Source: Janthinobacterium sp. 67 (lineage in GTDB: Bacteria; Pseudomonadota; Gammaproteobacteria; Burkholderiales; Burkholderiaceae_D). From it: a DNA stretch of 64,000 bases. Where the stretch lies: the NCBI RefSeq assembly GCF_002797895.1, contig NZ_PGES01000001.1:186001-250000 (forward strand). The letters are read 5' to 3'. Positions 1 to 64,000 of the stretch are shown here, in pieces. Positions within the stretch are counted from its first letter, which is position 1; every line of letters starts with the position of its first letter. The translations under genes and the position numbers were made by a program. The notes beneath the pieces are model-generated. The model ran no database searches. It was not told the DNA's origin and saw only the letters and a list, made by a program, of their open reading frames with translations.

Positions 1-212
1 AACGCACGCCGCAGCAATTCCTGCAAGCGACCGTCGGCGCCGCCGGCGACCAGGACGAGGCGGCCGGTATCGAAGCGGCCATCGCGGCGCGCAGCGCGGC
101 GAAAAAGGCGCGCGACTTTGCCCAGTCCGACAAGATCCGTGCCGACTTGCTGGCCGCGGGCATCATTCTTGAAGATAAGCCTGACGGCTCGACCAACTGG
201 CGCCGCGCATGA
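1..212 (+). CDS. cysS: Cysteinyl-tRNA synthetase, C-terminal end (partial)
   Basis: This is the last 69 codons of a gene whose 5' part lies outside the window, read in the frame that ends with TGA at 210-212. The tail contains [20 protein letters not shown] and ends in DGSTNWRRA, the characteristic C-terminal anticodon-binding end of class I cysteinyl-tRNA synthetase. The enzyme charges tRNA-Cys with cysteine in the cytoplasm. The stop overlaps the ATG of the next gene, so the two are probably translationally coupled. The family call is confident although no catalytic motif (HIGH, KMSKS) is inside the window. Confidence 0.88.
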
Positions 213-922
213 TGGCTACGTCCAGGGAAAACGGGGAAGCGCCGGTGGAGGCGCAGGTGATCCAGGTGCCGCACTACTGGGAAGAGGCGAAGATCGAGCT
301 GATGAAGCGCGACCGCATCATGAAAAAACTCATCCCGCAATTTGGCGACCTGCACCTGGTCGGCCATAGCGACCCGTTTACCACCCTGGCACGTTCGCTG
401 GTAGGGCAGCAGATCACGCCCAAGGCGGCCGACGCCGCCTGGAAAAAGCTGCTGCTGGCGTGCCCGAAATGCACGCCGTCGCAAGTATTGAAGGCCGGCG
501 CCGAGCAGCTTTCCGCCTGCGGCTTGTCCAAACGCAAGACCGAATACATCCTCGACCTGGCCGACCATTTCAAGGCCAAGCGCGTGCACGCGAGCCAGTG
601 GGACCAGATGGATGACGAAGCCGTCATCGCCGAACTTGTGCAAATCCGCGGCATCGGCCGCTGGACAGCCGAGATGTTTCTGATATTTAATCTGCTCCGG
701 CCGAATGTCTTGCCGCTCGACGACCCCGGTTTGATCCAGGGCATCAGTGTCAATTACTTCTCCGGCGAACCTGTTTCCCGCAGCGATGCGCGCGAAGTTT
801 CCGCCAATTGGGAACCGTGGCGCACCGTGGCGACGTGGTATCTGTGGCGCAGTCTCGACCCTGCAGCCGCTCCTGCCGCACCCGATGCAGCCCCCGGCGC
901 AGCAGCCGGTACGGTAAAATAA
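209..922 (+). CDS. DNA-3-methyladenine glycosylase, AlkA-like (HhH-GPD)
   Basis: This is a 237-aa base-excision repair glycosylase that removes alkylated bases such as 3-methyladenine. The helix-hairpin-helix lies at about residues 145-160 ([16 protein letters not shown]), followed by LPLDDPGL, in which the second Asp (about residue 172) matches the catalytic Asp of the HhH-GPD family. An upstream GQQIT motif is also typical. The ATG overlaps the cysS stop and accA follows at 977. The C-terminal tail is alanine/proline rich and probably disordered. AlkA-like is preferred over endonuclease III because no iron-sulfur cysteine cluster follows the Asp. Confidence 0.88.
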
Positions 923-976
923 ACATAGATGACGCCGCGCGCCCTGGCGCCGTGGCCGGTAAAACCTGGAGGTACA

Positions 977-1951
977 ATGACTAAAACGACTTTCCTCAAT
1001 TTTGAACAGCCGATCGCGGAACTCGATTCCAAGATCGAAGAGTTGCGCTTCGTGCAAGACGATTCGGCCGTCGACATCTCGGAAGAGATCGACCGCCTGG
1101 CCAAGAAGAGCCAGCAGCTGACCAAGGATATCTACGCCAAGCTGACCCCTTGGCAAGTGGCGCAGATCGCGCGCCACCCGCAACGCCCCTACACCATGGA
1201 TTATGTGAATGAAATCTTTACCGATTTCCACGAATTGCATGGTGACCGCAGCTACGCGGACGATCTGTCCGTCGTCGGCGGCCTGGCCCGCTTCAACGGC
1301 CAGCCGTGCATGGTCATCGGTCACCAGAAGGGTCGCGACACGAAAGAGCGCGCCATGCGCAATTTCGGCATGCCGAAACCGGAAGGCTACCGCAAGGCCA
1401 TGCGCCTGATGAAAGTGGCGGAAAAGTTCAACTTGCCCATCTTCACCTTCGTCGACACGCCAGGCGCCTTCCCCGGTATCGACGCGGAAGAGCGCGGCCA
1501 GTCGGAAGCCATCGGCCACAACCTGTACGTGATGGCCGAGCTGAAAGTGCCGCTGATCGCTACCATCATCGGTGAAGGCGGTTCCGGCGGCGCGCTGGCC
1601 ATTGCCGTGGGCGACGCCGTGCTGATGCTGCAATACTCGACCTATGCCGTGATTTCGCCGGAAGGCTGCGCCTCGATCCTGTGGAAGAGCGCCGAGCGCG
1701 CCGCCGACGCGGCCGAAGCGCTGGGCCTCACCGCCCACCGCCTGAAAGCCATGGGCCTGATCGACAAGATCATCAACGAACCGCTGGGCGGCGCCCACCG
1801 CGATCCGAAGCAGATGGCCACCTTGCTCAAGCGCGCACTGGCCGACACCCTGCGCCAGTTCCACGGCATGAAAACCAAGGACCTGCTGGCCGCGCGCCAC
1901 GAAAAACTGCTGAGCTACGGCAAGTTCAAGGAAACGACGCCGAGCGAGTAA
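977..1951 (+). CDS. accA: Acetyl-CoA carboxylase carboxyltransferase subunit alpha
   Basis: This 324-aa protein is the alpha subunit of the carboxyltransferase that moves carboxyl from biotin to acetyl-CoA, giving malonyl-CoA for fatty acid synthesis. Length and sequence fit AccA throughout: an N-terminal helical part ([19 protein letters not shown]), GDRSYADD, the oxyanion-hole segment [15 protein letters not shown] and the [12 protein letters not shown] motif. An upstream in-frame start at 929 would add 16 unrelated residues. The ATG at 977 is chosen because TGGAGG precedes it at 967-972 and the family N-terminus begins there. A 26-bp palindromic repeat follows the gene. Confidence 0.96.
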
Positions 1952-1971
1952 GCCATCGCTGGTCGGCGTAG

Positions 1972-1997
1972 GTCGGCTTAGCGCAGCGTAAGCCGAC
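1972..1997. repeat. 26-bp palindromic intergenic repeat, copy 1
   Basis: Arms GTCGGCTTA and TAAGCCGAC flank an 8-nt centre (GCGCAGCG). A second copy lies at 32308-32333 with arms GTCGGATTA and TAATCCGAC, so the differing arm position changes as a complementary pair. A half copy of the right arm follows at about 2003-2012. Both full copies lie just after a stop codon. It behaves like a REP-type element or a transcript-end hairpin. Confidence 0.75.
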
Positions 1998-2030
1998 ATG
2001 ACGTAAGCCGACAAGACAGTAGAACACACC

Positions 2031-2076
2031 AGGGACAGTCCGCTATACGACACCATCCGTTTAGCAGCCTGTCCCT
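2031..2076. repeat. Inverted repeat AGGGACAG/CTGTCCCT upstream of tilS
   Basis: Perfect 8-bp arms at 2031-2038 and 2069-2076 are separated by 30 nt, in the space between accA and tilS. It could form a weak hairpin and may be another dispersed intergenic repeat. No T-run follows, so it is not a clear terminator. Confidence 0.35.
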
Positions 2077-2098
2077 CTTTGCATTCCCGGAGTCCTGA

Positions 2099-3517
2099 TT
2101 GAAAAAGCAACAAACCGCCACCGTCGCCGATATCTTTGCCCACGCGCTGGACGCCTGCGGACCGCAAGCCGGCGAGACGGTCGGCATTGCCCTGAGCGGC
2201 GGCCTCGATTCCTCGGCCCTGCTGCACCTGGCGCATGCCTGGGCGCAGGAGCACGGCGTATTTCTTTACGCGTTTCACGTGCACCACGGCCTGAGTCCGA
2301 ATGCGGATGCGTGGCTGGCCCACTGTGAACAATTGTGCGCCAGCATGGGCATCGCCTTCGAAGCGCGCAAGGTCACCCTGGAAAAGAATGCCAAGACGGG
2401 CACGGAAGAGGCGGCCCGCAAGCGCCGCTACGGGGCCCTGGGCGAATTGTGCGCCGTGCACGGCGTGCGCCTGCTGCTCACGGCCCACCACCAGGATGAT
2501 CAGGCGGAAACGGTGCTGCTGCAGTTGCTGCGCGGCTCGGGCACGGCGGGCCTGTCGGGCATGGATGGCGCCAACAGCGCGCCCGAGCTGCTGGGCAACC
2601 CGGACCTGGTGATGGCGCGCCCCCTGCTGCCCGTGTCGCGCAAACAGCTGGAAAGCTACGTGGAAAAACATGCGATCGCGCACATCCACGACGAATCGAA
2701 CGACGATCCCCGCTTTGCCCGCAATGCCCTGCGGCACCAGGTGATGCCCGTGCTGGCGCAGGCGTTTCCCGGTTTCCAGGAGCGTTTCGCCCGCAGCGCC
2801 CAGCACGCGCAATCGGCGCAGCGCCTGCTGACGGAACTGGCGACGCAGGATTTGGCGGCGTGCCTCGATGGCGACTGCATCGAACTGGCGAAATTGCGCA
2901 CGCTGAGCGCGGACCGCTGCTACAACCTGCTGCGCCACTGGTTCGGCACGCGCGGCTTGCGCATGCCGTCGACGGCGTGGCTGGCGGAAATGCTGGCGCA
3001 ATTGCTGGAAGCGCGGCCCGATGCGCAATTGCTGGTGACACACCCGGAATGCCACGTGCGACGCCACCGCGACCGGCTGTACCTGACGCCGAAGCTCGAT
3101 GATCTGGCCGGCATGCGCGAGCGTGACGACGCGGGCATTCCCGGCCTGGAAAAGGCCAGCCAGCAATTTACATGGCAAGGCGAAGCCAGCCTGGCGTTCC
3201 CCGCGTATGGCGGCGTGCTGCATTTCGATGCGGTGGAAGAGGGCGGCCAGGGTATCGATATTGCCTGGTTGCAAGCACAAACCTTGAGCATCGACTTCCG
3301 CCAGGGCGGCGAGCGCCTGAAACTGGCCTTGAACCGTCCCACGAAGAGCTTGAAATACCATTACCAGGCGTTTGACGTGCCCGCCTGGGAGCGCGAACGC
3401 CTGCCCCTTGTCTGTGCGGCGCAACAATTGCTGTTCGCGGCCGGTATCGGTCTCGATTGCCATTGCCTGAGTCTGCTGGACCGTCCCCGCGTCGCCCTGC
3501 GCTGGGTCTCCTGCTGA
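2099..3517 (+). CDS. tilS: tRNA(Ile)-lysidine synthetase
   Basis: This 472-aa protein ligates lysine to C34 of the CAU anticodon of tRNA-Ile, changing its codon from AUG to AUA. The PP-loop SGGLDSSALLHLAHAW lies near residue 31 and the conserved HHQDDQAET motif follows, with the C-terminal TilS substrate-binding domain (KSLKYHYQAFDVPAWERERLP) at the end. Start is TTG at 2099 with GGAG at about 2089-2092; no in-frame ATG lies closer to the conserved N-terminus. Length is normal for the family. Confidence 0.94.
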   Translation: MKKQQTATVADIFAHALDACGPQAGETVGIALSGGLDSSALLHLAHAWAQEHGVFLYAFHVHHGLSPNADAWLAHCEQLCASMGIAFEARKVTLEKNAKTGTEEAARKRRYGALGELCAVHGVRLLLTAHHQDDQAETVLLQLLRGSGTAGLSGMDGANSAPELLGNPDLVMARPLLPVSRKQLESYVEKHAIAHIHDESNDDPRFARNALRHQVMPVLAQAFPGFQERFARSAQHAQSAQRLLTELATQDLAACLDGDCIELAKLRTLSADRCYNLLRHWFGTRGLRMPSTAWLAEMLAQLLEARPDAQLLVTHPECHVRRHRDRLYLTPKLDDLAGMRERDDAGIPGLEKASQQFTWQGEASLAFPAYGGVLHFDAVEEGGQGIDIAWLQAQTLSIDFRQGGERLKLALNRPTKSLKYHYQAFDVPAWERERLPLVCAAQQLLFAAGIGLDCHCLSLLDRPRVALRWVSC

Positions 3518-3713
3518 GCGCAGGGCCAGCCGCCACGGCCACTCCCGGGGTAGCCGCCAAGCGGCTGCCCAAGCCAGCTGGACTGCATGGATTGGTTATT
3601 TCCATATGCGCAATCGGTATGAGCTAATGCGCTTTTTAGCTTGTTATTTTGCATTGCGGCATGTAGAGTAAAGCCCTCCTTTTTTATTCTTCTTGAGCGG
3701 AAACTTCACTCTT

Positions 3714-4961
3714 ATGGCTTTAATCGTCCACAAATATGGCGGTACGTCGATGGGCTCGACTGACCGTATCAAGAATGTCGCCAAGCGCGTTGCCAAGTGG
3801 CACGACGCTGGGCATCAAATCGTGGTGGTGCCATCCGCCATGTCGGGCGAAACGAACCGCCTGATTGGACTGGCCAAGGAAATCATGGATCAACCCGATC
3901 CCCGTGAACTTGACATGATCGCCTCGACAGGCGAACAAGTGTCCGTCGGCCTATTGTCGATGGCACTGCTGGCGATCGGCAAACAAGCCGTATCCTATGC
4001 TGGCTGGCAAGTCGCGATCAAGACCGATTCCGCCTTTACCAAGGCACGCATCCAGTCGATCGATGACGAAAAAGTCAAACGCGACCTCGATGCGGGCAAG
4101 ATCGTCATCATTACCGGTTTCCAGGGCGTCGACGAACACGACAACATCGCGACCCTGGGCCGCGGCGGTTCGGACACCTCGGCCGTGGCGATCGCCGCCG
4201 CCATGAAGGCGTCCGAATGCCTGATCTTCACGGACGTCGACGGTGTCTACACGACCGACCCGCGCGTGGTCTCCGAGGCGCGCCGCCTGAAGACCATCAC
4301 CTTTGAAGAAATGCTGGAACTGGCTTCGCTGGGCTCCAAAGTGCTGCAAACGCGTTCGGTGGAATTTGCCGGCAACTACCGCGTGCCCACGCGCGTGCTG
4401 TCGTCGCTGACCGACCCGATGTTGCCGCTGGAAATAGAAGCCAATTCAGGCACCCTGATTTCGTTTGAGGAAGATACAAACATGGAACAAGCAGTCATCT
4501 CCGGCATCGCCTTCAACCGCGATGAAGCCAAAATCACCGTGCTCGGCGTGCCCGACCGTCCAGGCGTGGCCTACCACATCCTGGGACCGGTGGCCGACGC
4601 GAACATCGAAGTCGACATGATCATACAGAATCAGTCGGTCGACGGTAAAACGGACTTCACCTTCACCGTCTCGCGCGGCGAATACACGCGCGCGCTGGCC
4701 GTGCTGGAATCGAACCGCGAAGCACTGGGCGCGGCCAGCATCACGGGCGACGCAAAAGTGTCGAAACTGTCCGTCGTCGGCGTGGGCATGCGCAGCCACG
4801 TCGGCGTCGCGTCGCAGATGTTCCGTACCCTGTCGGAAGAGGGCATCAACATCATGATGATCTCCACTTCCGAGATCAAGATTTCCGTGCTGATCGATGA
4901 AAAGTACATGGAACTGGCCGTGCGCGCGCTGCACAAGGCGTTCGAGCTGGAAAAAGCTTAA
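3714..4961 (+). CDS. lysC: Aspartate kinase
   Basis: This 415-aa monofunctional aspartokinase phosphorylates aspartate, the first step to lysine, threonine, methionine and diaminopimelate. The N-terminal KYGGTSMGS is the signature of the kinase, and FTDVDGVYTTDPR and GRGGSDTSAVA are also present. Two C-terminal ACT domains (from about residue 265: ITVLGVPDRPGVAY; and VVGVGMRSHVGVAS near 350) are expected to bind lysine and threonine for feedback inhibition. An in-frame upstream start at 3693 is rejected because family members begin MALIVHKYGG. No lysine riboswitch is recognisable in the 196-nt leader. Confidence 0.95.
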   Translation: MALIVHKYGGTSMGSTDRIKNVAKRVAKWHDAGHQIVVVPSAMSGETNRLIGLAKEIMDQPDPRELDMIASTGEQVSVGLLSMALLAIGKQAVSYAGWQVAIKTDSAFTKARIQSIDDEKVKRDLDAGKIVIITGFQGVDEHDNIATLGRGGSDTSAVAIAAAMKASECLIFTDVDGVYTTDPRVVSEARRLKTITFEEMLELASLGSKVLQTRSVEFAGNYRVPTRVLSSLTDPMLPLEIEANSGTLISFEEDTNMEQAVISGIAFNRDEAKITVLGVPDRPGVAYHILGPVADANIEVDMIIQNQSVDGKTDFTFTVSRGEYTRALAVLESNREALGAASITGDAKVSKLSVVGVGMRSHVGVASQMFRTLSEEGINIMMISTSEIKISVLIDEKYMELAVRALHKAFELEKA

Positions 4962-5071
4962 ATATCCAAAAATATTGCCCCACGCCCTTGACCAAAGGGG
5001 GGGCAATCGATATTATGACGTTCGTCGCTGCAGCGCAGTTAGCTACAGAGACATAGTTGAGTAATCAGCTA

Positions 5072-5164
5072 GGAGACGTGGCCGAGTGGCCGAAGGCACA
5101 TCCCTGCTAAGGATGCATACGGCTTATACCTGTATCGTGGGTTCGAATCCCACCGTCTCCGCCA
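5072..5164 (+). tRNA. tRNA-Ser(GCU)
   Basis: This 93-nt class II tRNA starts GGAGACG and ends CGTCTCC-GCCA, so CCA is encoded. The anticodon GCT at 5106-5108 sits in the loop CTGCTAA closed by CATCC/GGATG, and it has the long variable arm typical of serine tRNAs and the TΨC loop GGTTCGAATCC. It reads AGC/AGU codons. Its 3' end (5151-5165) is the attachment site used by the genomic island that follows. Confidence 0.97.
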
Positions 5165-5165
5165 G
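5151..5165 (+). other. attL core: 3' end of tRNA-Ser
   Basis: CACCGTCTCCGCCAG at the tRNA-Ser 3' end is repeated exactly at 23521-23535 in the same orientation. With the integrase at 5457 this defines the left attachment site of an island of about 18.4 kb. The tRNA stays intact at this side. Confidence 0.85.
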
Positions 5166-5172
5166 TATTTTT

Positions 5173-5197
5173 AAAAACCCGCTTCGGCGGGTTTTTT
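5173..5197 (+). terminator. Rho-independent terminator after tRNA-Ser
   Basis: The stem ACCCGC-TTCG-GCGGGT is followed by six T residues. Because it lies inside attL, it arrived with the island. The tRNA's original terminator is probably the one now at 23544-23573. Confidence 0.88.
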
Positions 5198-5456
5198 CAT
5201 TTCCGCTCCTCATAGGAGAAACCACGTAAATCCATCCACCAGCGTCCGCTGCCTGCCGCGTCAATCCTGCATCTGCTGGGGGGGAGGCTGGGGGGTAGCA
5301 ATGGCTGTGTGCGCTGCCTTCAAGCGTACGTCACCGATCCTGTTATGTCCCGCCTGTTGCCGCAACTGACCTTGCGCGGGATCAAGTGTCGTTGCCAGCA
5401 CGCGCTTGATCGCGCGCTAAAATTAGTACGGGATCTCGCAATGCGGGAGTGGGGTA
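5198..5456. other. Left island end, non-coding
   Basis: No convincing gene is present. A G-rich direct repeat GGGGAGGCTGGGGGGTAGC at 5281-5299 recurs almost unchanged at 23461-23480 near the other island end. These are candidate integrase or excisionase arm-binding sites. GGGAGTGGGG just before 5457 supplies the ribosome binding site of the integrase. Confidence 0.5.
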
Positions 5457-6665
5457 ATGACAATCAGGATGAACAAGCTGTCGGCGCTGGTCGTCGGTCG
5501 CGCCAGGGAGCCAGGGTATTACGGGGATGGCGGCGGACTGGTGCTGCAAGTATCCGGCGCTGGCGCCAGGAGCTGGCTGTTTCGTTATAGCGTAGCTGGC
5601 AGGCGTCACGAAATGGGGCTGGGTTCTTGTCTGGCAGTCGATCTGGTCGAGGCGCGCAAAAAGGCGCGGCAATGCCGTTTGCTGCTGAGCGAAGGGCGCG
5701 ATCCGCTGGCAATGCGCCGCCAGGAAAAACAGGCCGGGATGCTGGCGCGTGCGCGTCAAATGACCTTTGAGCAGTGCGCGGCATCCTATATCGCTGCGCA
5801 CCGGCATGGCTGGAGAAATGTCAAACATGTGGCGCAGTGGGAAAACACCCTGGCCGCTTATGTGTTCCCATTGGTGGGGGCGCTGCCTGTCGCGGCGATC
5901 GACACCGATCTGGTCGTCAAGGTGCTCGATGCAATCTGGTTGTCAAAGACGGAGACGGCAACGCGCATACGCGGCAGAATCGAATGCATACTCGACTGGG
6001 CAACGGTCAGCGGCTTTCGTCAGGGAGAAAATCCGGCGCGCTGGAAAGGCCATCTGGAAAATCTGCTGGCCAATCCGAACAAGGTTTCTCCAGTGAAAAA
6101 CCGACCGGCCCTGCCGTGGCAAGAGATCGGCAGATTCATGGCCGCCTTATCGGGTCAGGAAGGGATTGCTGCCAGGGCGCTGGCGTTTGCCATCCTGACG
6201 GCTGCGCGCTCAGGAGAGGTCAGGGGTGCGCGGTGGCCGGAGATAGACCTGGAGGCGGCCCTGTGGACCATTCCAGCGCAGCGCATGAAGGCAGGCAAGG
6301 AGCATCGCGTGCCGCTCTCTGGTGGGGCGCTTGCGCTGCTGCGCGCAGTGCCGCGTCAGGGGGACATCATCTTTTCAGGCCGCAAGCGTGGCACGCAGTT
6401 GTCGGACATGAGTTTGACGGCAGTCTTGCGCCGCATGCAGCTTGAGGATATCACCGTGCACGGTTTCCGTTCTTCCTTCCGTGACTGGTGCGCCGAGGCG
6501 GCAGCCAACGCCTTTTCACGTGAGGTATGCGAGCATGCGCTGGCGCACCGCTTGCCGGACAGGGTGGAAGCGGCCTACCGGCGCGGCGACTTGTTCGACA
6601 AGCGTATCGTGCTGATGCAGGCATGGTCTGACTTTTGCACCAATCCCGCACCGCCTGTCGTGTGA
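5457..6665 (+). CDS. int: Tyrosine recombinase (P4-type integrase)
   Basis: This 402-aa site-specific recombinase should catalyse integration and excision at the 3' end of tRNA-Ser. It has an N-terminal DUF4102-like arm-binding domain (LVVGRAREPGYYGDGGGLVL), a central SAM-like core-binding domain and a C-terminal catalytic domain. Catalytic residues are visible: Arg in TAARSGEVRGARW, Lys in RMKAGKEHRVPL, His-x-x-Arg in HGFRSSFRDW, His in LAHRL and Tyr in VEAAYRRGD. Nothing is missing, so the enzyme is probably active. It is transcribed away from the tRNA, at the usual place for P4-like islands. Confidence 0.93.
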   Translation: MTIRMNKLSALVVGRAREPGYYGDGGGLVLQVSGAGARSWLFRYSVAGRRHEMGLGSCLAVDLVEARKKARQCRLLLSEGRDPLAMRRQEKQAGMLARARQMTFEQCAASYIAAHRHGWRNVKHVAQWENTLAAYVFPLVGALPVAAIDTDLVVKVLDAIWLSKTETATRIRGRIECILDWATVSGFRQGENPARWKGHLENLLANPNKVSPVKNRPALPWQEIGRFMAALSGQEGIAARALAFAILTAARSGEVRGARWPEIDLEAALWTIPAQRMKAGKEHRVPLSGGALALLRAVPRQGDIIFSGRKRGTQLSDMSLTAVLRRMQLEDITVHGFRSSFRDWCAEAAANAFSREVCEHALAHRLPDRVEAAYRRGDLFDKRIVLMQAWSDFCTNPAPPVV

Positions 6666-7364
6666 TGGCATATCCCATGGAGTATCCTTGCGCAGGCTGA
6701 GGACTGGCATGCGTGTTCAGGCGCCTTGCAGCCACTGTCCACATCCCGTGCTGGCACGCGTTCCTGAACCAGGCCGGCAAGCGGCCCTGGAGTCTTACGG
6801 AGGCCAGGACGGTAGCTTCCTTGGCGCTTGCTTAGATCCTGCTACCCCATTTTCCGCTGCTTGCCGACACTCCAGGCAGGCCGCTGAAGCGCGCCTCGTT
6901 GAGCGTTGGCGCGCCAAGGTACTGTGGCGGGAGGAAGGAGTCACTTGGGACGTGTTTCTCTTCAAGGGTGAGGCAGGATCGGTACCAGCACGGCGGCACT
7001 GGCGCAGACCGGATCGCCGTCCTGGCGTCACCAGTTGATTGTTGCTGCGGGTATCGTCGCTGAAGGCCAGAAATGCGACGAAATTCTGGCCGCGCTTCGC
7101 TGGTGGTGGCGTTTGAGCCAGGCACGCAGTTGTTCTGCACAGGATTCTTCATGGTATTTAATGTAAGCGTCTGCCCAGTGACGTCTTGGCTAGTTGCAGG
7201 ATTTGATCGATGATGGCGTCACAGCGATTGACGTTTTTATACAGCCTGGGCCAGAAGCCGACCTTGACGGCTTGAAATGCTTTCGTTTCAAATCGATAAA
7301 AAAATGCCGCATAATAAATGAAACGGTGTGCTACCCCACGTAGCAGGCCTCACATGGGGGAGAC
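6666..7364. other. Non-coding stretch with possible gene remnant
   Basis: No gene is supported on the plus strand. Several overlapping open frames exist but none has a family signature or a ribosome binding site. On the minus strand 7158-7349 is open for 63 codons without a normal start. Its translation has natural-looking composition (HRFIYYAAFFYRFETKAFQ, then WPRLYKNVNRCDAIIDQIL) and may be the decayed end of a gene. A hairpin with arms GGCCAGAA/TTCTGGCC lies at 7065-7091. The end of the stretch must hold the promoter of the next gene. Confidence 0.4.
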
Positions 7365-8963
7365 ATGGCACAAGTGCTGAGAATACTGGTGGTTGATGAT
7401 GTTGAAACAATGCGCAAGGTCACGGCTGGCCAACTGGCCTCGCTTGGCTACGGATCGGTGGATCTCGCAGCCGATGGCTCTGAAGCTTGGCGCATGATTG
7501 AGCGCAAGCGTTATGATTTGGTGATCTCCGACTGGAATATGCCGGCGTTGACCGGCATCGCCCTACTGCAGATGATTCGTTCCAGTCCGCGCCATGTGCA
7601 CATGCCGTTCATTATGATCACCGCCGAGGCCGAGCGCAGCCGCATCGAAACGGCCATCAGCAGCGGTGTCAGCGACCTGCTAGTCAAACCCTACACGGCG
7701 GGCCGGCTGGCCACCAGCATCAAGCGGGCGATGGCGCATCAGGTTGCAGCACCGGCGCCGGATAAGGAAACGAACATCGACGCGCCGCAGGCCGCCACAC
7801 CCGTGGACGATGTGATCGTCAAGCCACCGGCGGCGGTCCATTTACAATCAAGGGAACCGTTGCCTCCGACATTGCTCCTGGTCGACGACACCGCTGACAA
7901 CTTGTACGTGCTGGCCAATGTGTTCAAGGGCCGCTACCGCATCAAGGCAGCGCACAACGGCGAGAAAGCACTGGCCTTGTGCTGTGGCGACACGCCGCCA
8001 GACCTAGTGCTGCTGGACGTGATGATGCCCGGCATGGACGGTTTTGAAGTGGCGCGCCGCATGCGCGAGCATCCCAGCGCAGAAAATGTACCCATCATCT
8101 TCGTCACCGCCCTTACCGACGACGCCGCGCGCCTGCAAGGCATGGAGTTGGGCGCGGTGGACTTCATTACCAAGCCAATCGACCCGGCCCAGCTGAAGCT
8201 GCGGGTCGACAACTTCATGCGCTACGTCGAGCTGCGCCGCCACCTGCAAGCCGATTACGACAACATGCTCGCCATCGCCCGCCTGCGCGATGACGTCGAG
8301 GCCATGACGCGGCACGACCTCAAGGGACCGCTGGCCGGCGCCATCGGCATAGTGCAGTCGCTGATCGACGCCGCCGACATGGACCGCCGACAGCTTGAGA
8401 ATTTGCGGCTGGCCGAGCAGGCCATGCTGCAGGTGACCGACATGGTCAACCTGTCCACCGAGCTGTACAAGATCGAGACGGGAAAATACGTGCTCCATGC
8501 AGCGCCGCTGCCCATCAGCGACATGTTGCGGCGGGTGGTTGAGACGGCACGCGCCACTTACGCGGGTAAGCAGCTGGTGTTGGCGGTCGACACCGATTTC
8601 GATGTCGGCATCGACGCTCCGCTAGCGCTGGGCGATGCCATGCTGACCTATTCGCTGCTGAATAATCTGATCAAGAACGCCTGCGAGGCAGCGCCAGAGC
8701 GCACCCGTGTCATTGCCACGCTGTACGCCGGAAGCCCGTTGCGCATCGAGATAGTCAACAAGGGTGTGATCCCGGAACCGATACGCGAACGCTTCTTTGA
8801 CAAGTTCGTCACCGACGGTAAGTCCGGCGGCACCGGCCTGGGCACGTATTCGGCACGCCTGCTGGCGCGCGCGCAATACGGCGAGGTGGCCTTCGCCGTC
8901 GATGACGAGCTCCAGACCACCACCCTGATTGTCAGCCTGCCGTCGGTGCCGCCCCCGGCCTAA
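7365..8963 (+). CDS. Double-receiver hybrid histidine kinase
   Basis: This 532-aa soluble signalling protein has two N-terminal receiver domains followed by a kinase core. Phospho-acceptor Asp56 lies in VISDWNMP and Asp218 in LVLLDVMMP. Each receiver also has its acidic pair (VVDD, LVDD) and Lys (VKPY, TKPI). The histidine of the dimerisation region is about His317 (MTRHDLKGPLAG), and the ATPase domain has an N box (LLNNLIKNACEA) and a G box (GGTGLGTYSARLLA). There is no membrane segment or sensor domain, so input probably arrives as phosphate from a partner such as the convergent hybrid kinase. GGGGGAG precedes the ATG. It is island cargo. Confidence 0.88.
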   Translation: MAQVLRILVVDDVETMRKVTAGQLASLGYGSVDLAADGSEAWRMIERKRYDLVISDWNMPALTGIALLQMIRSSPRHVHMPFIMITAEAERSRIETAISSGVSDLLVKPYTAGRLATSIKRAMAHQVAAPAPDKETNIDAPQAATPVDDVIVKPPAAVHLQSREPLPPTLLLVDDTADNLYVLANVFKGRYRIKAAHNGEKALALCCGDTPPDLVLLDVMMPGMDGFEVARRMREHPSAENVPIIFVTALTDDAARLQGMELGAVDFITKPIDPAQLKLRVDNFMRYVELRRHLQADYDNMLAIARLRDDVEAMTRHDLKGPLAGAIGIVQSLIDAADMDRRQLENLRLAEQAMLQVTDMVNLSTELYKIETGKYVLHAAPLPISDMLRRVVETARATYAGKQLVLAVDTDFDVGIDAPLALGDAMLTYSLLNNLIKNACEAAPERTRVIATLYAGSPLRIEIVNKGVIPEPIRERFFDKFVTDGKSGGTGLGTYSARLLARAQYGEVAFAVDDELQTTTLIVSLPSVPPPA

Positions 8964-8989
8964 GGCGAATCGCGCGGCGGCCTTGCTTG

Positions 8990-11900
8990 TCAGGCTGGCT
9001 GCACCACGGCATCAAGCGCTTCCAGCGCAGCGTCGAAGTCGAAGCGTTCAATTGCCTGGCTGACTTTGCGCAGCTGTCGCGCCAGCGGGTGGCCGGCGGC
9101 TTGCGATTCCAATGTCTCCAGCACATCCAGCGCGGCGGTGTCGCTGTCGGCCAGCAGCTTGCGCAGCTGGGCAAGTGTGGCGGTCGCGTCCGGCGGCAGG
9201 GCGGGAGCCGCTGCGATGGCCCCGGCCCGGGTGTTCTCTGCCGCTGCAGTATAGTTGCCCAGTGCCGCCAGGCCGAGCAGCACCGGCGCCAGTTCGTTTT
9301 CGACCGCCGTCAGCAGCACAGCCAGTTCGGCTTCGGCTACACCAGCTTTGCATGCCAGTTCCAGTGCGGTAGCTGTCGCCGCCACGCCTTTGGCACCGAC
9401 GTTGCCGGCGGTGCCGCGCAAGGTGTGGGCTACCCGCGCCGCCGCTGTGGGGTCATCGCTTTGCCGCGCAGCCTCAAATTCCCCCCGCAGTCTAGCGTGG
9501 CCGTCGCGGAAGCGCACCAGCATGCGCAGGTAAAGGTCCTGCCGGCCCATGCTGGTCGCCAGGCCGGCGCGCTGGTCGATACCGGGGAGTTCGGCAGGTA
9601 GGGCCGCAACCACTTTGCCTGCGGAATCTGGCTGCCCCGCTGGGGGCGCTGCTAATGCCGACTGCGCCGGGCGGATCCACTTGCTCATGGTGGCGAACAT
9701 GGCGGTGACGTTCAGCGGCTTGGAGATGTGGTCATTCATGCCGGCAGTCAACGCCATTTCGCGGTCGCCGGCCATGGCGTTGGCGGTCATGGCGATGATC
9801 GGCAGCTGAGCGTAGCGGGGTTGGGCGCGCAGGCGGCGGGTGGCTTCGTAGCCATCCATCACTGGCATCTGGCAGTCCATCAGCACGCCGTCGAAGGCGA
9901 CGGTCCCGGCTTGAGCCAGTAGGTCCAGCGCCTGTTGCCCATCGCCTACGATGGTGAGCACGATGCCAGCGCTTTCAAGCAGCTCGCGCGCTAGCTCCTG
10001 GTTCATATCGTTGTCCTCGGCCAGCAGCAGGCGGGCGCCGGCCATGCGGGCCTGGTCGGCCGCGCTGCGGTCCTGTCGCTCTGCCTGGCGCGTTTCGGCC
10101 ACCACGCCCTTGCCCAGTACCTCGCCGATTGCTTCGAGCAGCGTCGACGGGGTGACTGGCTTGGTCAGCACGGCTGGCAGCGCCACCTGCTGGAGCGCCG
10201 CCGCTTCCTGAGCGTCGTCCCGGCCGAAGGCAGTCACCATGATGACAGAAGGGATGTGAGTCACGGCGCCGCTCTGCATGCGCTGCAGCGTTTCGACGCC
10301 GTCCATGCCCGGCATGCGCCAGTCCAGTAGCACCAAGTCGTAGGGCAGGCTTTTGCGCTCAGCCTCGACCATGGTGCGCAGCGCGCTGTGGCCGCTGTCG
10401 GCGAGGTCCACCTCCAAGCCGAAACTGCGAGCCATTGTCGACAAGATTTCGCGCGCGCTGGCGTTGTCGTCGACCACCAGCACGCGCAGGCCGAGCAGCT
10501 CGTCGGCGTGGAACATGCGGCGCGGCTGCACCTCGGTCTGGCGTCCGAAACGGGCGCTGAAGTGGAAGGTCGAGCCCTCGCCCGGCATGCTCTCGACCCA
10601 GATCCGGCCATCCATCAGCTCCACCAGCTTCTTGGAGATGGCCAGACCTAGCCCGGTGCCTCCGTATTTGCGCGTGGTCGAGCTGTCTGCCTGGCTGAAC
10701 GAGTGGAACATGCGTTCGCACTGCTCGGCCGTCATGCCGATACCGCTGTCGCGCACCCAGAAGTGAAGCTCGACTTGATCCCCGGCGTCGGCAGCCATCT
10801 CGATCCCGACCACGATCTCACCGCGTTCGGTGAACTTGGCGGCGTTGTTGCCGAGGTTGACCAATACCTGACCCAGCCTCAGCGAATCGCCTACCAATGC
10901 GGTCGGCAGGTCGGCCGAAGTGGCGAACAGTAGTTCCAGGCCTTTTTCCTCGGCCTTCAGGCCGATCATGCTGGCGAAATTCTCCAGCACGTCCTCCAGC
11001 CGGAACGGGGCCTGCTCTATGTTCATCTTGCCCGCTTCGATCTTGGAGAAGTCAAGAATGTCGTTGATGATGCCCAGCAGGTTCTCGGCCGAGCGGTGCA
11101 CCTTCTCGATGTAGTTGCGCTGTTTTTTGTCGAGATCGGTGCGTAGCGCCAGATGGCTCATGCCGATAATTGCGTTCATCGGCGTACGGATCTCGTGGCT
11201 CATGTTGGCCAGGAAATCGCTCTTGGCGCGCGTAGCGTCCTCGGCGATCTCCTTGGCGCGCAGAACCTCGGCCTCCGCCAGCTTGCGGTCGCTGATGTCG
11301 CGCACCGAGGCGCACACGCAAACGCCGCGCTCGGCGATAGCCGGCAGCCGCGACAGGCCGATCTCGACCGAGAAGCGGCTGCCATCCTTGCGCATACCGT
11401 GCAGGTCGGCGCCTGTCATGCCCATCTGGCGTGCCGTGCCTTGCTCGATGAAACCATTGCGCGAGCCGACGTGGCGCCCGTGCGCCTCCGGCGGCACCAG
11501 CGTTTCGATCGGCAAGCCGGCCAACTCGCCGGCCTCGTAGCCGAACAGCTGGTCGAGCTGCGGGTTGGTCATCATGATCAGGCCGTGCACATCGATTACC
11601 AGCATGCCGTCCGGCGCAGCCTCGATGATGCCGCGATACCAGGCCTCGGTGGCTTTCAGCACCACCTGCTGCGCTTCGAGTTCGATCGCCATGGCCTGCA
11701 CCGCGTGGCTGCGTGCCTTGATTTCCAGCGACATCGCCAGTTTGGGCAGCAGCTCGTCCATCAGCACCCGGCCCGATTCGCTGGGAGCGTCGAAGCCGGC
11801 CAGCTCCAGCACGCCCATCAGGCGCTCGCCGTGCAGCAGTGGCAGCACCTGCAGGTGGCGTGGGCGCGACCGCCCCAGTTGCGAGTGAATCTGCACGTAG

Positions 11901-13012
11901 TCGTCCGGCAGGGCGTCGAGCCGGAGCGGCTGGCGGTCCTGCGCGCACTGACCCAGCAGGCCACTGCCCAACGCCAGTTGCGGCGCCGGCGGATGGTCCG
12001 GATCGGCGGCGTAGCTGGCGGCAAGGCGCAATGCGGCGGCGTTTTCGTCAAGCAAGTAGAGCGCGCCCTGGCCAGCCTGCACCAGCGGCGCGAGTAGCGT
12101 CAACAGGCGCTGCGCGGCCTGGTCAAGGCTGGCCGCTTGCTGCAGTTCGGCCTGGATCGAGGCTTCCTGCGACTTGATCCAGCGCTGCATGTCGAGCTGG
12201 CGCGATTCGACCTGCAACTTGGCGATGGCGCGGGCCAGGTCGCCCGTTTCGTTCTGGTAGTCAGTATGCGGAATCACGCTGTCGAGCTGGCCGGCGGCCA
12301 GCGCATCGACCGCCTCGCGCAGGCGGTTGACCGGGCGCCGGATCGAGATGCTGATCCACCAGGCGCATAGCAGCGCCACCGCCAGGCCACCGATCAGCAG
12401 GGCGTAGGTGAGGGTGCTGCTGGTGAGGGCGAATTGGCGAATCTGGTAGATGGTGCTGCGGGCGTTGGAATCCTTGACGGCGGCGATCTCGGCCATCTGC
12501 CGGTCGGCGGTGCGCATCGCGTGCTGGAAGCGCTCGCTGTTGAGCAGGGCGTTGGCTTCGGCGTTGCGGTGCAGCCGCGCCAGTTCGATTGCCTCGTCGG
12601 CGATGCGCTCGGCGCGCGCCAGCATGCTTTCAAAGACGTTATGGCGTTGCTGGTTGTCGATGCGCAGCAGGGTGGCGCGGGCCTCGTCGACGGCAAAGTG
12701 TAGCTGCTCGCGCGTCTTGTCTAGCTGTTCGAGCGCCTTGTCGACGGCAACAGGGTCCGGGGAGTTGGCCACCTTGTGCAGCATTAGCTCGAAGCGGTTG
12801 AGCTGGATGCGGGCCTCCTTGACCTGTACGATGCCGATCATGCCCTCGCTGAGCAGGCGCTGCATGTCGCTACTCAACTGGTCTTGGGTGCGTAGGCTTT
12901 GCAACCCCAGCGCCAGGGCCAGCAGCAGCACTGCGCAAAAGCCGGCCGCAAGCTTCTGGCGCAGGCGCAGCCGTTCAAGATAAGCCAGGGGCGAACGCAT
13001 GCCGGCGCTCAC
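8990..13012 (-). CDS. Membrane hybrid sensor kinase (HAMP-GAF-PAS-HK-REC-REC-Hpt)
   Basis: This 1340-aa complete phosphorelay protein in the inner membrane is read from GTG at 13012. Order: membrane segment at about 22-40, periplasmic helical sensor, second membrane segment at about 200-220, HAMP, GAF-like domain (about 290-430), PAS (about 455-575), kinase with His606 in NMSHEIRTPMNAI, ATPase domain (GGTGLGLAISKKLVELM), two receivers (LVLLDWRMPGMDG; GVLMDCQMPVMDG) and a C-terminal Hpt (RVAHTLRGTAGNVGA). It resembles BarA/Bvg-type kinases. Its start overlaps the stop of the HD-GYP gene by 4 nt, so they form an operon. The sensed signal cannot be read from the sequence. Confidence 0.93.
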   Translation of the reverse strand: MSAGMRSPLAYLERLRLRQKLAAGFCAVLLLALALGLQSLRTQDQLSSDMQRLLSEGMIGIVQVKEARIQLNRFELMLHKVANSPDPVAVDKALEQLDKTREQLHFAVDEARATLLRIDNQQRHNVFESMLARAERIADEAIELARLHRNAEANALLNSERFQHAMRTADRQMAEIAAVKDSNARSTIYQIRQFALTSSTLTYALLIGGLAVALLCAWWISISIRRPVNRLREAVDALAAGQLDSVIPHTDYQNETGDLARAIAKLQVESRQLDMQRWIKSQEASIQAELQQAASLDQAAQRLLTLLAPLVQAGQGALYLLDENAAALRLAASYAADPDHPPAPQLALGSGLLGQCAQDRQPLRLDALPDDYVQIHSQLGRSRPRHLQVLPLLHGERLMGVLELAGFDAPSESGRVLMDELLPKLAMSLEIKARSHAVQAMAIELEAQQVVLKATEAWYRGIIEAAPDGMLVIDVHGLIMMTNPQLDQLFGYEAGELAGLPIETLVPPEAHGRHVGSRNGFIEQGTARQMGMTGADLHGMRKDGSRFSVEIGLSRLPAIAERGVCVCASVRDISDRKLAEAEVLRAKEIAEDATRAKSDFLANMSHEIRTPMNAIIGMSHLALRTDLDKKQRNYIEKVHRSAENLLGIINDILDFSKIEAGKMNIEQAPFRLEDVLENFASMIGLKAEEKGLELLFATSADLPTALVGDSLRLGQVLVNLGNNAAKFTERGEIVVGIEMAADAGDQVELHFWVRDSGIGMTAEQCERMFHSFSQADSSTTRKYGGTGLGLAISKKLVELMDGRIWVESMPGEGSTFHFSARFGRQTEVQPRRMFHADELLGLRVLVVDDNASAREILSTMARSFGLEVDLADSGHSALRTMVEAERKSLPYDLVLLDWRMPGMDGVETLQRMQSGAVTHIPSVIMVTAFGRDDAQEAAALQQVALPAVLTKPVTPSTLLEAIGEVLGKGVVAETRQAERQDRSAADQARMAGARLLLAEDNDMNQELARELLESAGIVLTIVGDGQQALDLLAQAGTVAFDGVLMDCQMPVMDGYEATRRLRAQPRYAQLPIIAMTANAMAGDREMALTAGMNDHISKPLNVTAMFATMSKWIRPAQSALAAPPAGQPDSAGKVVAALPAELPGIDQRAGLATSMGRQDLYLRMLVRFRDGHARLRGEFEAARQSDDPTAAARVAHTLRGTAGNVGAKGVAATATALELACKAGVAEAELAVLLTAVENELAPVLLGLAALGNYTAAAENTRAGAIAAAPALPPDATATLAQLRKLLADSDTAALDVLETLESQAAGHPLARQLRKVSQAIERFDFDAALEALDAVVQPA

Positions 13013-14166
13013 TGTGCAGGCAGGGTGTGTGCGATGGCGGCAGCCTGCTTGGCCATGTCCTGGTCGCTGTCGGCGTAGCGCGCGGCGATCTGCTGGAAGG
13101 CGGGCAGGTTGGCCAGGAAGGCGTCGCAGACGTCGGGATCGAAGTGCGAGCCGCGCCCCTCGGCGATGATTTGCACTGCCTTTTCATGCGGCATGCCTTC
13201 CTTGTAGACGCGACGACTGATCAGGGCGTCGTAGACGTCGGCCACCGCCATCAGCCGCGCCGAAATCGGGATGGCGTCGCCGGCCAGGCCTTCGGGGTAG
13301 CCGCTGCCGTCCCATTTTTCCTGGTGTGAGTAGGCGATCTCCTTGGCCAGGCGCAGGAAGTCGACGTCCATGCCCAGTTGTTGTTCGGCGTGGGCGATGG
13401 CGTCGCGCCCGAGCGTGGTGTGGGTCTTCATGATCTCGAATTCCTCGGGTTCGAAGCGGCCAGGCTTGAGCAAGATGCGGTCGGGGATGCCGATCTTGCC
13501 GATGTCGTGCAACGGCGCCGACTTGAACAAGAGCTTGATGGTGTCGGGGTCGAGGAAAGCGCGGAAGCGCGGATGCTCGCTCAGATGTTCGGCCAGCACC
13601 TTGACGTAGTGCTGGGTGCGGCGGATGTGGTTGCCGGTCTCGTTGTCACGCGTCTCGGCCAGCGAGGCCATGGCGTGGATCGTGACATCCTGGATCGCGC
13701 CCAGCTCGCGCGTGCGGCGCTGGACTTCCTGTTCCAGGTACTCGTTCTTGTCGCGCAGGAAGTCGGCCGCGTCTTTGACCTTGAGTTGGGTGCGTACGCG
13801 CGCCAGCACCACGGGCGGGCTGATCGGTTTGGTGATGTAATCGGCCGCGCCCAGCTCCAGACCGTGCGTCTCGTCCTCGCTGGAGGCCATAGCGGTCAAG
13901 AAGATGATGGGTATGTCGCGCGTGGCCGGGTCGCCCTGCAGTGCCTGCGCCACTTCGTGGCCGGTCATCCCAGGCATCATGATGTCAAGCAGGATGAGGT
14001 CGGGCGGCGGTGCATCGCGCGCGATGCGCAGTGCTTTCTCGCCGTTATTCGCTGCTTTGACCGTATAACTATCCTTGAGCAAGTTGGCCATCAACAGAAG
14101 ATTATCCGGCGTGTCGTCCACGACAAGGATTACAGGCCTGATGGGACGGGTATAAGATGAGTTCAT
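13009..14166 (-). CDS. Response regulator with HD-GYP domain (c-di-GMP phosphodiesterase)
   Basis: This 385-aa protein has a receiver at residues 10-130 (acceptor Asp in LILLDIMMPGMTG, VVDD acidic pair, TKPI lysine), a short coiled coil (KNEYLEQEVQRRTREL) and an HD-GYP domain to the end. The HD-GYP motifs are complete: HDIGKIGIPD, SHQEKWDGSGYP and DVYDAL, so hydrolysis of cyclic di-GMP is likely. ATG at 14166 is preferred over the TTG at 14181 because GGAG lies 9 nt upstream. It is the first gene of a two-gene operon with the hybrid kinase, which probably phosphorylates it and links an environmental signal to motility or biofilm choice. Confidence 0.92.
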   Translation of the reverse strand: MNSSYTRPIRPVILVVDDTPDNLLLMANLLKDSYTVKAANNGEKALRIARDAPPPDLILLDIMMPGMTGHEVAQALQGDPATRDIPIIFLTAMASSEDETHGLELGAADYITKPISPPVVLARVRTQLKVKDAADFLRDKNEYLEQEVQRRTRELGAIQDVTIHAMASLAETRDNETGNHIRRTQHYVKVLAEHLSEHPRFRAFLDPDTIKLLFKSAPLHDIGKIGIPDRILLKPGRFEPEEFEIMKTHTTLGRDAIAHAEQQLGMDVDFLRLAKEIAYSHQEKWDGSGYPEGLAGDAIPISARLMAVADVYDALISRRVYKEGMPHEKAVQIIAEGRGSHFDPDVCDAFLANLPAFQQIAARYADSDQDMAKQAAAIAHTLPAQ

Positions 14167-14766
14167 GCCTAAATGCTCCAATCAGGTCCGCACTAATTTG
14201 TTGCCTAGACTATATCTGTGTCCTGTGTGCAAGTAAACCGCATATTAGTTTTGCTATGCGAATCGCTCCCGTCCTACACTACATTCTCCGATCTCTAGGT
14301 ATATATGGATTGCTCATCACTCAACATTTCGAAAATGACAGTGTGGGGAGGGTGCGCTTAGGGAGACCTCTGCCGCCAAGCTGAACTTCTGCTTTGAGGC
14401 CAGGCTGTGTGGAAACGCAGAAAAATTCTGGTTCTTCAAAAATCGGCCTCTCAAAACGCGCGCTACCCCGTTTTCTCGGTGGCGGGAATGGTAACCCTAC
14501 CCACAAATATTTTGAGATTTGAAGTTTTCACCCAGCCTGGGGCGGAACCAGCCGCTCCCTGCCTCTGCTGGTGGCGTTACGGAAGTTGTCAGTTCAGGGA
14601 CGACGTCGTTCGCAGCCATTTCGTTATCCCTTTGGATTAGTCGCAGCTATTCAGCGAAAAATCGTCGCAGCTTTTAGCAAAATCAAGTTGGCCTAGCCCT
14701 GTGCCGCAATACCTTTCGTCGCGTTTATTTCAGAAAGTCACAACACCGCTGGGAAGCGGCGTGATC
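14167..14766. other. Gap between HD-GYP gene and IS66, no clear gene
   Basis: About 600 nt separate the signalling operon from the IS66 tnpC stop. The promoter of the HD-GYP operon must lie at about 14170-14300. A 40-codon minus-strand frame (14497-14619, starting MAANDVVPELTTSV, with AGGG before its ATG) could be a small gene or the truncated start of one; it matches nothing I recognise. The left end of IS66 should be in this stretch, but no copy of the GTAAGCGTC terminus seen at 17177 is obvious. Confidence 0.4.
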
Positions 14767-16308
14767 TCAAAGGGCTGCTGGCAGCTTGCAGTTCCAAGGC
14801 AAGAAGTCATCAACCCGGTTGACGGGATGATCGGTGATATGCGTCAGCACGTGACGCAACCAGGCTTCGGGTGCGACACCGTTCAGCTTGGCCGTGCCGA
14901 TCAACGAGTAGATCGCGGCGGCCCGTTCGCCGCCGCTGTCGGCGCCGGCGAACAGATAGTTGCGCCGACCAATGGCGACACCACGCAAGGCGCGTTCGGC
15001 CGCCGAGTTGTCAATCTCGATGGCGCCGTCGTCGCAGTAGCGCAGCAGCGCCGGCCAGAGCTTGAGCGCGTACAGGATCGCCGCCGCCGTGTCGGACTTG
15101 CGCGACAGCGTATCGAGCGTGGAGCGCAGCCAGTGCTCCAAGTCCTCGAGCAGCGGGCGCGAGCGGGCTTGCCGAACTTGTCGTCGTTCGTCGGGCGGCT
15201 TGCCCCGGATCTTGGCCTCGATCAAATAGAGCTCGGCGATCCGGCGCAGCGCCTCGGTGGTCAGCGGCGTCGCGCGCGCCGCGTGCAGGTCGTGGAATTT
15301 ACGCCGCGCGTGCGCCCAGCAAGCCGCTTCCTGGATCGTGCCGTCTTCGAACAAAGCGTTGAAGCCAGCGTAGGCATCGGCTTGCAGCACGCCCTCGAAC
15401 TTGGCCAAGTGGGTTTGCGGATGGATGCCCTTGCGGTCGGGCGTGTAGCCAAACCAAACCGCCGCTGGCGTGGTGTCGCCGGCGGGCCGGTCATCGCGCA
15501 CGTAAGTCCACAGACGGGCCGTCTTGGTTTTGCCATTGCCGGGCGCCAGCACCGGGATCGGCGTGTCGTCGGCATGCAGCTTCGACGCCGTCAGCACGTG
15601 GCGGCGAATGGCATCGACCAACGGACGCAGCAATGCGCTAGCGGCGCCGACCCAGTCCGCCAGCAGCGCACGATCGAGGTCGACGCCTTCGCGGGCGTAA
15701 ATGACGGCCTGGCGGTACAGCGGCAGATGATCGGCGAACTTCGCAACCAGCACATGCGCCAGCAGGCCGGGGCCGGCGATGCCGCGCTCAATCGGCCGGC
15801 TTGGCGCCGGCGCCTGGACGATGGCGTCGCAGCAGGAGCACGCCAGTTTCGGACGAACATGGCGGATCACGCGGAAGCTGGCCGGCACGAACTCCAGTTG
15901 CTCGGCCACGTCCTCGCCCAGCGGCCGCAGGCCGCCGCCACAAGCCGGGCAAGCATCGGCCGGCGGCGCATACACCTTTTCGTCTCGCGGCAAATGATCG
16001 GGCAACGGCCGGCGCACAGACTTCTTTCGCGGCGCCTGGTCGGCCGCCGGCATCTCGCGCGCCGCCTCGGCCTCGTCGGCTTGCAGGTCTTCCAGTTGCA
16101 GCTCCAGCTGCTCGATTTGATGATCCAGCTTTTCCGATTTGCGGCCGAATTGCATGCGCCGCAATTTGGCGATCTGCAGCTTGAGGTGCTCGATCTCGAC
16201 GGCGCGCGTGTTCAGCTGTTCGCGCAGCCCTTCAACCACCTCGTTTTGAGCGAGCAGCAGCACCTTCAAGGCGGCGATGTCGTTGGGCAGGTCGGCTGGG
16301 CTGAGCAT
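14767..16308 (-). CDS. tnpC: IS66 family transposase TnpC (DDE)
   Basis: This 513-aa main transposase of the IS66 element has an N-terminal leucine-zipper-like coiled coil ([20 protein letters not shown]), a zinc-finger region ([10 protein letters not shown]...CSCCDA), then the DDE core: Asp in [12 protein letters not shown], Asp in [10 protein letters not shown] and Glu in [12 protein letters not shown], followed by [14 protein letters not shown] and a C-terminal IS66 tail. The length is normal and no frameshift is seen, so the enzyme is probably functional. Confidence 0.95.
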
Positions 16309-16337
16309 GTGCCAAGTTTACGCGAGCCTTGTGTCGT

Positions 16338-16681
16338 TTACAAGGCCGACGTTGGTCTCCAGGTCCGTTCCGGCCGCCGCCAGTCGATGCCTTCAAGCAG
16401 CATCGACAGTTGCGCCTGCGTCAACGCCACCGAACCGTTGGTAGCCTGCGGCCAGATGAAGCGACCACGCTCAAGCCGCTTGGCCAGCAGGCACAGGCCA
16501 TCGCCGCTCCACCACAGGAGTTTGATGAGGTCGCCGCGCCGGCCCCGGAACACGAATACGTGGCCGCTGAACGGATCTTCCTCCAGCGCCGTCTGCACTT
16601 TGGCAGCCAGGCCGTTGAAGCCGGAGCGCATGTCGGTGGTGCCGGCGGCAAGCCATACCTTGGTGCCGGCGGGCAGGCCGA

Positions 16682-16685
<4 letters not shown>
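16338..16685 (-). CDS. tnpB: IS66 accessory protein TnpB (IS66 Orf2-like)
   Basis: This 115-aa protein contains [19 protein letters not shown] and [23 protein letters not shown], the hallmark motifs of the IS66 Orf2 family required for transposition. It overlaps the end of tnpA by 4 nt (ATGA), so translation is coupled, and tnpC follows after 29 nt. Complete. Confidence 0.96.
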
Positions 16686-17086
<401 letters not shown>

Positions 17087-17209
17087 AATCAGAATTTGTG
17101 GGCACAAATGCTGTGCCAAAATTCGATCATGAATGACGGTGGTCAGGGAGTCCAGACGGCGCTGGGAAGACGCTTACTATTTAATCGCCCTCATGTCGTG
17201 CGGAACATG

Positions 17210-17297
17210 CACGGTTAAACCACAAATCTGCCACGGTTGAATCACAAATCTGACACGGTTGAACCACAAATCTGACACGGTTGAAGCAGATATGGCA
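17210..17297. repeat. 22-bp tandem repeat (three copies plus degenerate fourth)
   Basis: Units start at 17210, 17232, 17254 and 17276, each beginning CACGGTT. The first three continue AAACCACAAATCTG or GAA(T/C)CACAAATCTG with only two or three differences; the fourth diverges after its first 10 bases. There are no spacers, so this is not CRISPR. Iteron-like origin repeats or the internal repeats of an IS21-type end are possible; neither is proven. Confidence 0.85.
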
Positions 17298-17300
17298 CAA

Positions 17301-17330
17301 ATAAGGCCTTATAAGGCCTTATAAGGCCTT
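17301..17330. repeat. Three exact copies of ATAAGGCCTT
   Basis: The 10-bp unit ATAAGGCCTT is repeated three times without change and contains the palindrome AAGGCCTT. It directly follows the 22-bp tandem repeat. Function unknown. Confidence 0.9.
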
Positions 17331-17423
17331 ATTTTCTTTCAGCCGTGCCAAAAAAGGGGTTTGGTCGACGTTGCGTCCGACGATTTTAGTGGTTCAGTCG
17401 CTGCGCGAAGCGGGGCAGGATAG

Positions 17424-17463
17424 GTGAAGTTAGCTAACCGGCGGGCCGGTTAGCTAACTTCAC
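17424..17463. repeat. 19-bp perfect inverted repeat
   Basis: Arms GTGAAGTTAGCTAACCGGC (17424-17442) and its exact reverse complement (17445-17463) are separated by GG. The inner part GTTAGCTAAC is itself a palindrome. There is no T-run, so it is unlikely to be a terminator. It may be a remnant of abutting element ends or a protein binding site. Confidence 0.85.
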
Positions 17464-17605
17464 ACCTGCTTATTCGCACTTCGTGCTCAACGTGTGAAGG
17501 ATGCCTGAAGGGAGGCAATCCCGACAGCGGTTCGGTGCTGGGGTCGAGCCTGTAAGAATTTCTGTGTGAAACGGGGCCATGAAATAATACCGATAGGGAT
17601 GTTCC

Positions 17606-17905
17606 ATGACCGACACGATGACTACCAAGAAACCCCGCAAGAAGAAAGAGCCGTATCCATTCCCAGGTGAGCTGATCGACCAGCTGCTGGCCCAAGTTCA
17701 GGACAAGAACGCTGAGTCTATTCCCGGTGACTCTGGCTTGGCCGGCCAGCTCAAGAAGATGCTGGCCGAGCGAATGCTGGCGGCCGAATTGACACATCAC
17801 TTGGCCAACGAGGATGCGACGAGCAAGAGTCATAGAAACGGCACCATGCCCAAGAAGGTTCTGACGCCGGACGGAGAGCTGCAACTCGACATTCCACGTG
17901 ACCGC
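17606..17905 (+). pseudogene. IS256-family transposase, N-terminal remnant
   Basis: About 100 codons match the start of mutator-type (IS256) transposases: PYPFPGELIDQLLAQVQDKN, GLAGQLKKMLAERMLAAELTHHL and VLTPDGELQLDIPRDR. The similarity stops at the IPRDR motif near 17905, where IS3 sequence begins. The catalytic DDE core is absent, so it is non-functional. The reading frame runs on into the junction as a spurious 145-aa ORF. Confidence 0.85.
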
Positions 17906-17910
17906 CTGAG

Positions 17911-18291
17911 GGGCTCAGTATCGAGGTTGATTTCTCATTGCCGTCTGAACGGGTCATCCGGTCCGTTGACAGAATCATCGAATGGCGTGGCAAACCCCAG
18001 GTCATTCGCTGCGATAAGGGCCCGGAGTACATCAGCGCTGTGACGTTGGCCTGGGCCGCCAAACGCGGTATTCGCATCGACTTCATTCAGACTGGCCAGC
18101 CGCAACAGAATGCTTATGTCGAGCGCTATAACCGAATGGTGCGCTACGACGGGTTGGCTCATCATCTGTTTGAAACGCTCGATGAGATCCAGGATTTTGC
18201 AACCCGCTGGCTGTGGACTCACAATCACGACCGGCCCAACATGGCACTTGGCGGCATCACACCAAAACAGAGGCTTGCCTTGGCCAATTAA
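17911..18291 (+). pseudogene. IS3-family transposase OrfB, C-terminal remnant
   Basis: The frame beginning with the IEVDFSLPSERVIRSVD segment and ending at 18291 matches the C-terminal third of IS3-group OrfB integrases. It keeps the second catalytic Asp region (VIRCDKGPEYIS, Lys replacing the usual Asn) and the catalytic Glu region (NAYVERYNRMVRYDGL). The first Asp and all N-terminal parts are missing because it abuts the IS256 remnant. The element's right end probably lies near 18330, at ATGGGGGGATTAC. Confidence 0.85.
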
Positions 18292-18431
18292 CCTCTACTT
18301 TTAGCGCGCTCTAAAAATGGGGGGATTACCGTCTACTTGCGCCTATTTACAGATTTTTGTAGTGCCTGGCCCTTGTTTATCGTCGCTGGGTGCAGAGCTG
18401 TCGTCGCTAGACGCTTTATTCCTGCAGGCAA

Positions 18432-21050
18432 ATGGTATTCTATTCAGAACGACCAGCCCTGCAACTGAATCCAAATTCGGTAACGTGCTGCTATTGTCCA
18501 GACCTCTTACTTTCGCGACGCATGCAATCACCAGCAGAGAAAAACTCAGATAGCACCGGCAAGCCGCTAGATTACCTAGATGTGCTGCGGGAAGGAATGA
18601 TAGCGTTGAATGCTGCGGGACCTGACGGCTTCGAAGGGCTGGTCGCGGAAGTTTTGACACATGCCTGCGGCCGGTCATTTAGGCTCGCTGCGAGCGGTTC
18701 GCAGGGCGGGCGGGATGGTGACGACGGGACCGTGTATTTCGAGGCAAAACGATACGTCGGCGACTTGAAAAGGCCCGCTGTTTCCGACAAGCTGTTGGAA
18801 CTTGGTGTGCGGGGCGTTGAGCATATTGACCTCTTCGTGCTGGCAGTTACGTGTCCAGTGAGCGCACAGCACGCTGAATTCTACGCGAAGGCCTGTGATG
18901 ACATTGGCATCGAGCTGCTGTTGTTGGATTGGGAAGAATCTAGTTTACGCCAGCCAGCATTGGCAGTGCTCCTCTCCTTAGCCACTGAAGTCGCTCGACG
19001 TTTTTTTGCAGAAAATCTTCCTGACAAAGCAGAGAGGATAGCGGGGGCGCTTTCTGAAATGGAATCCAGGGTCGACAGCCGATTGCCGGCTGAGATGTTG
19101 TCGAGGCTAACCAGCCCGCTCGCATCTTTCAGCTATGCACGTGCGAGCAGTGAGAAATGGTTCAAGAAAATTTTCGCCAGCGTTCGGGTTGCTCGAGGAA
19201 TCCTCCATCAACCGGTTGCGCCTTTCGACAGCAACGCCGGCAACTACCGAGCGCGCCCTGCGTTGGCGAATGAGCTTGCGGTAGCGCTTACCTCGCCACC
19301 AGACGAAGGATTCTGGATGCTGCAAGGCTGCGAAGGGGCAGGGAAGACTTGGCTACTAGCTTCGACTTGGAATGAACTGGCGCACTCACCGATTCTAGTC
19401 TTCATTCTTCCCGATGAGTGTAGAGACCCTGCGCGTCTGTATGACTTGGAAGGATTCGTCGCAAATAAGCTTGCGATGCAGTCGGAGCAGACCATACATG
19501 GCGATGCTCTAAAGCGCTGGCGCCGACGACTGAAAACATGGGAGACATCGCCGCAGGCTGAACGCGCCCGGTTGGTCGTTTACCTGGACGGTATTAATCA
19601 ATCTCCGGATGTAAATTGGCGACAGTGGATTGAGTCGCTCTCGGCCTACGTTCAGTCGATTGGTGGAAGGCTCATTGTCTCAGCTCGGCCGGAGGTTGCG
19701 CAGCGCGTAGCTGATACGGTGGCCTCACCGTGTCGACAGCTAAACGTCCCGGAGTGGACTGAGCAAGAGCTGTCTGAAATTTTGAAGTCGCTTGAAATTG
19801 AGCGAAACCAAATGCCGCCACAGGTGTTTGTTGCGCTCAGAAATCCACGTCTGTTGGGCATTGCGCTCGAGGTGTTAGACAAACGCGAAATAAATGGACT
19901 AGAAGAATTGCATCCTGAGCGACTGCTGTTCGAATACATGAACAAAGCATGTCGAGACAGCGCCGTGCAGCTCGAGCCGAGAAAATTCGCGCAGACTTTG
20001 CAGGGACTTGCGGCCGAATTTATGCGCCGCGTCAACGCAAAACAAACCAATGACCTGGATGTGTATTCCACCGATTTCGTTGCGGGTCTAAGTGCAGCTG
20101 CTGACAGCCAATTTTTCCAGCCGGTCCCGTGGGAGAGTAATCACTACGCCATCCATCGGAACGGACTGTCACTCGCGCTAGGGCTTTGGATTGTTTCCGA
20201 GCTGGACAAGGAGGTACGCAATGGTCGTGACCCAGCTGAACACCTTGAACGTTTGATTGAGCCGATTGAGGCGCTCGATTTTACTGCCGATGCAATGCTC
20301 GCGGCCGTGATGGTCGCGTTTTTGGATGCCGGCAAAGACTCTAAGGTTGGTGCTGTTCTGTTCTGCAGATATTGCAATTTGCAGAACAGACCGTCGAATG
20401 AAGAAGTCGCTCTTCTTGGCTTGGCGCGTCGCCGAACTGGCCTGGTCCTCGATGCAGCTCAATTCGCGATTGAGAAAGGGCATTCCCCGGATAATGGTCT
20501 CATAGGTGCCACCCTCAGTGCGATTCGTGATGACAGCCAAGCTTGGGCCACGATGCATGAGCGCATAGCGACGTGGCTTACCTTACGTTCCGATGCTGTC
20601 GATAATATTGGGGGTATTGACCAGGCGGAGAAAAAGGTCCAAGTTCAGAATCGCCAGAAGGAATATGAGGAACGACTGCGAAACCTGTCGCAAGCGGAGA
20701 GGACGATTCTGGACGAAGTGAACGGCGTGTGCATCAGCCGTGACGTTAAACCCTACCATTCGCTGGCGTTCTTGTTAATGCGTGGCCAATCACTAGCCCC
20801 GTTCGCTCAACAGATGGTGGTCTGGTCCTTGGGGACCTCTCTGTTATCGAGTTTTTACAGCTTGCATGACGAATTCCTGCAACTGGTCCAGTACAACACT
20901 GAAGACTGGGAAAAAACTCGCGGCGCTATTTTGCGTGAGAGCTCAAGGCTGCGCGAACCAGAAGTGTCCGAGAAAGGAAAGTGGGCATTGTGGCGTCTGT
21001 TGACATCGACCGGAGCATTACTCGACAGCGCGGAGGCAAAAGCGCTCTAG
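18432..21050 (+). CDS. Avs-like STAND NTPase with N-terminal nuclease, first part (ends at amber codon)
   Basis: These 872 codons end at TAG 21048-21050. Residues about 66-125 look like a PD-(D/E)xK nuclease: GFEGLVAEVL, SGSQGGRDGDDG (Asp about 95) and VYFEAKRY (Glu104-x-Lys106). A STAND-type P-loop ATPase follows: Walker A GCEGAGKT (299-306), Walker B LVVYLDG (381-387) and IVSARP (415-420). The rest is helical, repeat-like and without signatures. Nuclease-STAND-helical sensor is the plan of Avs anti-phage proteins; family identity is inferred. Alternative starts at 18522 or 18597 are possible because no good ribosome binding site marks 18432. The frame continues unbroken after the TAG into 21093-23090. 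The promoter region is occupied by an IS3 remnant. Confidence 0.7.
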   Translation: MVFYSERPALQLNPNSVTCCYCPDLLLSRRMQSPAEKNSDSTGKPLDYLDVLREGMIALNAAGPDGFEGLVAEVLTHACGRSFRLAASGSQGGRDGDDGTVYFEAKRYVGDLKRPAVSDKLLELGVRGVEHIDLFVLAVTCPVSAQHAEFYAKACDDIGIELLLLDWEESSLRQPALAVLLSLATEVARRFFAENLPDKAERIAGALSEMESRVDSRLPAEMLSRLTSPLASFSYARASSEKWFKKIFASVRVARGILHQPVAPFDSNAGNYRARPALANELAVALTSPPDEGFWMLQGCEGAGKTWLLASTWNELAHSPILVFILPDECRDPARLYDLEGFVANKLAMQSEQTIHGDALKRWRRRLKTWETSPQAERARLVVYLDGINQSPDVNWRQWIESLSAYVQSIGGRLIVSARPEVAQRVADTVASPCRQLNVPEWTEQELSEILKSLEIERNQMPPQVFVALRNPRLLGIALEVLDKREINGLEELHPERLLFEYMNKACRDSAVQLEPRKFAQTLQGLAAEFMRRVNAKQTNDLDVYSTDFVAGLSAAADSQFFQPVPWESNHYAIHRNGLSLALGLWIVSELDKEVRNGRDPAEHLERLIEPIEALDFTADAMLAAVMVAFLDAGKDSKVGAVLFCRYCNLQNRPSNEEVALLGLARRRTGLVLDAAQFAIEKGHSPDNGLIGATLSAIRDDSQAWATMHERIATWLTLRSDAVDNIGGIDQAEKKVQVQNRQKEYEERLRNLSQAERTILDEVNGVCISRDVKPYHSLAFLLMRGQSLAPFAQQMVVWSLGTSLLSSFYSLHDEFLQLVQYNTEDWEKTRGAILRESSRLREPEVSEKGKWALWRLLTSTGALLDSAEAKAL

Positions 21051-21092
21051 GAAGAACTGACGCAATCCGACGGCCCGAGGGAGTCATGGTCG

Positions 21093-23090
21093 TTGAGAGA
21101 AAAAATGTGTGCGGTCGACCCGTGCGACCCTACGACTATTATTCCCGCAAATTTGGCGGAAACCGCGGCCAAGTTTGCAGACACCAAACCCGATGATTTA
21201 TACATGCTCATGGGACAAACGGCGGAACAGCATTTCTTCGAAAATGCTGCAACAGGCATCTGCCGATTCATGCCTGAATTGGCGTCCAAAAAATATAGGG
21301 AACTGATATCTGACGTGTTGAGGCGAGATAAACTGCCGCTGCGCCAAGGCATTCAACCACTGTTAGGTGCCAGTGCGTTGATAGAGCCTTCGCTCGTCCC
21401 GGCGCTGACCAACATCGCAATCGAGTGTAGTGGGAATGAAGCCGCGCGCGGACTCAACAAGCAGGACGCACCTTTCGTGCAGCACTACGCGACCGAGGCA
21501 GTATTGCCACATCTCGATGGCAATGAGCAATTCGCGCTCTTTCAAAAGTGCGCCAACACTGGCATCGCTCGCCGCTCGGTGGAAATGTTGAAAGCTGCTG
21601 AAGATGGCGTTATCGAAAGAGAGTGGAGGCGCATAGAGAGTGGAGGCGACACGACAAAGTTGTGCAACGCCTTGCTCTTCGTTGCTTACTCGAACACTTC
21701 GCTACCTAGCGCCTTTAGGGAGTCGTTGCCGCAGTTGGTGTGCCATTCGGATTGGCTAATTCGTGCTCACGCACTTGCAGCGGTCGCTCGAACAGAGGAC
21801 TCTGGCCTCGTTCAAATAGTCGTTGATTCGGATTGGAGTGCGTCCGCTCTGCACAGCCGCCGTGAGGCATTAGAGGAGCACGCCGGCTCACGCGTATTAG
21901 CCGCGGCATGTCGCATGCGTATGATTGAGCCAAATGCTGCGCTCCAAAGAATGGCTTTGTCTTCGTACGGTCTCATAGCTCGTTGCGGCGCCGAAGGCGT
22001 CGCTGCTGTGGCCGCTGCAGTGGCAGGCGCATTACAACGTGTTCTCAATCTGAACTACGCCCCCAACTTGGTGGCCATCGAAGAGAGGGAAGTTAGAGAC
22101 TCCGACTTGCTGCCCCCAGTGCTTTCGTCCCGTATTCCAGATGAACGTTTACGAAATTCATTTGAACCGATGACAGACGAAGAGAGTGAGAAGGCTTGGG
22201 ATGCTTGGCAGGATGCCGCATGGACCAGTTATTTTGCTTTTGACTCCAAGCTTTCTGACGCTGACGCCAGATTGGCATTGGACCATCTCAGTCAGGACTG
22301 TGTGGAGGCTATCGTCCTCGCGGACCCCGTTGCTGCTGAGACGTGGCTTGAATGGATAAGGGCTGCGGGGCCTACTCAGCAGCGTTTGATTGCTCACTTT
22401 TGGCAGCAACTGGTAATGGGTTTTACCCATGTCCGGAAAGATGCGAAGCCGTTGCTGGCATTGGCGCACCATAAGCCCCTGACGAAGGTCGTCCGTAGCT
22501 ACCACGGCATTTCAGTCTTTACCTGGTTACTCTGGCGCAGCGCAGATTTGCTCGACGTATCTCAAATCTGTTTCGATAGACTGAACCTCGCGCAGAGCGA
22601 CACTGAAATCGCATATGAGGTTTACGCGGCGGAGAGTGCCGAGCAAGGGAGAGCACTTGACGATTATATTGCTCAGCAATTAGCGATTGGAGAGCCAGTC
22701 AATCTTTGCCGCGCTCTCACGGTTGCAGGCTTCCGCGACGAATGCCCGCAGTCCCTTAGGTTGTTGGGGCAGTACGCAGGCGCGACTGGCATGGTTGGAG
22801 AGGCAAGAGAGGCCGCCTGGCAGGCTTATCAGCGAAATAGATGGACACGCCACTGGTTCGAATTAATGTTGCGTGCGCCGTTTAAAGAAGACTTCTGGAG
22901 GCATTCGCGCCTGTTCTTGAAGATAGCCGATGCTCGTTATCAGATGTGGCCATTGAGCTCTGTTGCCGCGAATTCTTTCGGACGATTCTTCGTGACGCTG
23001 CATGCGGAATTGAATGACCGTCTCGAGAAATGGAGTCGCTTGCGTCGAGACAAACTGTATGGACAAAAACGTCCTTGGTGGCTGCACTAG
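21093..23090 (+). CDS. Second part of the STAND NTPase (C-terminal sensor), separated by in-frame TAG
   Basis: These 665 codons from ATG 21093 are in the same reading frame as the preceding gene. The 14 codons between the TAG and this ATG are also open and read EELTQSDGPRESWSL, so both parts were once one protein of about 1552 residues. This half is helical and repeat-like (AADARLALDHL, WLIRAHALAAVART), ends WSRLRRDKLYGQKRPWWLH and has no enzymatic motif, as expected for the target-sensing part of a STAND protein. No good ribosome binding site precedes 21093, so separate translation is doubtful. It is either a disabled gene, an assembly error or a readthrough product. Confidence 0.6.
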   Translation: MREKMCAVDPCDPTTIIPANLAETAAKFADTKPDDLYMLMGQTAEQHFFENAATGICRFMPELASKKYRELISDVLRRDKLPLRQGIQPLLGASALIEPSLVPALTNIAIECSGNEAARGLNKQDAPFVQHYATEAVLPHLDGNEQFALFQKCANTGIARRSVEMLKAAEDGVIEREWRRIESGGDTTKLCNALLFVAYSNTSLPSAFRESLPQLVCHSDWLIRAHALAAVARTEDSGLVQIVVDSDWSASALHSRREALEEHAGSRVLAAACRMRMIEPNAALQRMALSSYGLIARCGAEGVAAVAAAVAGALQRVLNLNYAPNLVAIEEREVRDSDLLPPVLSSRIPDERLRNSFEPMTDEESEKAWDAWQDAAWTSYFAFDSKLSDADARLALDHLSQDCVEAIVLADPVAAETWLEWIRAAGPTQQRLIAHFWQQLVMGFTHVRKDAKPLLALAHHKPLTKVVRSYHGISVFTWLLWRSADLLDVSQICFDRLNLAQSDTEIAYEVYAAESAEQGRALDDYIAQQLAIGEPVNLCRALTVAGFRDECPQSLRLLGQYAGATGMVGEAREAAWQAYQRNRWTRHWFELMLRAPFKEDFWRHSRLFLKIADARYQMWPLSSVAANSFGRFFVTLHAELNDRLEKWSRLRRDKLYGQKRPWWLH

Positions 23091-23520
23091 CTTTGTTCTT
23101 GAACAAAAATGGCCTGCCTTACCCGCGATGGCGCACTAGACTGCACAGTCGCCCAAGATGGCGCTGAATGCATTGCATCGATACCCAGTTAGCCGGCATT
23201 ACTTCGTTATTTGTAGTCGAACTGGCTGACGCTGGCTTATATTTTCCTAAGTTTGGTAGACTCCAATTTAGGACGCCAGGCAGTATATCGTCGACTAAAT
23301 CGAAATGTGCTACATCCCGTTTGCCGTCACGGTTCTGATGACTGGCTCTCGCTAGCAGAGCGTTAACGAAGCAATTTTGAACGGTTCGCGGTTGTCTGGC
23401 AGACTCCTGGCGATTCACTTTGCCATTGACTAACAACCTTTCCACCCCAGTCGTTCTAGGGGGGTAGGCAGGGGGGTAGCGCCGAAGTATGCGCCGTTTT
23501 TCATAGGGATGTTCTACGGA
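23091..23520. other. Right island end, no clear gene
   Basis: A short-loop hairpin TTTGTTC-TT-GAACAAA (23092-23107) follows the STAND stop directly. A 140-codon minus-strand frame (23119-23541) crosses the attachment site and has no family signature; it is taken as chance. The G-rich repeat GGGGTAGGCAGGGGGGTAGC (23461-23480) mirrors the one at 5281-5299. Confidence 0.45.
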
Positions 23521-23535
23521 CACCGTCTCCGCCAG
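23521..23535 (+). other. attR core: duplicated tRNA-Ser 3' end
   Basis: CACCGTCTCCGCCAG is identical to 5151-5165 at the end of tRNA-Ser and in the same orientation. It marks the right junction of the island. Confidence 0.85.
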
Positions 23536-23543
23536 AATCAAAT

Positions 23544-23573
23544 AAAAAAGCCTCCCTGCGGGAGGCTTTTTTA
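23544..23573 (+). terminator. Rho-independent terminator right of attR
   Basis: The stem AAGCCTCC-CTGC-GGGAGGCTT is flanked by A-rich and T-rich runs. Just after attR, it is probably the ancestral terminator of tRNA-Ser displaced by the island. Confidence 0.88.
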
Positions 23574-23773
23574 TTTGTCTGGACGGAACGGTGGGATGCG
23601 AAGACGGAGCGCCCTAAGGGGCGCGAGGCTATCCGAATCGCCATTCTGCCGCGCTCCGCGTGGCCCCGCTGGCCACGCAGCGGCCAGCGCCGTCCCCTCA
23701 TCTCATGCAGTAGCGGCCAGCACATACGCCGGTCCCTGGTCGGGCGCGTGTCGTTCATTTATATGGACGCAAT

Positions 23774-24379
23774 ATGAATACCTATTATCGCGCTGCGATC
23801 GCCGCCTTGTGCGCCAGCCTGTCGCCCGCCATGGCGGCATCCACCCCGGCCGCCTCACCGTTCCTCGACGTGCTCGTCCATCAGTACGCCAGTTGCGTCA
23901 AGCCTGCCTATCATCAGGCCGACCTGCTGCTGCAGGACGGGACGGGGCGCTACCGGATCGACGTCAAGGGCGAGGCCTACACGGTCGAACTGCAGGAGCG
24001 CATGGGCTTTTCGCTGCAGGCGGGCATAGGCGGTCCCGTGGCGGCCGTCGTCAAGCTGGACCGGCCGCCCATGGGGCAGTTCGGGGAGCAGGCCCGCTGG
24101 CGCGAACGCTGGCTGCGCGACGTGGCCGAGCGCAGCGGCGTGGCGCTCGATGAGCGTGTGCTTGCGGACGGCGCGCGCGTGCTGACCGTGAACAAGGGCG
24201 AGATCAAGGGTAACTATGTGGGGCAGTCCCTGCTGATCGATCCTGCACGGCAGTTGTTCATTGATATGGCGTGGCCGAACACGCTGGACATCTATCGTGG
24301 CCCCGACGGCCTGCGGCATGTGCGGCAGGTGCAGGACGACGTCTGGCGGCGCCTGCTGTCTTGCCCGCCGGCTGCCTGA
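23774..24379 (+). CDS. Secreted protein of unknown function
   Basis: This 201-aa protein starts with a signal peptide (MNTYYRAAIAALCASLSPAMA, cleavage after AMA). The mature part has no domain I recognise; it contains a single Cys near its start (YASCVKPAYHQAD) and one near its end, which could form a disulfide in the periplasm. It is the first gene after the island and is read in the same direction as the DUF2325 gene. An upstream gap of about 200 nt must hold its promoter. Confidence 0.75.
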   Translation: MNTYYRAAIAALCASLSPAMAASTPAASPFLDVLVHQYASCVKPAYHQADLLLQDGTGRYRIDVKGEAYTVELQERMGFSLQAGIGGPVAAVVKLDRPPMGQFGEQARWRERWLRDVAERSGVALDERVLADGARVLTVNKGEIKGNYVGQSLLIDPARQLFIDMAWPNTLDIYRGPDGLRHVRQVQDDVWRRLLSCPPAA

Positions 24380-24425
24380 TGCTGGCGGCCACCGCATACC
24401 CCTACAGCGCACGCGCGCATACACA

Positions 24426-24445
24426 AATAACAATGATTCTCATTT
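24426..24445. promoter_or_regulatory. Candidate Fur box
   Basis: The core AATGATTCTCATT (24432-24444) is the exact reverse complement of AATGAGAATCATT, a common Fur-site core, embedded in an AT-rich stretch. It lies about 60 nt upstream of the DUF2325 start at 24503. This suggests repression by Fe-Fur. Confidence 0.6.
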
Positions 24446-24502
24446 ATAATGCGGATCCATGGGGTAGCATGGGCTGGCGCCATGGCGGTGAAGGAGGGCA
24501 TG

Positions 24503-25180
24503 ATGGGCAGTGTGTATGGCAACGAGGACGCGATCGCGCACGAGCATCGCGTGCTGATCGGGGAATATGGCCGCGCGCAGGCGCGCTGCAGTGCGCAACT
24601 GGCTGCGCAGGCGGCCCGCATCGCGCAGCTGGAGTCGGAACTGATGCGCGCGCGGGCGCAGGTCGTGATCCGCGATACCAGGCTGGCGCTGGCGCGCGAC
24701 GAACTGGCCGAGCTGGCGGCCAGCGTGCCCGGCTTGCCGACGCGCGCCCGGCTGGCGCGCAAGGTCGAGTGGCTCGGCGAGCGCGTGCAGGACCTGATGC
24801 GCGAATTGCTGCGCCTGCAGTGGCTGCCCGCGCCCGCCTTGCAGGCCGATGTGCGCGAAAAAGCCGTGCTGTATGTGGGCAGCTGTCTGGAGCAGAATGC
24901 GGGCCAGCAGGCCGCCGGCGCCAACGTGGCGCAGCTGGCCATCGAACAGGCCGGCGGGCGCTTCCTGCACCACGCGGGCGGCGACGATGGCGCCGACGAC
25001 GCGGCGGCGCTGGAAGCGGGCCTGGTGGCGGCCGACCTGGTGATTTGCCAGACGGGCTGCGTCAGCCACGACGCCTACTGGCGCGTGCACGACCACTGCA
25101 AGCGCACGGGCAAGCGGTGCGTGCTGGTGGACCAGCCGCAAGCCATGCATTTCGTGCGCAAGGAGGCGCTGCTCACCTGA
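24503..25180 (+). CDS. DUF2325 domain-containing protein
   Basis: This 225-aa protein has an N-terminal coiled coil (about residues 20-110, QLESELMRARAQVVIRDTRL and neighbours) and a C-terminal DUF2325 domain beginning AVLYVGS and containing GGRFLHHAGG, ADLVICQTGCVSHDAY and KRCVLVDQ. The biochemical role of DUF2325 is unknown. The start at 24503 is chosen because GGAGG (24493-24497) sits 5 nt upstream; longer in-frame starts exist. A Fur-like box upstream suggests an iron-linked role. Confidence 0.85.
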   Translation: MGSVYGNEDAIAHEHRVLIGEYGRAQARCSAQLAAQAARIAQLESELMRARAQVVIRDTRLALARDELAELAASVPGLPTRARLARKVEWLGERVQDLMRELLRLQWLPAPALQADVREKAVLYVGSCLEQNAGQQAAGANVAQLAIEQAGGRFLHHAGGDDGADDAAALEAGLVAADLVICQTGCVSHDAYWRVHDHCKRTGKRCVLVDQPQAMHFVRKEALLT

Positions 25181-25187
25181 ACTCTTT

Positions 25188-26948
25188 TTATCGCTGGCGC
25201 TGCAGCGGCCAGAGGCGCCGCACGGTCTGCCGTTGCAGCTCTTCGCCATCCAGGTTCAGCGCGGGCTTGACCAGGTCGCTGCGGCTGACGACGCCGATCA
25301 GGCGCAAGGTTTTGGCGTCGCTGACGACGGGCAGGCGTTCGAGTTCGTGCACGGCCAGGCGGGTCGCCAGGGCGCGGCACGTTTCATCGGCCAGGGCGAC
25401 GACCGGCATGTTCACGCCGAACAGCTCGCCGGCCGTCAGGTCGCCGTTGCCGGGCAGGTGCCGCAGCAGGGTGGAACGGTCCAGCATGCCAACGAGCGCG
25501 CCGTCGCGCGTGACCGGAAAGGCGCGATGGCGCTGGGTTTCGCCGAAATGGCTGGCCAGCACGTCGGCAAGGCGCGCGCCGGCGTCGATGCCGAGCGGCG
25601 CTGGCGTCATCACTTCGGCCACGCTATGGCGTTCCATGGGATCGATGCCGTACTCGCGGTAGATATGGTAGCCGCGGCGGGCGATTTTTTCCGTCAGGAT
25701 GGAGCGGTGCATGGTGGTCACGGTGAAGGCATAGGCGACTGCCGACGCGGCCATCACAGGCAGCAGCGCATTGACGTCGTGCGTGAGTTCAAACGCGAAG
25801 GCCACGGCCATGATGGGCGCGCGCATCATGCCGCCCAGGGTGGCTGCCATGAAGACGAGCGGCCAGATGGCAGGCTCGCTGCCGGGCAGGTAGGGGCCCA
25901 GCAGGGCACCCAGGCCGGCGCCCAGCATCAGCAGCGGCGCCAGCACGCCGCCCGAGGTGCCCGAACCGAGCGCCAGCAGCCAGATCACGGCCTTGACGGC
26001 CAGCAGCGCGAGCAGTGCACCGGCCGCGATATGGTTGTGCAGCAGGTCGGCGATCACGTCGTAGCCCACGCCCAGCGCGCGCGGCTGGAAATAGCCGCCG
26101 ATGCCCACCGCCAGGCCGCCGATGGCCGGCCACCACATCCAGTGGCACGGCAACCGGTGAAACAGGTCTTCCACGCGGTACAGCGACGTCGACAACAGCC
26201 AGGCCAGCGCGCCGCACAGCAAGCCGGCGATCAGGCAGGACAGCAATGCCGATGGCGGCAGCGCCGCGCTCTGCAGCGGGAACAGCGGGCCGCTGTCGAT
26301 CAGCGCCGGGCGCAGGAAGCCGGCGATGACGCAGGCAATCGCCACCGGCGCCAGGCTGCGCGGCCGCAATTCAAACAGCAGCAGTTCCACGGCCAGCAGC
26401 AGCGCCGCCACGGGCGTGCCGAACACCGCCGTCATGCCCGCCACGGCGCCTGCCACGAGCAGCGTCTTGCGCTCGGCCGCGCTCAGGTGAAAGTGCTGCG
26501 CCAGCAGCGAGCCGACGGCGCCGCCCGTCATGATGATCGGCCCTTCGGCGCCGAACGGTCCGCCGCTGCCGATGGCGATGGCCGACGCCAGCGGCTTGAG
26601 CACGGCCACCTTGGGCGACATCAGGCTTTTCTTGAACAGGATCGCCTCGATGGCTTCGGGAATGCCGTGCCCGCGTATCTGCTCCGTGCCATAGCGGGCG
26701 ATCAGTCCGATGACGAGGCCACCGAGCACGGGCACGACGATGACCCAGATGCCCAGCGCGTGGCCGGCCGGCGACGTGAAGCCGGTCGAGAATTTTTGGA
26801 AGAAAAACAGGTTGCTGAAGAAGTGGATCGCGCGCAGCAGCACCCAGGCCGTCACGGTGCTCAGTGCGCCGACCACGACGGCGAGACCGGAGATGAGGAT
26901 CAGCCGCGCCTGGCCATCGAAGTCGCGCCGCGTATCGTATTTATGCAT
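25188..26948 (-). CDS. ClC-family chloride channel/transporter with CBS domains
   Basis: This 586-aa inner-membrane protein has the ClC selectivity-filter motifs: GSGGPFGAEGPI, a GxFxP-equivalent GTSGGVLAPLLMLGAGLG and helices to about residue 430. Two C-terminal CBS domains follow (EVMTPAPLGIDAGARLADVL; and AVHELERLPVVSDAKTLRLIGVVSRSDLV). The true start is ATG at 26948, overlapping the marR stop by 8 nt; codons further up belong to marR. It probably moves Cl- or exchanges Cl-/H+. The overlap implies co-expression with the MarR regulator. Confidence 0.92.
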   Translation of the reverse strand: MHKYDTRRDFDGQARLILISGLAVVVGALSTVTAWVLLRAIHFFSNLFFFQKFSTGFTSPAGHALGIWVIVVPVLGGLVIGLIARYGTEQIRGHGIPEAIEAILFKKSLMSPKVAVLKPLASAIAIGSGGPFGAEGPIIMTGGAVGSLLAQHFHLSAAERKTLLVAGAVAGMTAVFGTPVAALLLAVELLLFELRPRSLAPVAIACVIAGFLRPALIDSGPLFPLQSAALPPSALLSCLIAGLLCGALAWLLSTSLYRVEDLFHRLPCHWMWWPAIGGLAVGIGGYFQPRALGVGYDVIADLLHNHIAAGALLALLAVKAVIWLLALGSGTSGGVLAPLLMLGAGLGALLGPYLPGSEPAIWPLVFMAATLGGMMRAPIMAVAFAFELTHDVNALLPVMAASAVAYAFTVTTMHRSILTEKIARRGYHIYREYGIDPMERHSVAEVMTPAPLGIDAGARLADVLASHFGETQRHRAFPVTRDGALVGMLDRSTLLRHLPGNGDLTAGELFGVNMPVVALADETCRALATRLAVHELERLPVVSDAKTLRLIGVVSRSDLVKPALNLDGEELQRQTVRRLWPLQRQR

Positions 26949-27369
26949 GGCCGTCACCCGCCAGTTTCGGGATGGTGAACACGCCTTCGAGGGACAGCAA
27001 TTCCGTGCGGTGCAATTGCGCCAGCTTGGCCAGCATGGCTTCGCCGTCGGCCAGCAGGTGGATTTCGACACGGCGCCGGTCGGCGCTGCTGTGGCGGCGC
27101 TCTACCAGACCCGATGCCTCGCAGCGCGTGACCAGCGCCACGACGCCGTGCGGTTTGGCCTGCAGCCGTTCGGCCAGTTCGCCCACCGTGGCCCAGTCGC
27201 GGCCCGGGTACCCCTTGATATGCAACAGCAGCAGGTATTGCAGCGGCGTGATGCCGTGCGCCTGGATCACGTCATCGGAGAAGCGCTCGAAGCGCCGCAT
27301 CTGATAGCGAAATTCCGACAGGGTCGTGAAGTCATGCTTGCCGAGTGTGGCGGGAGGTGCAGGGGGCAT
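26941..27369 (-). CDS. MarR-family transcriptional regulator
   Basis: This 142-aa winged-helix regulator contains ITPLQYLLLLHIKGYPGRDW, the recognition region TVGELAERLQAKPHGVVALV and the wing with RRHSSADRRRVEIHLLADGE. It is the first gene of an operon with the ClC gene, whose start it overlaps. A dyad ATCAC-AAC-GTGAT lies 35 nt upstream of the start and is the likely autoregulatory operator. Confidence 0.92.
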   Translation of the reverse strand: MPPAPPATLGKHDFTTLSEFRYQMRRFERFSDDVIQAHGITPLQYLLLLHIKGYPGRDWATVGELAERLQAKPHGVVALVTRCEASGLVERRHSSADRRRVEIHLLADGEAMLAKLAQLHRTELLSLEGVFTIPKLAGDGHA

Positions 27370-27403
27370 CGCGGCGGCCTAGTGAGGGAAAGGCGCCAAA
27401 TAT

Positions 27404-27416
27404 ATCACAACGTGAT
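27404..27416. promoter_or_regulatory. Dyad upstream of marR, candidate operator
   Basis: ATCAC-AAC-GTGAT, within TATATCACAACGTGATGTA, is a compact palindrome of the size MarR dimers bind. It sits in the promoter region of the marR-clc operon. Confidence 0.5.
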
Positions 27417-27454
27417 GTAAATAGCCGGAAAGCCTTTCCCTGTCGATGTTCCGC

Positions 27455-28459
27455 TCAGGCGGGCGTGGTGCTGCCGATGCCCGCGCCGTAGCCGGCCCGC
27501 ACCGTTTCGCGCAGCAGCGTAGCTTGCGACAGGTGCTGGATCATGTGGCCGGCGCCGGGCAGCAAGGTCAGTTCGCTGTTGTCCAGCTCCTCGTGCAGGC
27601 GCGCGGAATGGTCGCTGGCGCTGACGATCGCATCCTCGCGTCCGGCCACGATGGACACGGGCATGCGCAGCTCCGGGTAGTGTTTGCGCAGCGCCGCCGC
27701 GCTCGGGATCATCATGGCCGTTTCTTCCGCCTCGGCGCGCAACTGGCCGGGACGCAGCATCATCCACGGCGACAGGCGCTTGAAGCTGTCCGGCACTGGC
27801 GCGGGTGCGAACGCGCGTTTGACCGACAGGGGCCACATCAGGCGCCCCAGCAGGGGCGAGATGGTATGGCTGAGCACATCGCCGATGACGGGAATGGCCG
27901 GCGTTGCCGTCAGCACATCGAAGCGCACGCTGGGATAGTAGTAGCCGGAAGCGAGCACCAGGGCCTGCACCAGTTGCGGCTGCTGCAGGGCCATCGAGAT
28001 CGCCACCAGCGTGCCCCAGGAGTGTGCCAGCACGACGGCGTGGCGCACGCCCAGCTGCTCGAGCGCGGCCGCCAGCAGCGCGGCCTGGGCGGCCGGCGTC
28101 CACAGCGTGCCGCGCGGCCGGCCGCTGTAGCCAAAGCCGGGCCGGTCGAAGGCGATCACGCGGTGCGTGCGCGCCAGTTGGTCGAACAGGCCCGCATGGC
28201 GAAAATCCTCGGCGATGACGCCGTTTCCGTGCAACAGCACGATGACGGGGCCTTCGCCCTGGCTCAGGTAGTGCAGGCGCGTGCCGTGCACGTCGAGAAA
28301 ATGGCCGGCGGGCGGATGCGCGCGCTCGGCCTGCCGGCTGCGGCTGCGGACAAACAGCCACGCCGCCCCCAGTGCCAGCGCGCCCAGGGTCCAGCCTCTA
28401 TGTGCCTGTGCCCGTGCCGGCGTGCCTTTCGCAACAACGGCGTTCATGTCTTTTTTCAT
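27455..28459 (-). CDS. Membrane-anchored alpha/beta hydrolase
   Basis: This 334-aa protein has an N-terminal hydrophobic segment (LGALALGAAWLFV, about residues 25-37) and an alpha/beta hydrolase fold. The oxyanion HGNG motif, the nucleophile Ser in VLAHSWGT, an Asp in GREDAIV and His in GAGHMIQH complete the catalytic triad. Substrate unknown; the fold covers esterases, lipases and haloalkane-type enzymes. Convergent with marR and divergent from the thioredoxin gene. Confidence 0.86.
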   Translation of the reverse strand: MKKDMNAVVAKGTPARAQAHRGWTLGALALGAAWLFVRSRSRQAERAHPPAGHFLDVHGTRLHYLSQGEGPVIVLLHGNGVIAEDFRHAGLFDQLARTHRVIAFDRPGFGYSGRPRGTLWTPAAQAALLAAALEQLGVRHAVVLAHSWGTLVAISMALQQPQLVQALVLASGYYYPSVRFDVLTATPAIPVIGDVLSHTISPLLGRLMWPLSVKRAFAPAPVPDSFKRLSPWMMLRPGQLRAEAEETAMMIPSAAALRKHYPELRMPVSIVAGREDAIVSASDHSARLHEELDNSELTLLPGAGHMIQHLSQATLLRETVRAGYGAGIGSTTPA

Positions 28460-28619
28460 GCTGTGCCCCTGCTAGTGAGTCAGGCATCCATGATGCCCAT
28501 GGCCGGCCGCCGGCGCGATAGGCGTTCTGCGGTGCCTGGCGTAGGAAAAACGCCCGCCCGACTTCGCCGCGTGGCGCTGCCCGGCGGAGCATGAGGCACA
28601 ATGGGCGCCCTGACTGTCG

Positions 28620-29456
28620 ATGAAAGTGCCCATGCTGTCCCTGCAAATCGGCCCCCTGGCCCTGCCCACGGGCCTCGTCCTGCTGTTCCTTTCCCTGTGC
28701 GTCGCCTATGGCGTGGCGGCCTGGCTGCGGCGCTACCGCCAGCTGCCGGACGCCGGCCCCCTCGTTTCCGACATGCTGATCGCCGGCCTGCTGGCGGCGC
28801 GGCTGGCCTTCGTGCTGCGCTGGCACGAACAGTACCTGGCGGCGCCGTGGTCCATCATCAATATCCGCGATGGCGGCTTTCTTGCGCCGGCCGGCATCGC
28901 GGCCGCCCTGGCCATCGCCGCGTGGCGCTGCCGGCGTCCCGCCATGACGGCCATGCGCCGCCCTTTGGCCATCAGCGTGGCCTCCGGTACGCTGGCCTGG
29001 GGCGTGTTGAGCGCCGGGATCTCGCTCGCTTTCGACAAGCCGACGGCCTTGCCGGCCGTGGCGCTGCATGGCATCGATGGCGCACCAACGACATTGGGCG
29101 CGCTGGCCGGCGGCAAGCCGCTGGTGGTCAACCTGTGGGCCAGCTGGTGCCCGCCGTGCCGGCGCGAGATGCCCGTGCTGGCCGCCGCGCAGCGGACGCG
29201 CGCCGATATCGTCTTCGTGTATGCGAACCAGCGCGAGGATGCGGCGGCCGCCGGCGCTTTCCTGGACAGGAGCGGCGTGACCCTGCGCAATGTGGTGCTC
29301 GACAGCGGGGCGGCGCTGGGCAAGGCGGCCGGTTCCTCGGCCCTGCCTACTACCCTGTTTTATGACGCGCAAGGACGCCTGGTCGACACGCACCTGGGCG
29401 AACTGTCCGATGCCTCGCTGGCCAGCAAGCTGCAAAAGATCGCGCCAGCGCCTTGA
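28620..29456 (+). CDS. Membrane TlpA-like thioredoxin with Lgt-like N-terminal part
   Basis: This 278-aa protein has two or three hydrophobic helices in the first 135 residues, recalling prolipoprotein diacylglyceryl transferase (PDAGPLVSDMLIAGLLAARL, RDGGFLAPAGI). A TlpA/ResA-type thioredoxin domain follows with the active site WASWCPPCRREMP and the cis-Pro loop SALPTTLFYD. The thioredoxin part should face the periplasm and reduce disulfides, for example in cytochrome c assembly. The Lgt-like half is too short to be a working transferase. Confidence 0.85.
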   Translation: MKVPMLSLQIGPLALPTGLVLLFLSLCVAYGVAAWLRRYRQLPDAGPLVSDMLIAGLLAARLAFVLRWHEQYLAAPWSIINIRDGGFLAPAGIAAALAIAAWRCRRPAMTAMRRPLAISVASGTLAWGVLSAGISLAFDKPTALPAVALHGIDGAPTTLGALAGGKPLVVNLWASWCPPCRREMPVLAAAQRTRADIVFVYANQREDAAAAGAFLDRSGVTLRNVVLDSGAALGKAAGSSALPTTLFYDAQGRLVDTHLGELSDASLASKLQKIAPAP

Positions 29457-29476
29457 CGCGGCCGCAGCCGTTTCTG

Positions 29477-29498
29477 ATAGTATACCCCCCTATAGTAT
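29477..29498. promoter_or_regulatory. Operator of the RcnR/FrmR-like repressor
   Basis: ATAGTATA and TATAGTAT flank a run of six C residues, the layout of known RcnR/FrmR-type operators (AT-rich half sites around a G/C tract). It lies 17 nt before the repressor start, where binding would block transcription of both genes. Confidence 0.75.
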
Positions 29499-29514
29499 TT
29501 ATCGAGGTGGGATC

Positions 29515-29790
29515 ATGGGACACACGGCGCACAACAAGAGCAAGCTGCTCAATCGCGTGAAGCGCATCCGAGGGCAGGTGGAAGGTCTGGAGCGGGGCCT
29601 GGAAGAAGGGCGCGACTGCGGCGAAGTGCTGCAGCTGATCGCCGCCGTGCGCGGCGCCGTCAACGGCCTGATGGCCGAAGTCATCGAGGAACACTTGCGT
29701 GAGCACGTGGCCAGTCCCGCTATCTCCGGCGAGGAGCGGGCCAGGGGCGCCGACGACATCGCGGGCATCCTGCGCACCTACCTCAAATAA
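29515..29790 (+). CDS. dmeR: Metal-sensing repressor of the CsoR/RcnR family (DmeR-like)
   Basis: This 91-aa all-helical repressor carries His3, Cys35, His60 and His64, the same four positions that bind Ni(II)/Co(II) in RcnR. RVKRIRGQVEGLER is the DNA-contact helix. The ATG at 29515 is preceded by GAGGTGG; a longer in-frame start reads through the operator and is rejected. The gene is followed after 10 nt by a CDF-family efflux pump, the arrangement of rhizobial dmeRF. Metal binding should release the operator at 29477-29498 and switch on both genes. Confidence 0.88.
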   Translation: MGHTAHNKSKLLNRVKRIRGQVEGLERGLEEGRDCGEVLQLIAAVRGAVNGLMAEVIEEHLREHVASPAISGEERARGADDIAGILRTYLK

Positions 29791-29800
29791 GGAGAACGGC

Positions 29801-30775
29801 ATGCAAGCGCCATTCATCAAGGAAGACCTCTCCGCCTGGCAGCACGACCACGTTTTTGACAGCAGCAATGGCAAGGCCGAACGCCGCGCGCGCATCGTCA
29901 TGTGGATCACCCTGGCCACCATGGCGCTGGAAATCGCCGCCGGCTGGTGGTACAACTCCATGGCCCTGCTGGCCGATGGCTGGCATATGAGTTCGCACGC
30001 GCTGGCCATCGGCTTGGCCGCGTTTGCGTATGCGGCCGCGCGCCGCTATGCGCGCGACTCCCGCTTTGCCTTCGGCACGTGGAAGATCGAAGTACTGGCC
30101 GGCTACACGAGCGCCATCCTGCTGCTGGGCGTGGCCGTGCTGATGGTCGTGGCCTCCGTCGAGCGCCTGTTCTCGCCGCAAGCCATTCACTACCCGCAGG
30201 CCATGGCGGTGGCGACCTTTGGCCTGCTGGTCAACCTCGTGTGCGCGCTGATCCTCGGCGGGCATCACGACCACGGCCATCATCATGGTCACGGCCACGG
30301 GCATGACCACCATGGCCACCATGACCACCATGGCCATGGGGAAGACTTGAACATGAAGGCTGCGTACCTCCACGTGCTGGCCGATGCCGCCACATCCGTG
30401 CTGGCCATCGTCGCGCTGGCCGGCGCGTGGGCTTACGGCTGGCAGTGGCTCGATCCCGTGATGGGCATCGCGGGTGCCGTGCTGGTGGCGCTGTGGGCGA
30501 AAAAGCTGATGCAGGAAACGGGCAAGGTCTTGTTGGACCGCGAGATGGACCACCCCGTGGTGGATGAAATCCGCGAGGCGGTGGAAGTGGAAAGCGCAGG
30601 CGATACGCCGCGCATCGTCGACCTGCACGTGTGGCGAGTCGGCAAGCAGCTGTACTCGTGCGCCTTGTCCGTCGTCAGCCGCGATGCCGCATTGACGGCC
30701 GCCGAGCTGCGCGCGCGCATCGGCATCCACGAGGAAATCGTCCACAGCACCATCGAGATTATTCACCGGCCTTGA
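29801..30775 (+). CDS. dmeF: Cation diffusion facilitator, DmeF-like Co/Ni efflux pump
   Basis: This 324-aa inner-membrane pump has six predicted membrane helices. HxxxD-type metal sites are visible in [12 protein letters not shown] and [12 protein letters not shown], and a long His-rich loop ([19 protein letters not shown] and onward) lies between helices 4 and 5. AAGGAG lies just before the ATG at 29801. The N-terminal region and His loop fit the DmeF branch, which exports Co(II), Ni(II) and related ions in exchange for protons. It is co-transcribed with the repressor upstream. Confidence 0.9.
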
Positions 30776-30866
30776 CAATGATGGTGAAACAAGGCCGCTG
30801 ATGCGGGGCGTAGGCGGTATAATGTCGGCTTTTACAGCACACGCTGTTCACCAGACAGAGAAAAAA

Positions 30867-31208
30867 ATGAGCACATTACCACCATGCCCGCAATGCAAAT
30901 CCGAATTCACGTACGAAGACGGCAGCCAGTTGATCTGCCCTGAATGCGCGCATGAATGGTCGGCCACGGCCGCCGAAGCGGTGGAAGAGGGCGCCAAGGT
31001 GTACCGCGATTCGGCCGGCAACATCCTGCAGGATGGCGACACGGTCAGCGTCATCAAGGACTTGAAATTGAAGGGCGGCGGCGGTGTCGTCAAGATGGGC
31101 ACCAAGGTCAAGAACATCCGCCTGGTCGACAGCGACCACGATATCGACTGCAAGATCGACGGTTTCGGTTCCATGAGCCTGAAGACGGAATTCGTCAAGA
31201 AGGTCTAA
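30867..31208 (+). CDS. yjdM: Zinc-ribbon protein YjdM (PhnA family)
   Basis: This 113-aa protein has an N-terminal zinc ribbon ([21 protein letters not shown]) and the conserved C-terminal domain with [16 protein letters not shown] and [19 protein letters not shown]. Once called alkylphosphonate uptake protein PhnA; its real function is unclear. The ATG at 30867 is chosen because the family begins right before the zinc ribbon; upstream in-frame starts are not conserved. A strong terminator follows. Confidence 0.93.
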
Positions 31209-31224
31209 CGCTTTTACCCGTAAC

Positions 31225-31261
31225 ACGGCGCGCCGGCTTCATTCCAGCGCGCCGTTTTTTT
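31225..31261 (+). terminator. Rho-independent terminator after yjdM
   Basis: Perfect 9-bp stem ACGGCGCGC/GCGCGCCGT with a 13-nt loop, followed by seven or more T residues. It ends the yjdM transcript just before the next gene. Confidence 0.85.
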
Positions 31262-31272
31262 ATCCGGACGCC

Positions 31273-32307
31273 ATGCAAATCGATACCATCCGCCAGCGCC
31301 TGCGCGCCTTGGGCGCCAAGCCCCTGCACGAACAGCGCGTGCTGCGCGACTGGATACAGGCGCAGCCGCACGACCAGGGCCGGCGCCGCGCCGAGGATTT
31401 TCTGCCGCTGCCCGTGCGCTTGGCCTTGCCCGCGCTCGACCTGGAATTGCAGGGCATGCTGAAGTTGATTAGCACCCATCCGGGCGCCGACGGTTCCGCG
31501 CGCCTGCTGGTGGGGCTGCGCGATGGCCAGACGGTGGAAAGCGTGCTGCTGCCGCGCGACGGCCTGTGCGTATCGAGCCAGGTCGGCTGCGCCGTGGGCT
31601 GCCAGTTCTGCATGACGGGTCGCGACGGCTTGATCCGGCAAGTGACCAGCGGAGAAATCGTCGCGCAAGTGGTGCTGGCGCGCACCCTGCGTCCGGTGAA
31701 AAAAGTCGTCTTCATGGGCATGGGCGAACCGGCGCATAACCTGAACAACGTGATGGAAGCCATCGAATTGCTGGGCACCGAGGGCAATATCGGCCACAAG
31801 AACCTCGTATTTTCCACCGTGGGCGACCCGCGCGCCTTCGAGCGCCTGCCGCAAGGCAGGGTCAAGCCGGCGCTGGCGCTCTCCTTGCATACGACCAGGC
31901 CGGCGTTGCGCGAACAGCTGCTGCCGCGCGCCCCAAAGCTGTCGCCGCGCGAACTGGTGGACTTTGGCGAGTCGTATGCGCGCCTGACCGGCTACCCGGT
32001 GCAATACCAGTGGACCCTGATGGAAGGCGTCAACGACGGTGACGATGAGATGGATGGCATCGTCGCACTCCTGAAGGGCAAATATGCGGTGCTCAACATG
32101 ATCCCGTATAACACCATCGAAGACTTGCCGTTCAAGCGCCCCAGCTGGGACAAGGCGCGCGCCATTGCCGCCGCCCTGCACGAGCGCGGCGTGCTGACCA
32201 AATTGCGCGATTCGGCGGGACAGGACGTGGAAGGCGGCTGCGGACAGTTGCGGGCGCGCGAGGCCAAGGGCAAGGTCATTCCCATCCGAGCCAGCGTGAC
32301 GGCGTAG
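31273..32307 (+). CDS. Radical SAM RNA methyltransferase, RlmN/Cfr family
   Basis: This 344-aa radical SAM enzyme has the iron-sulfur cluster motif CAVGCQFC (CxxxCxxC), GMGEPAHNLNNV, STVGDPR and ALSLHTTRPALREQLLPRAPK, all typical of RlmN/Cfr, which methylate an adenine of 23S rRNA (and tRNA for RlmN). A Cys near the C-terminus (EGGCGQLRARE) matches the catalytic methyl-carrying Cys. The N-terminal domain is divergent and the usual rlmN neighbours are absent, so this may be a second paralogue. A palindromic repeat lies right at its end. Confidence 0.85.
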   Translation: MQIDTIRQRLRALGAKPLHEQRVLRDWIQAQPHDQGRRRAEDFLPLPVRLALPALDLELQGMLKLISTHPGADGSARLLVGLRDGQTVESVLLPRDGLCVSSQVGCAVGCQFCMTGRDGLIRQVTSGEIVAQVVLARTLRPVKKVVFMGMGEPAHNLNNVMEAIELLGTEGNIGHKNLVFSTVGDPRAFERLPQGRVKPALALSLHTTRPALREQLLPRAPKLSPRELVDFGESYARLTGYPVQYQWTLMEGVNDGDDEMDGIVALLKGKYAVLNMIPYNTIEDLPFKRPSWDKARAIAAALHERGVLTKLRDSAGQDVEGGCGQLRAREAKGKVIPIRASVTA

Positions 32308-32333
32308 GTCGGATTAGCGGAGCGTAATCCGAC
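32308..32333. repeat. 26-bp palindromic intergenic repeat, copy 2
   Basis: Arms GTCGGATTA and TAATCCGAC with the 8-nt centre GCGGAGCG lie immediately after the stop codon of the RlmN-family gene. Same element as 1972-1997, with a compensating change in the arms. Confidence 0.75.
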
Positions 32334-32363
32334 ATTCGCACATACGCCAACAATGGTGCCGGC

Positions 32364-32768
32364 TCACATCCCACCGAGCAAATCGTTTTCATTCAATATC
32401 GCAAACGCGATCTCGGGATGGGCGGCCAGGCAGCGCCGCACGGCGGCCGGGATGGCGGCGCGCGTCTTGCGGCACAGGCCGGGGCGCTCCAGCAGGCGGA
32501 TCTGGAAGCCGCGCACGGTGCGTACCTCGCCGCTGCCCGGCGCGATCTGCAGTTCGACGCCCAGGTTTTTCTGCAACAGCAGTTGCAGCTTCCTCAGCTG
32601 AGAATACGTGGCGATGCCCTCGATGTGCGCCAGCAGGCGTTTTTCTTCCGTCAGATTCAGGCGCAGGATGGAAACGTCCGCCTGCGGATCGTCGAGCAGC
32701 CGCCCGCGCTCGCAGTCGCACAACTGCGGCGGGCACTCCTTGCGGACTTCAAAGTCGACGAGACGCAT
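32364..32768 (-). CDS. Conserved protein of unknown function, Cys-rich N-terminus
   Basis: This 134-aa protein begins MRLVDFEVRKECPPQLCDCERG, a CxxxxCxC cluster that could hold a metal or iron-sulfur site. The middle (LLAHIEGIATYSQLRKLQLLLQKNLGVELQ) is predicted helical. No enzyme motif is recognised. It is convergent with the RlmN-family gene. Coding is supported by clean start, codon use like its neighbours and a plausible protein composition. Confidence 0.7.
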   Translation of the reverse strand: MRLVDFEVRKECPPQLCDCERGRLLDDPQADVSILRLNLTEEKRLLAHIEGIATYSQLRKLQLLLQKNLGVELQIAPGSGEVRTVRGFQIRLLERPGLCRKTRAAIPAAVRRCLAAHPEIAFAILNENDLLGGM

Positions 32769-32830
32769 GTACGGCTTCCAATGGCAACCCCCGATGAATC
32801 AAGTATCGTCCGCCGCATGGCGCGTGTCAA

Positions 32831-33058
32831 TCAGCGCGGGCTGACGATCAGGCGCCAAAGAATCGGCCCCTGTTCGCTGCTGTGCTGGTGGTGGTTTTGC
32901 GGCGGCATGACGTGGCCTTCCGTCGACACGATTTCATGCGCGCAGCCGTCGCAGCGGTAGATGCCCGAATACGGCGCGGTTTCGCCGGGCGAGGTCAGTT
33001 CATCGAAACGCGGGTGCATGGAGCGGGCCACGTAGCTGGGGTTTTTGTAGTCGGCCAT
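32831..33058 (-). CDS. Small zinc-ribbon-like protein (protein L-like)
   Basis: This 75-aa protein contains YSGIYRCDGCAHEIVSTEGH, with a CxxC pair and downstream histidines (PPQNHHQH) that may bind a metal, and ends ILWRLIVSP. Closely similar small proteins are common in proteobacteria and have no known role. The start at 33058 (MADYKNPSYV) is preferred over the upstream in-frame codon because the family starts there. Confidence 0.75.
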   Translation of the reverse strand: MADYKNPSYVARSMHPRFDELTSPGETAPYSGIYRCDGCAHEIVSTEGHVMPPQNHHQHSSEQGPILWRLIVSPR

Positions 33059-33185
33059 GGCATCGTCTGGAAGTGGGCAATGCAGCCATTCTGGCACACA
33101 ATCGCGCACGGCCTTGACCGCGTGTCTTGGCGCGCGCGCCGCCCTGTGTTGTAATGTTGATCATCCAGACTGCACACGCCAGGCC

Positions 33186-33863
33186 ATGAGAACCCGCATC
33201 AAGATTTGCTGCATCGCTTCCATCGACGAAGCGCAACTGGCCATTGCCGCCGGCGCCGATGCGCTGGGCCTGGTGGCGGCCATGCCGTCCGGCCCCGGCC
33301 CGATTCCCGACGCGCGCATCGCGCAGATCGCCGCCTGGACGCCGCCGCCCGTGGCCACCTTCCTGCTGACGTCCGAGACGACGGCGCAAGCCATCGCCGA
33401 ACACGTGCGCGCCACGCAGCCGTCCACCGTGCAGATCGTTGGCCATATCGACCCGGGCGAAGTCGAGAAACTGGCGCGTTTGCTGCCGCACGTGCGGCGC
33501 GTGCAGGTGATCCACGTGGAGGGGCCGGAGGCGCTCGACCTGATTCCCGCCTATGCTCCCCACGTCCATGCCTTCCTGCTCGACTCGGGCCGCCCCGGCG
33601 CGGCGGTGCCGGAACTGGGCGGCACGGGCCGCACGCACGACTGGTCCGTCAGCGCCCGCTTCGTGCGCGCCAGCCCCCGTCCCGTCTTCCTTGCCGGCGG
33701 CCTCGATGCGAACAATGTGATGGACGCGCTGCGCCAGGTGCGCCCTTACGGTATCGACCTGTGCTCGCGCGTGCGCACGGATGGCCAGCTTGACGTCATG
33801 AAGCTGGCCTTGCTGATGGCGGCCGTGCGCGACGTGGATGCGGCGCTGTATGCGGAAGGTTAA
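33186..33863 (+). CDS. TrpF-like phosphoribosylanthranilate isomerase family protein
   Basis: This 225-aa TIM-barrel protein starts MRTRIKICCIASIDEAQLAI, matching the KICG motif of TrpF in which the catalytic Cys is kept (KICC). AGADALGLV, an Asp-containing strand (HAFLLDSGRPG, TrpF catalytic Asp) and FLAGGLDANNV near the phosphate site are present. It is outside any trp operon, so it could be a paralogue with another substrate or the only TrpF. Upstream in-frame starts are unsupported. It is convergent with the LysR gene (stop codons overlap). Confidence 0.8.
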   Translation: MRTRIKICCIASIDEAQLAIAAGADALGLVAAMPSGPGPIPDARIAQIAAWTPPPVATFLLTSETTAQAIAEHVRATQPSTVQIVGHIDPGEVEKLARLLPHVRRVQVIHVEGPEALDLIPAYAPHVHAFLLDSGRPGAAVPELGGTGRTHDWSVSARFVRASPRPVFLAGGLDANNVMDALRQVRPYGIDLCSRVRTDGQLDVMKLALLMAAVRDVDAALYAEG

Positions 33864-34765
33864 GCGGCCGGCAGTCTGGCCATCTCGCGCACGAACGCTT
33901 CCGTAAACGCGGCCACCATGCCGCTGGCCGCGCGCGGCGAGATCAATCCCACGACGGAATGCGATTCCTCGTCGGGCAGGGCGATGAAACGCACGCCCGG
34001 CGGCGCCACCAGGCGCATGCTGTCCGGGACGATGGCGATGCCCATATTGGCTTCGATCAGGTTCAGCTGCGACGTCTTGCGCGACAGGGCGCGCGCCGCC
34101 TTCGGAAAAAATCCCTGCGCCAGGCACATGCCCGCCACCAGATAGCTGAGGCCTCCCCGGTCCTTGTGCGGGATCGAGACGAAGGCTTCATCGTGCAGGG
34201 CGGCTATCGTCGTGCGTTCCAGCGCGGCCAGCGGCGACGCCGACGATACGGCCACCACCAGCTTTTCCGCAAACAGTTCGCGCACGACGATGTTGGCGTG
34301 CTTGCGCAGGGTGGGCAGGCGCACGAGGCCCAGGTCGGCGCGGCCTTCCTCGATGTCGGCCGCCTGGTTTTCCGACGATCCCTTCGATACATCGAGCGAA
34401 ACGCCGGGGAACTGCGCCAGCAGGCGGTTCAGCACGGCGCCGATGGCGGGCGTGAGGGTGACGGAGCTCGAATGCAGCAGGCGGATGATGCCTTGCTCGC
34501 CTTGTCCCACGTGACGCGCCTGGCGCACGGTTTCCTCGATGTCGTCGAGGATGCGCTTGGCCCGTTCATAGAACACCTGGCCCGCGGGCGTGAGCTCGAT
34601 ATGGCGCGCGTCGCGCGTGAGCAGCAGCGCCTGCACTTCGCCCTCGAGCTCCTTGATCTGCCGGCTCAGGGCCGACTGCGCGATGTACAATTTTTCCGCC
34701 GCGCGCGAGTAGCTGCCCGCATCGACGACTTCGACAAAGTAGCGGAACTGTCTGATGGAAATCAA
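33860..34765 (-). CDS. LysR-family transcriptional regulator
   Basis: This 301-aa regulator has an N-terminal winged helix (FVEVVDAGSYSRAAEKLYIAQSALSRQIKELEGE) and a C-terminal effector-binding domain of periplasmic-binding type. The start is a TTG at 34765; no in-frame ATG or GTG lies near the conserved MISIRQFRYF start. The target is unknown; the neighbour upstream is only a 32-aa peptide gene and a phosphopantetheinyl transferase. Resembles the CynR/NAC subgroup. Confidence 0.92.
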   Translation of the reverse strand: MISIRQFRYFVEVVDAGSYSRAAEKLYIAQSALSRQIKELEGEVQALLLTRDARHIELTPAGQVFYERAKRILDDIEETVRQARHVGQGEQGIIRLLHSSSVTLTPAIGAVLNRLLAQFPGVSLDVSKGSSENQAADIEEGRADLGLVRLPTLRKHANIVVRELFAEKLVVAVSSASPLAALERTTIAALHDEAFVSIPHKDRGGLSYLVAGMCLAQGFFPKAARALSRKTSQLNLIEANMGIAIVPDSMRLVAPPGVRFIALPDEESHSVVGLISPRAASGMVAAFTEAFVREMARLPAA

Positions 34766-34867
34766 TCGTATGCCTTTTCGAGATCGGAGACTGCCTGATT
34801 TGATATTGGCCCGGTCCCGCCGTTCGCGCTACAGTGCCTGGTCTGCTGTCACTGCAAAGGAAAGGCC

Positions 34868-34966
34868 ATGCTGGAATTGATCGGGGTGCTGGGACTGCTC
34901 GTCAGTATTATCGCAAAACTGATTTTCGTCCAGATCGGTGGGGCTGATGATGGTAAGGAGGATTGA
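34868..34966 (+). CDS. Small hydrophobic peptide, 32 aa
   Basis: The sequence begins MLELIGVLGLLVSIIAKLIF and ends DDGKED: one membrane helix followed by a short acidic tail. AAGGAAAGG lies 3-10 nt before the ATG. The ribosome binding site and the clean membrane-helix-plus-tail design argue for a real small membrane protein. Function unknown. Confidence 0.55.
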   Translation: MLELIGVLGLLVSIIAKLIFVQIGGADDGKED

Positions 34967-34994
34967 GAGGGAATCAACCCAACAGCGTAAAGCT

Positions 34995-35021
34995 GGGGTC
35001 AGACCCGTCGGGTCTGACCCC
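34995..35021. repeat. Palindrome GGGGTCAGACCC/GGGTCTGACCCC
   Basis: Perfect 12-bp arms with a GTC centre. It overlaps the last codons and the TGA of the phosphopantetheinyl transferase gene (34999-35001). It could serve as an RNA hairpin at the end of the NRPS operon and looks like a dispersed intergenic repeat that has captured the gene end. Confidence 0.75.
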
Positions 35022-35550
35022 GGATTGTCGCTAACATAGCCACGAAATTTTGCGGTGTCTCCACAGCTTGCAAGTGACAATTCAATGCTACATCATCCCA
35101 CTCCGCCAACTGTCTGCCCGCACACTTGAGCGCCGCCTCGCGCGCCGTCCACGCTTGCGCCAGCGCCAATGGGCGCTGTGCGTCGGGGCAGGCTGCCAGT
35201 GCTTCGGCCACCTGCGGCCCCAGGTAATCGCGCGCCAGAGTGAACCAGTCGGCAATGTCCTGCACGCGCATCGCGTCGACGCCAACGGCGCCGTGCAGGT
35301 TGATGGCGGCCAGCGAGAGTCCTTCGTCATGGCTGAACGACAGGCCCGCAACGCCGCCGGGAAACAGCAAACGGGGCGGGGCGCCCGGCGTCGACGCCAC
35401 CGAGATCGCCTCGGTGTCCAGCTTCAGCCATGTCGCCATCGCCTCGCGCACGGCGGCGCGGATGCGCAGGCGGGCTTCGGCGCGCGGCAGCACGGCGGCG
35501 ATGCCGATCACCAGCACGCCGTCTCCTGACAAGAGCACCGTAAAAGCCAT
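34999..35550 (-). CDS. 4'-phosphopantetheinyl transferase (Sfp-type)
   Basis: This 183-aa enzyme should transfer phosphopantetheine from coenzyme A to carrier-domain serines. The metal-binding GVDAMRVQD and the WTAREAALKCAG motif (WxxKEA equivalent, Arg replacing Lys) are present, and SFSHDEG precedes them. It starts 9 nt after the stop of the NRPS-like gene, so its likely substrate is Ser582 of that protein. The last residues (QTRRV) are encoded inside a palindromic repeat, so the original C-terminus may have been replaced. Confidence 0.88.
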   Translation of the reverse strand: MAFTVLLSGDGVLVIGIAAVLPRAEARLRIRAAVREAMATWLKLDTEAISVASTPGAPPRLLFPGGVAGLSFSHDEGLSLAAINLHGAVGVDAMRVQDIADWFTLARDYLGPQVAEALAACPDAQRPLALAQAWTAREAALKCAGRQLAEWDDVALNCHLQAVETPQNFVAMLATIRGQTRRV

Positions 35551-35559
35551 CAGCTGCGA

Positions 35560-38500
35560 TCAGCTGCGCAAAGGCGCGGCCGGGCAGCCCGCCCAGTTGC
35601 TGCCGGCGGGGATGTGCTCGCCCTTCATCACCAGGGTCAGGGGACCCAGGCGCGCATTGTCGCCCACCTTGGCGCTGTACAGCACGGAGCTGCGCGGGCC
35701 CATGTAGACGCGCTGGCCGATGTCCACGTGGTCGATCTTCATCACGCGGTCTTCGAACAGATGCGTTTGCGGGCAGGTGAGGGCGTTCAATTCGCTGTAG
35801 TCGCCGATGTGCACGCAGTCGAATTCCGTGATGTCCGTCGTGTCCATGTAGACGCCGCGGCCGATCTTGCAGCCCAGCAGGCGGAAAGCCAGCGGCAGCC
35901 ACGGCGTGCCGCGCAAATAGCGCATGAAGTTGGGCACGGCGATGCCTTCGTACAGATTGGTCACGCCTTCCGAAATCCACACGAACGGCGTCCACATGGG
36001 CGCCGCGTGCTTGCGGTAGCGTCCCAGCAGCAGCCACTTGAACAGCACGACCACTAAAAAATTGCCGATGCCGTAGGCCAGGCCGGCGATGGCCAGGTCG
36101 CCCACCACTTCGCCCCAGCGTCCGGCGCCCGCGATCGGCATCACGTCCAGCACCAGGGTATAGCCGACGGCGATCACCACGGCGTGCGGCGCGACGATGC
36201 GGAACGCTTCGATCAGGCTGCGGCCCAGGCGGCGCAGCAGCGACGGCTTGAAGGTCAGGTGCTCGGCAAAGCCGCTGACCTGTTCGCGCGCGGGCAAATG
36301 CATGGGCGGGGAACCGAGCCAGGTGTCGCCGCTGTGCATCTGTTCATTGCGCGGCGCATGCGTGTGCACGCCGATCAGCACGTGTTCGGGCAGCACGGTG
36401 CCGTCCGGGATATAGCTGCCGTTGCCGACGAAGCTGCGGTGCGAGACGACGGTGGGGCGCATGGTCATCCAGCCGCCGTCGATCTGCTCGTCGCCCAGCA
36501 TGACGGCGTCGGCGATGAAGGTGTCGTCGCCCAGGGTCAGCATGTCGGGCACGACGCCCAGGGCCGTGGAAATCTCGGCGCCCTTGCCCACCTTGGCGCC
36601 CAGCAGGCGGTACCAGTAGGGCGCGTACACGGTGGCGTAGATGCCGTGCAGGACGTTCAAGCTCGATTCCTGGATATGGCTGACCAGCCATTTGGCGCAA
36701 TAGATATTGCTGTGCACGGGCGAGCTGCCCGGCTTCAATCGGGGCAGCGCGCCCCAGCGGATGGCGGCCGACAGCAGGGCTGTCAGCACGATCAGCACGG
36801 CGCTGGCGGGGAAGGCCAGCAGGAAGTAGCGGGCCAGCTGGGTCGTCACGTCGCGTCCCTGCAGCCACGGCATCATTTCGCGTTCGTCGAACCAGTCGAT
36901 CAGCACGAAGCTGGGGAAGACGGGCATGAAGAACAGCACGGCGATCAAGACCATGCCGAAGCAGAAGAACAGGGTTTCCCCGGTCAGGCGCAGGCGCGAG
37001 ACGGCGGGCCGCGGCGGGTGGCTGGCTGGGTCGAAGGCGCCTGCGTCGCGCGCGGGAGAGCCCGTGTACACGCGCCCGGCCGGCACCGCCGCGCCATCGG
37101 CCAGCGCCGATTGTCCTTCCAGGTGACCGAAGGCGCCCACCGTGGTATTGCCTTCCATGATGGCGTAAGAGCTGATGCAGGCATCGTCGCCGATGCTGAT
37201 CCGGCCCAGCAGCAAACGGCCCCGTTCGACCCGGGCGTTTTCAAAGTTGACGGCATTGCCCACGCTGACGTTGTCGCCGATGGACAGCAGGTCGGGCGCG
37301 CGCAGGGTCATCGAACCGATGACGACTTCCTTGCCCACTTTCGCGCCCAGCGCGCGCAACCACCAGCTATTCAGGGACGAGCCGCTGAGCAGGTAGGCGG
37401 GCGCCGATTCGACCAGACGGTCGGCCAGCCACCAGCGGTAGTAGGTGACGCCCCACAGCGGATAGCTGCCCGGCTTCAAACGTCCGGCGATCAGCCACTT
37501 GCCGGCAATCGCGATGGCAAATTCGGCCAGGGTCGCCAGCAGGAAGACGCCGATCGAGGCGGCGATGGCGCGCGGCACGGTATCGCCCGTGTCGCCCGTG
37601 AAGAAGTGGTAGGTGAAGAACGGCGCCATCCACTGCGCCATGCGCAGGGTGACGAGGCCAGGCACGGCCGCCGCCTGCGCCGCGCCGCAGATCCAGCGTT
37701 TCAGGGTGGACGGCGGCGTCCAGTCAGCTTCCGGCGTGGCCAGCGCGGGCGCCTCGTTCAGCACGGCGGCGATCTTGCCGATCTGCCGGTTCTGGTAAAT
37801 GTCGCGCACCGTCATGTGGGCGTAGGCCGGATCGGCGCGCAGGGCCGACGCCAGGCGGGCGGCCAGGAAGGAATGGCCACCGAGGTCGCTGAAAAAATCC
37901 AGCTGGCGCACAATCGCCTGGCCCGGGAACAGCTTGGCCAGCGCCGCGAACAGGGCCGCTTCGGCCGGCGTTTCCGGCACGTCCGATTCACCCGCTTCCC
38001 CAGGCGGCGGCGCTGACAGGGGCATGGCCTTCAGCGCCTTCCTGTCGATTTTTCCGGAAGTGAGGCGCGGCATCAGCGGTAGCAATTCAAAACGGCCCGG
38101 CACCATATACGGCGGCAAGTGCAGGTTCAATGCCGCGCGCAGGGTTTTCGCGGCCAGGGCGTCGGCCGGCGCATCGTCGCTGCCGACGATGTAGGCCACC
38201 AGCTGGTCGATGCCGTCATCCTTGCGCAGCAGGACGGCCACCGTGCCCACGCCCGGTTGCTGCGCCAGCACGGCTTCGATCTCGCCCAGTTCCACGCGGA
38301 AGCCGCGTATCTTGACCTGGTCGTCGGCGCGGCCCAGGCACAGCACCTGGCCATCAGGATCGATGCGGGCCAGGTCGCCCGTGCGGTACAGGCGCGCGTC
38401 GTCGGGGCCCGTGCTCCAGGGATTGGGCAGGAATTTTTCCACCGTCAGGTCGGGCCGGCCCAGGTAGCCCTCGGCCAGGCCGGGGCCGATGATGCACAGC

Positions 38501-39615
38501 TCGCCCGTCTCGCCGCGCGCCAGCAAAGTCAAGGGACGGTTTTCTCCCGGCTCGGCCACTTGCAGCACCAGCAAGCCGTAGTTGGGCAGCGGCGTGCCGA
38601 TGGTCACCGGTTCGCCGGGCCGCAGGCGCGCCAGGCTGCACGAGACGGTCGCTTCCGTGGGGCCATAGGTGTTGAACATGGCGCGGCCCGGACGCGACCA
38701 ACGCTCGACGAGCGACTCCGGGCACATCTCGCCGCCAAGGTTGATCAGGCGCAGGCTCGGTACTTCCTCGGCGAACAGGGCCAGCAAGGTCGGCACGGCG
38801 TGCAGAACGGTGACCTGCTGGTCGGCCAGCGCGCGCGGCAGCGCTTCCGGGTCGCCCGAAATCTCCTTGGGCCCCAGCCACAGGGTGGCGCCCACCAGGT
38901 AGGCGATCCAGATTTCCTCGAACGACATGTCGAAGGCGACGGAAAAGCCCTGGTAGACGGTGTCGGACTGCGTTACTTCCAGCACGGCGTTTTCGCTGCG
39001 CAGGAAGTGGCAGATGCTGCGCTGATTGATCAATATGCCCTTCGGCTTGCCCGTGGAGCCGGACGTGTAGATCACGTAGGCCGGGTGTTCGGGCAGCACG
39101 GTGGCGCGCGCTGGCAGCACTTCGCCCGACGCGGCGGGGGCCAGCAGGCTTTCCGCCGTCCACACGGGGCGGCCGAGTCCTGCTTCTTCCAGGCGCGGCG
39201 CGAACTGCGCGCAGCTGACGACACCAAAGCCATTCGCGTCATCGAGGCACACCTGCAGGCGCTCGACGGGCGTATCTTCATCGACGGGCAGCCAGGCGGC
39301 GCCCGCCTTGGCGATGGCCGCCTGCATCAGCAGCAGAGGGGCGCCGCGCGGCAGCCACAGGCCCACGATGTCGCCGGGCTTGACGCCGGCCGCCACCAGG
39401 CGTGACGCGGCCAATCCCGCCTGCGCATCGAGCTGCGCATACGTGATGCGGCGCGCGCCGTCGATCAGGGCGATTTGCTGCGGACAGCGGCGCGCCGTCG
39501 CTTCCAGCAGGTCGGCCAGTACTTCCTCGCGCAGCAGATCCGGTCGCGGCGGGCCGTACAGGATGTCGGCGTGGGTGGAAGGGATGCCTGGACTGACTGC
39601 GGTGAAATCGTTCAT
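35560..39615 (-). CDS. Single-module NRPS of the poly-amino-acid synthetase (Pls) type
   Basis: 1351 aa. Adenylation domain at about 30-535: YTSGSTGKPKG (A3), FDMSFEE (A4, Asp229), NTYGPTEATVS (A5), YRTGDLARIDPDGQVLCLGR (A7-A8) and TSGKIDRK (A10, Lys522). A carrier domain follows with LGGHSFL (Ser582). There is no condensation or thioesterase domain. Instead, from about 640 three repeats of two membrane helices plus a left-handed beta-helix-like acetyltransferase fold (GAKVGKEVVIGS, GAKVGKGAEIST, GCKIGRGVYMDT) complete the protein. That six-helix, three-domain tail is the plan of epsilon-poly-L-lysine synthetase, which polymerises one amino acid without a template. The monomer cannot be read safely. 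The phosphopantetheinyl transferase follows in the operon. Confidence 0.9.
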   Translation of the reverse strand: MNDFTAVSPGIPSTHADILYGPPRPDLLREEVLADLLEATARRCPQQIALIDGARRITYAQLDAQAGLAASRLVAAGVKPGDIVGLWLPRGAPLLLMQAAIAKAGAAWLPVDEDTPVERLQVCLDDANGFGVVSCAQFAPRLEEAGLGRPVWTAESLLAPAASGEVLPARATVLPEHPAYVIYTSGSTGKPKGILINQRSICHFLRSENAVLEVTQSDTVYQGFSVAFDMSFEEIWIAYLVGATLWLGPKEISGDPEALPRALADQQVTVLHAVPTLLALFAEEVPSLRLINLGGEMCPESLVERWSRPGRAMFNTYGPTEATVSCSLARLRPGEPVTIGTPLPNYGLLVLQVAEPGENRPLTLLARGETGELCIIGPGLAEGYLGRPDLTVEKFLPNPWSTGPDDARLYRTGDLARIDPDGQVLCLGRADDQVKIRGFRVELGEIEAVLAQQPGVGTVAVLLRKDDGIDQLVAYIVGSDDAPADALAAKTLRAALNLHLPPYMVPGRFELLPLMPRLTSGKIDRKALKAMPLSAPPPGEAGESDVPETPAEAALFAALAKLFPGQAIVRQLDFFSDLGGHSFLAARLASALRADPAYAHMTVRDIYQNRQIGKIAAVLNEAPALATPEADWTPPSTLKRWICGAAQAAAVPGLVTLRMAQWMAPFFTYHFFTGDTGDTVPRAIAASIGVFLLATLAEFAIAIAGKWLIAGRLKPGSYPLWGVTYYRWWLADRLVESAPAYLLSGSSLNSWWLRALGAKVGKEVVIGSMTLRAPDLLSIGDNVSVGNAVNFENARVERGRLLLGRISIGDDACISSYAIMEGNTTVGAFGHLEGQSALADGAAVPAGRVYTGSPARDAGAFDPASHPPRPAVSRLRLTGETLFFCFGMVLIAVLFFMPVFPSFVLIDWFDEREMMPWLQGRDVTTQLARYFLLAFPASAVLIVLTALLSAAIRWGALPRLKPGSSPVHSNIYCAKWLVSHIQESSLNVLHGIYATVYAPYWYRLLGAKVGKGAEISTALGVVPDMLTLGDDTFIADAVMLGDEQIDGGWMTMRPTVVSHRSFVGNGSYIPDGTVLPEHVLIGVHTHAPRNEQMHSGDTWLGSPPMHLPAREQVSGFAEHLTFKPSLLRRLGRSLIEAFRIVAPHAVVIAVGYTLVLDVMPIAGAGRWGEVVGDLAIAGLAYGIGNFLVVVLFKWLLLGRYRKHAAPMWTPFVWISEGVTNLYEGIAVPNFMRYLRGTPWLPLAFRLLGCKIGRGVYMDTTDITEFDCVHIGDYSELNALTCPQTHLFEDRVMKIDHVDIGQRVYMGPRSSVLYSAKVGDNARLGPLTLVMKGEHIPAGSNWAGCPAAPLRS

Positions 39616-39763
39616 GGATGACGCTTATCTGTAATGCTGTAGGAGGAATCTAAAGGGCTGCGCGTGGTGTGCGGCACAGTTGATACATTACAGCACGCAA
39701 GACATTTCAGCGTTGCAGAACGGGGAATTTTGGGGCGCTTTCCAAAATTATGTGCTTGCAGGA

Positions 39764-40471
39764 TCAATTGCCATGGTTACGGAATGTAAAACGGGGAAAC
39801 ATGGCGCCGATTTGCGCCAGAACAGGCGCCGATGGATAGCCGTGCATGGGGCGGCCGGACAGCGCCGCATCCGCGCAGCCTTCGGCGCGGAATTGCTGCA
39901 GGACGTAGTTGTCGACGCCCTTGGCGGCCAGGGTGGCGGCCAGGGCCAGCAGCTGCTCGTCCGGCAGCAGGTCCGGGTGGGCGGTGGTGCGGCACTCGTA
40001 GGCGACGCCGCTGGCGAGGATGGCGTCCAGGCAGGCGCGCGCCGGGTCGCCGCTGCCGGCCACGCGGGTCACATGACGATAGTCGGCAAACGGCGCCTTG
40101 ATGTCGAAACCGACCCAGTCGACCAGCGGCAGCACTTCCTGCAGGCGCTGCGGATAGATGCAGGCCGTGTGCAGGCCGACGCCGAAACCCAGCTCCCTCA
40201 CGTCCCGCATGGCGCGCGCCAGCGCCGGGTCCATGCACGCTTCGCCGCCGCTGAAGACGACGGCGTCGACCAGGCCCGTTCGGCGGCGCAGCCAGGTCAG
40301 GACGTCCTGCCAGGGCATGGCGCCTTCCGGCGTGCGCGCCTGCAAATGCGGATTGTGGCAATAGCCGCAACGCCAGGGGCAGCCCTGCACGAACACCACG
40401 GCCGCCAGCTTGCCCGGGTAGTCGGTGGCGGAAAAGGGCGTCAGGCCGCCCACTTTCAGTTCAGCCGCCAT
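39764..40471 (-). CDS. nrdG: Anaerobic ribonucleotide reductase activating protein
   Basis: This 235-aa radical SAM enzyme has the cluster motif CPWRCGYC and VFSGGEACMDPAL (GGE motif). It generates the glycyl radical on anaerobic ribonucleotide reductase. It overlaps the glycyl-radical polypeptide gene by 11 nt and is the last gene of nrdD large–nrdD small–nrdG. It belongs to the longer NrdG type found with bacterial NrdD of the Pseudomonas kind. Confidence 0.92.
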   Translation of the reverse strand: MAAELKVGGLTPFSATDYPGKLAAVVFVQGCPWRCGYCHNPHLQARTPEGAMPWQDVLTWLRRRTGLVDAVVFSGGEACMDPALARAMRDVRELGFGVGLHTACIYPQRLQEVLPLVDWVGFDIKAPFADYRHVTRVAGSGDPARACLDAILASGVAYECRTTAHPDLLPDEQLLALAATLAAKGVDNYVLQQFRAEGCADAALSGRPMHGYPSAPVLAQIGAMFPRFTFRNHGN

Positions 40472-40661
40472 GGCAGGCGGGCTGGCCCACGCGGGCGCTC
40501 GCTTCCGTAAAATACTGGCGCTCGTGGAATTCGCCCTGCTTGCCGATGTTGAACGAGGCGACGGGGCGGTGGTAGCCCATCACGCGCGTCCAGATTTCGC
40601 AGCGCTGGCGTTCCGTGTCGAGCAGGGTGATGGCGGGAGTGAAGTCGGGACGTGCGTTCAT
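40461..40661 (-). CDS. Glycyl-radical polypeptide of class III ribonucleotide reductase (split NrdD C-terminus)
   Basis: This 66-aa protein has the sequence EIWTRVMGYHRPVASFNIGK, where the Gly of RVMGY is the expected radical site, followed by QGEFHERQYFTE. In Pseudomonas-type NrdD this stretch is the C-terminal end of the main protein. Here it is a separate reading frame whose ATG overlaps the stop of the large subunit gene (ATGA at 40658-40661). The large subunit lacks any glycyl-radical motif, so both are needed, either as a two-chain enzyme or joined by frameshifting at the overlap. Confidence 0.85.
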   Translation of the reverse strand: MNARPDFTPAITLLDTERQRCEIWTRVMGYHRPVASFNIGKQGEFHERQYFTEASARVGQPACHGG

Positions 40662-42406
40662 GGCGTTTCCTTGAGTGGGTGAGCGAGATCGGACTGCTTG
40701 CGGGCGATCAGTTCCGCGTCGCAGGTGGGACAGAATTCATGTTTGCCGGCCAGGTAGCCGTGGCGCGGGCAGATGGAAAACGTGGGCGTGACGGTGATGT
40801 AGGGCAGCGAGAAACGGCTCAGCGCGCGCTTCACCAGTTCGCGGCAGGCGTTGGCGTCCGACAGCGCTTCCGTCATGTACAGGTGCAGCACCGTGCCGCC
40901 CGTGTACTTGCGCTGCAGCGTATCCTGCAATTCCAGTGCCTCGAACGGATCGTCCGTATGGCCGACGGGCAGTTGCGACGAGTTCGTGTAATACGGATTG
41001 TCGACGGTGCCGGCCTGCAGGATGGCGGGATAGCGCTTGCGGTCTTCGCGGGCGAAGCGGTAGGTCGTGCCTTCGGCCGGCGTCGCTTCCAGGTTGTACA
41101 TATGGCCCGTCTCTTCCTGGAATTGCAGCATGCGCGCACGCACGTGGTCGAGCAGGCGCACGGCCAGCGCATGGCCTTCCTGTGTCGTGATGTCGTCAGC
41201 GTCGCCGCTGAAATTGCGGATCATCTCGTTGATGCCGTTCACGCCCAGGGTGGAAAAGTGATTGCGCAAGGTGCCCAGATAGCGTTTCGTGTACGGGAAC
41301 AGACCTTGCTGCATCAGTTCCTCGATGGTGCGGCGCTTGATTTCCAGGCTGGTCTTGCCCAGCTCCAGCAGGCGGTCCAGGTCGGCCATCAAGGCTGGCT
41401 CGTCGCCGCGCCACAAGTGGCCCAGGCGCGCGCAGTTGATGGTGACTACGCCCAGGGAACCCGTCTGCTCGGCGGAACCGAACAGGCCATTGCCCCGTTT
41501 GAGCAGTTCGCGCAAGTCCAGCTGCAATCGGCAGCACATGGAACGTATCATGTTCGGCTTGAGTTCCGAATTGATGAAATTCTGGAAGTAGGGCAGGCCG
41601 TAGCGGGCCGTCATTTCGAACAGGCGCTCCGCGTTCTCGCTGTGCCAGTCGAAATCCTCGGTGATGTTGTAGGTGGGGATGGGGAAGGTAAATACGCGTC
41701 CCTTGGCGTCGCCCGCCATCATGATCTCGATGTAGGCGCGGTTGATCATGTCCATTTCCGCCTGCAGATCGCCATAGCTGAAGTCCATTTCCTGGCCGGC
41801 GATGACGGGAATCTGTTCGCGCAGGTCGTCCGGGCAGACCCAGTCGAAAGTCAGGTTGGTGAACGGCGTCTGTGTGCCCCAGCGCGATGGGACGTTGAGG
41901 TTGAAGATCAGTTCCTGCATGTACTGGCGCACGTCTTCGTAGCGCAGGCTGTCCTTGCGGATGTAGGGCGCCATGTAGGTGTCGAAGGAGCTGAACGCCT
42001 GCGCGCCGGCCCACTCGTTTTGCAGGGTGCCGAGGAAATTGACGATCTGGCCGATGGCGCTCGACATGTGCTTGGGCGGGCCCGATTCGATCTTGCCCGG
42101 CACGCCATTCAAGCCTTCGTGCAGCAAGGTGCGCAGCGACCAGCCGGCGCAATAGCCGGCCAGCATGTCGAGGTCGTGGATATGCAGCGCCGCTTCGCGG
42201 TGCGCCGCGCCCACTTCGGGCGGATACACCTGGTCCAGCCAGTAGTTGGCGATGACCTTGCCCGATACATTGAGTATCAGGCCGCCCAGCGAGTAACCCT
42301 GGTTGGCGTTGGCGTTGACACGCCAGTCGCGCCGGTCCAGGTATTCATTGATGGACGCAGCGACGTCGACCTGGCCGCGTGTTGGGGAAACTGCATTTGT
42401 CGTCAT
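40658..42406 (-). CDS. nrdD: Anaerobic ribonucleoside-triphosphate reductase, large subunit
   Basis: This 582-aa protein makes deoxyribonucleotides without oxygen. Matches include HIHDLDML, GGLILNVSGKVIANYWLDQV, INCARLGHLWRG and TLGVNGINEM. It ends with the zinc-binding region ICPRHGYLAGKHEFCPTCD, after which the normal enzyme would continue into the glycyl-radical end. The start at 42406 (MTTNAV) has GGAGG 5 nt upstream; the longer start at 42424 is less likely. Two NrdR-like boxes lie 15-61 nt upstream. Confidence 0.93.
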   Translation of the reverse strand: MTTNAVSPTRGQVDVAASINEYLDRRDWRVNANANQGYSLGGLILNVSGKVIANYWLDQVYPPEVGAAHREAALHIHDLDMLAGYCAGWSLRTLLHEGLNGVPGKIESGPPKHMSSAIGQIVNFLGTLQNEWAGAQAFSSFDTYMAPYIRKDSLRYEDVRQYMQELIFNLNVPSRWGTQTPFTNLTFDWVCPDDLREQIPVIAGQEMDFSYGDLQAEMDMINRAYIEIMMAGDAKGRVFTFPIPTYNITEDFDWHSENAERLFEMTARYGLPYFQNFINSELKPNMIRSMCCRLQLDLRELLKRGNGLFGSAEQTGSLGVVTINCARLGHLWRGDEPALMADLDRLLELGKTSLEIKRRTIEELMQQGLFPYTKRYLGTLRNHFSTLGVNGINEMIRNFSGDADDITTQEGHALAVRLLDHVRARMLQFQEETGHMYNLEATPAEGTTYRFAREDRKRYPAILQAGTVDNPYYTNSSQLPVGHTDDPFEALELQDTLQRKYTGGTVLHLYMTEALSDANACRELVKRALSRFSLPYITVTPTFSICPRHGYLAGKHEFCPTCDAELIARKQSDLAHPLKETP

Positions 42407-42420
42407 GAAACCTCCAATAA

Positions 42421-42436
42421 ACACAACATGCGGTGT
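42421..42436. promoter_or_regulatory. NrdR-like box 1
   Basis: ACACAACATGCGGTGT matches 12 of 16 positions of the NrdR consensus, with both outer ACAC/GTGT parts intact. It lies 15 nt before the nrdD start and exactly 31 bp from the second box, the three-turn spacing typical of NrdR sites. Confidence 0.6.
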
Positions 42437-42451
42437 TTTTATGGAGATTAA

Positions 42452-42467
42452 TTACTAAATATAGTGG
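42452..42467. promoter_or_regulatory. NrdR-like box 2
   Basis: TTACTAAATATAGTGG matches 12 of 16 NrdR consensus positions. The 31-bp phase with box 1 strongly supports a real pair controlling the nrdDG operon. Confidence 0.6.
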
Positions 42468-42530
42468 CGTCAAAGGGCGCGTGCAGTTGCGTGAGGAATC
42501 CTTGATGCAGGTGAAAAAAGCGGCCGCTGT

Positions 42531-42941
42531 TTACTTTTTCGCGCCGCCCTGGCGCAGGAGGAAGCCGCTCAGGCCAAGGTAAGCGGCGCCGCAGACGGCG
42601 ATGCTGATGACGGAGGCGGGCAGCACGTGCGCCCAGATTTCCCGCGCCGAGAAGGTGCTCCAGCTGGCCACGCGCGCGTCGAACGTGACGTAGTTGGCCA
42701 GCAGCCAGTAGACGGCCAGCAGGCCCGTGCAGATGGCGGCCTGGCGCAGCACGGGCATGGCGCGGCGCGCGAAGACGGCCTGCAGGAACAGCAGCAGCAC
42801 GCCCGGATACGCGCCCAGCACTTCGGGCGACAGCACGGAGAGCGTTTCTTCGACATGGCCGTCGGCGGGGGCGGCCCACTGCACCTGCAGCACGGTGAGG
42901 AACAGGGTGAGCAAAAAAATCAGCAGCGGTTTGCGGGGCAT
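42531..42941 (-). CDS. Small inner-membrane protein of unknown function
   Basis: This 136-aa protein has four hydrophobic helices (LLIFLLTLFLTVLQV; GVLLLFLQAVFA; AAICTGLLAVYWLLANYV; ASVISIAVCGAAYLGL). The start at 42941 (MPRKPLL) is preferred; longer in-frame starts run into the shared upstream region of ubiU. No family is recognised. It lies between the nrdD operon and the divergent ubiU operon and may share the regulatory region of the latter. Confidence 0.7.
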   Translation of the reverse strand: MPRKPLLIFLLTLFLTVLQVQWAAPADGHVEETLSVLSPEVLGAYPGVLLLFLQAVFARRAMPVLRQAAICTGLLAVYWLLANYVTFDARVASWSTFSAREIWAHVLPASVISIAVCGAAYLGLSGFLLRQGGAKK

Positions 42942-43026
42942 GGCGGGCAATCGGTGAGGGAGAAAAGTGGGGCATTTTACAGCCAGGTCAAGCAAGTTGA
43001 ACGCGCGCCAGCCATGCATGCATTCC

Positions 43027-43040
43027 TTCACCTGCGTCAA
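43027..43040. promoter_or_regulatory. Weak FNR/Anr-like site before ubiU
   Basis: TTCAC-CTGC-GTCAA differs from TTGAT-N4-ATCAA at three positions. It lies 64 nt before ubiU and about 86 nt before the divergent membrane protein gene. It is only a candidate, supported mainly by the anaerobic role of ubiU. Confidence 0.3.
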
Positions 43041-43103
43041 GGACTGGGCGGCGGGGGCGGGGCTATAGTCTGCACCCTGAGCCGATACAGGACTGTGAAC
43101 ATC

Positions 43104-44141
43104 ATGATGCTTGAATCAACCACCGCCACCCGCGTGGCCGGACCGCTGGAACTGGTCTGCCCCGCCGGCAGCCTGCCTGCCCTGAAAGCGGCCATCGACA
43201 ACGGTGCCGACACCGTCTACCTGGGTTTTCGCGACGCCACCAATGCGCGCAATTTCGCCGGCCTCAATTTCGACGAGAAGGCCATCGCCGAGGGCGTGCG
43301 CTACGCCCATCAATATGGACGCAAGGTGCTGCTGGCGCTGAATACCTATCCGCAGCCGCACAACTGGGCCGTGTGGCGCAGCGCCATCGACCGCGCCGCG
43401 CAGGCCGGCATCGACGCCATGATCGTCGCCGATCCGGGCCTGATGGCCTACGCGGCCCAGCACCACCCGCAGCTGCGGCTGCACCTGTCCGTGCAGGGTT
43501 CGGCCACCAACTATGAAGCCATCAATTTTTACCATGAACACTTCGGCATCGCCCGCGCCGTGCTGCCGCGCGTGCTGTCGATGGCGCAGGTCGAGCAATT
43601 GATCAGCAAGACGGAAGTCGAGATCGAAGTCTTCGGCTTCGGCAGCCTGTGCGTGATGGTCGAAGGGCGCTGCGCGCTGTCGTCGTACGCGACGGGCGAG
43701 GCGCCGAACACGCACGGCGTGTGCTCGCCGGCGAAATCCGTGCGCTGGCTGGAAACGCCGAACGGCCTCGAATCGCGCCTGAACGGCGTGCTGATCGACC
43801 GCTACGCACCGGGCGAAAACGCCAGCTATCCCACCCTGTGCAAGGGGCGTTTCGAAGTCAACGACGAAGAGTATTACGCGATCGAGGAGCCGGCCAGCCT
43901 GAACACGCTGGCGCTGCTGCCGCAGCTGATCGCCATGGGCGTGCGCGCCGTGAAGATCGAAGGACGCCAGCGCAGCCCCGCCTACGTGGCGCAGGTCACG
44001 CGCGTGTGGCGCGAAGCGATCGACGCCTGCCGTGAAGGCAATGCGCGCTACGCCGTCAAGCCGGCCTGGATGGCGTCCATGGACAAGCTGGCCGAGGGCC
44101 AGCAGCACACTTTGGGTGCCTACCATAGATCTTGGAAATAG
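43104..44141 (+). CDS. ubiU: Ubiquinone biosynthesis protein UbiU (U32 peptidase family)
   Basis: This 345-aa protein is one half of the UbiU-UbiV complex that hydroxylates the ubiquinone ring without oxygen, using prephenate as oxygen donor. LELVCPAGSLPALKAAIDNGADTVYLGF is the U32 N-terminus. Four cysteines that hold the 4Fe-4S cluster are visible in GSLCVMVEGRCALSS, THGVCSPAK and PTLCKGRF. Two adjacent ATGs (43104, 43107) are possible. A 103-bp palindromic element separates it from ubiV. Confidence 0.93.
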   Translation: MMLESTTATRVAGPLELVCPAGSLPALKAAIDNGADTVYLGFRDATNARNFAGLNFDEKAIAEGVRYAHQYGRKVLLALNTYPQPHNWAVWRSAIDRAAQAGIDAMIVADPGLMAYAAQHHPQLRLHLSVQGSATNYEAINFYHEHFGIARAVLPRVLSMAQVEQLISKTEVEIEVFGFGSLCVMVEGRCALSSYATGEAPNTHGVCSPAKSVRWLETPNGLESRLNGVLIDRYAPGENASYPTLCKGRFEVNDEEYYAIEEPASLNTLALLPQLIAMGVRAVKIEGRQRSPAYVAQVTRVWREAIDACREGNARYAVKPAWMASMDKLAEGQQHTLGAYHRSWK

Positions 44142-44243
44142 CAAAACCTACTGCGCGTCCCGGGGCGTGGCCTGCGATGCTCGCTGTGCTCTAGCACAGC
44201 TGCGCTTCTCGGCCTCGCCGCGAACCGCTCGCTACGGTTTTGC
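44141..44243. repeat. Nested palindromic element between ubiU and ubiV
   Basis: Outer inverted repeats GCAAAACC (44141-44148) and GGTTTTGC (44236-44243) enclose an inner perfect hairpin GCTGTGCT-CT-AGCACAGC (44183-44200). The element begins at the last base of the ubiU stop codon. It has the look of a small non-autonomous repeat or REP-type insertion in an operon. Confidence 0.65.
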
Positions 44244-44267
44244 AACTTAAAAAATAATGGAACAGAC

Positions 44268-45164
44268 ATGTTAAAACTCTCTTTGGGCCCCTTGCTGTAC
44301 TACTGGCCGCGCGCCACCGTCTTCGAGTTTTACCAGCGGATCGCGGCGACCGCCGTCGATATCGTCTACCTGGGCGAAACCGTCTGCTCGCGCCGGCATG
44401 AGCTGCGCCTGGCCGACTGGCTCGATATCGCCGACATGCTGGCCGCCGCCGGCAAGGAAGTGGTGCTGTCGACGCAGGCGCTGATCGAGGCGGGCGCGGA
44501 ACTGGCGACCCTGCGCCGCATCACGGGCAATGGCCGCTACGGCGTCGAGGCCAATGACATGGGCGCCGTGCACTGCATGGAAAAGGGCGCGTCCTTCGTT
44601 GCCGGTCCCCATCTGAACCTGTTCAATGGCCCCAGCCTGCAACTGCTGGCACGCCTGGGTGCGCGGCGCTGGGTGATGCCGCTGGAAATGGGGCAGACGG
44701 CGCTGGCCGAGATGCAGCGCCAGAAACCGGAAGGGCTGGAGACGGAAGTCTTCGCCTATGGCCGCATGCCGCTGGCGTTTTCCGCGCGCTGCTTCACGGC
44801 GCGCAACCGCAACCTGCCGAAGGATGATTGCGGCTACAGCTGCCTGGAAGAGCCGGACGGCCTGCTGCTGCGCACGCGCGACGAAGTGCCGTTCCTCGTG
44901 CTCAACGGCACGCAGACGCAGTCGGCCCTCGTCTACAACCTGGTGCGCGAACTCGACGCCATGCGCGACATGGGCGTGTCGGTGGCGCGCATCAGCCCGC
45001 AATCCATGCATACGGAACAAGTCATCGCCATCTTCGACCGCGCCCGCCGCGGCCAGGTCAGCGGCATCGGCGCGCAGGCGCAGCTGGCGGCCTGCCAGCC
45101 GGCCGGCGCCTGCGACGGCTACTGGCACGGCCAGCCCGGCATGGAACAGCACGCCGCCCATTGA
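44268..45164 (+). CDS. ubiV: Ubiquinone biosynthesis protein UbiV
   Basis: This 298-aa U32-family partner of UbiU begins [15 protein letters not shown] and has the cluster cysteines expected for UbiV: one in [13 protein letters not shown] (about residue 39) and three in [20 protein letters not shown]. With UbiU it performs O2-independent hydroxylation steps of ubiquinone synthesis. It is followed by ubiT after 19 nt. Confidence 0.93.
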
Positions 45165-45183
45165 ACGCATCGAAAGGAAATAC

Positions 45184-45711
45184 ATGCAAGATCAACTGGA
45201 AAGATTGCCCGTCCCGGCCAAGCCCCCCATGAGCAAGCCGGCCATGTCGTACCGGCTGCCCGAACCGCTGGCCGAACTGCTGTCCAAGCTGCCGCCGTAT
45301 CCCGCCTCCTGGCTGTTCGTGCAGGGCTTGAACCGCCTGCTGGCGCCGCAATTGCCCGACGACGTGCGCTGCAGCCTGGAAGGGCGCAGCCTGCGCTTGC
45401 GTCTGCTGGACGCGGGCATCGCCTTCGATTTCGAGTGGCAGGGCACGGTGTTCGTGGCCGAGCGCTATGTGGACGTGCCGGACCTGTGCATCGCCGCCAG
45501 CGTGCATGACTTGATGCTGCTGGCGCGGCGCCAGGAAGATCCGGACACGCTATTCTTCAGCCGCCGTTTGAGCCTGGAAGGCGATACGGAACTGGGCTTG
45601 CTGTTCAAGAATACGCTCGACGCCATCGAGCTGCCGCCGTTCGACCTGCAGGCGCTGGGACCGCGCCGCGTGCTGGCGCATCTGCGCGACCGGGGCGCGC
45701 GGGGAGGGTAG
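45184..45711 (+). CDS. ubiT: Ubiquinone biosynthesis accessory factor UbiT (SCP2 domain)
   Basis: This 175-aa protein with an SCP2-type lipid-binding domain (RCSLEGRSLRLRLLDAGI, CIAASVHDLMLLARRQEDPD, LSLEGDTELGLLFKNTLDAIE) matches UbiT, the lipid-binding partner needed for anaerobic ubiquinone synthesis. It is the last gene of ubiU-ubiV-ubiT. AAAGGAAA precedes the ATG. Confidence 0.92.
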   Translation: MQDQLERLPVPAKPPMSKPAMSYRLPEPLAELLSKLPPYPASWLFVQGLNRLLAPQLPDDVRCSLEGRSLRLRLLDAGIAFDFEWQGTVFVAERYVDVPDLCIAASVHDLMLLARRQEDPDTLFFSRRLSLEGDTELGLLFKNTLDAIELPPFDLQALGPRRVLAHLRDRGARGG

Positions 45712-45739
45712 GCGCAAAGCTGGCGGCGTTCAGTGGCGT

Positions 45740-46003
45740 TCAAAGGCGGCAGTGGCCGCAGGCGCCGCTGCACGAGGCCAGCTGTACTTCATCCGTCGCT
45801 TCGCCCATGAAGCCGGCGTCGTTGACGGCGGCCAGCAGGCGTTCCTGCGTGGCCAGCTTTTCGTCGAATTGCACGGTGGCGCCGTGGCGCGCCAGCGAGA
45901 CGCAGACGGTGGCCACGCCCGTGACGGCTTCGAGCGCGCCCGTCAGCCTGTCGGCGCAGCCTTCGTGATCCATTCCGATGATATTCAAGCGTGCTGTCTG
46001 CAT
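45740..46003 (-). CDS. Heavy-metal-associated (HMA) domain protein
   Basis: This 87-aa protein has the ferredoxin-like HMA fold. The metal loop is GMDHEGC, where the first Cys of the usual GMTCxxC is replaced by His, and a C-terminal Cys-rich tail (CSGACGHC) supplies further ligands. It may carry copper or another soft metal. Start at 46003 (MQTARLNIIG) fits the family; a longer in-frame start is not supported. A good FNR-type site lies about 100 nt upstream. Convergent with ubiT. Confidence 0.82.
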   Translation of the reverse strand: MQTARLNIIGMDHEGCADRLTGALEAVTGVATVCVSLARHGATVQFDEKLATQERLLAAVNDAGFMGEATDEVQLASCSGACGHCRL

Positions 46004-46101
46004 GGGTTCCTCTTGTTTTTCAGATAAAAAAACAGCGTAGGCGAGGGGCGCGCATGCCGTCCAGAGCAGCACGCAAGATTTATTTTCTATTTGCGGTTTT
46101 A

Positions 46102-46115
46102 TTGATCTGGATTAA
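46102..46115. promoter_or_regulatory. FNR/Anr-type site upstream of the HMA protein gene
   Basis: TTGAT-CTGG-ATTAA matches 9 of 10 defined positions of the FNR consensus TTGAT-N4-ATCAA. It lies about 100 nt upstream of the minus-strand HMA gene (start 46003) and about 135 nt upstream of the plus-strand gene at 46251. Confidence 0.5.
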
Positions 46116-46250
46116 TTCCGACCCCTGCTGGCCAGCCTGATAGTGCTGTTGTTTTGTACACAGTTACCGTATTCCAGTCGACAAGCGCGCTCTGCTGCGC
46201 GATACTGTCATTCTGATAAGAACGCTGGAAAGCGCTGGAAAGGAGGGCCC

Positions 46251-47120
46251 ATGCAGCGCCGCCCCCTGCTCAAGCTTGCCGCCCTGTGGCCGTTCGGCGT
46301 GGCGGCCGCCGGCACCTCGTCGCCGCTGCCGCTCGTGTATCCGCGCCACCAGGCGTTCGATGATCCGCAGCAAGGTTACGTGACGGCCTTGCTGCGACAG
46401 GCGCTGGCCCGTTCGGGCCAGGCCTATGTCTTGCGCCGCTCCGAATTGCGCATGGTGCAGACGCGCGCCATGCAGGAAATCGCCATGGGGTCGGGCAGCG
46501 TCGATGTCGTCTGGACGATGACGAGCCGCGCGCGCGAAACGCAGTTGCTGCCGGTACGCATCCCCATCGACCGCGGCCTGATCGGCTGGCGAGTGGCCCT
46601 GATCCACGCGCGCCAGCCGCAGTTGCTGCGCGATGTGCGCAGCATCGCCGCGCTGGCGCGGCTGTCGGCCGGCCAGATGCGCGACTGGCCCGACTCCGTC
46701 ATCCTGCAGGCGAACGGCTTGCGCCTCGATACCTCGAGCACTTATGAAGGCCTGTTCCAGCAACTGGCGGCGGGGCGCATCGACTACTTTCCCCGTTCCG
46801 TGATCGAGGCACAAAGCGAGCTGGCCAGCCACGCGCAATTGCCGCTGGCGCTGGACACCCACCTGGTCATCCGCTACCCGGCCGCACTGTACTTTTTTGT
46901 CGGCAAGCACCGGCCGGAACTGGCGCGTCACATTGAAACGGGACTGGAATCCATGCTGGCCGACGGCAGCTTCGCGCGGCTGTTCCAGCGCCATTTCGGC
47001 CGCCTCGCCGATGGCTTGCAACTGTCCCGGCGCCATGTGCTGGAACTGGCCAATCCGGACTTGCCGGAAGAGACGCCGTTGGCGCGCAAGGCACTTTGGT
47101 ATCGTCCAAAAAATTACTAA
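46251..47120 (+). CDS. Periplasmic binding protein-like protein
   Basis: This 289-aa protein has an N-terminal export signal (MQRRPLLKLAALWPFGVAAA) and the fold pattern of family 3 solute-binding proteins (QGYVTALLRQALARSG, VDVVWTMTSRARETQLLPVRIPIDRGLIGWRVALIH, LQQLAAGRIDYFPRS-like segment, SMLADGSFARLFQRHFG). AGGAGG sits before the ATG. No transporter genes are adjacent, so it may be an orphan sensor protein rather than an ABC uptake subunit. The ligand is unknown. Confidence 0.75.
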   Translation: MQRRPLLKLAALWPFGVAAAGTSSPLPLVYPRHQAFDDPQQGYVTALLRQALARSGQAYVLRRSELRMVQTRAMQEIAMGSGSVDVVWTMTSRARETQLLPVRIPIDRGLIGWRVALIHARQPQLLRDVRSIAALARLSAGQMRDWPDSVILQANGLRLDTSSTYEGLFQQLAAGRIDYFPRSVIEAQSELASHAQLPLALDTHLVIRYPAALYFFVGKHRPELARHIETGLESMLADGSFARLFQRHFGRLADGLQLSRRHVLELANPDLPEETPLARKALWYRPKNY

Positions 47121-47191
47121 TAGTTTTATTGATCAGTGTCAAACAGCTGCTTCAATCGTGCGCACGATGTTTGACGAAACGCAAAGCGAGT

Positions 47192-47212
47192 TCAACAGAA
47201 CACCTGTTGACA
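47192..47212. promoter_or_regulatory. Promoter -35 with overlapping dyad, aspT operon
   Basis: The dyad TCAACAG-AACAC-CTGTTGA (47192-47210) overlaps a perfect -35 hexamer TTGACA (47207-47212). A -10 element is less clear (AACATA or CATAAT at 47231-47238). A repressor bound to the dyad would block the promoter. The regulator is unknown. Confidence 0.45.
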
Positions 47213-47391
47213 CTTATTAAATTTTCACCGAACATAATTCCACGTTGCAACACTTTGCAAACCTTTCCCAGCACAAGCGTTTACCGCAGGTGTCGTGCGG
47301 GATCCGTACGCCCGTTCAACAGCCAGCCGCCGCCAGCCGCCGAACGCGCTGTTCCCTTGTAACCATCCGTTATCTTTTCGAAGGTTTGCCC

Positions 47392-49074
47392 ATGCTCGAG
47401 TCGATCACGTCGGTATTGCACCAGGTGCCGGAACTGGCCCTGTTCCTGGCGCTGGCGTTGGGCTATGCGGTAGGGCAGATACGCTTCGGCCCCATCCAGC
47501 TGGGCGGCGTGTGCGGCACCCTGATCGCCGCGCTGCTGATCGGCCAGCTGGGCATCACCCTGGACGCCAGCGTCAAGAACGTCTTTTTCATGCTGTTCAT
47601 CTTTGCCCTCGGCTATGCGGGCGGTCCCCAGTTCTTTGCCAACCTCAATGCCAAGGGTTTGCGCCTGGGTTTGCTGTGCCTGATCGAAGTGGTGGTGGTG
47701 CTGGCGCTGGTGCTGCTGGCCACGCGTTTCCTGGGCCTGGACCAGGGCACGGCGGCCGGCATGATGGCGGGCGCGGCGACGGAATCGGCCGTCGTCGGTA
47801 CGGCCACGGACGCCATCTCGAAACTGGCGCTGCCGGCCGCCCGCATCGCCGAGCTGCAGGCCAACGTCGTCACCGCGTATTCCATCACGTACATTTTCGG
47901 CCTGATCGCCATCGTCATCGTCACCAGCCAGATTTTCCCGCTCCTGTTGCGCGTCAACCTGCGCGAGGAAGCCGATAAATTGTGGACGCAGATGGGTGGC
48001 GCGCAGACCGGTGGCGACGGTGCGCAGGCCGCGCCGGACATGGTGGGCCGCGCCTATCGCATCAGCCGTGGCGCGGGACGCCGTCTCGACGCCTTGCAGC
48101 ATATTTTCGCGGGCCGCGCCAGCATCACGCGCGTGCGCCGGCATGGCAAGGTATTGCCCTTGGAACCCGCGCTGCGCCTGCGCAACAACGACGAGGTGCT
48201 GGTGATCGGCCACCGTCCCGCGCTGGTGGCGGCCGAAGCCATCCTGGGCGAGGAATTTGCCGACACGACGGGCTTGAACATGGCGGTTTCCGCCGTCGAA
48301 GTGGTGCTGCAGCAAGCCGCACTGGTCGGCCAGCCGCTGCGCCAGCTGGCCTTGCCCTCCGGCGTGCACGTGGCGTCCGTCCTTCGTGGCGAGCACAGCA
48401 TGCCGCCGCTGCCCGATCTGGCATTGCAGCGCGACGACGTGCTGCGCCTGTACGGCACGACGCAAGGGCGCGAGCTGAACACGGCGCTGGCCGCCATCGG
48501 CAAGCGCGTGCCCACCGGGGACCGCAGCAATATCGTCTACGCCAGCATCGGCATCGTGCTCGGCGTGGTCATCGGCGGCTTCAGTGCCAAGCTGGGCGGC
48601 ATCCCGTTTTCGCTGGGCACGGGCGGCGGCGCCTTGCTGACGGGCCTCGTGTTCGGCTGGTACCAGGCGAGAAAGCCGGGCATGCCGGGCATCCACCCCA
48701 GCGCGCTCGACATGATGAAGGATATCGGCCTGGCCACCTTCATCGCCTGCGTGGGCCTGGCGTCGGGGCCGCAGGCGATCGACCTGATCCGCCAGTACGG
48801 CCTGTCGCTGCCGCTGATGGGCGTACTGATCGCCGTCATCCCCGCCTCGCTGTCGCTGCTGGTGGGCCACTTTTTCCTCAAGCTGGAAGCGCCCGTGCTG
48901 CTGGGTGCCATTGCCGGCCAGCAATGTAGCACGCCGGCCCTGTCCGCCGTGCAGAACGCGGCCGGCAATTCCACGCCCTTGCTGGGCTACACGATTACGT
49001 ATGCCATCTCGAACGTGGTGCTGCCCCTCCTGGGGCCGCTCATCGTCGCCCTGGCCGGCTCGGTCCACGCGTGA
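47392..49074 (+). CDS. aspT: Aspartate:alanine antiporter AspT, copy 1
   Basis: This 560-aa membrane protein of the AspT/YidE family has two membrane halves (about ten helices) separated by two RCK_C/TrkA-C-like cytoplasmic domains (about 200-360). Typical segments: FALGYAGGPQFFANL, AGAATESAVVGTATDAISKL, LGTGGGALLTGLVFGWY and GAIAGQQCSTPALSAVQ. It exchanges aspartate in for alanine out. The true start is ATG 47392; an upstream in-frame extension runs through the promoter. Followed by a second aspT and aspD. Confidence 0.92.
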   Translation: MLESITSVLHQVPELALFLALALGYAVGQIRFGPIQLGGVCGTLIAALLIGQLGITLDASVKNVFFMLFIFALGYAGGPQFFANLNAKGLRLGLLCLIEVVVVLALVLLATRFLGLDQGTAAGMMAGAATESAVVGTATDAISKLALPAARIAELQANVVTAYSITYIFGLIAIVIVTSQIFPLLLRVNLREEADKLWTQMGGAQTGGDGAQAAPDMVGRAYRISRGAGRRLDALQHIFAGRASITRVRRHGKVLPLEPALRLRNNDEVLVIGHRPALVAAEAILGEEFADTTGLNMAVSAVEVVLQQAALVGQPLRQLALPSGVHVASVLRGEHSMPPLPDLALQRDDVLRLYGTTQGRELNTALAAIGKRVPTGDRSNIVYASIGIVLGVVIGGFSAKLGGIPFSLGTGGGALLTGLVFGWYQARKPGMPGIHPSALDMMKDIGLATFIACVGLASGPQAIDLIRQYGLSLPLMGVLIAVIPASLSLLVGHFFLKLEAPVLLGAIAGQQCSTPALSAVQNAAGNSTPLLGYTITYAISNVVLPLLGPLIVALAGSVHA

Positions 49075-49116
49075 AGCACGCAGTAAAGAATTCCTTCAAC
49101 ATGAAAGGCGGTCCGC

Positions 49117-50805
49117 ATGGAATGGTTGCATGAGTTATTCAAGAAGTCGCCCGAAATTGCCTTGTTTCTCTCCCTGGCAGTGGGCTACTACATCGGCAAG
49201 ATCAAGTTCGGCTCGTTTCAGCTGGGCGGGGTGGCCGGTTCACTGCTGGTGGCGGTACTCGTCAGCCAGGTAGGCGTTGCCATCGATCCCGGCGTCAAGT
49301 CGGTGCTGTTCGCCCTGTTCATTTACGCCGTCGGCTATGAAAGCGGACCGCAGTTCTTCAATTCGCTGGGGCGCCAGTCCGTGCGTGAAATCATCCTGGC
49401 CGTCGTGCTGGCCGTGACGGCGCTGCTGACGGTGGTCATCCTGGCCAAGATGTTCGACCTGGACAAAGGCCTGGCGGCCGGCGTGGCGGCGGGCGGCTTG
49501 ACGCAGTCGGCCATCATCGGCACGGCCGGCGACGCGATCACCAAGCTGGGCCTGGCGGCCGACGAGGTGGCGCGCTTGCAGGGCAACGTGGCCGTCGGTT
49601 ATGCCGTCACCTATGTGTTCGGCTCCTTTGGCGCCATCATCGTCTGCGTCAACATCTTGCCCAAGCTCATGGGGCGCACCATCCGCGAAGATGCGATCAA
49701 GGCGGAAACGGCGCTGCAGGCGGGCGTGCAAGTGCTGGGACCGGGCCAGACGCCGGCCGCGCCCGACCTGATCGGCCGCATCTACGACGTGGGCCCCGGT
49801 GCCGGGCGCTCCGTGCAGGAGATCGAAAGTGCCCATCCGAACACGGCCATTACCATCGAGCGCGTGAAACGCAATGGCCAGATCATCGACGTCAGCCCGG
49901 ACCTGGTGCTGGCGGCCGACGACATCGTGCTGCTCGTGGGCCGGCGCGAAGCCATGCTCAGCGTCTCTTCCCAGCTGGGCAAGGAATTGCATGCCGTCGA
50001 AGGCATGGAACTGGTGATGCAGCGCCGCGACATGGTGCTGACGAACAAGGCTTACCACAACAAGACGGTGGGCGAAATCCGCAGCGCCACGGCGCCGGGC
50101 GTGCGTCATGGCATCTTTGTCGTGCAGCTGAGCCGCATGGGGAAAATCTTGCCCATGCAATCGGAAACCGTCGTGCAGACGGGCGACGTGGTGACCATCT
50201 ATGGCGCCGAGCAGGACGTCAAGCGCGTGGCGGCCGAAGTGGGCTACATGATCGTGCCGAGCGCCAAGACGGACTTCGTCTACATGGGCGCCGGCCTCGT
50301 CGTCGGCCTGCTCGTGGGCTTGCTGGTGGCGCGTATCGGCTCGATTCCGCTGACCTTGGGCAGTGGCGGCGGCGTGCTGCTGTCGGGCCTGGTATTCGGC
50401 TGGTTCCGCGCCAAGCGCCAGACGTTCGGCTACATGCCCAGCGGCGCCGTGCAAATCTTGAAAGACTTGGGCCTGGCCGGCTTCGTGGCCGTCGTCGGCC
50501 TCACGTCCGGCCTGCAAGCCGTGCAAACCGTGCGCGAACATGGCCTGACCCTGTTCGGCGTCGGCGTGGTGGTCACCATCCTGCCGATGATTTTGACCAT
50601 GCTGATCGGCCGCTACATCTTGCGTTATGACAACGTGGCCGTGTTCGCGGGCGCCTTGTCCGGCTCGCGCAGCGCCAATCCCGCGTTCGGTGAAGTGCTG
50701 AACGCGGCGCAAAACTCGATTCCCACCGTACCGTTTGCCATCACGTATGCCTTGGCCAACGTTTTCCTGACTTTGCTGGGGCCGCTGATCGTGGCCTTCG
50801 TCTGA
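49117..50805 (+). CDS. aspT: Aspartate:alanine antiporter AspT, copy 2
   Basis: This 562-aa paralogue of the preceding gene with the same layout: FALFIYAVGYESGPQFFNSL, AAGGLTQSAIIGTAGDAITKL, two TrkA-C-like domains (PDLIGRIYDVGPGAG, VLLVGRREAML) and LGSGGGVLLSGLVFGWFRAK. Two tandem transporters suggest either a heteromeric carrier or different substrates. AAGGCGG lies before the ATG. Confidence 0.92.
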   Translation: MEWLHELFKKSPEIALFLSLAVGYYIGKIKFGSFQLGGVAGSLLVAVLVSQVGVAIDPGVKSVLFALFIYAVGYESGPQFFNSLGRQSVREIILAVVLAVTALLTVVILAKMFDLDKGLAAGVAAGGLTQSAIIGTAGDAITKLGLAADEVARLQGNVAVGYAVTYVFGSFGAIIVCVNILPKLMGRTIREDAIKAETALQAGVQVLGPGQTPAAPDLIGRIYDVGPGAGRSVQEIESAHPNTAITIERVKRNGQIIDVSPDLVLAADDIVLLVGRREAMLSVSSQLGKELHAVEGMELVMQRRDMVLTNKAYHNKTVGEIRSATAPGVRHGIFVVQLSRMGKILPMQSETVVQTGDVVTIYGAEQDVKRVAAEVGYMIVPSAKTDFVYMGAGLVVGLLVGLLVARIGSIPLTLGSGGGVLLSGLVFGWFRAKRQTFGYMPSGAVQILKDLGLAGFVAVVGLTSGLQAVQTVREHGLTLFGVGVVVTILPMILTMLIGRYILRYDNVAVFAGALSGSRSANPAFGEVLNAAQNSIPTVPFAITYALANVFLTLLGPLIVAFV

Positions 50806-50861
50806 GTCTGCAAGTATTTGCAGGAACCCTTGCAAGAACCGTGCACATTGTCTGTCTATAA

Positions 50862-52484
<1,623 letters not shown>

Positions 52485-52508
52485 TTAGTTTGGTAAAGGC
52501 TTGACCGT

Positions 52509-52538
52509 AACGGGCGTCCCGCAAGAGGCGCCCGTTTT
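52509..52538 (+). terminator. Rho-independent terminator after aspD
   Basis: Stem ACGGGCG/CGCCCGT with a GC-rich loop followed by TTTT. It ends the aspT-aspT-aspD operon. Confidence 0.75.
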
Positions 52539-52661
52539 CACGTGCCGGCCGCAGTGACCAACAGTGCAGGCTGGAATGGACATCCGTGGATATAATTGCT
52601 ATTGTGAAAGTATAAACATGGCAACCCCGTGCTTTCCCCTCATTCATTGACTGGACGCTAC

Positions 52662-54071
52662 ATGGGCAGATTGCAAGGACACCTATCATTATTGCTGGCC
52701 AGCGCGCTGGGCGCGGCCATGCCCGCGCTGGCGGAACCGCTGACCTTTAACGAAGCGCTGCAGCAGGCGGCCAAGGCTTCGGGCGCCGTGCAGGGCGCCG
52801 CGCTCGACGTGCGCGCAAAAACATTGAAGGCGGAAGCCTTGTCGAATATCGACGGCCCGTCCGTGGACTTGACGGCGTTTCGCGGCCGTTTGTCGACGGA
52901 TTTGAATATCGATACGAGCGGCTTGTCCGGCGTGGTGGGCGGCATCGAATCCGTGCTGCCGCCTATCCCCGGCTTGCCCACGCCCCACATCCCCAATTCC
53001 CTGAACCGCGAAGTGGTGACGGATTTGACGTCGTTCGGCTTGCTGGGCATGTGGCCCATTTACACGGGCGGGCGCCTGGACGCCGTCAAGGGCCTCGCAT
53101 CGAGCCTGACCCTGGCCGCGCAGGCCGAGCGCACGGAAGCGGAAGAGCAGCTGGCCACCCTCGTGGCGCAGCGCTACTTCCAGTTGCTGCTGGCGAAACG
53201 GGTGGTGGCCGTGCGGGCCGAGGTGACGGCCGGCGTGACGCAGCACCAGCGCGACGCGGCCAGGCTGGAAAAGGGCGGCCTGATTTCGCGCGCGGAACGC
53301 CTGCGCGCCGACGTGGCCCTGGACAGCGCCCGCAGCGACGAGGCGCAGGCGCGCAGCGACGAGGAAATCGCCCAGGTGGCGCTCGACCGCCTGCTTGCCG
53401 TCAATACGCAGGTGCTGCCCAGCACGCCGCTGTTCGTCAACAGCTTGCCGGTCGGCACCTTGCAATCGTTCATCAGCACGGGCATGCGCGAAAATGCGAA
53501 CTGGAAAAAGATCGACAGCAAGCGCGTGCAGGCCGAGCAAGCCCTGAAGCTGCATGGCAAGGAATACGCGCCCACCGTGTTTGCCATCGGTAACTACAAC
53601 TTAAATCGCGGCAATGAAAAACTCGTGCGCTCGAACTGGGCCGTCGGCCTGGTCGTGGCCGTGCCGCTCGTGCACCGCATCAATACGGGCAAGATGATCG
53701 CCGCCGCCAAGCTGGACCAGGAACGGGTGGAAGTGGTGGCGCGCCAGGCCGAGCGCGACATTCCCACCCTGATCGAAAAGAACTGGCGCGCGCTGGAAAA
53801 CGCCCGCATCCAGTATCTGTCAACGGCCTCGTCGGTGGAGCTGGCGCGCGAGAATATCCGCTTGCAAACAGTGGCCTTCCAGCAAGGGCAAGTGACGTCG
53901 CTGGAAGTGGTCGATGCGCGCCTGAACCTGGCCAAGGTCGAGACCCAGCGCGCGCAGACGGCCTATAACTATGTGATGGGCCTGGCGCAATTGCTGGAAG
54001 CGACGGGCGAGACGCAACGCCTGGGCAGCCTGGCCGCCGCGGCCGATATCCAATTACCTGTGGACAAATAA
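52662..54071 (+). CDS. TolC-family outer membrane efflux protein
   Basis: This 469-aa outer-membrane channel has a signal peptide (LLLASALGAAMPALA) and two repeats of the helical OEP domain (about 40-240 and 265-455; e.g. QVTSLEVVDARLNLAKVETQRAQTAYNY-type C-terminal motif). The ATG at 52662 gives a normal signal peptide and is preferred over the GTG at 52629. It forms an operon with an HlyD-type adaptor and two permeases. Confidence 0.9.
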   Translation: MGRLQGHLSLLLASALGAAMPALAEPLTFNEALQQAAKASGAVQGAALDVRAKTLKAEALSNIDGPSVDLTAFRGRLSTDLNIDTSGLSGVVGGIESVLPPIPGLPTPHIPNSLNREVVTDLTSFGLLGMWPIYTGGRLDAVKGLASSLTLAAQAERTEAEEQLATLVAQRYFQLLLAKRVVAVRAEVTAGVTQHQRDAARLEKGGLISRAERLRADVALDSARSDEAQARSDEEIAQVALDRLLAVNTQVLPSTPLFVNSLPVGTLQSFISTGMRENANWKKIDSKRVQAEQALKLHGKEYAPTVFAIGNYNLNRGNEKLVRSNWAVGLVVAVPLVHRINTGKMIAAAKLDQERVEVVARQAERDIPTLIEKNWRALENARIQYLSTASSVELARENIRLQTVAFQQGQVTSLEVVDARLNLAKVETQRAQTAYNYVMGLAQLLEATGETQRLGSLAAAADIQLPVDK

Positions 54072-54073
54072 TA

Positions 54074-55048
54074 ATGAGTACCTCCAAAAAACCATTGGCC
54101 ATAGTCGCCGCCGTCATCGTGCTTGCCTTCGTCGGCTGGGGCTTGTACCAGGCCTTCCAGCCGCAGCGCCTGCCTTTGCAGGGGCAGATGGATGCGCAGG
54201 AAGTCAATGTCTCGTCGAAAGTGCCGGGCCGGGTGGGCGAGCTGTACGTCAAGCTGGGCCAGACCGTGCCGAAAGGCCAGATATTGTTCCAGCTGACGAG
54301 CCCGGAAGTGGATGCGAAGATCGCCCAGGCCACGGCCGCCACCCAGGCGGCCGAGGCCGTGGCGCAAAAGGCGCAGGCCGGTGCGCGTCCGGAAGAAGTC
54401 GCGGCAGCGAAAGCCAACTGGGAGCGGGCCCAGACGGGGGCGACCATCGCCAAGACGACGTACACCCGCGTCAACAATATGTACGAGCAAGGCGTGATCG
54501 CCCAGCAGAAACGCGACGAGGCGCAAGCGCAATGGCGCGCCGCCGACCAGCTGGCGCAGGCTGCCCGCGCGCAATACGACATGGCGCAAAAGGGCGCCCG
54601 TCCCGAAGACAAGACGGCCGCCGCCGCCCAGGCGCGCCAGGTGGGCGCCGTGCTGACGGAAGCGCAGATCGCCCTGGCCGAAACGAAGATCGCCGCGCCT
54701 GTGGCGGGCCAGGTCAGCAAGATCCAGATACAGCCCGGTGAACTGGCGCCGCAAGGTTTCCCCGTGATTACCCTGGTGAACCTCGACGACGCCTGGGCCG
54801 TGCTGCAAGTGCGCGAAGATGAAATGGCCGCGTTTGCCATGGGCAGCACGCATACGGCCAATGTGCCGGCGCTGAAACAGCAGCTGAGCTTCAAGGTCAG
54901 CTCCGTGGCCGTGCTGCCGGACTTTGCCACGTGGCGCGCGGCACGTCCGGGCGGCACGGACTTGCGCACGTTTGAAATCCGCCTGCGTCCCGCCATCAAG
55001 GTCGAGGGCCTGCGCCCGGGCATGTCGGTCGTGTTTCCAGCGCTCTGA
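54074..55048 (+). CDS. HlyD-family membrane fusion protein
   Basis: This 324-aa periplasmic adaptor has one N-terminal membrane helix (LAIVAAVIVLAFVGWGLY), a barrel-sandwich/lipoyl part (DAQEVNVSSKVPGRVGELYVKLGQ), a long alpha-hairpin, the second lipoyl half (AETKIAAPVAGQVSKIQIQPGE) and a beta-barrel. It links inner-membrane permeases to the TolC channel. It starts 2 nt after the TolC gene. Confidence 0.92.
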   Translation: MSTSKKPLAIVAAVIVLAFVGWGLYQAFQPQRLPLQGQMDAQEVNVSSKVPGRVGELYVKLGQTVPKGQILFQLTSPEVDAKIAQATAATQAAEAVAQKAQAGARPEEVAAAKANWERAQTGATIAKTTYTRVNNMYEQGVIAQQKRDEAQAQWRAADQLAQAARAQYDMAQKGARPEDKTAAAAQARQVGAVLTEAQIALAETKIAAPVAGQVSKIQIQPGELAPQGFPVITLVNLDDAWAVLQVREDEMAAFAMGSTHTANVPALKQQLSFKVSSVAVLPDFATWRAARPGGTDLRTFEIRLRPAIKVEGLRPGMSVVFPAL

Positions 55049-55054
55049 TACTCG

Positions 55055-56236
55055 ATGAACGAAGCGGATAAAGAGCCGGTTTCAGCGCTGGCACGCGAGT
55101 GGCGGCGCTTGCGCGGCGACTTCTGGGACTTTGGCATGCTCAGCTGGATTCCGGTCGTGCTGTGCGGCATGCTGTGGCTGGTGTTTTCCGCCGGCATCGC
55201 GCGCGACTTGCCCATCGTCGTCATCGACAACGATAACTCCACCTTGTCGCGCCAGCTCACGCGCTGGCTCGACGCTTCGCCCGGTGTCCAGGTGGCGGCG
55301 AAAGTGGCGTCCAGCGACGAAGCGCTGCACCGGCTGCGCGAACGCACGGCGTTCGGCTATCTGCTGATCCCCGACGATTTCGAACAGAAACTGCTGGGTG
55401 GCCGCCAAGCCACCGTGCAATGGCTGTACAACGCGCAATTTTCCTCGCACGCGGGCGCCTTGCTGCGCGACGTGCGCACGGTCAGCACGACCTTGTCGGC
55501 CGGCATCGAGATGACGGCGCGCGCAAAAAAAGGCGTGTCGGGCGTGCAGGCTGCCGCCCAGTTCGAACCGATACGCACGACCTTGAACAGTTTATACAAC
55601 GAGAACATCAGCTATGAAGCGTTCCTGACCCTGGCACTGATGCCGGCCATGCTGCAGATTTTCATCGTCGTCGCCGTCGTCACGAGCATAGGCCGCGAGT
55701 TGCGCGACGGCACGGTGCCGCAATGGCTGGCTACGGCCCGTGGCAGCTGGCTGCGCGCCATCGGCGCCAAGCTGCTGTTTCCCCTCATCGCCTACTGCGC
55801 GCTGGCGCTGCTGTACTTGCTGTTCTTCAGCCTGGCGCGGAACTGGGCCGTGGCGGGCAGCTTGCCGGCGTTACTACTGAGCATGCTGCTGCTGGTGCTG
55901 GCCTACTGCGGCCTGGCCACCTTGCTGATCGGCGCCACCTTGTCCCTGCGTCTGGCCCTGTCGGGCGCGGCCTTCATCACGGCGCCGGCCTTCGCGTTTG
56001 CAGGCCAGGCTTTTCCCTTGATGGCCATGCCGGCGCCGGCCCGCGCCTGGGCGCAAGCCTTGCCGCTCACGCATTATCTGCAGCTGCAAACGAAGTACTG
56101 GCTGGCCGGCGCGCCGTGGCGCTATGGCGTGCAGGAAATGCTGATACTGGCCGGTATCGCCATCGGCTGCGGCGCCGTGGGCGTGTTCCTGCTGGCGCGC
56201 CGCGCGAATGCGCCTGCCGCCTGGGGGCGCGCATGA
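55055..56236 (+). CDS. ABC-2 type permease, subunit 1
   Basis: This 393-aa inner-membrane protein has one N-terminal helix, a large periplasmic domain (about 50-190) and five C-terminal helices, the ABC2_membrane_3 layout (IARDLPIVVIDNDNSTLSRQLTRWLDASPG motif after helix 1). It resembles the permeases of YhiI/YhhJ-like exporters. No nucleotide-binding protein gene is next to it. It overlaps the next permease by 4 nt. Confidence 0.88.
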   Translation: MNEADKEPVSALAREWRRLRGDFWDFGMLSWIPVVLCGMLWLVFSAGIARDLPIVVIDNDNSTLSRQLTRWLDASPGVQVAAKVASSDEALHRLRERTAFGYLLIPDDFEQKLLGGRQATVQWLYNAQFSSHAGALLRDVRTVSTTLSAGIEMTARAKKGVSGVQAAAQFEPIRTTLNSLYNENISYEAFLTLALMPAMLQIFIVVAVVTSIGRELRDGTVPQWLATARGSWLRAIGAKLLFPLIAYCALALLYLLFFSLARNWAVAGSLPALLLSMLLLVLAYCGLATLLIGATLSLRLALSGAAFITAPAFAFAGQAFPLMAMPAPARAWAQALPLTHYLQLQTKYWLAGAPWRYGVQEMLILAGIAIGCGAVGVFLLARRANAPAAWGRA

Positions 56237-57381
56237 TGTGGCCGGCCTTTCTCGCCACCTGGCGCGCCATGCTGACGGACAAGGGCGCGTTGACCTTGCT
56301 GTTCATCGGCGGCATCATCTATTCCTTCTTTTACCCCTTGCCGTACTCGACGGAAATCGTCCAGCGCGTGCCCGTGGCCGTCGTCGACCAGGACCGCAGC
56401 GCCATGTCGCGCCAGCTGACGCGCTTTGCCATGGCCCACCCGTCGCTGCAAGTGATCGCCGTCACGCCGGACCTGCCAGTCGCACAAGATTTATTGTGGC
56501 GCGACGAGGTCATGGGCGTGCTGATCATTCCCGACGGCTTGCAGACGGACGTGTTGGCCGGCCGCGCCGCCCACGCGCAAGTGGCCGGCAATGGCTTGTA
56601 CCTGATGCTCAACAAGGTGGCGTTGAATGGCCTGGCCGAAGTGGTGGGCACGGTGTCGGCCGGTATCGAATTGAAACGTCTGGGGGCGGGCACGCCATCG
56701 GGCATCCAGGCCAACGAGCAGCGCTCGCCCATCGCTTTCGACGCCGTGCCCCTGTTTAACGTCAAGGAAGGTTATGGCGCGTATGTCGTGCCTGGCGTGG
56801 CCACCTTGATCGTGCAGCAGACTTTGCTGATCGGCATGACCATGCTGTTCGGCACCTGGTACCAGCGTAAAAACTTCCCGCTGGCGGGCCAGCGCACGGC
56901 GGGCGGCTATCTTGGCATGCTGCTGGCGTTTGCCTGCGTGGCTTTCCTCAACTGCTGCTATTTCTTCGGCTTCGTCTTCTGGTTCCAGGGCTACCCGCGT
57001 GGCGGCAACTTCGGCGGCATGCTCTTGCTGCTGGTGCTGTTTTCCTTGGCGGAAGCGGCCTTCGGCATGTTGCTGGGCATGCTGTTCCGCACGCGCGAAC
57101 GGGGCACGCAACTGATGATCGCCACCTCGATGCCCGTGCTGTTCCTGGCTGGCCTGACCTGGCCCGTGTCGTCCATGCCCGTCGTGCTGCAATGGCTGCG
57201 CTGGCTGCTGCCATCGACGGCCGGCATCCAGGGCTTTGTCGCTCTCAACCAGATGGGCGCCTCGCTGTATGAAATCCGCCATGAAGTGGCGGGCTTGCTG
57301 GCCCTGCTGCTGGCTTGCGTGGCGCTGGGCTGGTGGCGCTGGCGCGCCGAGGCGCCAGCGTCCGTCATCCAGCAAGGATGA
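56233..57381 (+). CDS. ABC-2 type permease, subunit 2
   Basis: This 382-aa protein has the same layout as the first permease, including VAVVDQDRSAMSRQLTRFAMAHPSLQVI after the first helix and a cluster of C-terminal helices. Its ATG overlaps the stop of subunit 1. The two permeases probably form a heterodimer. The energising ATPase must be encoded elsewhere or be dispensable. The operon ends here, converging on a LysR gene. Confidence 0.88.
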   Translation: MMWPAFLATWRAMLTDKGALTLLFIGGIIYSFFYPLPYSTEIVQRVPVAVVDQDRSAMSRQLTRFAMAHPSLQVIAVTPDLPVAQDLLWRDEVMGVLIIPDGLQTDVLAGRAAHAQVAGNGLYLMLNKVALNGLAEVVGTVSAGIELKRLGAGTPSGIQANEQRSPIAFDAVPLFNVKEGYGAYVVPGVATLIVQQTLLIGMTMLFGTWYQRKNFPLAGQRTAGGYLGMLLAFACVAFLNCCYFFGFVFWFQGYPRGGNFGGMLLLLVLFSLAEAAFGMLLGMLFRTRERGTQLMIATSMPVLFLAGLTWPVSSMPVVLQWLRWLLPSTAGIQGFVALNQMGASLYEIRHEVAGLLALLLACVALGWWRWRAEAPASVIQQG

Positions 57382-57441
57382 GCATGAAACCAGGGAAAGA
57401 GCTGGAGCCCCAACTGCCCGTATCGTTAGCGACGGGAGCCA

Positions 57442-58305
57442 TCACGCTTTCCGCAATGCCGCCAGCAGCAGCTGGCAAAAACCGTCGCGCACGGGGTCGG
57501 GCAGGTTGTCATTGGCCCGCAGCAGGCTGTCGACGCGGGGCAGCGGTGCCAGCCGTTCCAGTGCCGCGTGCCGGTGCACGCCCTGGCCCAAGTTGCGTGC
57601 ATTGACCACCGCCATGCCCAGGCCGGCGGCAACGGCGGTCAGCATGCCCGCCACCGATGGACATTCCAGGCCCGCGCTCCAGGCCATGCCGGCCTGGCCC
57701 AGCTTTTCCTCGGCCAGCCGGCGGTAAAAGCAGTGCGGCCCGTAGGTGATCAGCTTGACGGTCTCTCCCGGCAAAGCCTGCTCTGCCGTGGCAGCGCACC
57801 AATGCAGCGATTCTGTCCATAACAGCGTGTCGCCCGGTGCCGCCTTGCCGGCAAAATCCTGGTGCAAAATCACATCGAGCACGCCGTCGGCAAAGCGTTC
57901 GCGCAATACCTGGCTTTGCTCCACCACCAGCTGCACGTCCACCTTGGGGTGGTGATGCGAGAACTGCGACAGCACCGCGCACACGTCGGCCAATGAAATC
58001 TGCTCCGTCACGCCGATGCGCAGCCGGCCTTGCATCGCCGATGGCGAAAAATGGGCGACGGCGTCATCGTGGGCGTCGAGTATGTTGAACCCATGCCGCA
58101 GCAGCACGGCTCCCTGGTCGGTCGTGCCAAACAGCCCGCCGCTGCGCGCCAGCAGCTGGCAATCGAGCTGCTGCTCCAGCCGCTTGATTTTCCAGCTGAC
58201 GGCCGACTGGCTCAGATGGAGCAGACTGGCGGCCTGGCTCATGCTGCCGGTTTGTACCACTGCCCTGAACACACGCAGGGCGTCGATGGATAGGCGTACA
58301 TTCAT
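57442..58305 (-). CDS. LysR-family transcriptional regulator
   Basis: This 287-aa regulator has the winged helix RVFRAVVQTGSMSQAASLLHLSQSAVSWKIKRLEQQL and a C-terminal ligand-binding domain. It is divergent from the alpha/beta hydrolase–glutathione S-transferase pair with 99 nt between them, so it most likely controls that operon. The inducer is unknown. Confidence 0.92.
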   Translation of the reverse strand: MNVRLSIDALRVFRAVVQTGSMSQAASLLHLSQSAVSWKIKRLEQQLDCQLLARSGGLFGTTDQGAVLLRHGFNILDAHDDAVAHFSPSAMQGRLRIGVTEQISLADVCAVLSQFSHHHPKVDVQLVVEQSQVLRERFADGVLDVILHQDFAGKAAPGDTLLWTESLHWCAATAEQALPGETVKLITYGPHCFYRRLAEEKLGQAGMAWSAGLECPSVAGMLTAVAAGLGMAVVNARNLGQGVHRHAALERLAPLPRVDSLLRANDNLPDPVRDGFCQLLLAALRKA

Positions 58306-58404
58306 GGGTTATGACAAGAATTGGATTGAAGATTAAAAGAATGTCACTGGCGTCATGTTGAGTCTAGCCTTAGCCTGCAGGTTCTGCAAACAAAAGGACA
58401 TCTG

Positions 58405-59262
58405 ATGACGAGTCAAGAACCGCTGTTGAATGGCCACGCCCTGATCCACGGCCAGCGTATCGCCACCGGCATCCATGGCGCAGGTACGCCGCTGGTGCTG
58501 GTGCATGGCACGCCGGCGCACAGCATTATCTGGCGCGAACTGGTGCCGCTGTTCGTCGATGCCGGCTTCCACGTGCACCTGTATGACTTGCTGGGCTTTG
58601 GGCGATCCGAGCGACCCGTCGAGGCCGATACCTCGGTAGCGGCGCAGGTGACCTTGCTGGCGGCCTTGCTCGAGCACTGGCAACTGCCGGCCACCCACTT
58701 GTTCGGCCACGATATCGGCGGCGCCATTGCGCTGCGGCTGGCGTTCGACCACGCGGCGCGCCTGCGCAGCTTGAGCATCGCCGACGCGCCCAGCTACGAT
58801 TCCTGGCCATCGCCTACCTGGAAGCATCTGCGCGATGATTTCGCCCGGTATGCTTTGACGCCGGCCAGCGAGCATCGCGCCACGATGGCGCGCCAGCTGG
58901 GCATGGCCGTTTTTCACAAGGATAGGATGCAGGGCGAGCTTTTGCGGTGTTACCTGGAGCCGCTGTGCGGCGTGGTGGGGCAGCCCTCGTTCTACCAGCA
59001 CCAGGTGGCGCACTATAACGCCCGCCATACGATGGACTTTGCCGAAAAACTGCCGCAGTTGACCTTGCCGGTACAGGTATTATGGGGCCGGCAGGACGAG
59101 TGGCAGCCGGTGGCTTATGGCCATCGCCTGCAGCGCGATATTCCAGGCGCCACCTTGCACCTGTTTGACGAGGCCGGGCACTTCCTGATGGAAGATGCGC
59201 CAGCGGCCGTCGCGGCACAAGTGATCGCGTTTATTCATCAACTGGAGAGGAGGGGACCATGA
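58405..59262 (+). CDS. Alpha/beta hydrolase
   Basis: This 285-aa enzyme carries HGTPAHSIIWRELVP (HG oxyanion motif), the nucleophile elbow LFGHDIGGAI, in which Asp replaces Ser, WGRQDEWQP and the catalytic His in DEAGHFLMED. An Asp nucleophile in GHDIGG points to the haloalkane dehalogenase or epoxide hydrolase branch rather than a serine esterase. AGGA precedes the ATG. The next gene, a glutathione S-transferase, overlaps by 4 nt, which suggests joint detoxification of an electrophile. Confidence 0.88.
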   Translation: MTSQEPLLNGHALIHGQRIATGIHGAGTPLVLVHGTPAHSIIWRELVPLFVDAGFHVHLYDLLGFGRSERPVEADTSVAAQVTLLAALLEHWQLPATHLFGHDIGGAIALRLAFDHAARLRSLSIADAPSYDSWPSPTWKHLRDDFARYALTPASEHRATMARQLGMAVFHKDRMQGELLRCYLEPLCGVVGQPSFYQHQVAHYNARHTMDFAEKLPQLTLPVQVLWGRQDEWQPVAYGHRLQRDIPGATLHLFDEAGHFLMEDAPAAVAAQVIAFIHQLERRGP

Positions 59263-59870
59263 TATTGATCGGAATGCTCGATTCGCCTTACGTCAGGCGC
59301 GTTGCCATTGGCATGAAAGTGCTGGGTCTGGACCATGAACACCGGCCCTTGTCGGTGTTTTCCGATTTCGACCAGGTACAAGCCATCAATCCTGCCGTCA
59401 AAGTGCCAACCCTGGTCACCGGCGACGGCCAGGTGCTGATGGACTCGACCCTGATCCTCGCATATCTGGAAGAACTGGCCGCGCATGCTCCCCGGATCAG
59501 GCCGGAGCCTGATCCGGAGCCTGCACGCCTGCGCGCGCTGTGCCAGACCAGCTATGCTTTGGCTGCTTGCGACAAAGCCGTGCAAATCGTCTATGAGCGG
59601 CGCTTGCGCCCGCAGGAAAAGCAGCATCAGCCCTGGCTGGACCGCGTCCAGCTGCAGTTGCATGGGGCCTGGCGGCAGCTGGAAGCGTCACTGCGCGAAG
59701 AGGCGCCGGACTGCCTGAGTATTGCCGGCATCACCATTGCGGTGGCCTGGAGTTTCGCTCGGCAGATGGTGCCCGACGTGATGGCGGCCGGCGACTATCC
59801 GGCCGTGGCCGCGCTGACGGCGCTGGCCGAGCGGCAGCCGGTGTTTCTGGCTACGCCGATGGCCGGCTGA
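59259..59870 (+). CDS. Glutathione S-transferase family protein
   Basis: This 203-aa protein has a thioredoxin-fold N-terminal domain (SPYVRRVAIGMKVLGLDHEHRPLSVF; KVPTLVTGDGQVLMDSTLILAYLEE, with the cis-Pro and Asp-Ser glutathione contacts) and a helical C-terminal domain. It is coupled to the alpha/beta hydrolase by an ATGA overlap. It probably conjugates glutathione to the hydrolase's substrate or product; the actual compound is unknown. Confidence 0.9.
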   Translation: MILIGMLDSPYVRRVAIGMKVLGLDHEHRPLSVFSDFDQVQAINPAVKVPTLVTGDGQVLMDSTLILAYLEELAAHAPRIRPEPDPEPARLRALCQTSYALAACDKAVQIVYERRLRPQEKQHQPWLDRVQLQLHGAWRQLEASLREEAPDCLSIAGITIAVAWSFARQMVPDVMAAGDYPAVAALTALAERQPVFLATPMAG

Positions 59871-59944
59871 TCCGCTTTCATCCGAACCGGTACTTGCAGG
59901 CGGCTTGTGCAATAATTTCATTTCCTTAACGGAAGAATATTGCC

Positions 59945-61525
59945 ATGCCGTCTTTTAATCTGTTCCAGCGCCTGTCCCAGGCCCCCACCAAGCCCAAGGC
60001 GGCGCCCGTCGCGCGGCAGTTCGACGTGGCGGATCTGTATCAGGGCCCCATCGCGCTGGGAGCGGAAGGCGAGACGCAGGCGCGGCCCTTCGATGAAAAG
60101 CTGCGCCAGGCGTATTTCTGGATCGTCAATCACGCCATCATCAGCCCCCATTACGATATCGAGTACAACGACGGCCCGTCGCAGACGTATTCCGTGGGCG
60201 ACAGCCGCCGCACCCTGAATCTGCCGTCGGCGCAAAGCTATTCGAGCTTCATCCTGCTGCCGCTGCTGACGTTCGCCACGCGCCGCAAATGCCTGTTCGT
60301 CGGCGGGCCGGGACGGGGCAAGACGGCCAGCGCCTTGCTGATGGGCGTGCTGGCCGGCTCCACCGTCAAGGAAGTCAAACGCGCCATGCAGCATGGTCAC
60401 CCGCAGATGACGGTGGCCGATTTGCTCGGCAATCCGCTGCCGGCCGATTTGGTCAACGCGCAAAGCATGGACGATATCCGCATCGCCTGGCGCGCCTGGC
60501 TGGGCATGCGCGTAAAAATCGTCGATGAATACAACCGCATCCCCACGCGCACGCAAAGCGCGCTGCTCACCGTCATGGGCGACAATTACGCGGAAGTGCT
60601 GAACCACATTTACGAATGCCCGGAAGCGGCCTGGTATCTGACGGCCAACGACGACCAGGGAGGCGGCACCTACCAGGTGATCGAGGCGCTGCGCGACCGG
60701 GTCGACGTGACGGTGCAGGCGCTGGCCTTCAACCCGCGCTTCCTGAACGAACTGCTGCTGCGCGTGGAAGAAAACGTGCGCCCCGAAGAGCTGGTGCCGC
60801 CCGATATCATCTTCACGGAAAGCGAGGTGGACCAGATCGGCGAGGCGATCCGCCAGGTGGGCATCCCCGACGCCGTGCGGCGCCGCCTGGAGTTCTTTGC
60901 CAGCCAGTTCGAGCTGTTCGAGACGGCGGGCGGCCAGTTCGAATACATGACCAAGGATACGGCCCGCCTGGCCGGCGCTGACCGGGGGCAGGCGCAGGCG
61001 GCCGACAATGGGCGCGACCGTTTGAAAGACCTGGGCTGCCAGACCTTGAACGGCATCTCCGTGCGCACCCTGATGGCGCTCATGATCTACGCCAAGGCCA
61101 TGGCTTACTTCCGCGGCAATGGCGAGGTGGCGCTGGAAGACTTGCGCCAGGTGCTGCCGTTCGTCCTGCATAACAAACTGCAGCCGGACCCGGACGCACC
61201 ATTCTTCGCGCTGCCGGAAAACGCCGCCTACCGCAGCGACAGGCTGGGCTGGCTGCGCCGTTTGTTCGATCTGTCCAACGATGAATTCAACCGCCTGGAC
61301 CTGGACCGCGACGATCCCGTGGGCGTACTGTCGGCCGAATTCGACCTGGGCCTCGACGGCGTCAGCGAACGCGAAACGCTGGCGCGTCTGAACCGCATCG
61401 AAAAGCTGATCGCCGAACGCACGAAGGGGAGAAAACTGTACGGCCCCCTGTACGACGACCTGTTGAAGCTCAAGTACCTGCACCAGCGCTATACCAACTA
61501 CCGCAGCTGGCTGCGTTCGCAATGA
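59945..61525 (+). CDS. MoxR-like AAA+ ATPase
   Basis: This 526-aa AAA+ protein has Walker A GGPGRGKTAS (about residue 120), Walker B KIVDEYNRIPTRTQSALLTVMGD (MoxR-style DEYNR rather than DEINR), sensor 1 YLTANDDQGGGTYQVIEALRDRVD and a C-terminal lid. It is longer than usual MoxR proteins, with extra N- and C-terminal parts. It is the first of four genes with overlapping ends. MoxR ATPases act as chaperones or remodellers together with von Willebrand factor A-domain proteins. Confidence 0.88.
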   Translation: MPSFNLFQRLSQAPTKPKAAPVARQFDVADLYQGPIALGAEGETQARPFDEKLRQAYFWIVNHAIISPHYDIEYNDGPSQTYSVGDSRRTLNLPSAQSYSSFILLPLLTFATRRKCLFVGGPGRGKTASALLMGVLAGSTVKEVKRAMQHGHPQMTVADLLGNPLPADLVNAQSMDDIRIAWRAWLGMRVKIVDEYNRIPTRTQSALLTVMGDNYAEVLNHIYECPEAAWYLTANDDQGGGTYQVIEALRDRVDVTVQALAFNPRFLNELLLRVEENVRPEELVPPDIIFTESEVDQIGEAIRQVGIPDAVRRRLEFFASQFELFETAGGQFEYMTKDTARLAGADRGQAQAADNGRDRLKDLGCQTLNGISVRTLMALMIYAKAMAYFRGNGEVALEDLRQVLPFVLHNKLQPDPDAPFFALPENAAYRSDRLGWLRRLFDLSNDEFNRLDLDRDDPVGVLSAEFDLGLDGVSERETLARLNRIEKLIAERTKGRKLYGPLYDDLLKLKYLHQRYTNYRSWLRSQ

Positions 61526-61989
61526 GCGTCCTGCATTGCCAAGGCTTCCTGGAAGCGCTGGCCCTGCTCAATGGCGAAGCGGGCGACCTGTGCGCCAGCT
61601 ACGAATTGCAGCGCCTGCCCGATGCGCCCGATCTCGCCACGGCGCTGGGCTTGCGCGTGGAAGACCATGCCTTGCACGTCATCGCCCCCGCGCGCGACTT
61701 GCCGGCCGACCTGTGGCACATCAAGGTGGCGCCGTGCGGGAGAACGCAGCTGGAGCAGGTATGCCAGCGCTGGTTTTTCTCGTCGCGGCACATGCAGGCG
61801 GCGCCATTGGGGCGTTTCCGCGCGCAGCTGGTGGCCGCCTTCCTCGAGTCGCTCGATGACGCGTTCGGTGGATTTTCCCCGCACGCCGTGACGATGACGC
61901 CGCCAATGTGGTACGCGATCCACTGGGACGAGATCGCGTTCGAGCGCGATGGCGAACGCTATCTGTTGCACTTTTCGCACAGCGACTGA
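61522..61989 (+). CDS. Unknown protein in MoxR operon, 155 aa
   Basis: This 155-aa protein is translationally coupled to the ATPase gene by an ATGA overlap. It has no motif I recognise; it is rich in aromatic and acidic residues at its end (WYAIHWDEIAFERDGERYLLHFSHSD), which looks like a beta-sheet domain. Its place suggests an accessory or adaptor of the MoxR system. Confidence 0.75.
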   Translation: MSVLHCQGFLEALALLNGEAGDLCASYELQRLPDAPDLATALGLRVEDHALHVIAPARDLPADLWHIKVAPCGRTQLEQVCQRWFFSSRHMQAAPLGRFRAQLVAAFLESLDDAFGGFSPHAVTMTPPMWYAIHWDEIAFERDGERYLLHFSHSD

Positions 61990-61998
61990 CGGGCCGCG

Positions 61999-62970
61999 AT
62001 GATTTCTCCTGCTTTTGCCTCGGTACTTGCCAGCGGCCGCGCCCAGTTCAACGGCCGTGCGGCGGAAGCGCGCCGGCGCTTTCCCGCGCTCGACATGGCC
62101 GCCTTCGGCGCCTTCCTGCACGACGGCGTCGATCCGCTGGTGCTGGCCGTGGCCGCCGCCGCGCCCGAGCGCGTGGGCGGCGTCACCCTGGCCGCCTACG
62201 ACATGGCCCTGGAACTGGTGGGTCACGGCCTGGCCGGTCCTGCCGCGAAAAATCCGTTCTTGAATACCGTGTGGCGCGAACTGGCGCCGCTGTTTGCGCC
62301 GCTGCTGGCGACGGCGCCCGTGGATGTATTGGGCATGCTCAGCAACGCCGCCATCCACATCGCCTCCGTGGCGGGCGCGCGGCCCGCGCAGTGGCAAGCC
62401 GGGATGGCTGCCGTGGCGCCGCAAGTGGGCAGCGTCGCGCAGCTGCGCGCCGTGGGCCAGGTGCTGGCCTGGCGCGCCGGCGTCGCGCATTTCCGCCAGG
62501 GCGCGCTGGCTGCCGCCGACACCTTGCCACCGGCGCTGGCGCTGGCCGCGTTTGACGAGCCGGGTGCGCAATGGCCGCAGGTGCATGCACAGCTGCTGGA
62601 CTATCCGTGGCGCGGCAATGCCGAGGGCAGGGAGTTCGGCAGCTTCAGCGGCCTCGGTGGCGATTTCGGCACGCCGCCGCAAGTGCGCGCAACAAACGAC
62701 GGTTTTATCGTGCGCAGCGCCGAGCGCCATTACCTGCTGGTGGCCGACGCCTATGGCGCCGTGCTGCACAGCGCCACGGCGCAGGAGTATGAGCAGGCCA
62801 CTACCGGCATGCCATCGTCCGTGCGCCTCGACGGGGCCACCGTGCACGTCGGCGCGCGCAGCATCGCGCTCGACCTGCCGGCCGGCGACATCGCCATCGC
62901 CGCGAATGCGCATACCTTGGCCATTACGTCGCCGTGGACGCACGCGATCCGCCTGCTGCCGCTCGCATGA
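61999..62970 (+). CDS. Unknown protein in MoxR operon, 323 aa
   Basis: This 323-aa protein has an N-terminal helical half (about 1-190) and a C-terminal half predicted as beta-strands (SFSGLGGDFGTPPQVRATNDGFIVRS; SIALDLPAGDIAIAANAHTLAITSPW). No family is recognised. It starts 9 nt after the preceding gene and overlaps the next one by 4 nt, so it is part of the same operon. Confidence 0.75.
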   Translation: MISPAFASVLASGRAQFNGRAAEARRRFPALDMAAFGAFLHDGVDPLVLAVAAAAPERVGGVTLAAYDMALELVGHGLAGPAAKNPFLNTVWRELAPLFAPLLATAPVDVLGMLSNAAIHIASVAGARPAQWQAGMAAVAPQVGSVAQLRAVGQVLAWRAGVAHFRQGALAAADTLPPALALAAFDEPGAQWPQVHAQLLDYPWRGNAEGREFGSFSGLGGDFGTPPQVRATNDGFIVRSAERHYLLVADAYGAVLHSATAQEYEQATTGMPSSVRLDGATVHVGARSIALDLPAGDIAIAANAHTLAITSPWTHAIRLLPLA

Positions 62971-64000
62971 AGACGACCGCCGACACCGCGCTGATCGACG
63001 CCTGGCGCGCCGCCTGGCCCGAAGCCCTGGCCGTGTGGAGCAAATTCACGCGCTTGCGCGATCCGAGCCTGTGCGCCAGTCGCGTCGAGGCCAGCAAGCA
63101 AGGCTTGTCCGGCAGTTTCGCCATGATACGGCTGCTGGACCAGAGCGTCGTGGTGGACTTGCCGCTGGTGACGGAGCTGGGCCTGGACGACTATGCGCTG
63201 GAAGTGCTCGCCCATGAAATCGGCCACCACATCCTCGCGCCGGGCAGCGCCAGTGACCAGTTCCGCCTGCTGGCGCGCATGCGCCGCGCCTTGCCGACCC
63301 TGGAACAGCACGCGCCCATGGTGGCCAATCTGTACACGGACCTGTTCATCAACGACCGCCTGCAGCGCCAGGCGAACCTGCGCATGGCCGATATCTACCG
63401 CAAGCTGGAGCAGGGACGCTCTGTGGAAGCCAAGGCCAACGGCGGCGTATGGACCCTGTACATGCGCATCTATGAAAACCTGTGGCAGCTGGAAAAGGGA
63501 GAGCTCGGTGGCGGCCACGCTGACGAGCGGCTGGACACGGACGCCTGGCTCGGCGCGCGCCTGATACGCGTCTACGCGAACGACTGGATGCTGGCGGCGG
63601 GCCGCTTCGCCACCTTGCTGCTGCCTTACCTGGTGGAAGACACGGACGCTCTGAGCCCCAGCCGCTATCTGCTCGATACGCGCGACGCGGCGCGCGGCTG
63701 CCAGACGTATGGCGCGCAGCAGATCGAGGATGACGAGGAGGACGGCGCCATCCATCCCGTGCACGACAAACGCATCTCGGGCCTCGACGGGGACGAAGCG
63801 CCTGCAGAGCCGGCGGCCAGGCAGGGCGGCGGCCAGCTGCGCGAACCGTTCGAACTGGGCGACATTCTAAAGGCGTCGGGCGTGGACCTGAGCGACCATG
63901 AAATCGCCATCCGCTATTACCGCGAACGGGCCTTGCCGCACCTGGTGGCCTTCCCCAGCCGCCCCGCGCCCGAGTCGCAGGAGCCGCAGATGGAAGGGCT
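62967..64000 (+). CDS. HExxH metallopeptidase-like protein (partial, runs off the window)
   Basis: 344 codons are visible. VLAHEIGHHILAPGS near residue 85 is a zinc-binding HExxH motif. Further on are a helical region and an acidic linker (IEDDEEDGAIHP). The layout fits proteins with an N-terminal metallopeptidase-like domain and a C-terminal von Willebrand factor A domain (DUF2201 type), which often pair with MoxR ATPases; the A domain would lie beyond the window. ATGA overlap with the preceding gene. Confidence 0.78.
   Translation, partial: MKTTADTALIDAWRAAWPEALAVWSKFTRLRDPSLCASRVEASKQGLSGSFAMIRLLDQSVVVDLPLVTELGLDDYALEVLAHEIGHHILAPGSASDQFRLLARMRRALPTLEQHAPMVANLYTDLFINDRLQRQANLRMADIYRKLEQGRSVEAKANGGVWTLYMRIYENLWQLEKGELGGGHADERLDTDAWLGARLIRVYANDWMLAAGRFATLLLPYLVEDTDALSPSRYLLDTRDAARGCQTYGAQQIEDDEEDGAIHPVHDKRISGLDGDEAPAEPAARQGGGQLREPFELGDILKASGVDLSDHEIAIRYYRERALPHLVAFPSRPAPESQEPQMEG

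Follow-up and report, generated by a model that had tools for sequence, protein, structure and literature searches.

A STAND receptor gene of Janthinobacterium sp. 67 probably disabled by a single nonsense codon

A single gene with an internal TAG codon

The window analyzed here is a stretch of 64,000 nucleotides from Janthinobacterium sp. 67, a bacterium whose genome of 6.45 Mb is assembled in two contigs. The 16S rRNA of the host has 97% identity over 1500 bases with that of Duganella sp. OV510, the one match among four named genomes searched, which points to a member of the Oxalobacteraceae. On the forward strand of the window a frame of 872 amino acids (18432-21050) and another of 665 amino acids (21093-23090) share the same phase, with a lone TAG at 21048-21050 between them. 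The sequence-only reading of these frames, as one gene interrupted by a single in-frame amber codon, is thus confirmed. The TAG is followed by a run of 679 codons that contains no stop; given the base composition here and treating bases as independent, the chance of this is about 2e-13. The GC content is 54.2% before and 54.1% after the internal TAG, and the corresponding values for GC3 are 56.9% and 57.3%. The terminator of the gene (23088-23090) is also a TAG, and three sense codons beyond it there is an in-frame TGA.

Two details of that reading require correction. It placed the next ATG 14 codons beyond the stop, but the codon at position 21093 is TTG, and the first in-frame ATG past the stop is at 21105, 18 codons on. 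It also gave a combined product of about 1552 residues. Among the matches listed there are five intact relatives (P0122-P0126) of exactly 1522 amino acids that align over the whole query from 18522, with 85-90% identity over 100% of its length and no insertions, deletions or gaps, so ATG 18522 is the most likely start, with a full product of 1522 residues. The 30 open codons 5′ of this start (18432-18521, + strand) are probably a non-coding leader or promoter: the relatives match from 18522, and in the relative from genome G743 the bases 5′ of this point are homologous but contain single-base indels.

The whole ancestral gene (i.e. 1522 codons plus stop, encoding nuclease, STAND NTPase and putative sensor, with one TAG inside) would then occupy 18522-23090 on the + strand. 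The TAG stands in place of residue 843 of 1522. It separates an N-terminal fragment of 842 amino acids (18522-21050, +), comprising the nuclease, the NTPase and the start of the C-terminal region, from a C-terminal part of 679 amino acids (21051-23090, +).

Domain organization of the encoded protein

Near the N-terminus there is an Mrr-like PD-(D/E)xK motif, GSQGGRDGDDGTVYFEAKRY (18696-18755, +), of which D65, E74 and K76 are all present in the window copy; the pattern D..[EQ]xK occurs in 66 of 78 aligned members of the family. The Walker A sequence GCEGAGKTW of the STAND NTPase (19326-19352, +) contains K275, and this lysine is invariant in 78/78 members, as are D356 and N359 of the Walker B region LVVYLDGINQSP (19572-19607, +). 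The Walker motifs lie between the N-terminal effector and the C-terminal region, the arrangement of the STAND NTPase superfamily.

Matches to profiles are weak throughout. Pfam AAA_22 matches the STAND NTPase with an E-value of 9.1e-5 and a score of 23.2 bits, under the family cut-off of 27. In 28 members searched at E up to 0.05 the matches were to AAA_22 (15 members), NACHT (10), AAA_16 (10), nSTAND3 (4) and Mrr_cat (3), all weak, the best E-values being 3.8e-7 for NACHT and 0.0054 for Mrr_cat. Searching profiles of PDB structures gave weak P-loop matches only, e.g. to APAF-1 at E 0.22-0.28; this was done twice, but as full-length rows were present in both alignments, the second search nearly duplicates the first. 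No Pfam match was found in the C-terminal part, and its position suggests that it is a helical sensor. In the domain order proposed earlier the Mrr-like motif, the P-loop STAND ATPase and the long C-terminal region all stand, while the helical sensor is a putative assignment from its place in the protein.

The nuclease pattern is missing from the alignment in 12 of the 78 members, and so the effector appears to be exchangeable. In one relative of 1520 residues (locus L006, 3960-8519) the N-terminus, judged by eye, is presumably TIR-like in place of the nuclease.

Relatives of the gene, and the residue at the position of the stop

A profile search was made using an intact relative (from locus L005) and the two window pieces as query, with 7988 candidates scored. 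It found at least 131 relatives, most of them about 1520 amino acids long and lacking a functional name. From the best 120 of these we aligned the 106 that are 1400-1600 amino acids long, leaving out 14 for their length. The column of the stop is occupied by a sense residue in 105 of the 106, mostly a small hydrophobic one, and by a gap in the other; in none is there a stop. A second search, with the stop written as X, found at least 27 relatives, and a sense residue is present in 27/27 of the matches listed. The C-terminal half of the intact relatives is homologous to the 679 codons 3′ of the TAG, and at 19 relative loci both parts lie in one uninterrupted frame of 1512-1793 codons, so they are not separate genes in these relatives. 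The sense residues at this position indicate that a single ancestral gene acquired a nonsense change, the outcome for which comparison with homologues had been suggested as the check. In the eight nearest relatives the residue has a codon that differs from TAG by one base, so a single substitution is enough to account for the stop; it had rightly been said that one base separates the full-length from the truncated protein. Two of the five intact 1522-residue relatives come from Massilia and Duganella. Another of the eight nearest, P0127, has only 1171 amino acids and its end diverges.

Among 392 genomes of the host's family, 10 (the window genome included) match the N-terminal part. Seven of the others have stop-free frames of 1512-1793 codons, some only distantly related, in G411 the match is a short, weak fragment containing a TAG, and the last, G743, has the shortened gene described below. 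The C-terminal part is matched by 4 of 399 genomes of the wider order, again including the window genome; the match in G347 is weak, covering 74 residues with three stops. A nucleotide search of plasmids at near-identity with 17000-23500 gave matches covering only the insertion sequence (IS) region and none over the gene, and a search of phages in distant mode with 20000-23500 gave nothing over the gene. The viral contigs searched contained one relative. As the gene is whole in close relatives, the window copy is most likely a recently switched-off member of a little-studied family of putative immune receptors.

Sequence constraint, and a second loss in another genus

The terminal branch of the window copy measures 0.048 in an eight-sequence tree, compared with 0.049-0.091 for the five closest intact relatives. 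Private changes in otherwise invariant columns number 18/618 before the stop and 19/491 after it, which as raw counts fall inside the spread shown by the intact copies. For the window branch, the C half gives a somewhat greater length (0.056) than the N half (0.041), and the trees of the two halves differ partly in branching order. Overall, no decay is evident in either half of the gene as it reads. Comparison with the gene of G743 gives dN/dS ratios of 0.10 (233 codons) and 0.12 (133 codons), at high values of dS (1.64 and 0.88). The low dN/dS and the lack of excess changes point to past purifying selection and imply that the stop, if real, is recent. We note that the missing further decay fits a recent mutation, and fits an error or a still-functional arrangement equally well.

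G743 belongs to another genus of the same family. Its gene (locus L032, 7238-8362) has an in-frame internal deletion that takes out the NTPase together with most of the C-terminal region. The predicted product of 374 residues is a nuclease with a C-terminal tail, in which the first 233 residues (72% identical) are fused in frame to the last ~133. The same gene thus appears to have been lost independently in G743, by a different kind of mutation.

Genomic neighborhood

Just 5′ of the gene there is a remnant of an IS3-type transposase (rve/rve_3; 17907-18334, +) that is matched in many congeners. Before this lies an IS66-type element on the - strand (14743-17177), encoding TnpC (14770-16308), TnpB (16341-16685) and an HTH_Tnp_1 protein (16685-17119). 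In the three 2-kb windows that cover the gene the GC content is 54-55%, compared with 59-69% in all others. The composition and the nearby IS remnants suggest that the gene was horizontally acquired. No empty site could be resolved in congeners, where the left and right flanks are megabases apart in G443 and G611. These flanks (window 13000-17177 and 23521-28000) possibly mark an IS-associated rearrangement junction. The left flank, IS66 element included, recurs in G443 and G465 at ~100% identity. On the 5′ side of the IS cluster (7365-14181) are two large hybrid histidine kinase/response regulator proteins and an HD-domain response regulator. Four scanned neighbors of the window copy gave weak, non-specific PADLOC matches to signaling domains only, with a best E of 3e-8 for a signaling protein.

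Neighbors of the relatives were scanned for defense genes, using 106 neighboring frames of 190-1400 amino acids from 19 loci. Among the best 25 of 172 PADLOC families matched, several have matches below 1e-15. Ten neighbors scanned singly included matches to MkoA (L007), PycC and an E1-E2 protein (L009), GajA (L036) and Old (L018), and four had no match; a neighbor in L011 is SspA/DndA-like, and could be a housekeeping desulfurase. At L009 (2742-6232, Bradyrhizobium sp. Gha) the Pycsar cyclase and the E1-E2 protein lie 5′ of the family member. Defense genes (Gabija, Pycsar and Mokosh) near some relatives would be consistent with a role in defense; because the scan had no background control this is suggestive only. 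In the earlier proposal of a disabled defense gene, the single nonsense codon in one ancestral gene is upheld, while defense is a putative function of the family.

A partner gene was sought among 202 frames of at least 90 amino acids at the 19 loci, the receptors included. None but the receptor is shared at E 1e-5, the sole near-pair being the Old-like protein of L018 and the GajA protein of L036 at ~4e-4. As no neighbor is common to the 19 loci, this is probably a single-gene system.

Could the gene be functional despite the stop?

A sequencing or assembly error at one base would leave the gene intact in the living strain. It would account for there being one substitution only, in a sequence that is otherwise gap-free against five relatives. 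Yet the assembly is in two contigs and listed as 100% complete, the site is outside any homopolymer, and there are no direct repeats around the TAG (20800-21300). We regard an error as unlikely, though it is the foremost of the alternatives.

It is less likely again that the gene is split but functional, with the N-terminal fragment and a C-terminal fragment restarted at TTG 21093 or ATG 21105 together forming a working receptor. The sequence AGGGAG, separated by a spacer of nine nucleotides from TTG 21093 (21078-21095, +), makes a restart possible, and the changes after the stop are not in excess. Against this, the gene is a single frame at the 19 relative loci. Scanning 18250-23300 for promoters gave 2 sites, with 2.8 expected, though one of these (21115-21142) is just after the stop. 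The relatives moreover encode nearly identical residues around the restart, so selection for a start is not needed to explain the site.

Readthrough of the UAG, whether programmed or dependent on a suppressor, would maintain the receptor in very small amounts, and would likewise be in keeping with the lack of excess downstream changes. The search for tRNA genes scored 150 of 173 first-look candidates and yielded 90 genes, all read with ARAGORN (which read 47 of 55 tRNA loci, the remaining eight overlapping these). None of the 90 has the anticodon CTA. A selenocysteine tRNA (TCA) is present at C1:1964219-1964309 of the host genome. The gene's own end is the same TAG codon, and the internal stop is conserved in none of the relatives (0/27 listed and 0/106 aligned), where programmed readthrough would have it conserved. 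We consider readthrough very improbable.

Finally, a phase-variable or retroelement-diversified site that toggles the gene on and off has in its favor a clean single change and an imperfect 14-nt palindrome (21142-21161) ~95 bases 3′ of the stop, but with no direct repeats, and with neither a second gene copy nor a template for 20930-21170 in the rest of the genome, we give it almost no credence. Phase variation, suppressor dependence and programmed readthrough had all been raised at the outset, and none gained support.

Probable inactivation of a possibly costly receptor

We consider it probable that the locus encodes a horizontally acquired, single-gene STAND receptor, inactivated not long ago when a nonsense mutation arose at residue 843 of 1522. 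In the intact proteins, a phage-derived or damage signal might be sensed by the C-terminal region, upon which the NTPase would oligomerize. The Mrr-like nuclease would then cut DNA, stopping the infection at the cost of the cell. The window copy could make at most the 842-residue fragment, lacking 679 residues, and most likely could not be triggered. Its loss would spare the host a cost or the risk of self-activation.

More tentatively, and with about even confidence at best, we suggest that the gene represents an uncatalogued, widespread family of solo STAND receptors of ~1520 residues that is distinct from Avs1-5. These would carry an exchangeable N-terminal effector (usually the Mrr-like nuclease, otherwise some other module), and independent mutations would have silenced them at least twice in Oxalobacteraceae on account of the cost of keeping them.

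As a loss-of-function event the amber codon is ordinary; its interest lies in pointing to a large, still unnamed family of receptors, with at least 131 relatives, that is worth naming and testing. With intact and disabled copies in related Oxalobacteraceae, it would be possible to measure what such receptors cost.

Comparison with Avs and other known systems

PADLOC, NCBIfam and Pfam place none of the 28 sampled members in a family with confidence, and no description of this nuclease-STAND family was found in the literature searched. Weak PADLOC matches to PtuA (3/28 members, best E 4.7e-4) and similar families were taken as shared P-loop signal. One member of the 28 matches the DS41_1 anti-phage protein (NF053860) weakly, with E 0.0013; the other 27 and the N-terminal part of the window gene do not. 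Like bNACHT proteins such as bNACHT25, the family has weak matches to Pfam NACHT, in 10/28 members. bNACHT25 is reported to detect coat protein through DnaJ (PMC12169576).

The STAND core is shared with Avs5 (Sir2-STAND), and nSTAND3, matched weakly in 4/28 members, is a module described in Avs5 (PMC12931631). By contrast with Avs5, the effector motif at the N-terminus is Mrr-like rather than Sir2, and there is no Pfam match to Sir2 in the N-terminal part. The Avs5 model NF041814 is silent in the host genome, as it is with its own controls.

A nuclease effector is described for Avs1-Avs4 in the same report, according to which Avs1, Avs3 and Avs4 are STAND proteins with nuclease effectors that respond to terminase, portal or another phage protein (PMC12931631). 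The gene had been assigned to Avs from its domain order and size, but no PADLOC Avs model was matched by the 28 members at E up to 1. This includes Avs1, Avs3 and Avs4, the positive control being for Avs2 only. That control, a protein of 1405 amino acids picked by NCBI's Avs2 model NF041813, matches six models with up to 1719.6 bits, whereas the nearest intact relative, P0122, matches 0 PADLOC families. There is no Avs2 match in the host genome.

The family resembles Avs2 in protein size and in the central place of the STAND NTPase. Alignment of profiles by hhalign with three Avs2 proteins, of which two score under the NCBIfam cut-off, extends over 234 columns of the NTPase only, with probability 33.6 and E 4.4e-4; unlike the NTPase, the nuclease and C-terminal parts have no detected similarity to Avs2. 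By the tests made here the family is not Avs2, but judged by its architecture it is Avs-like.
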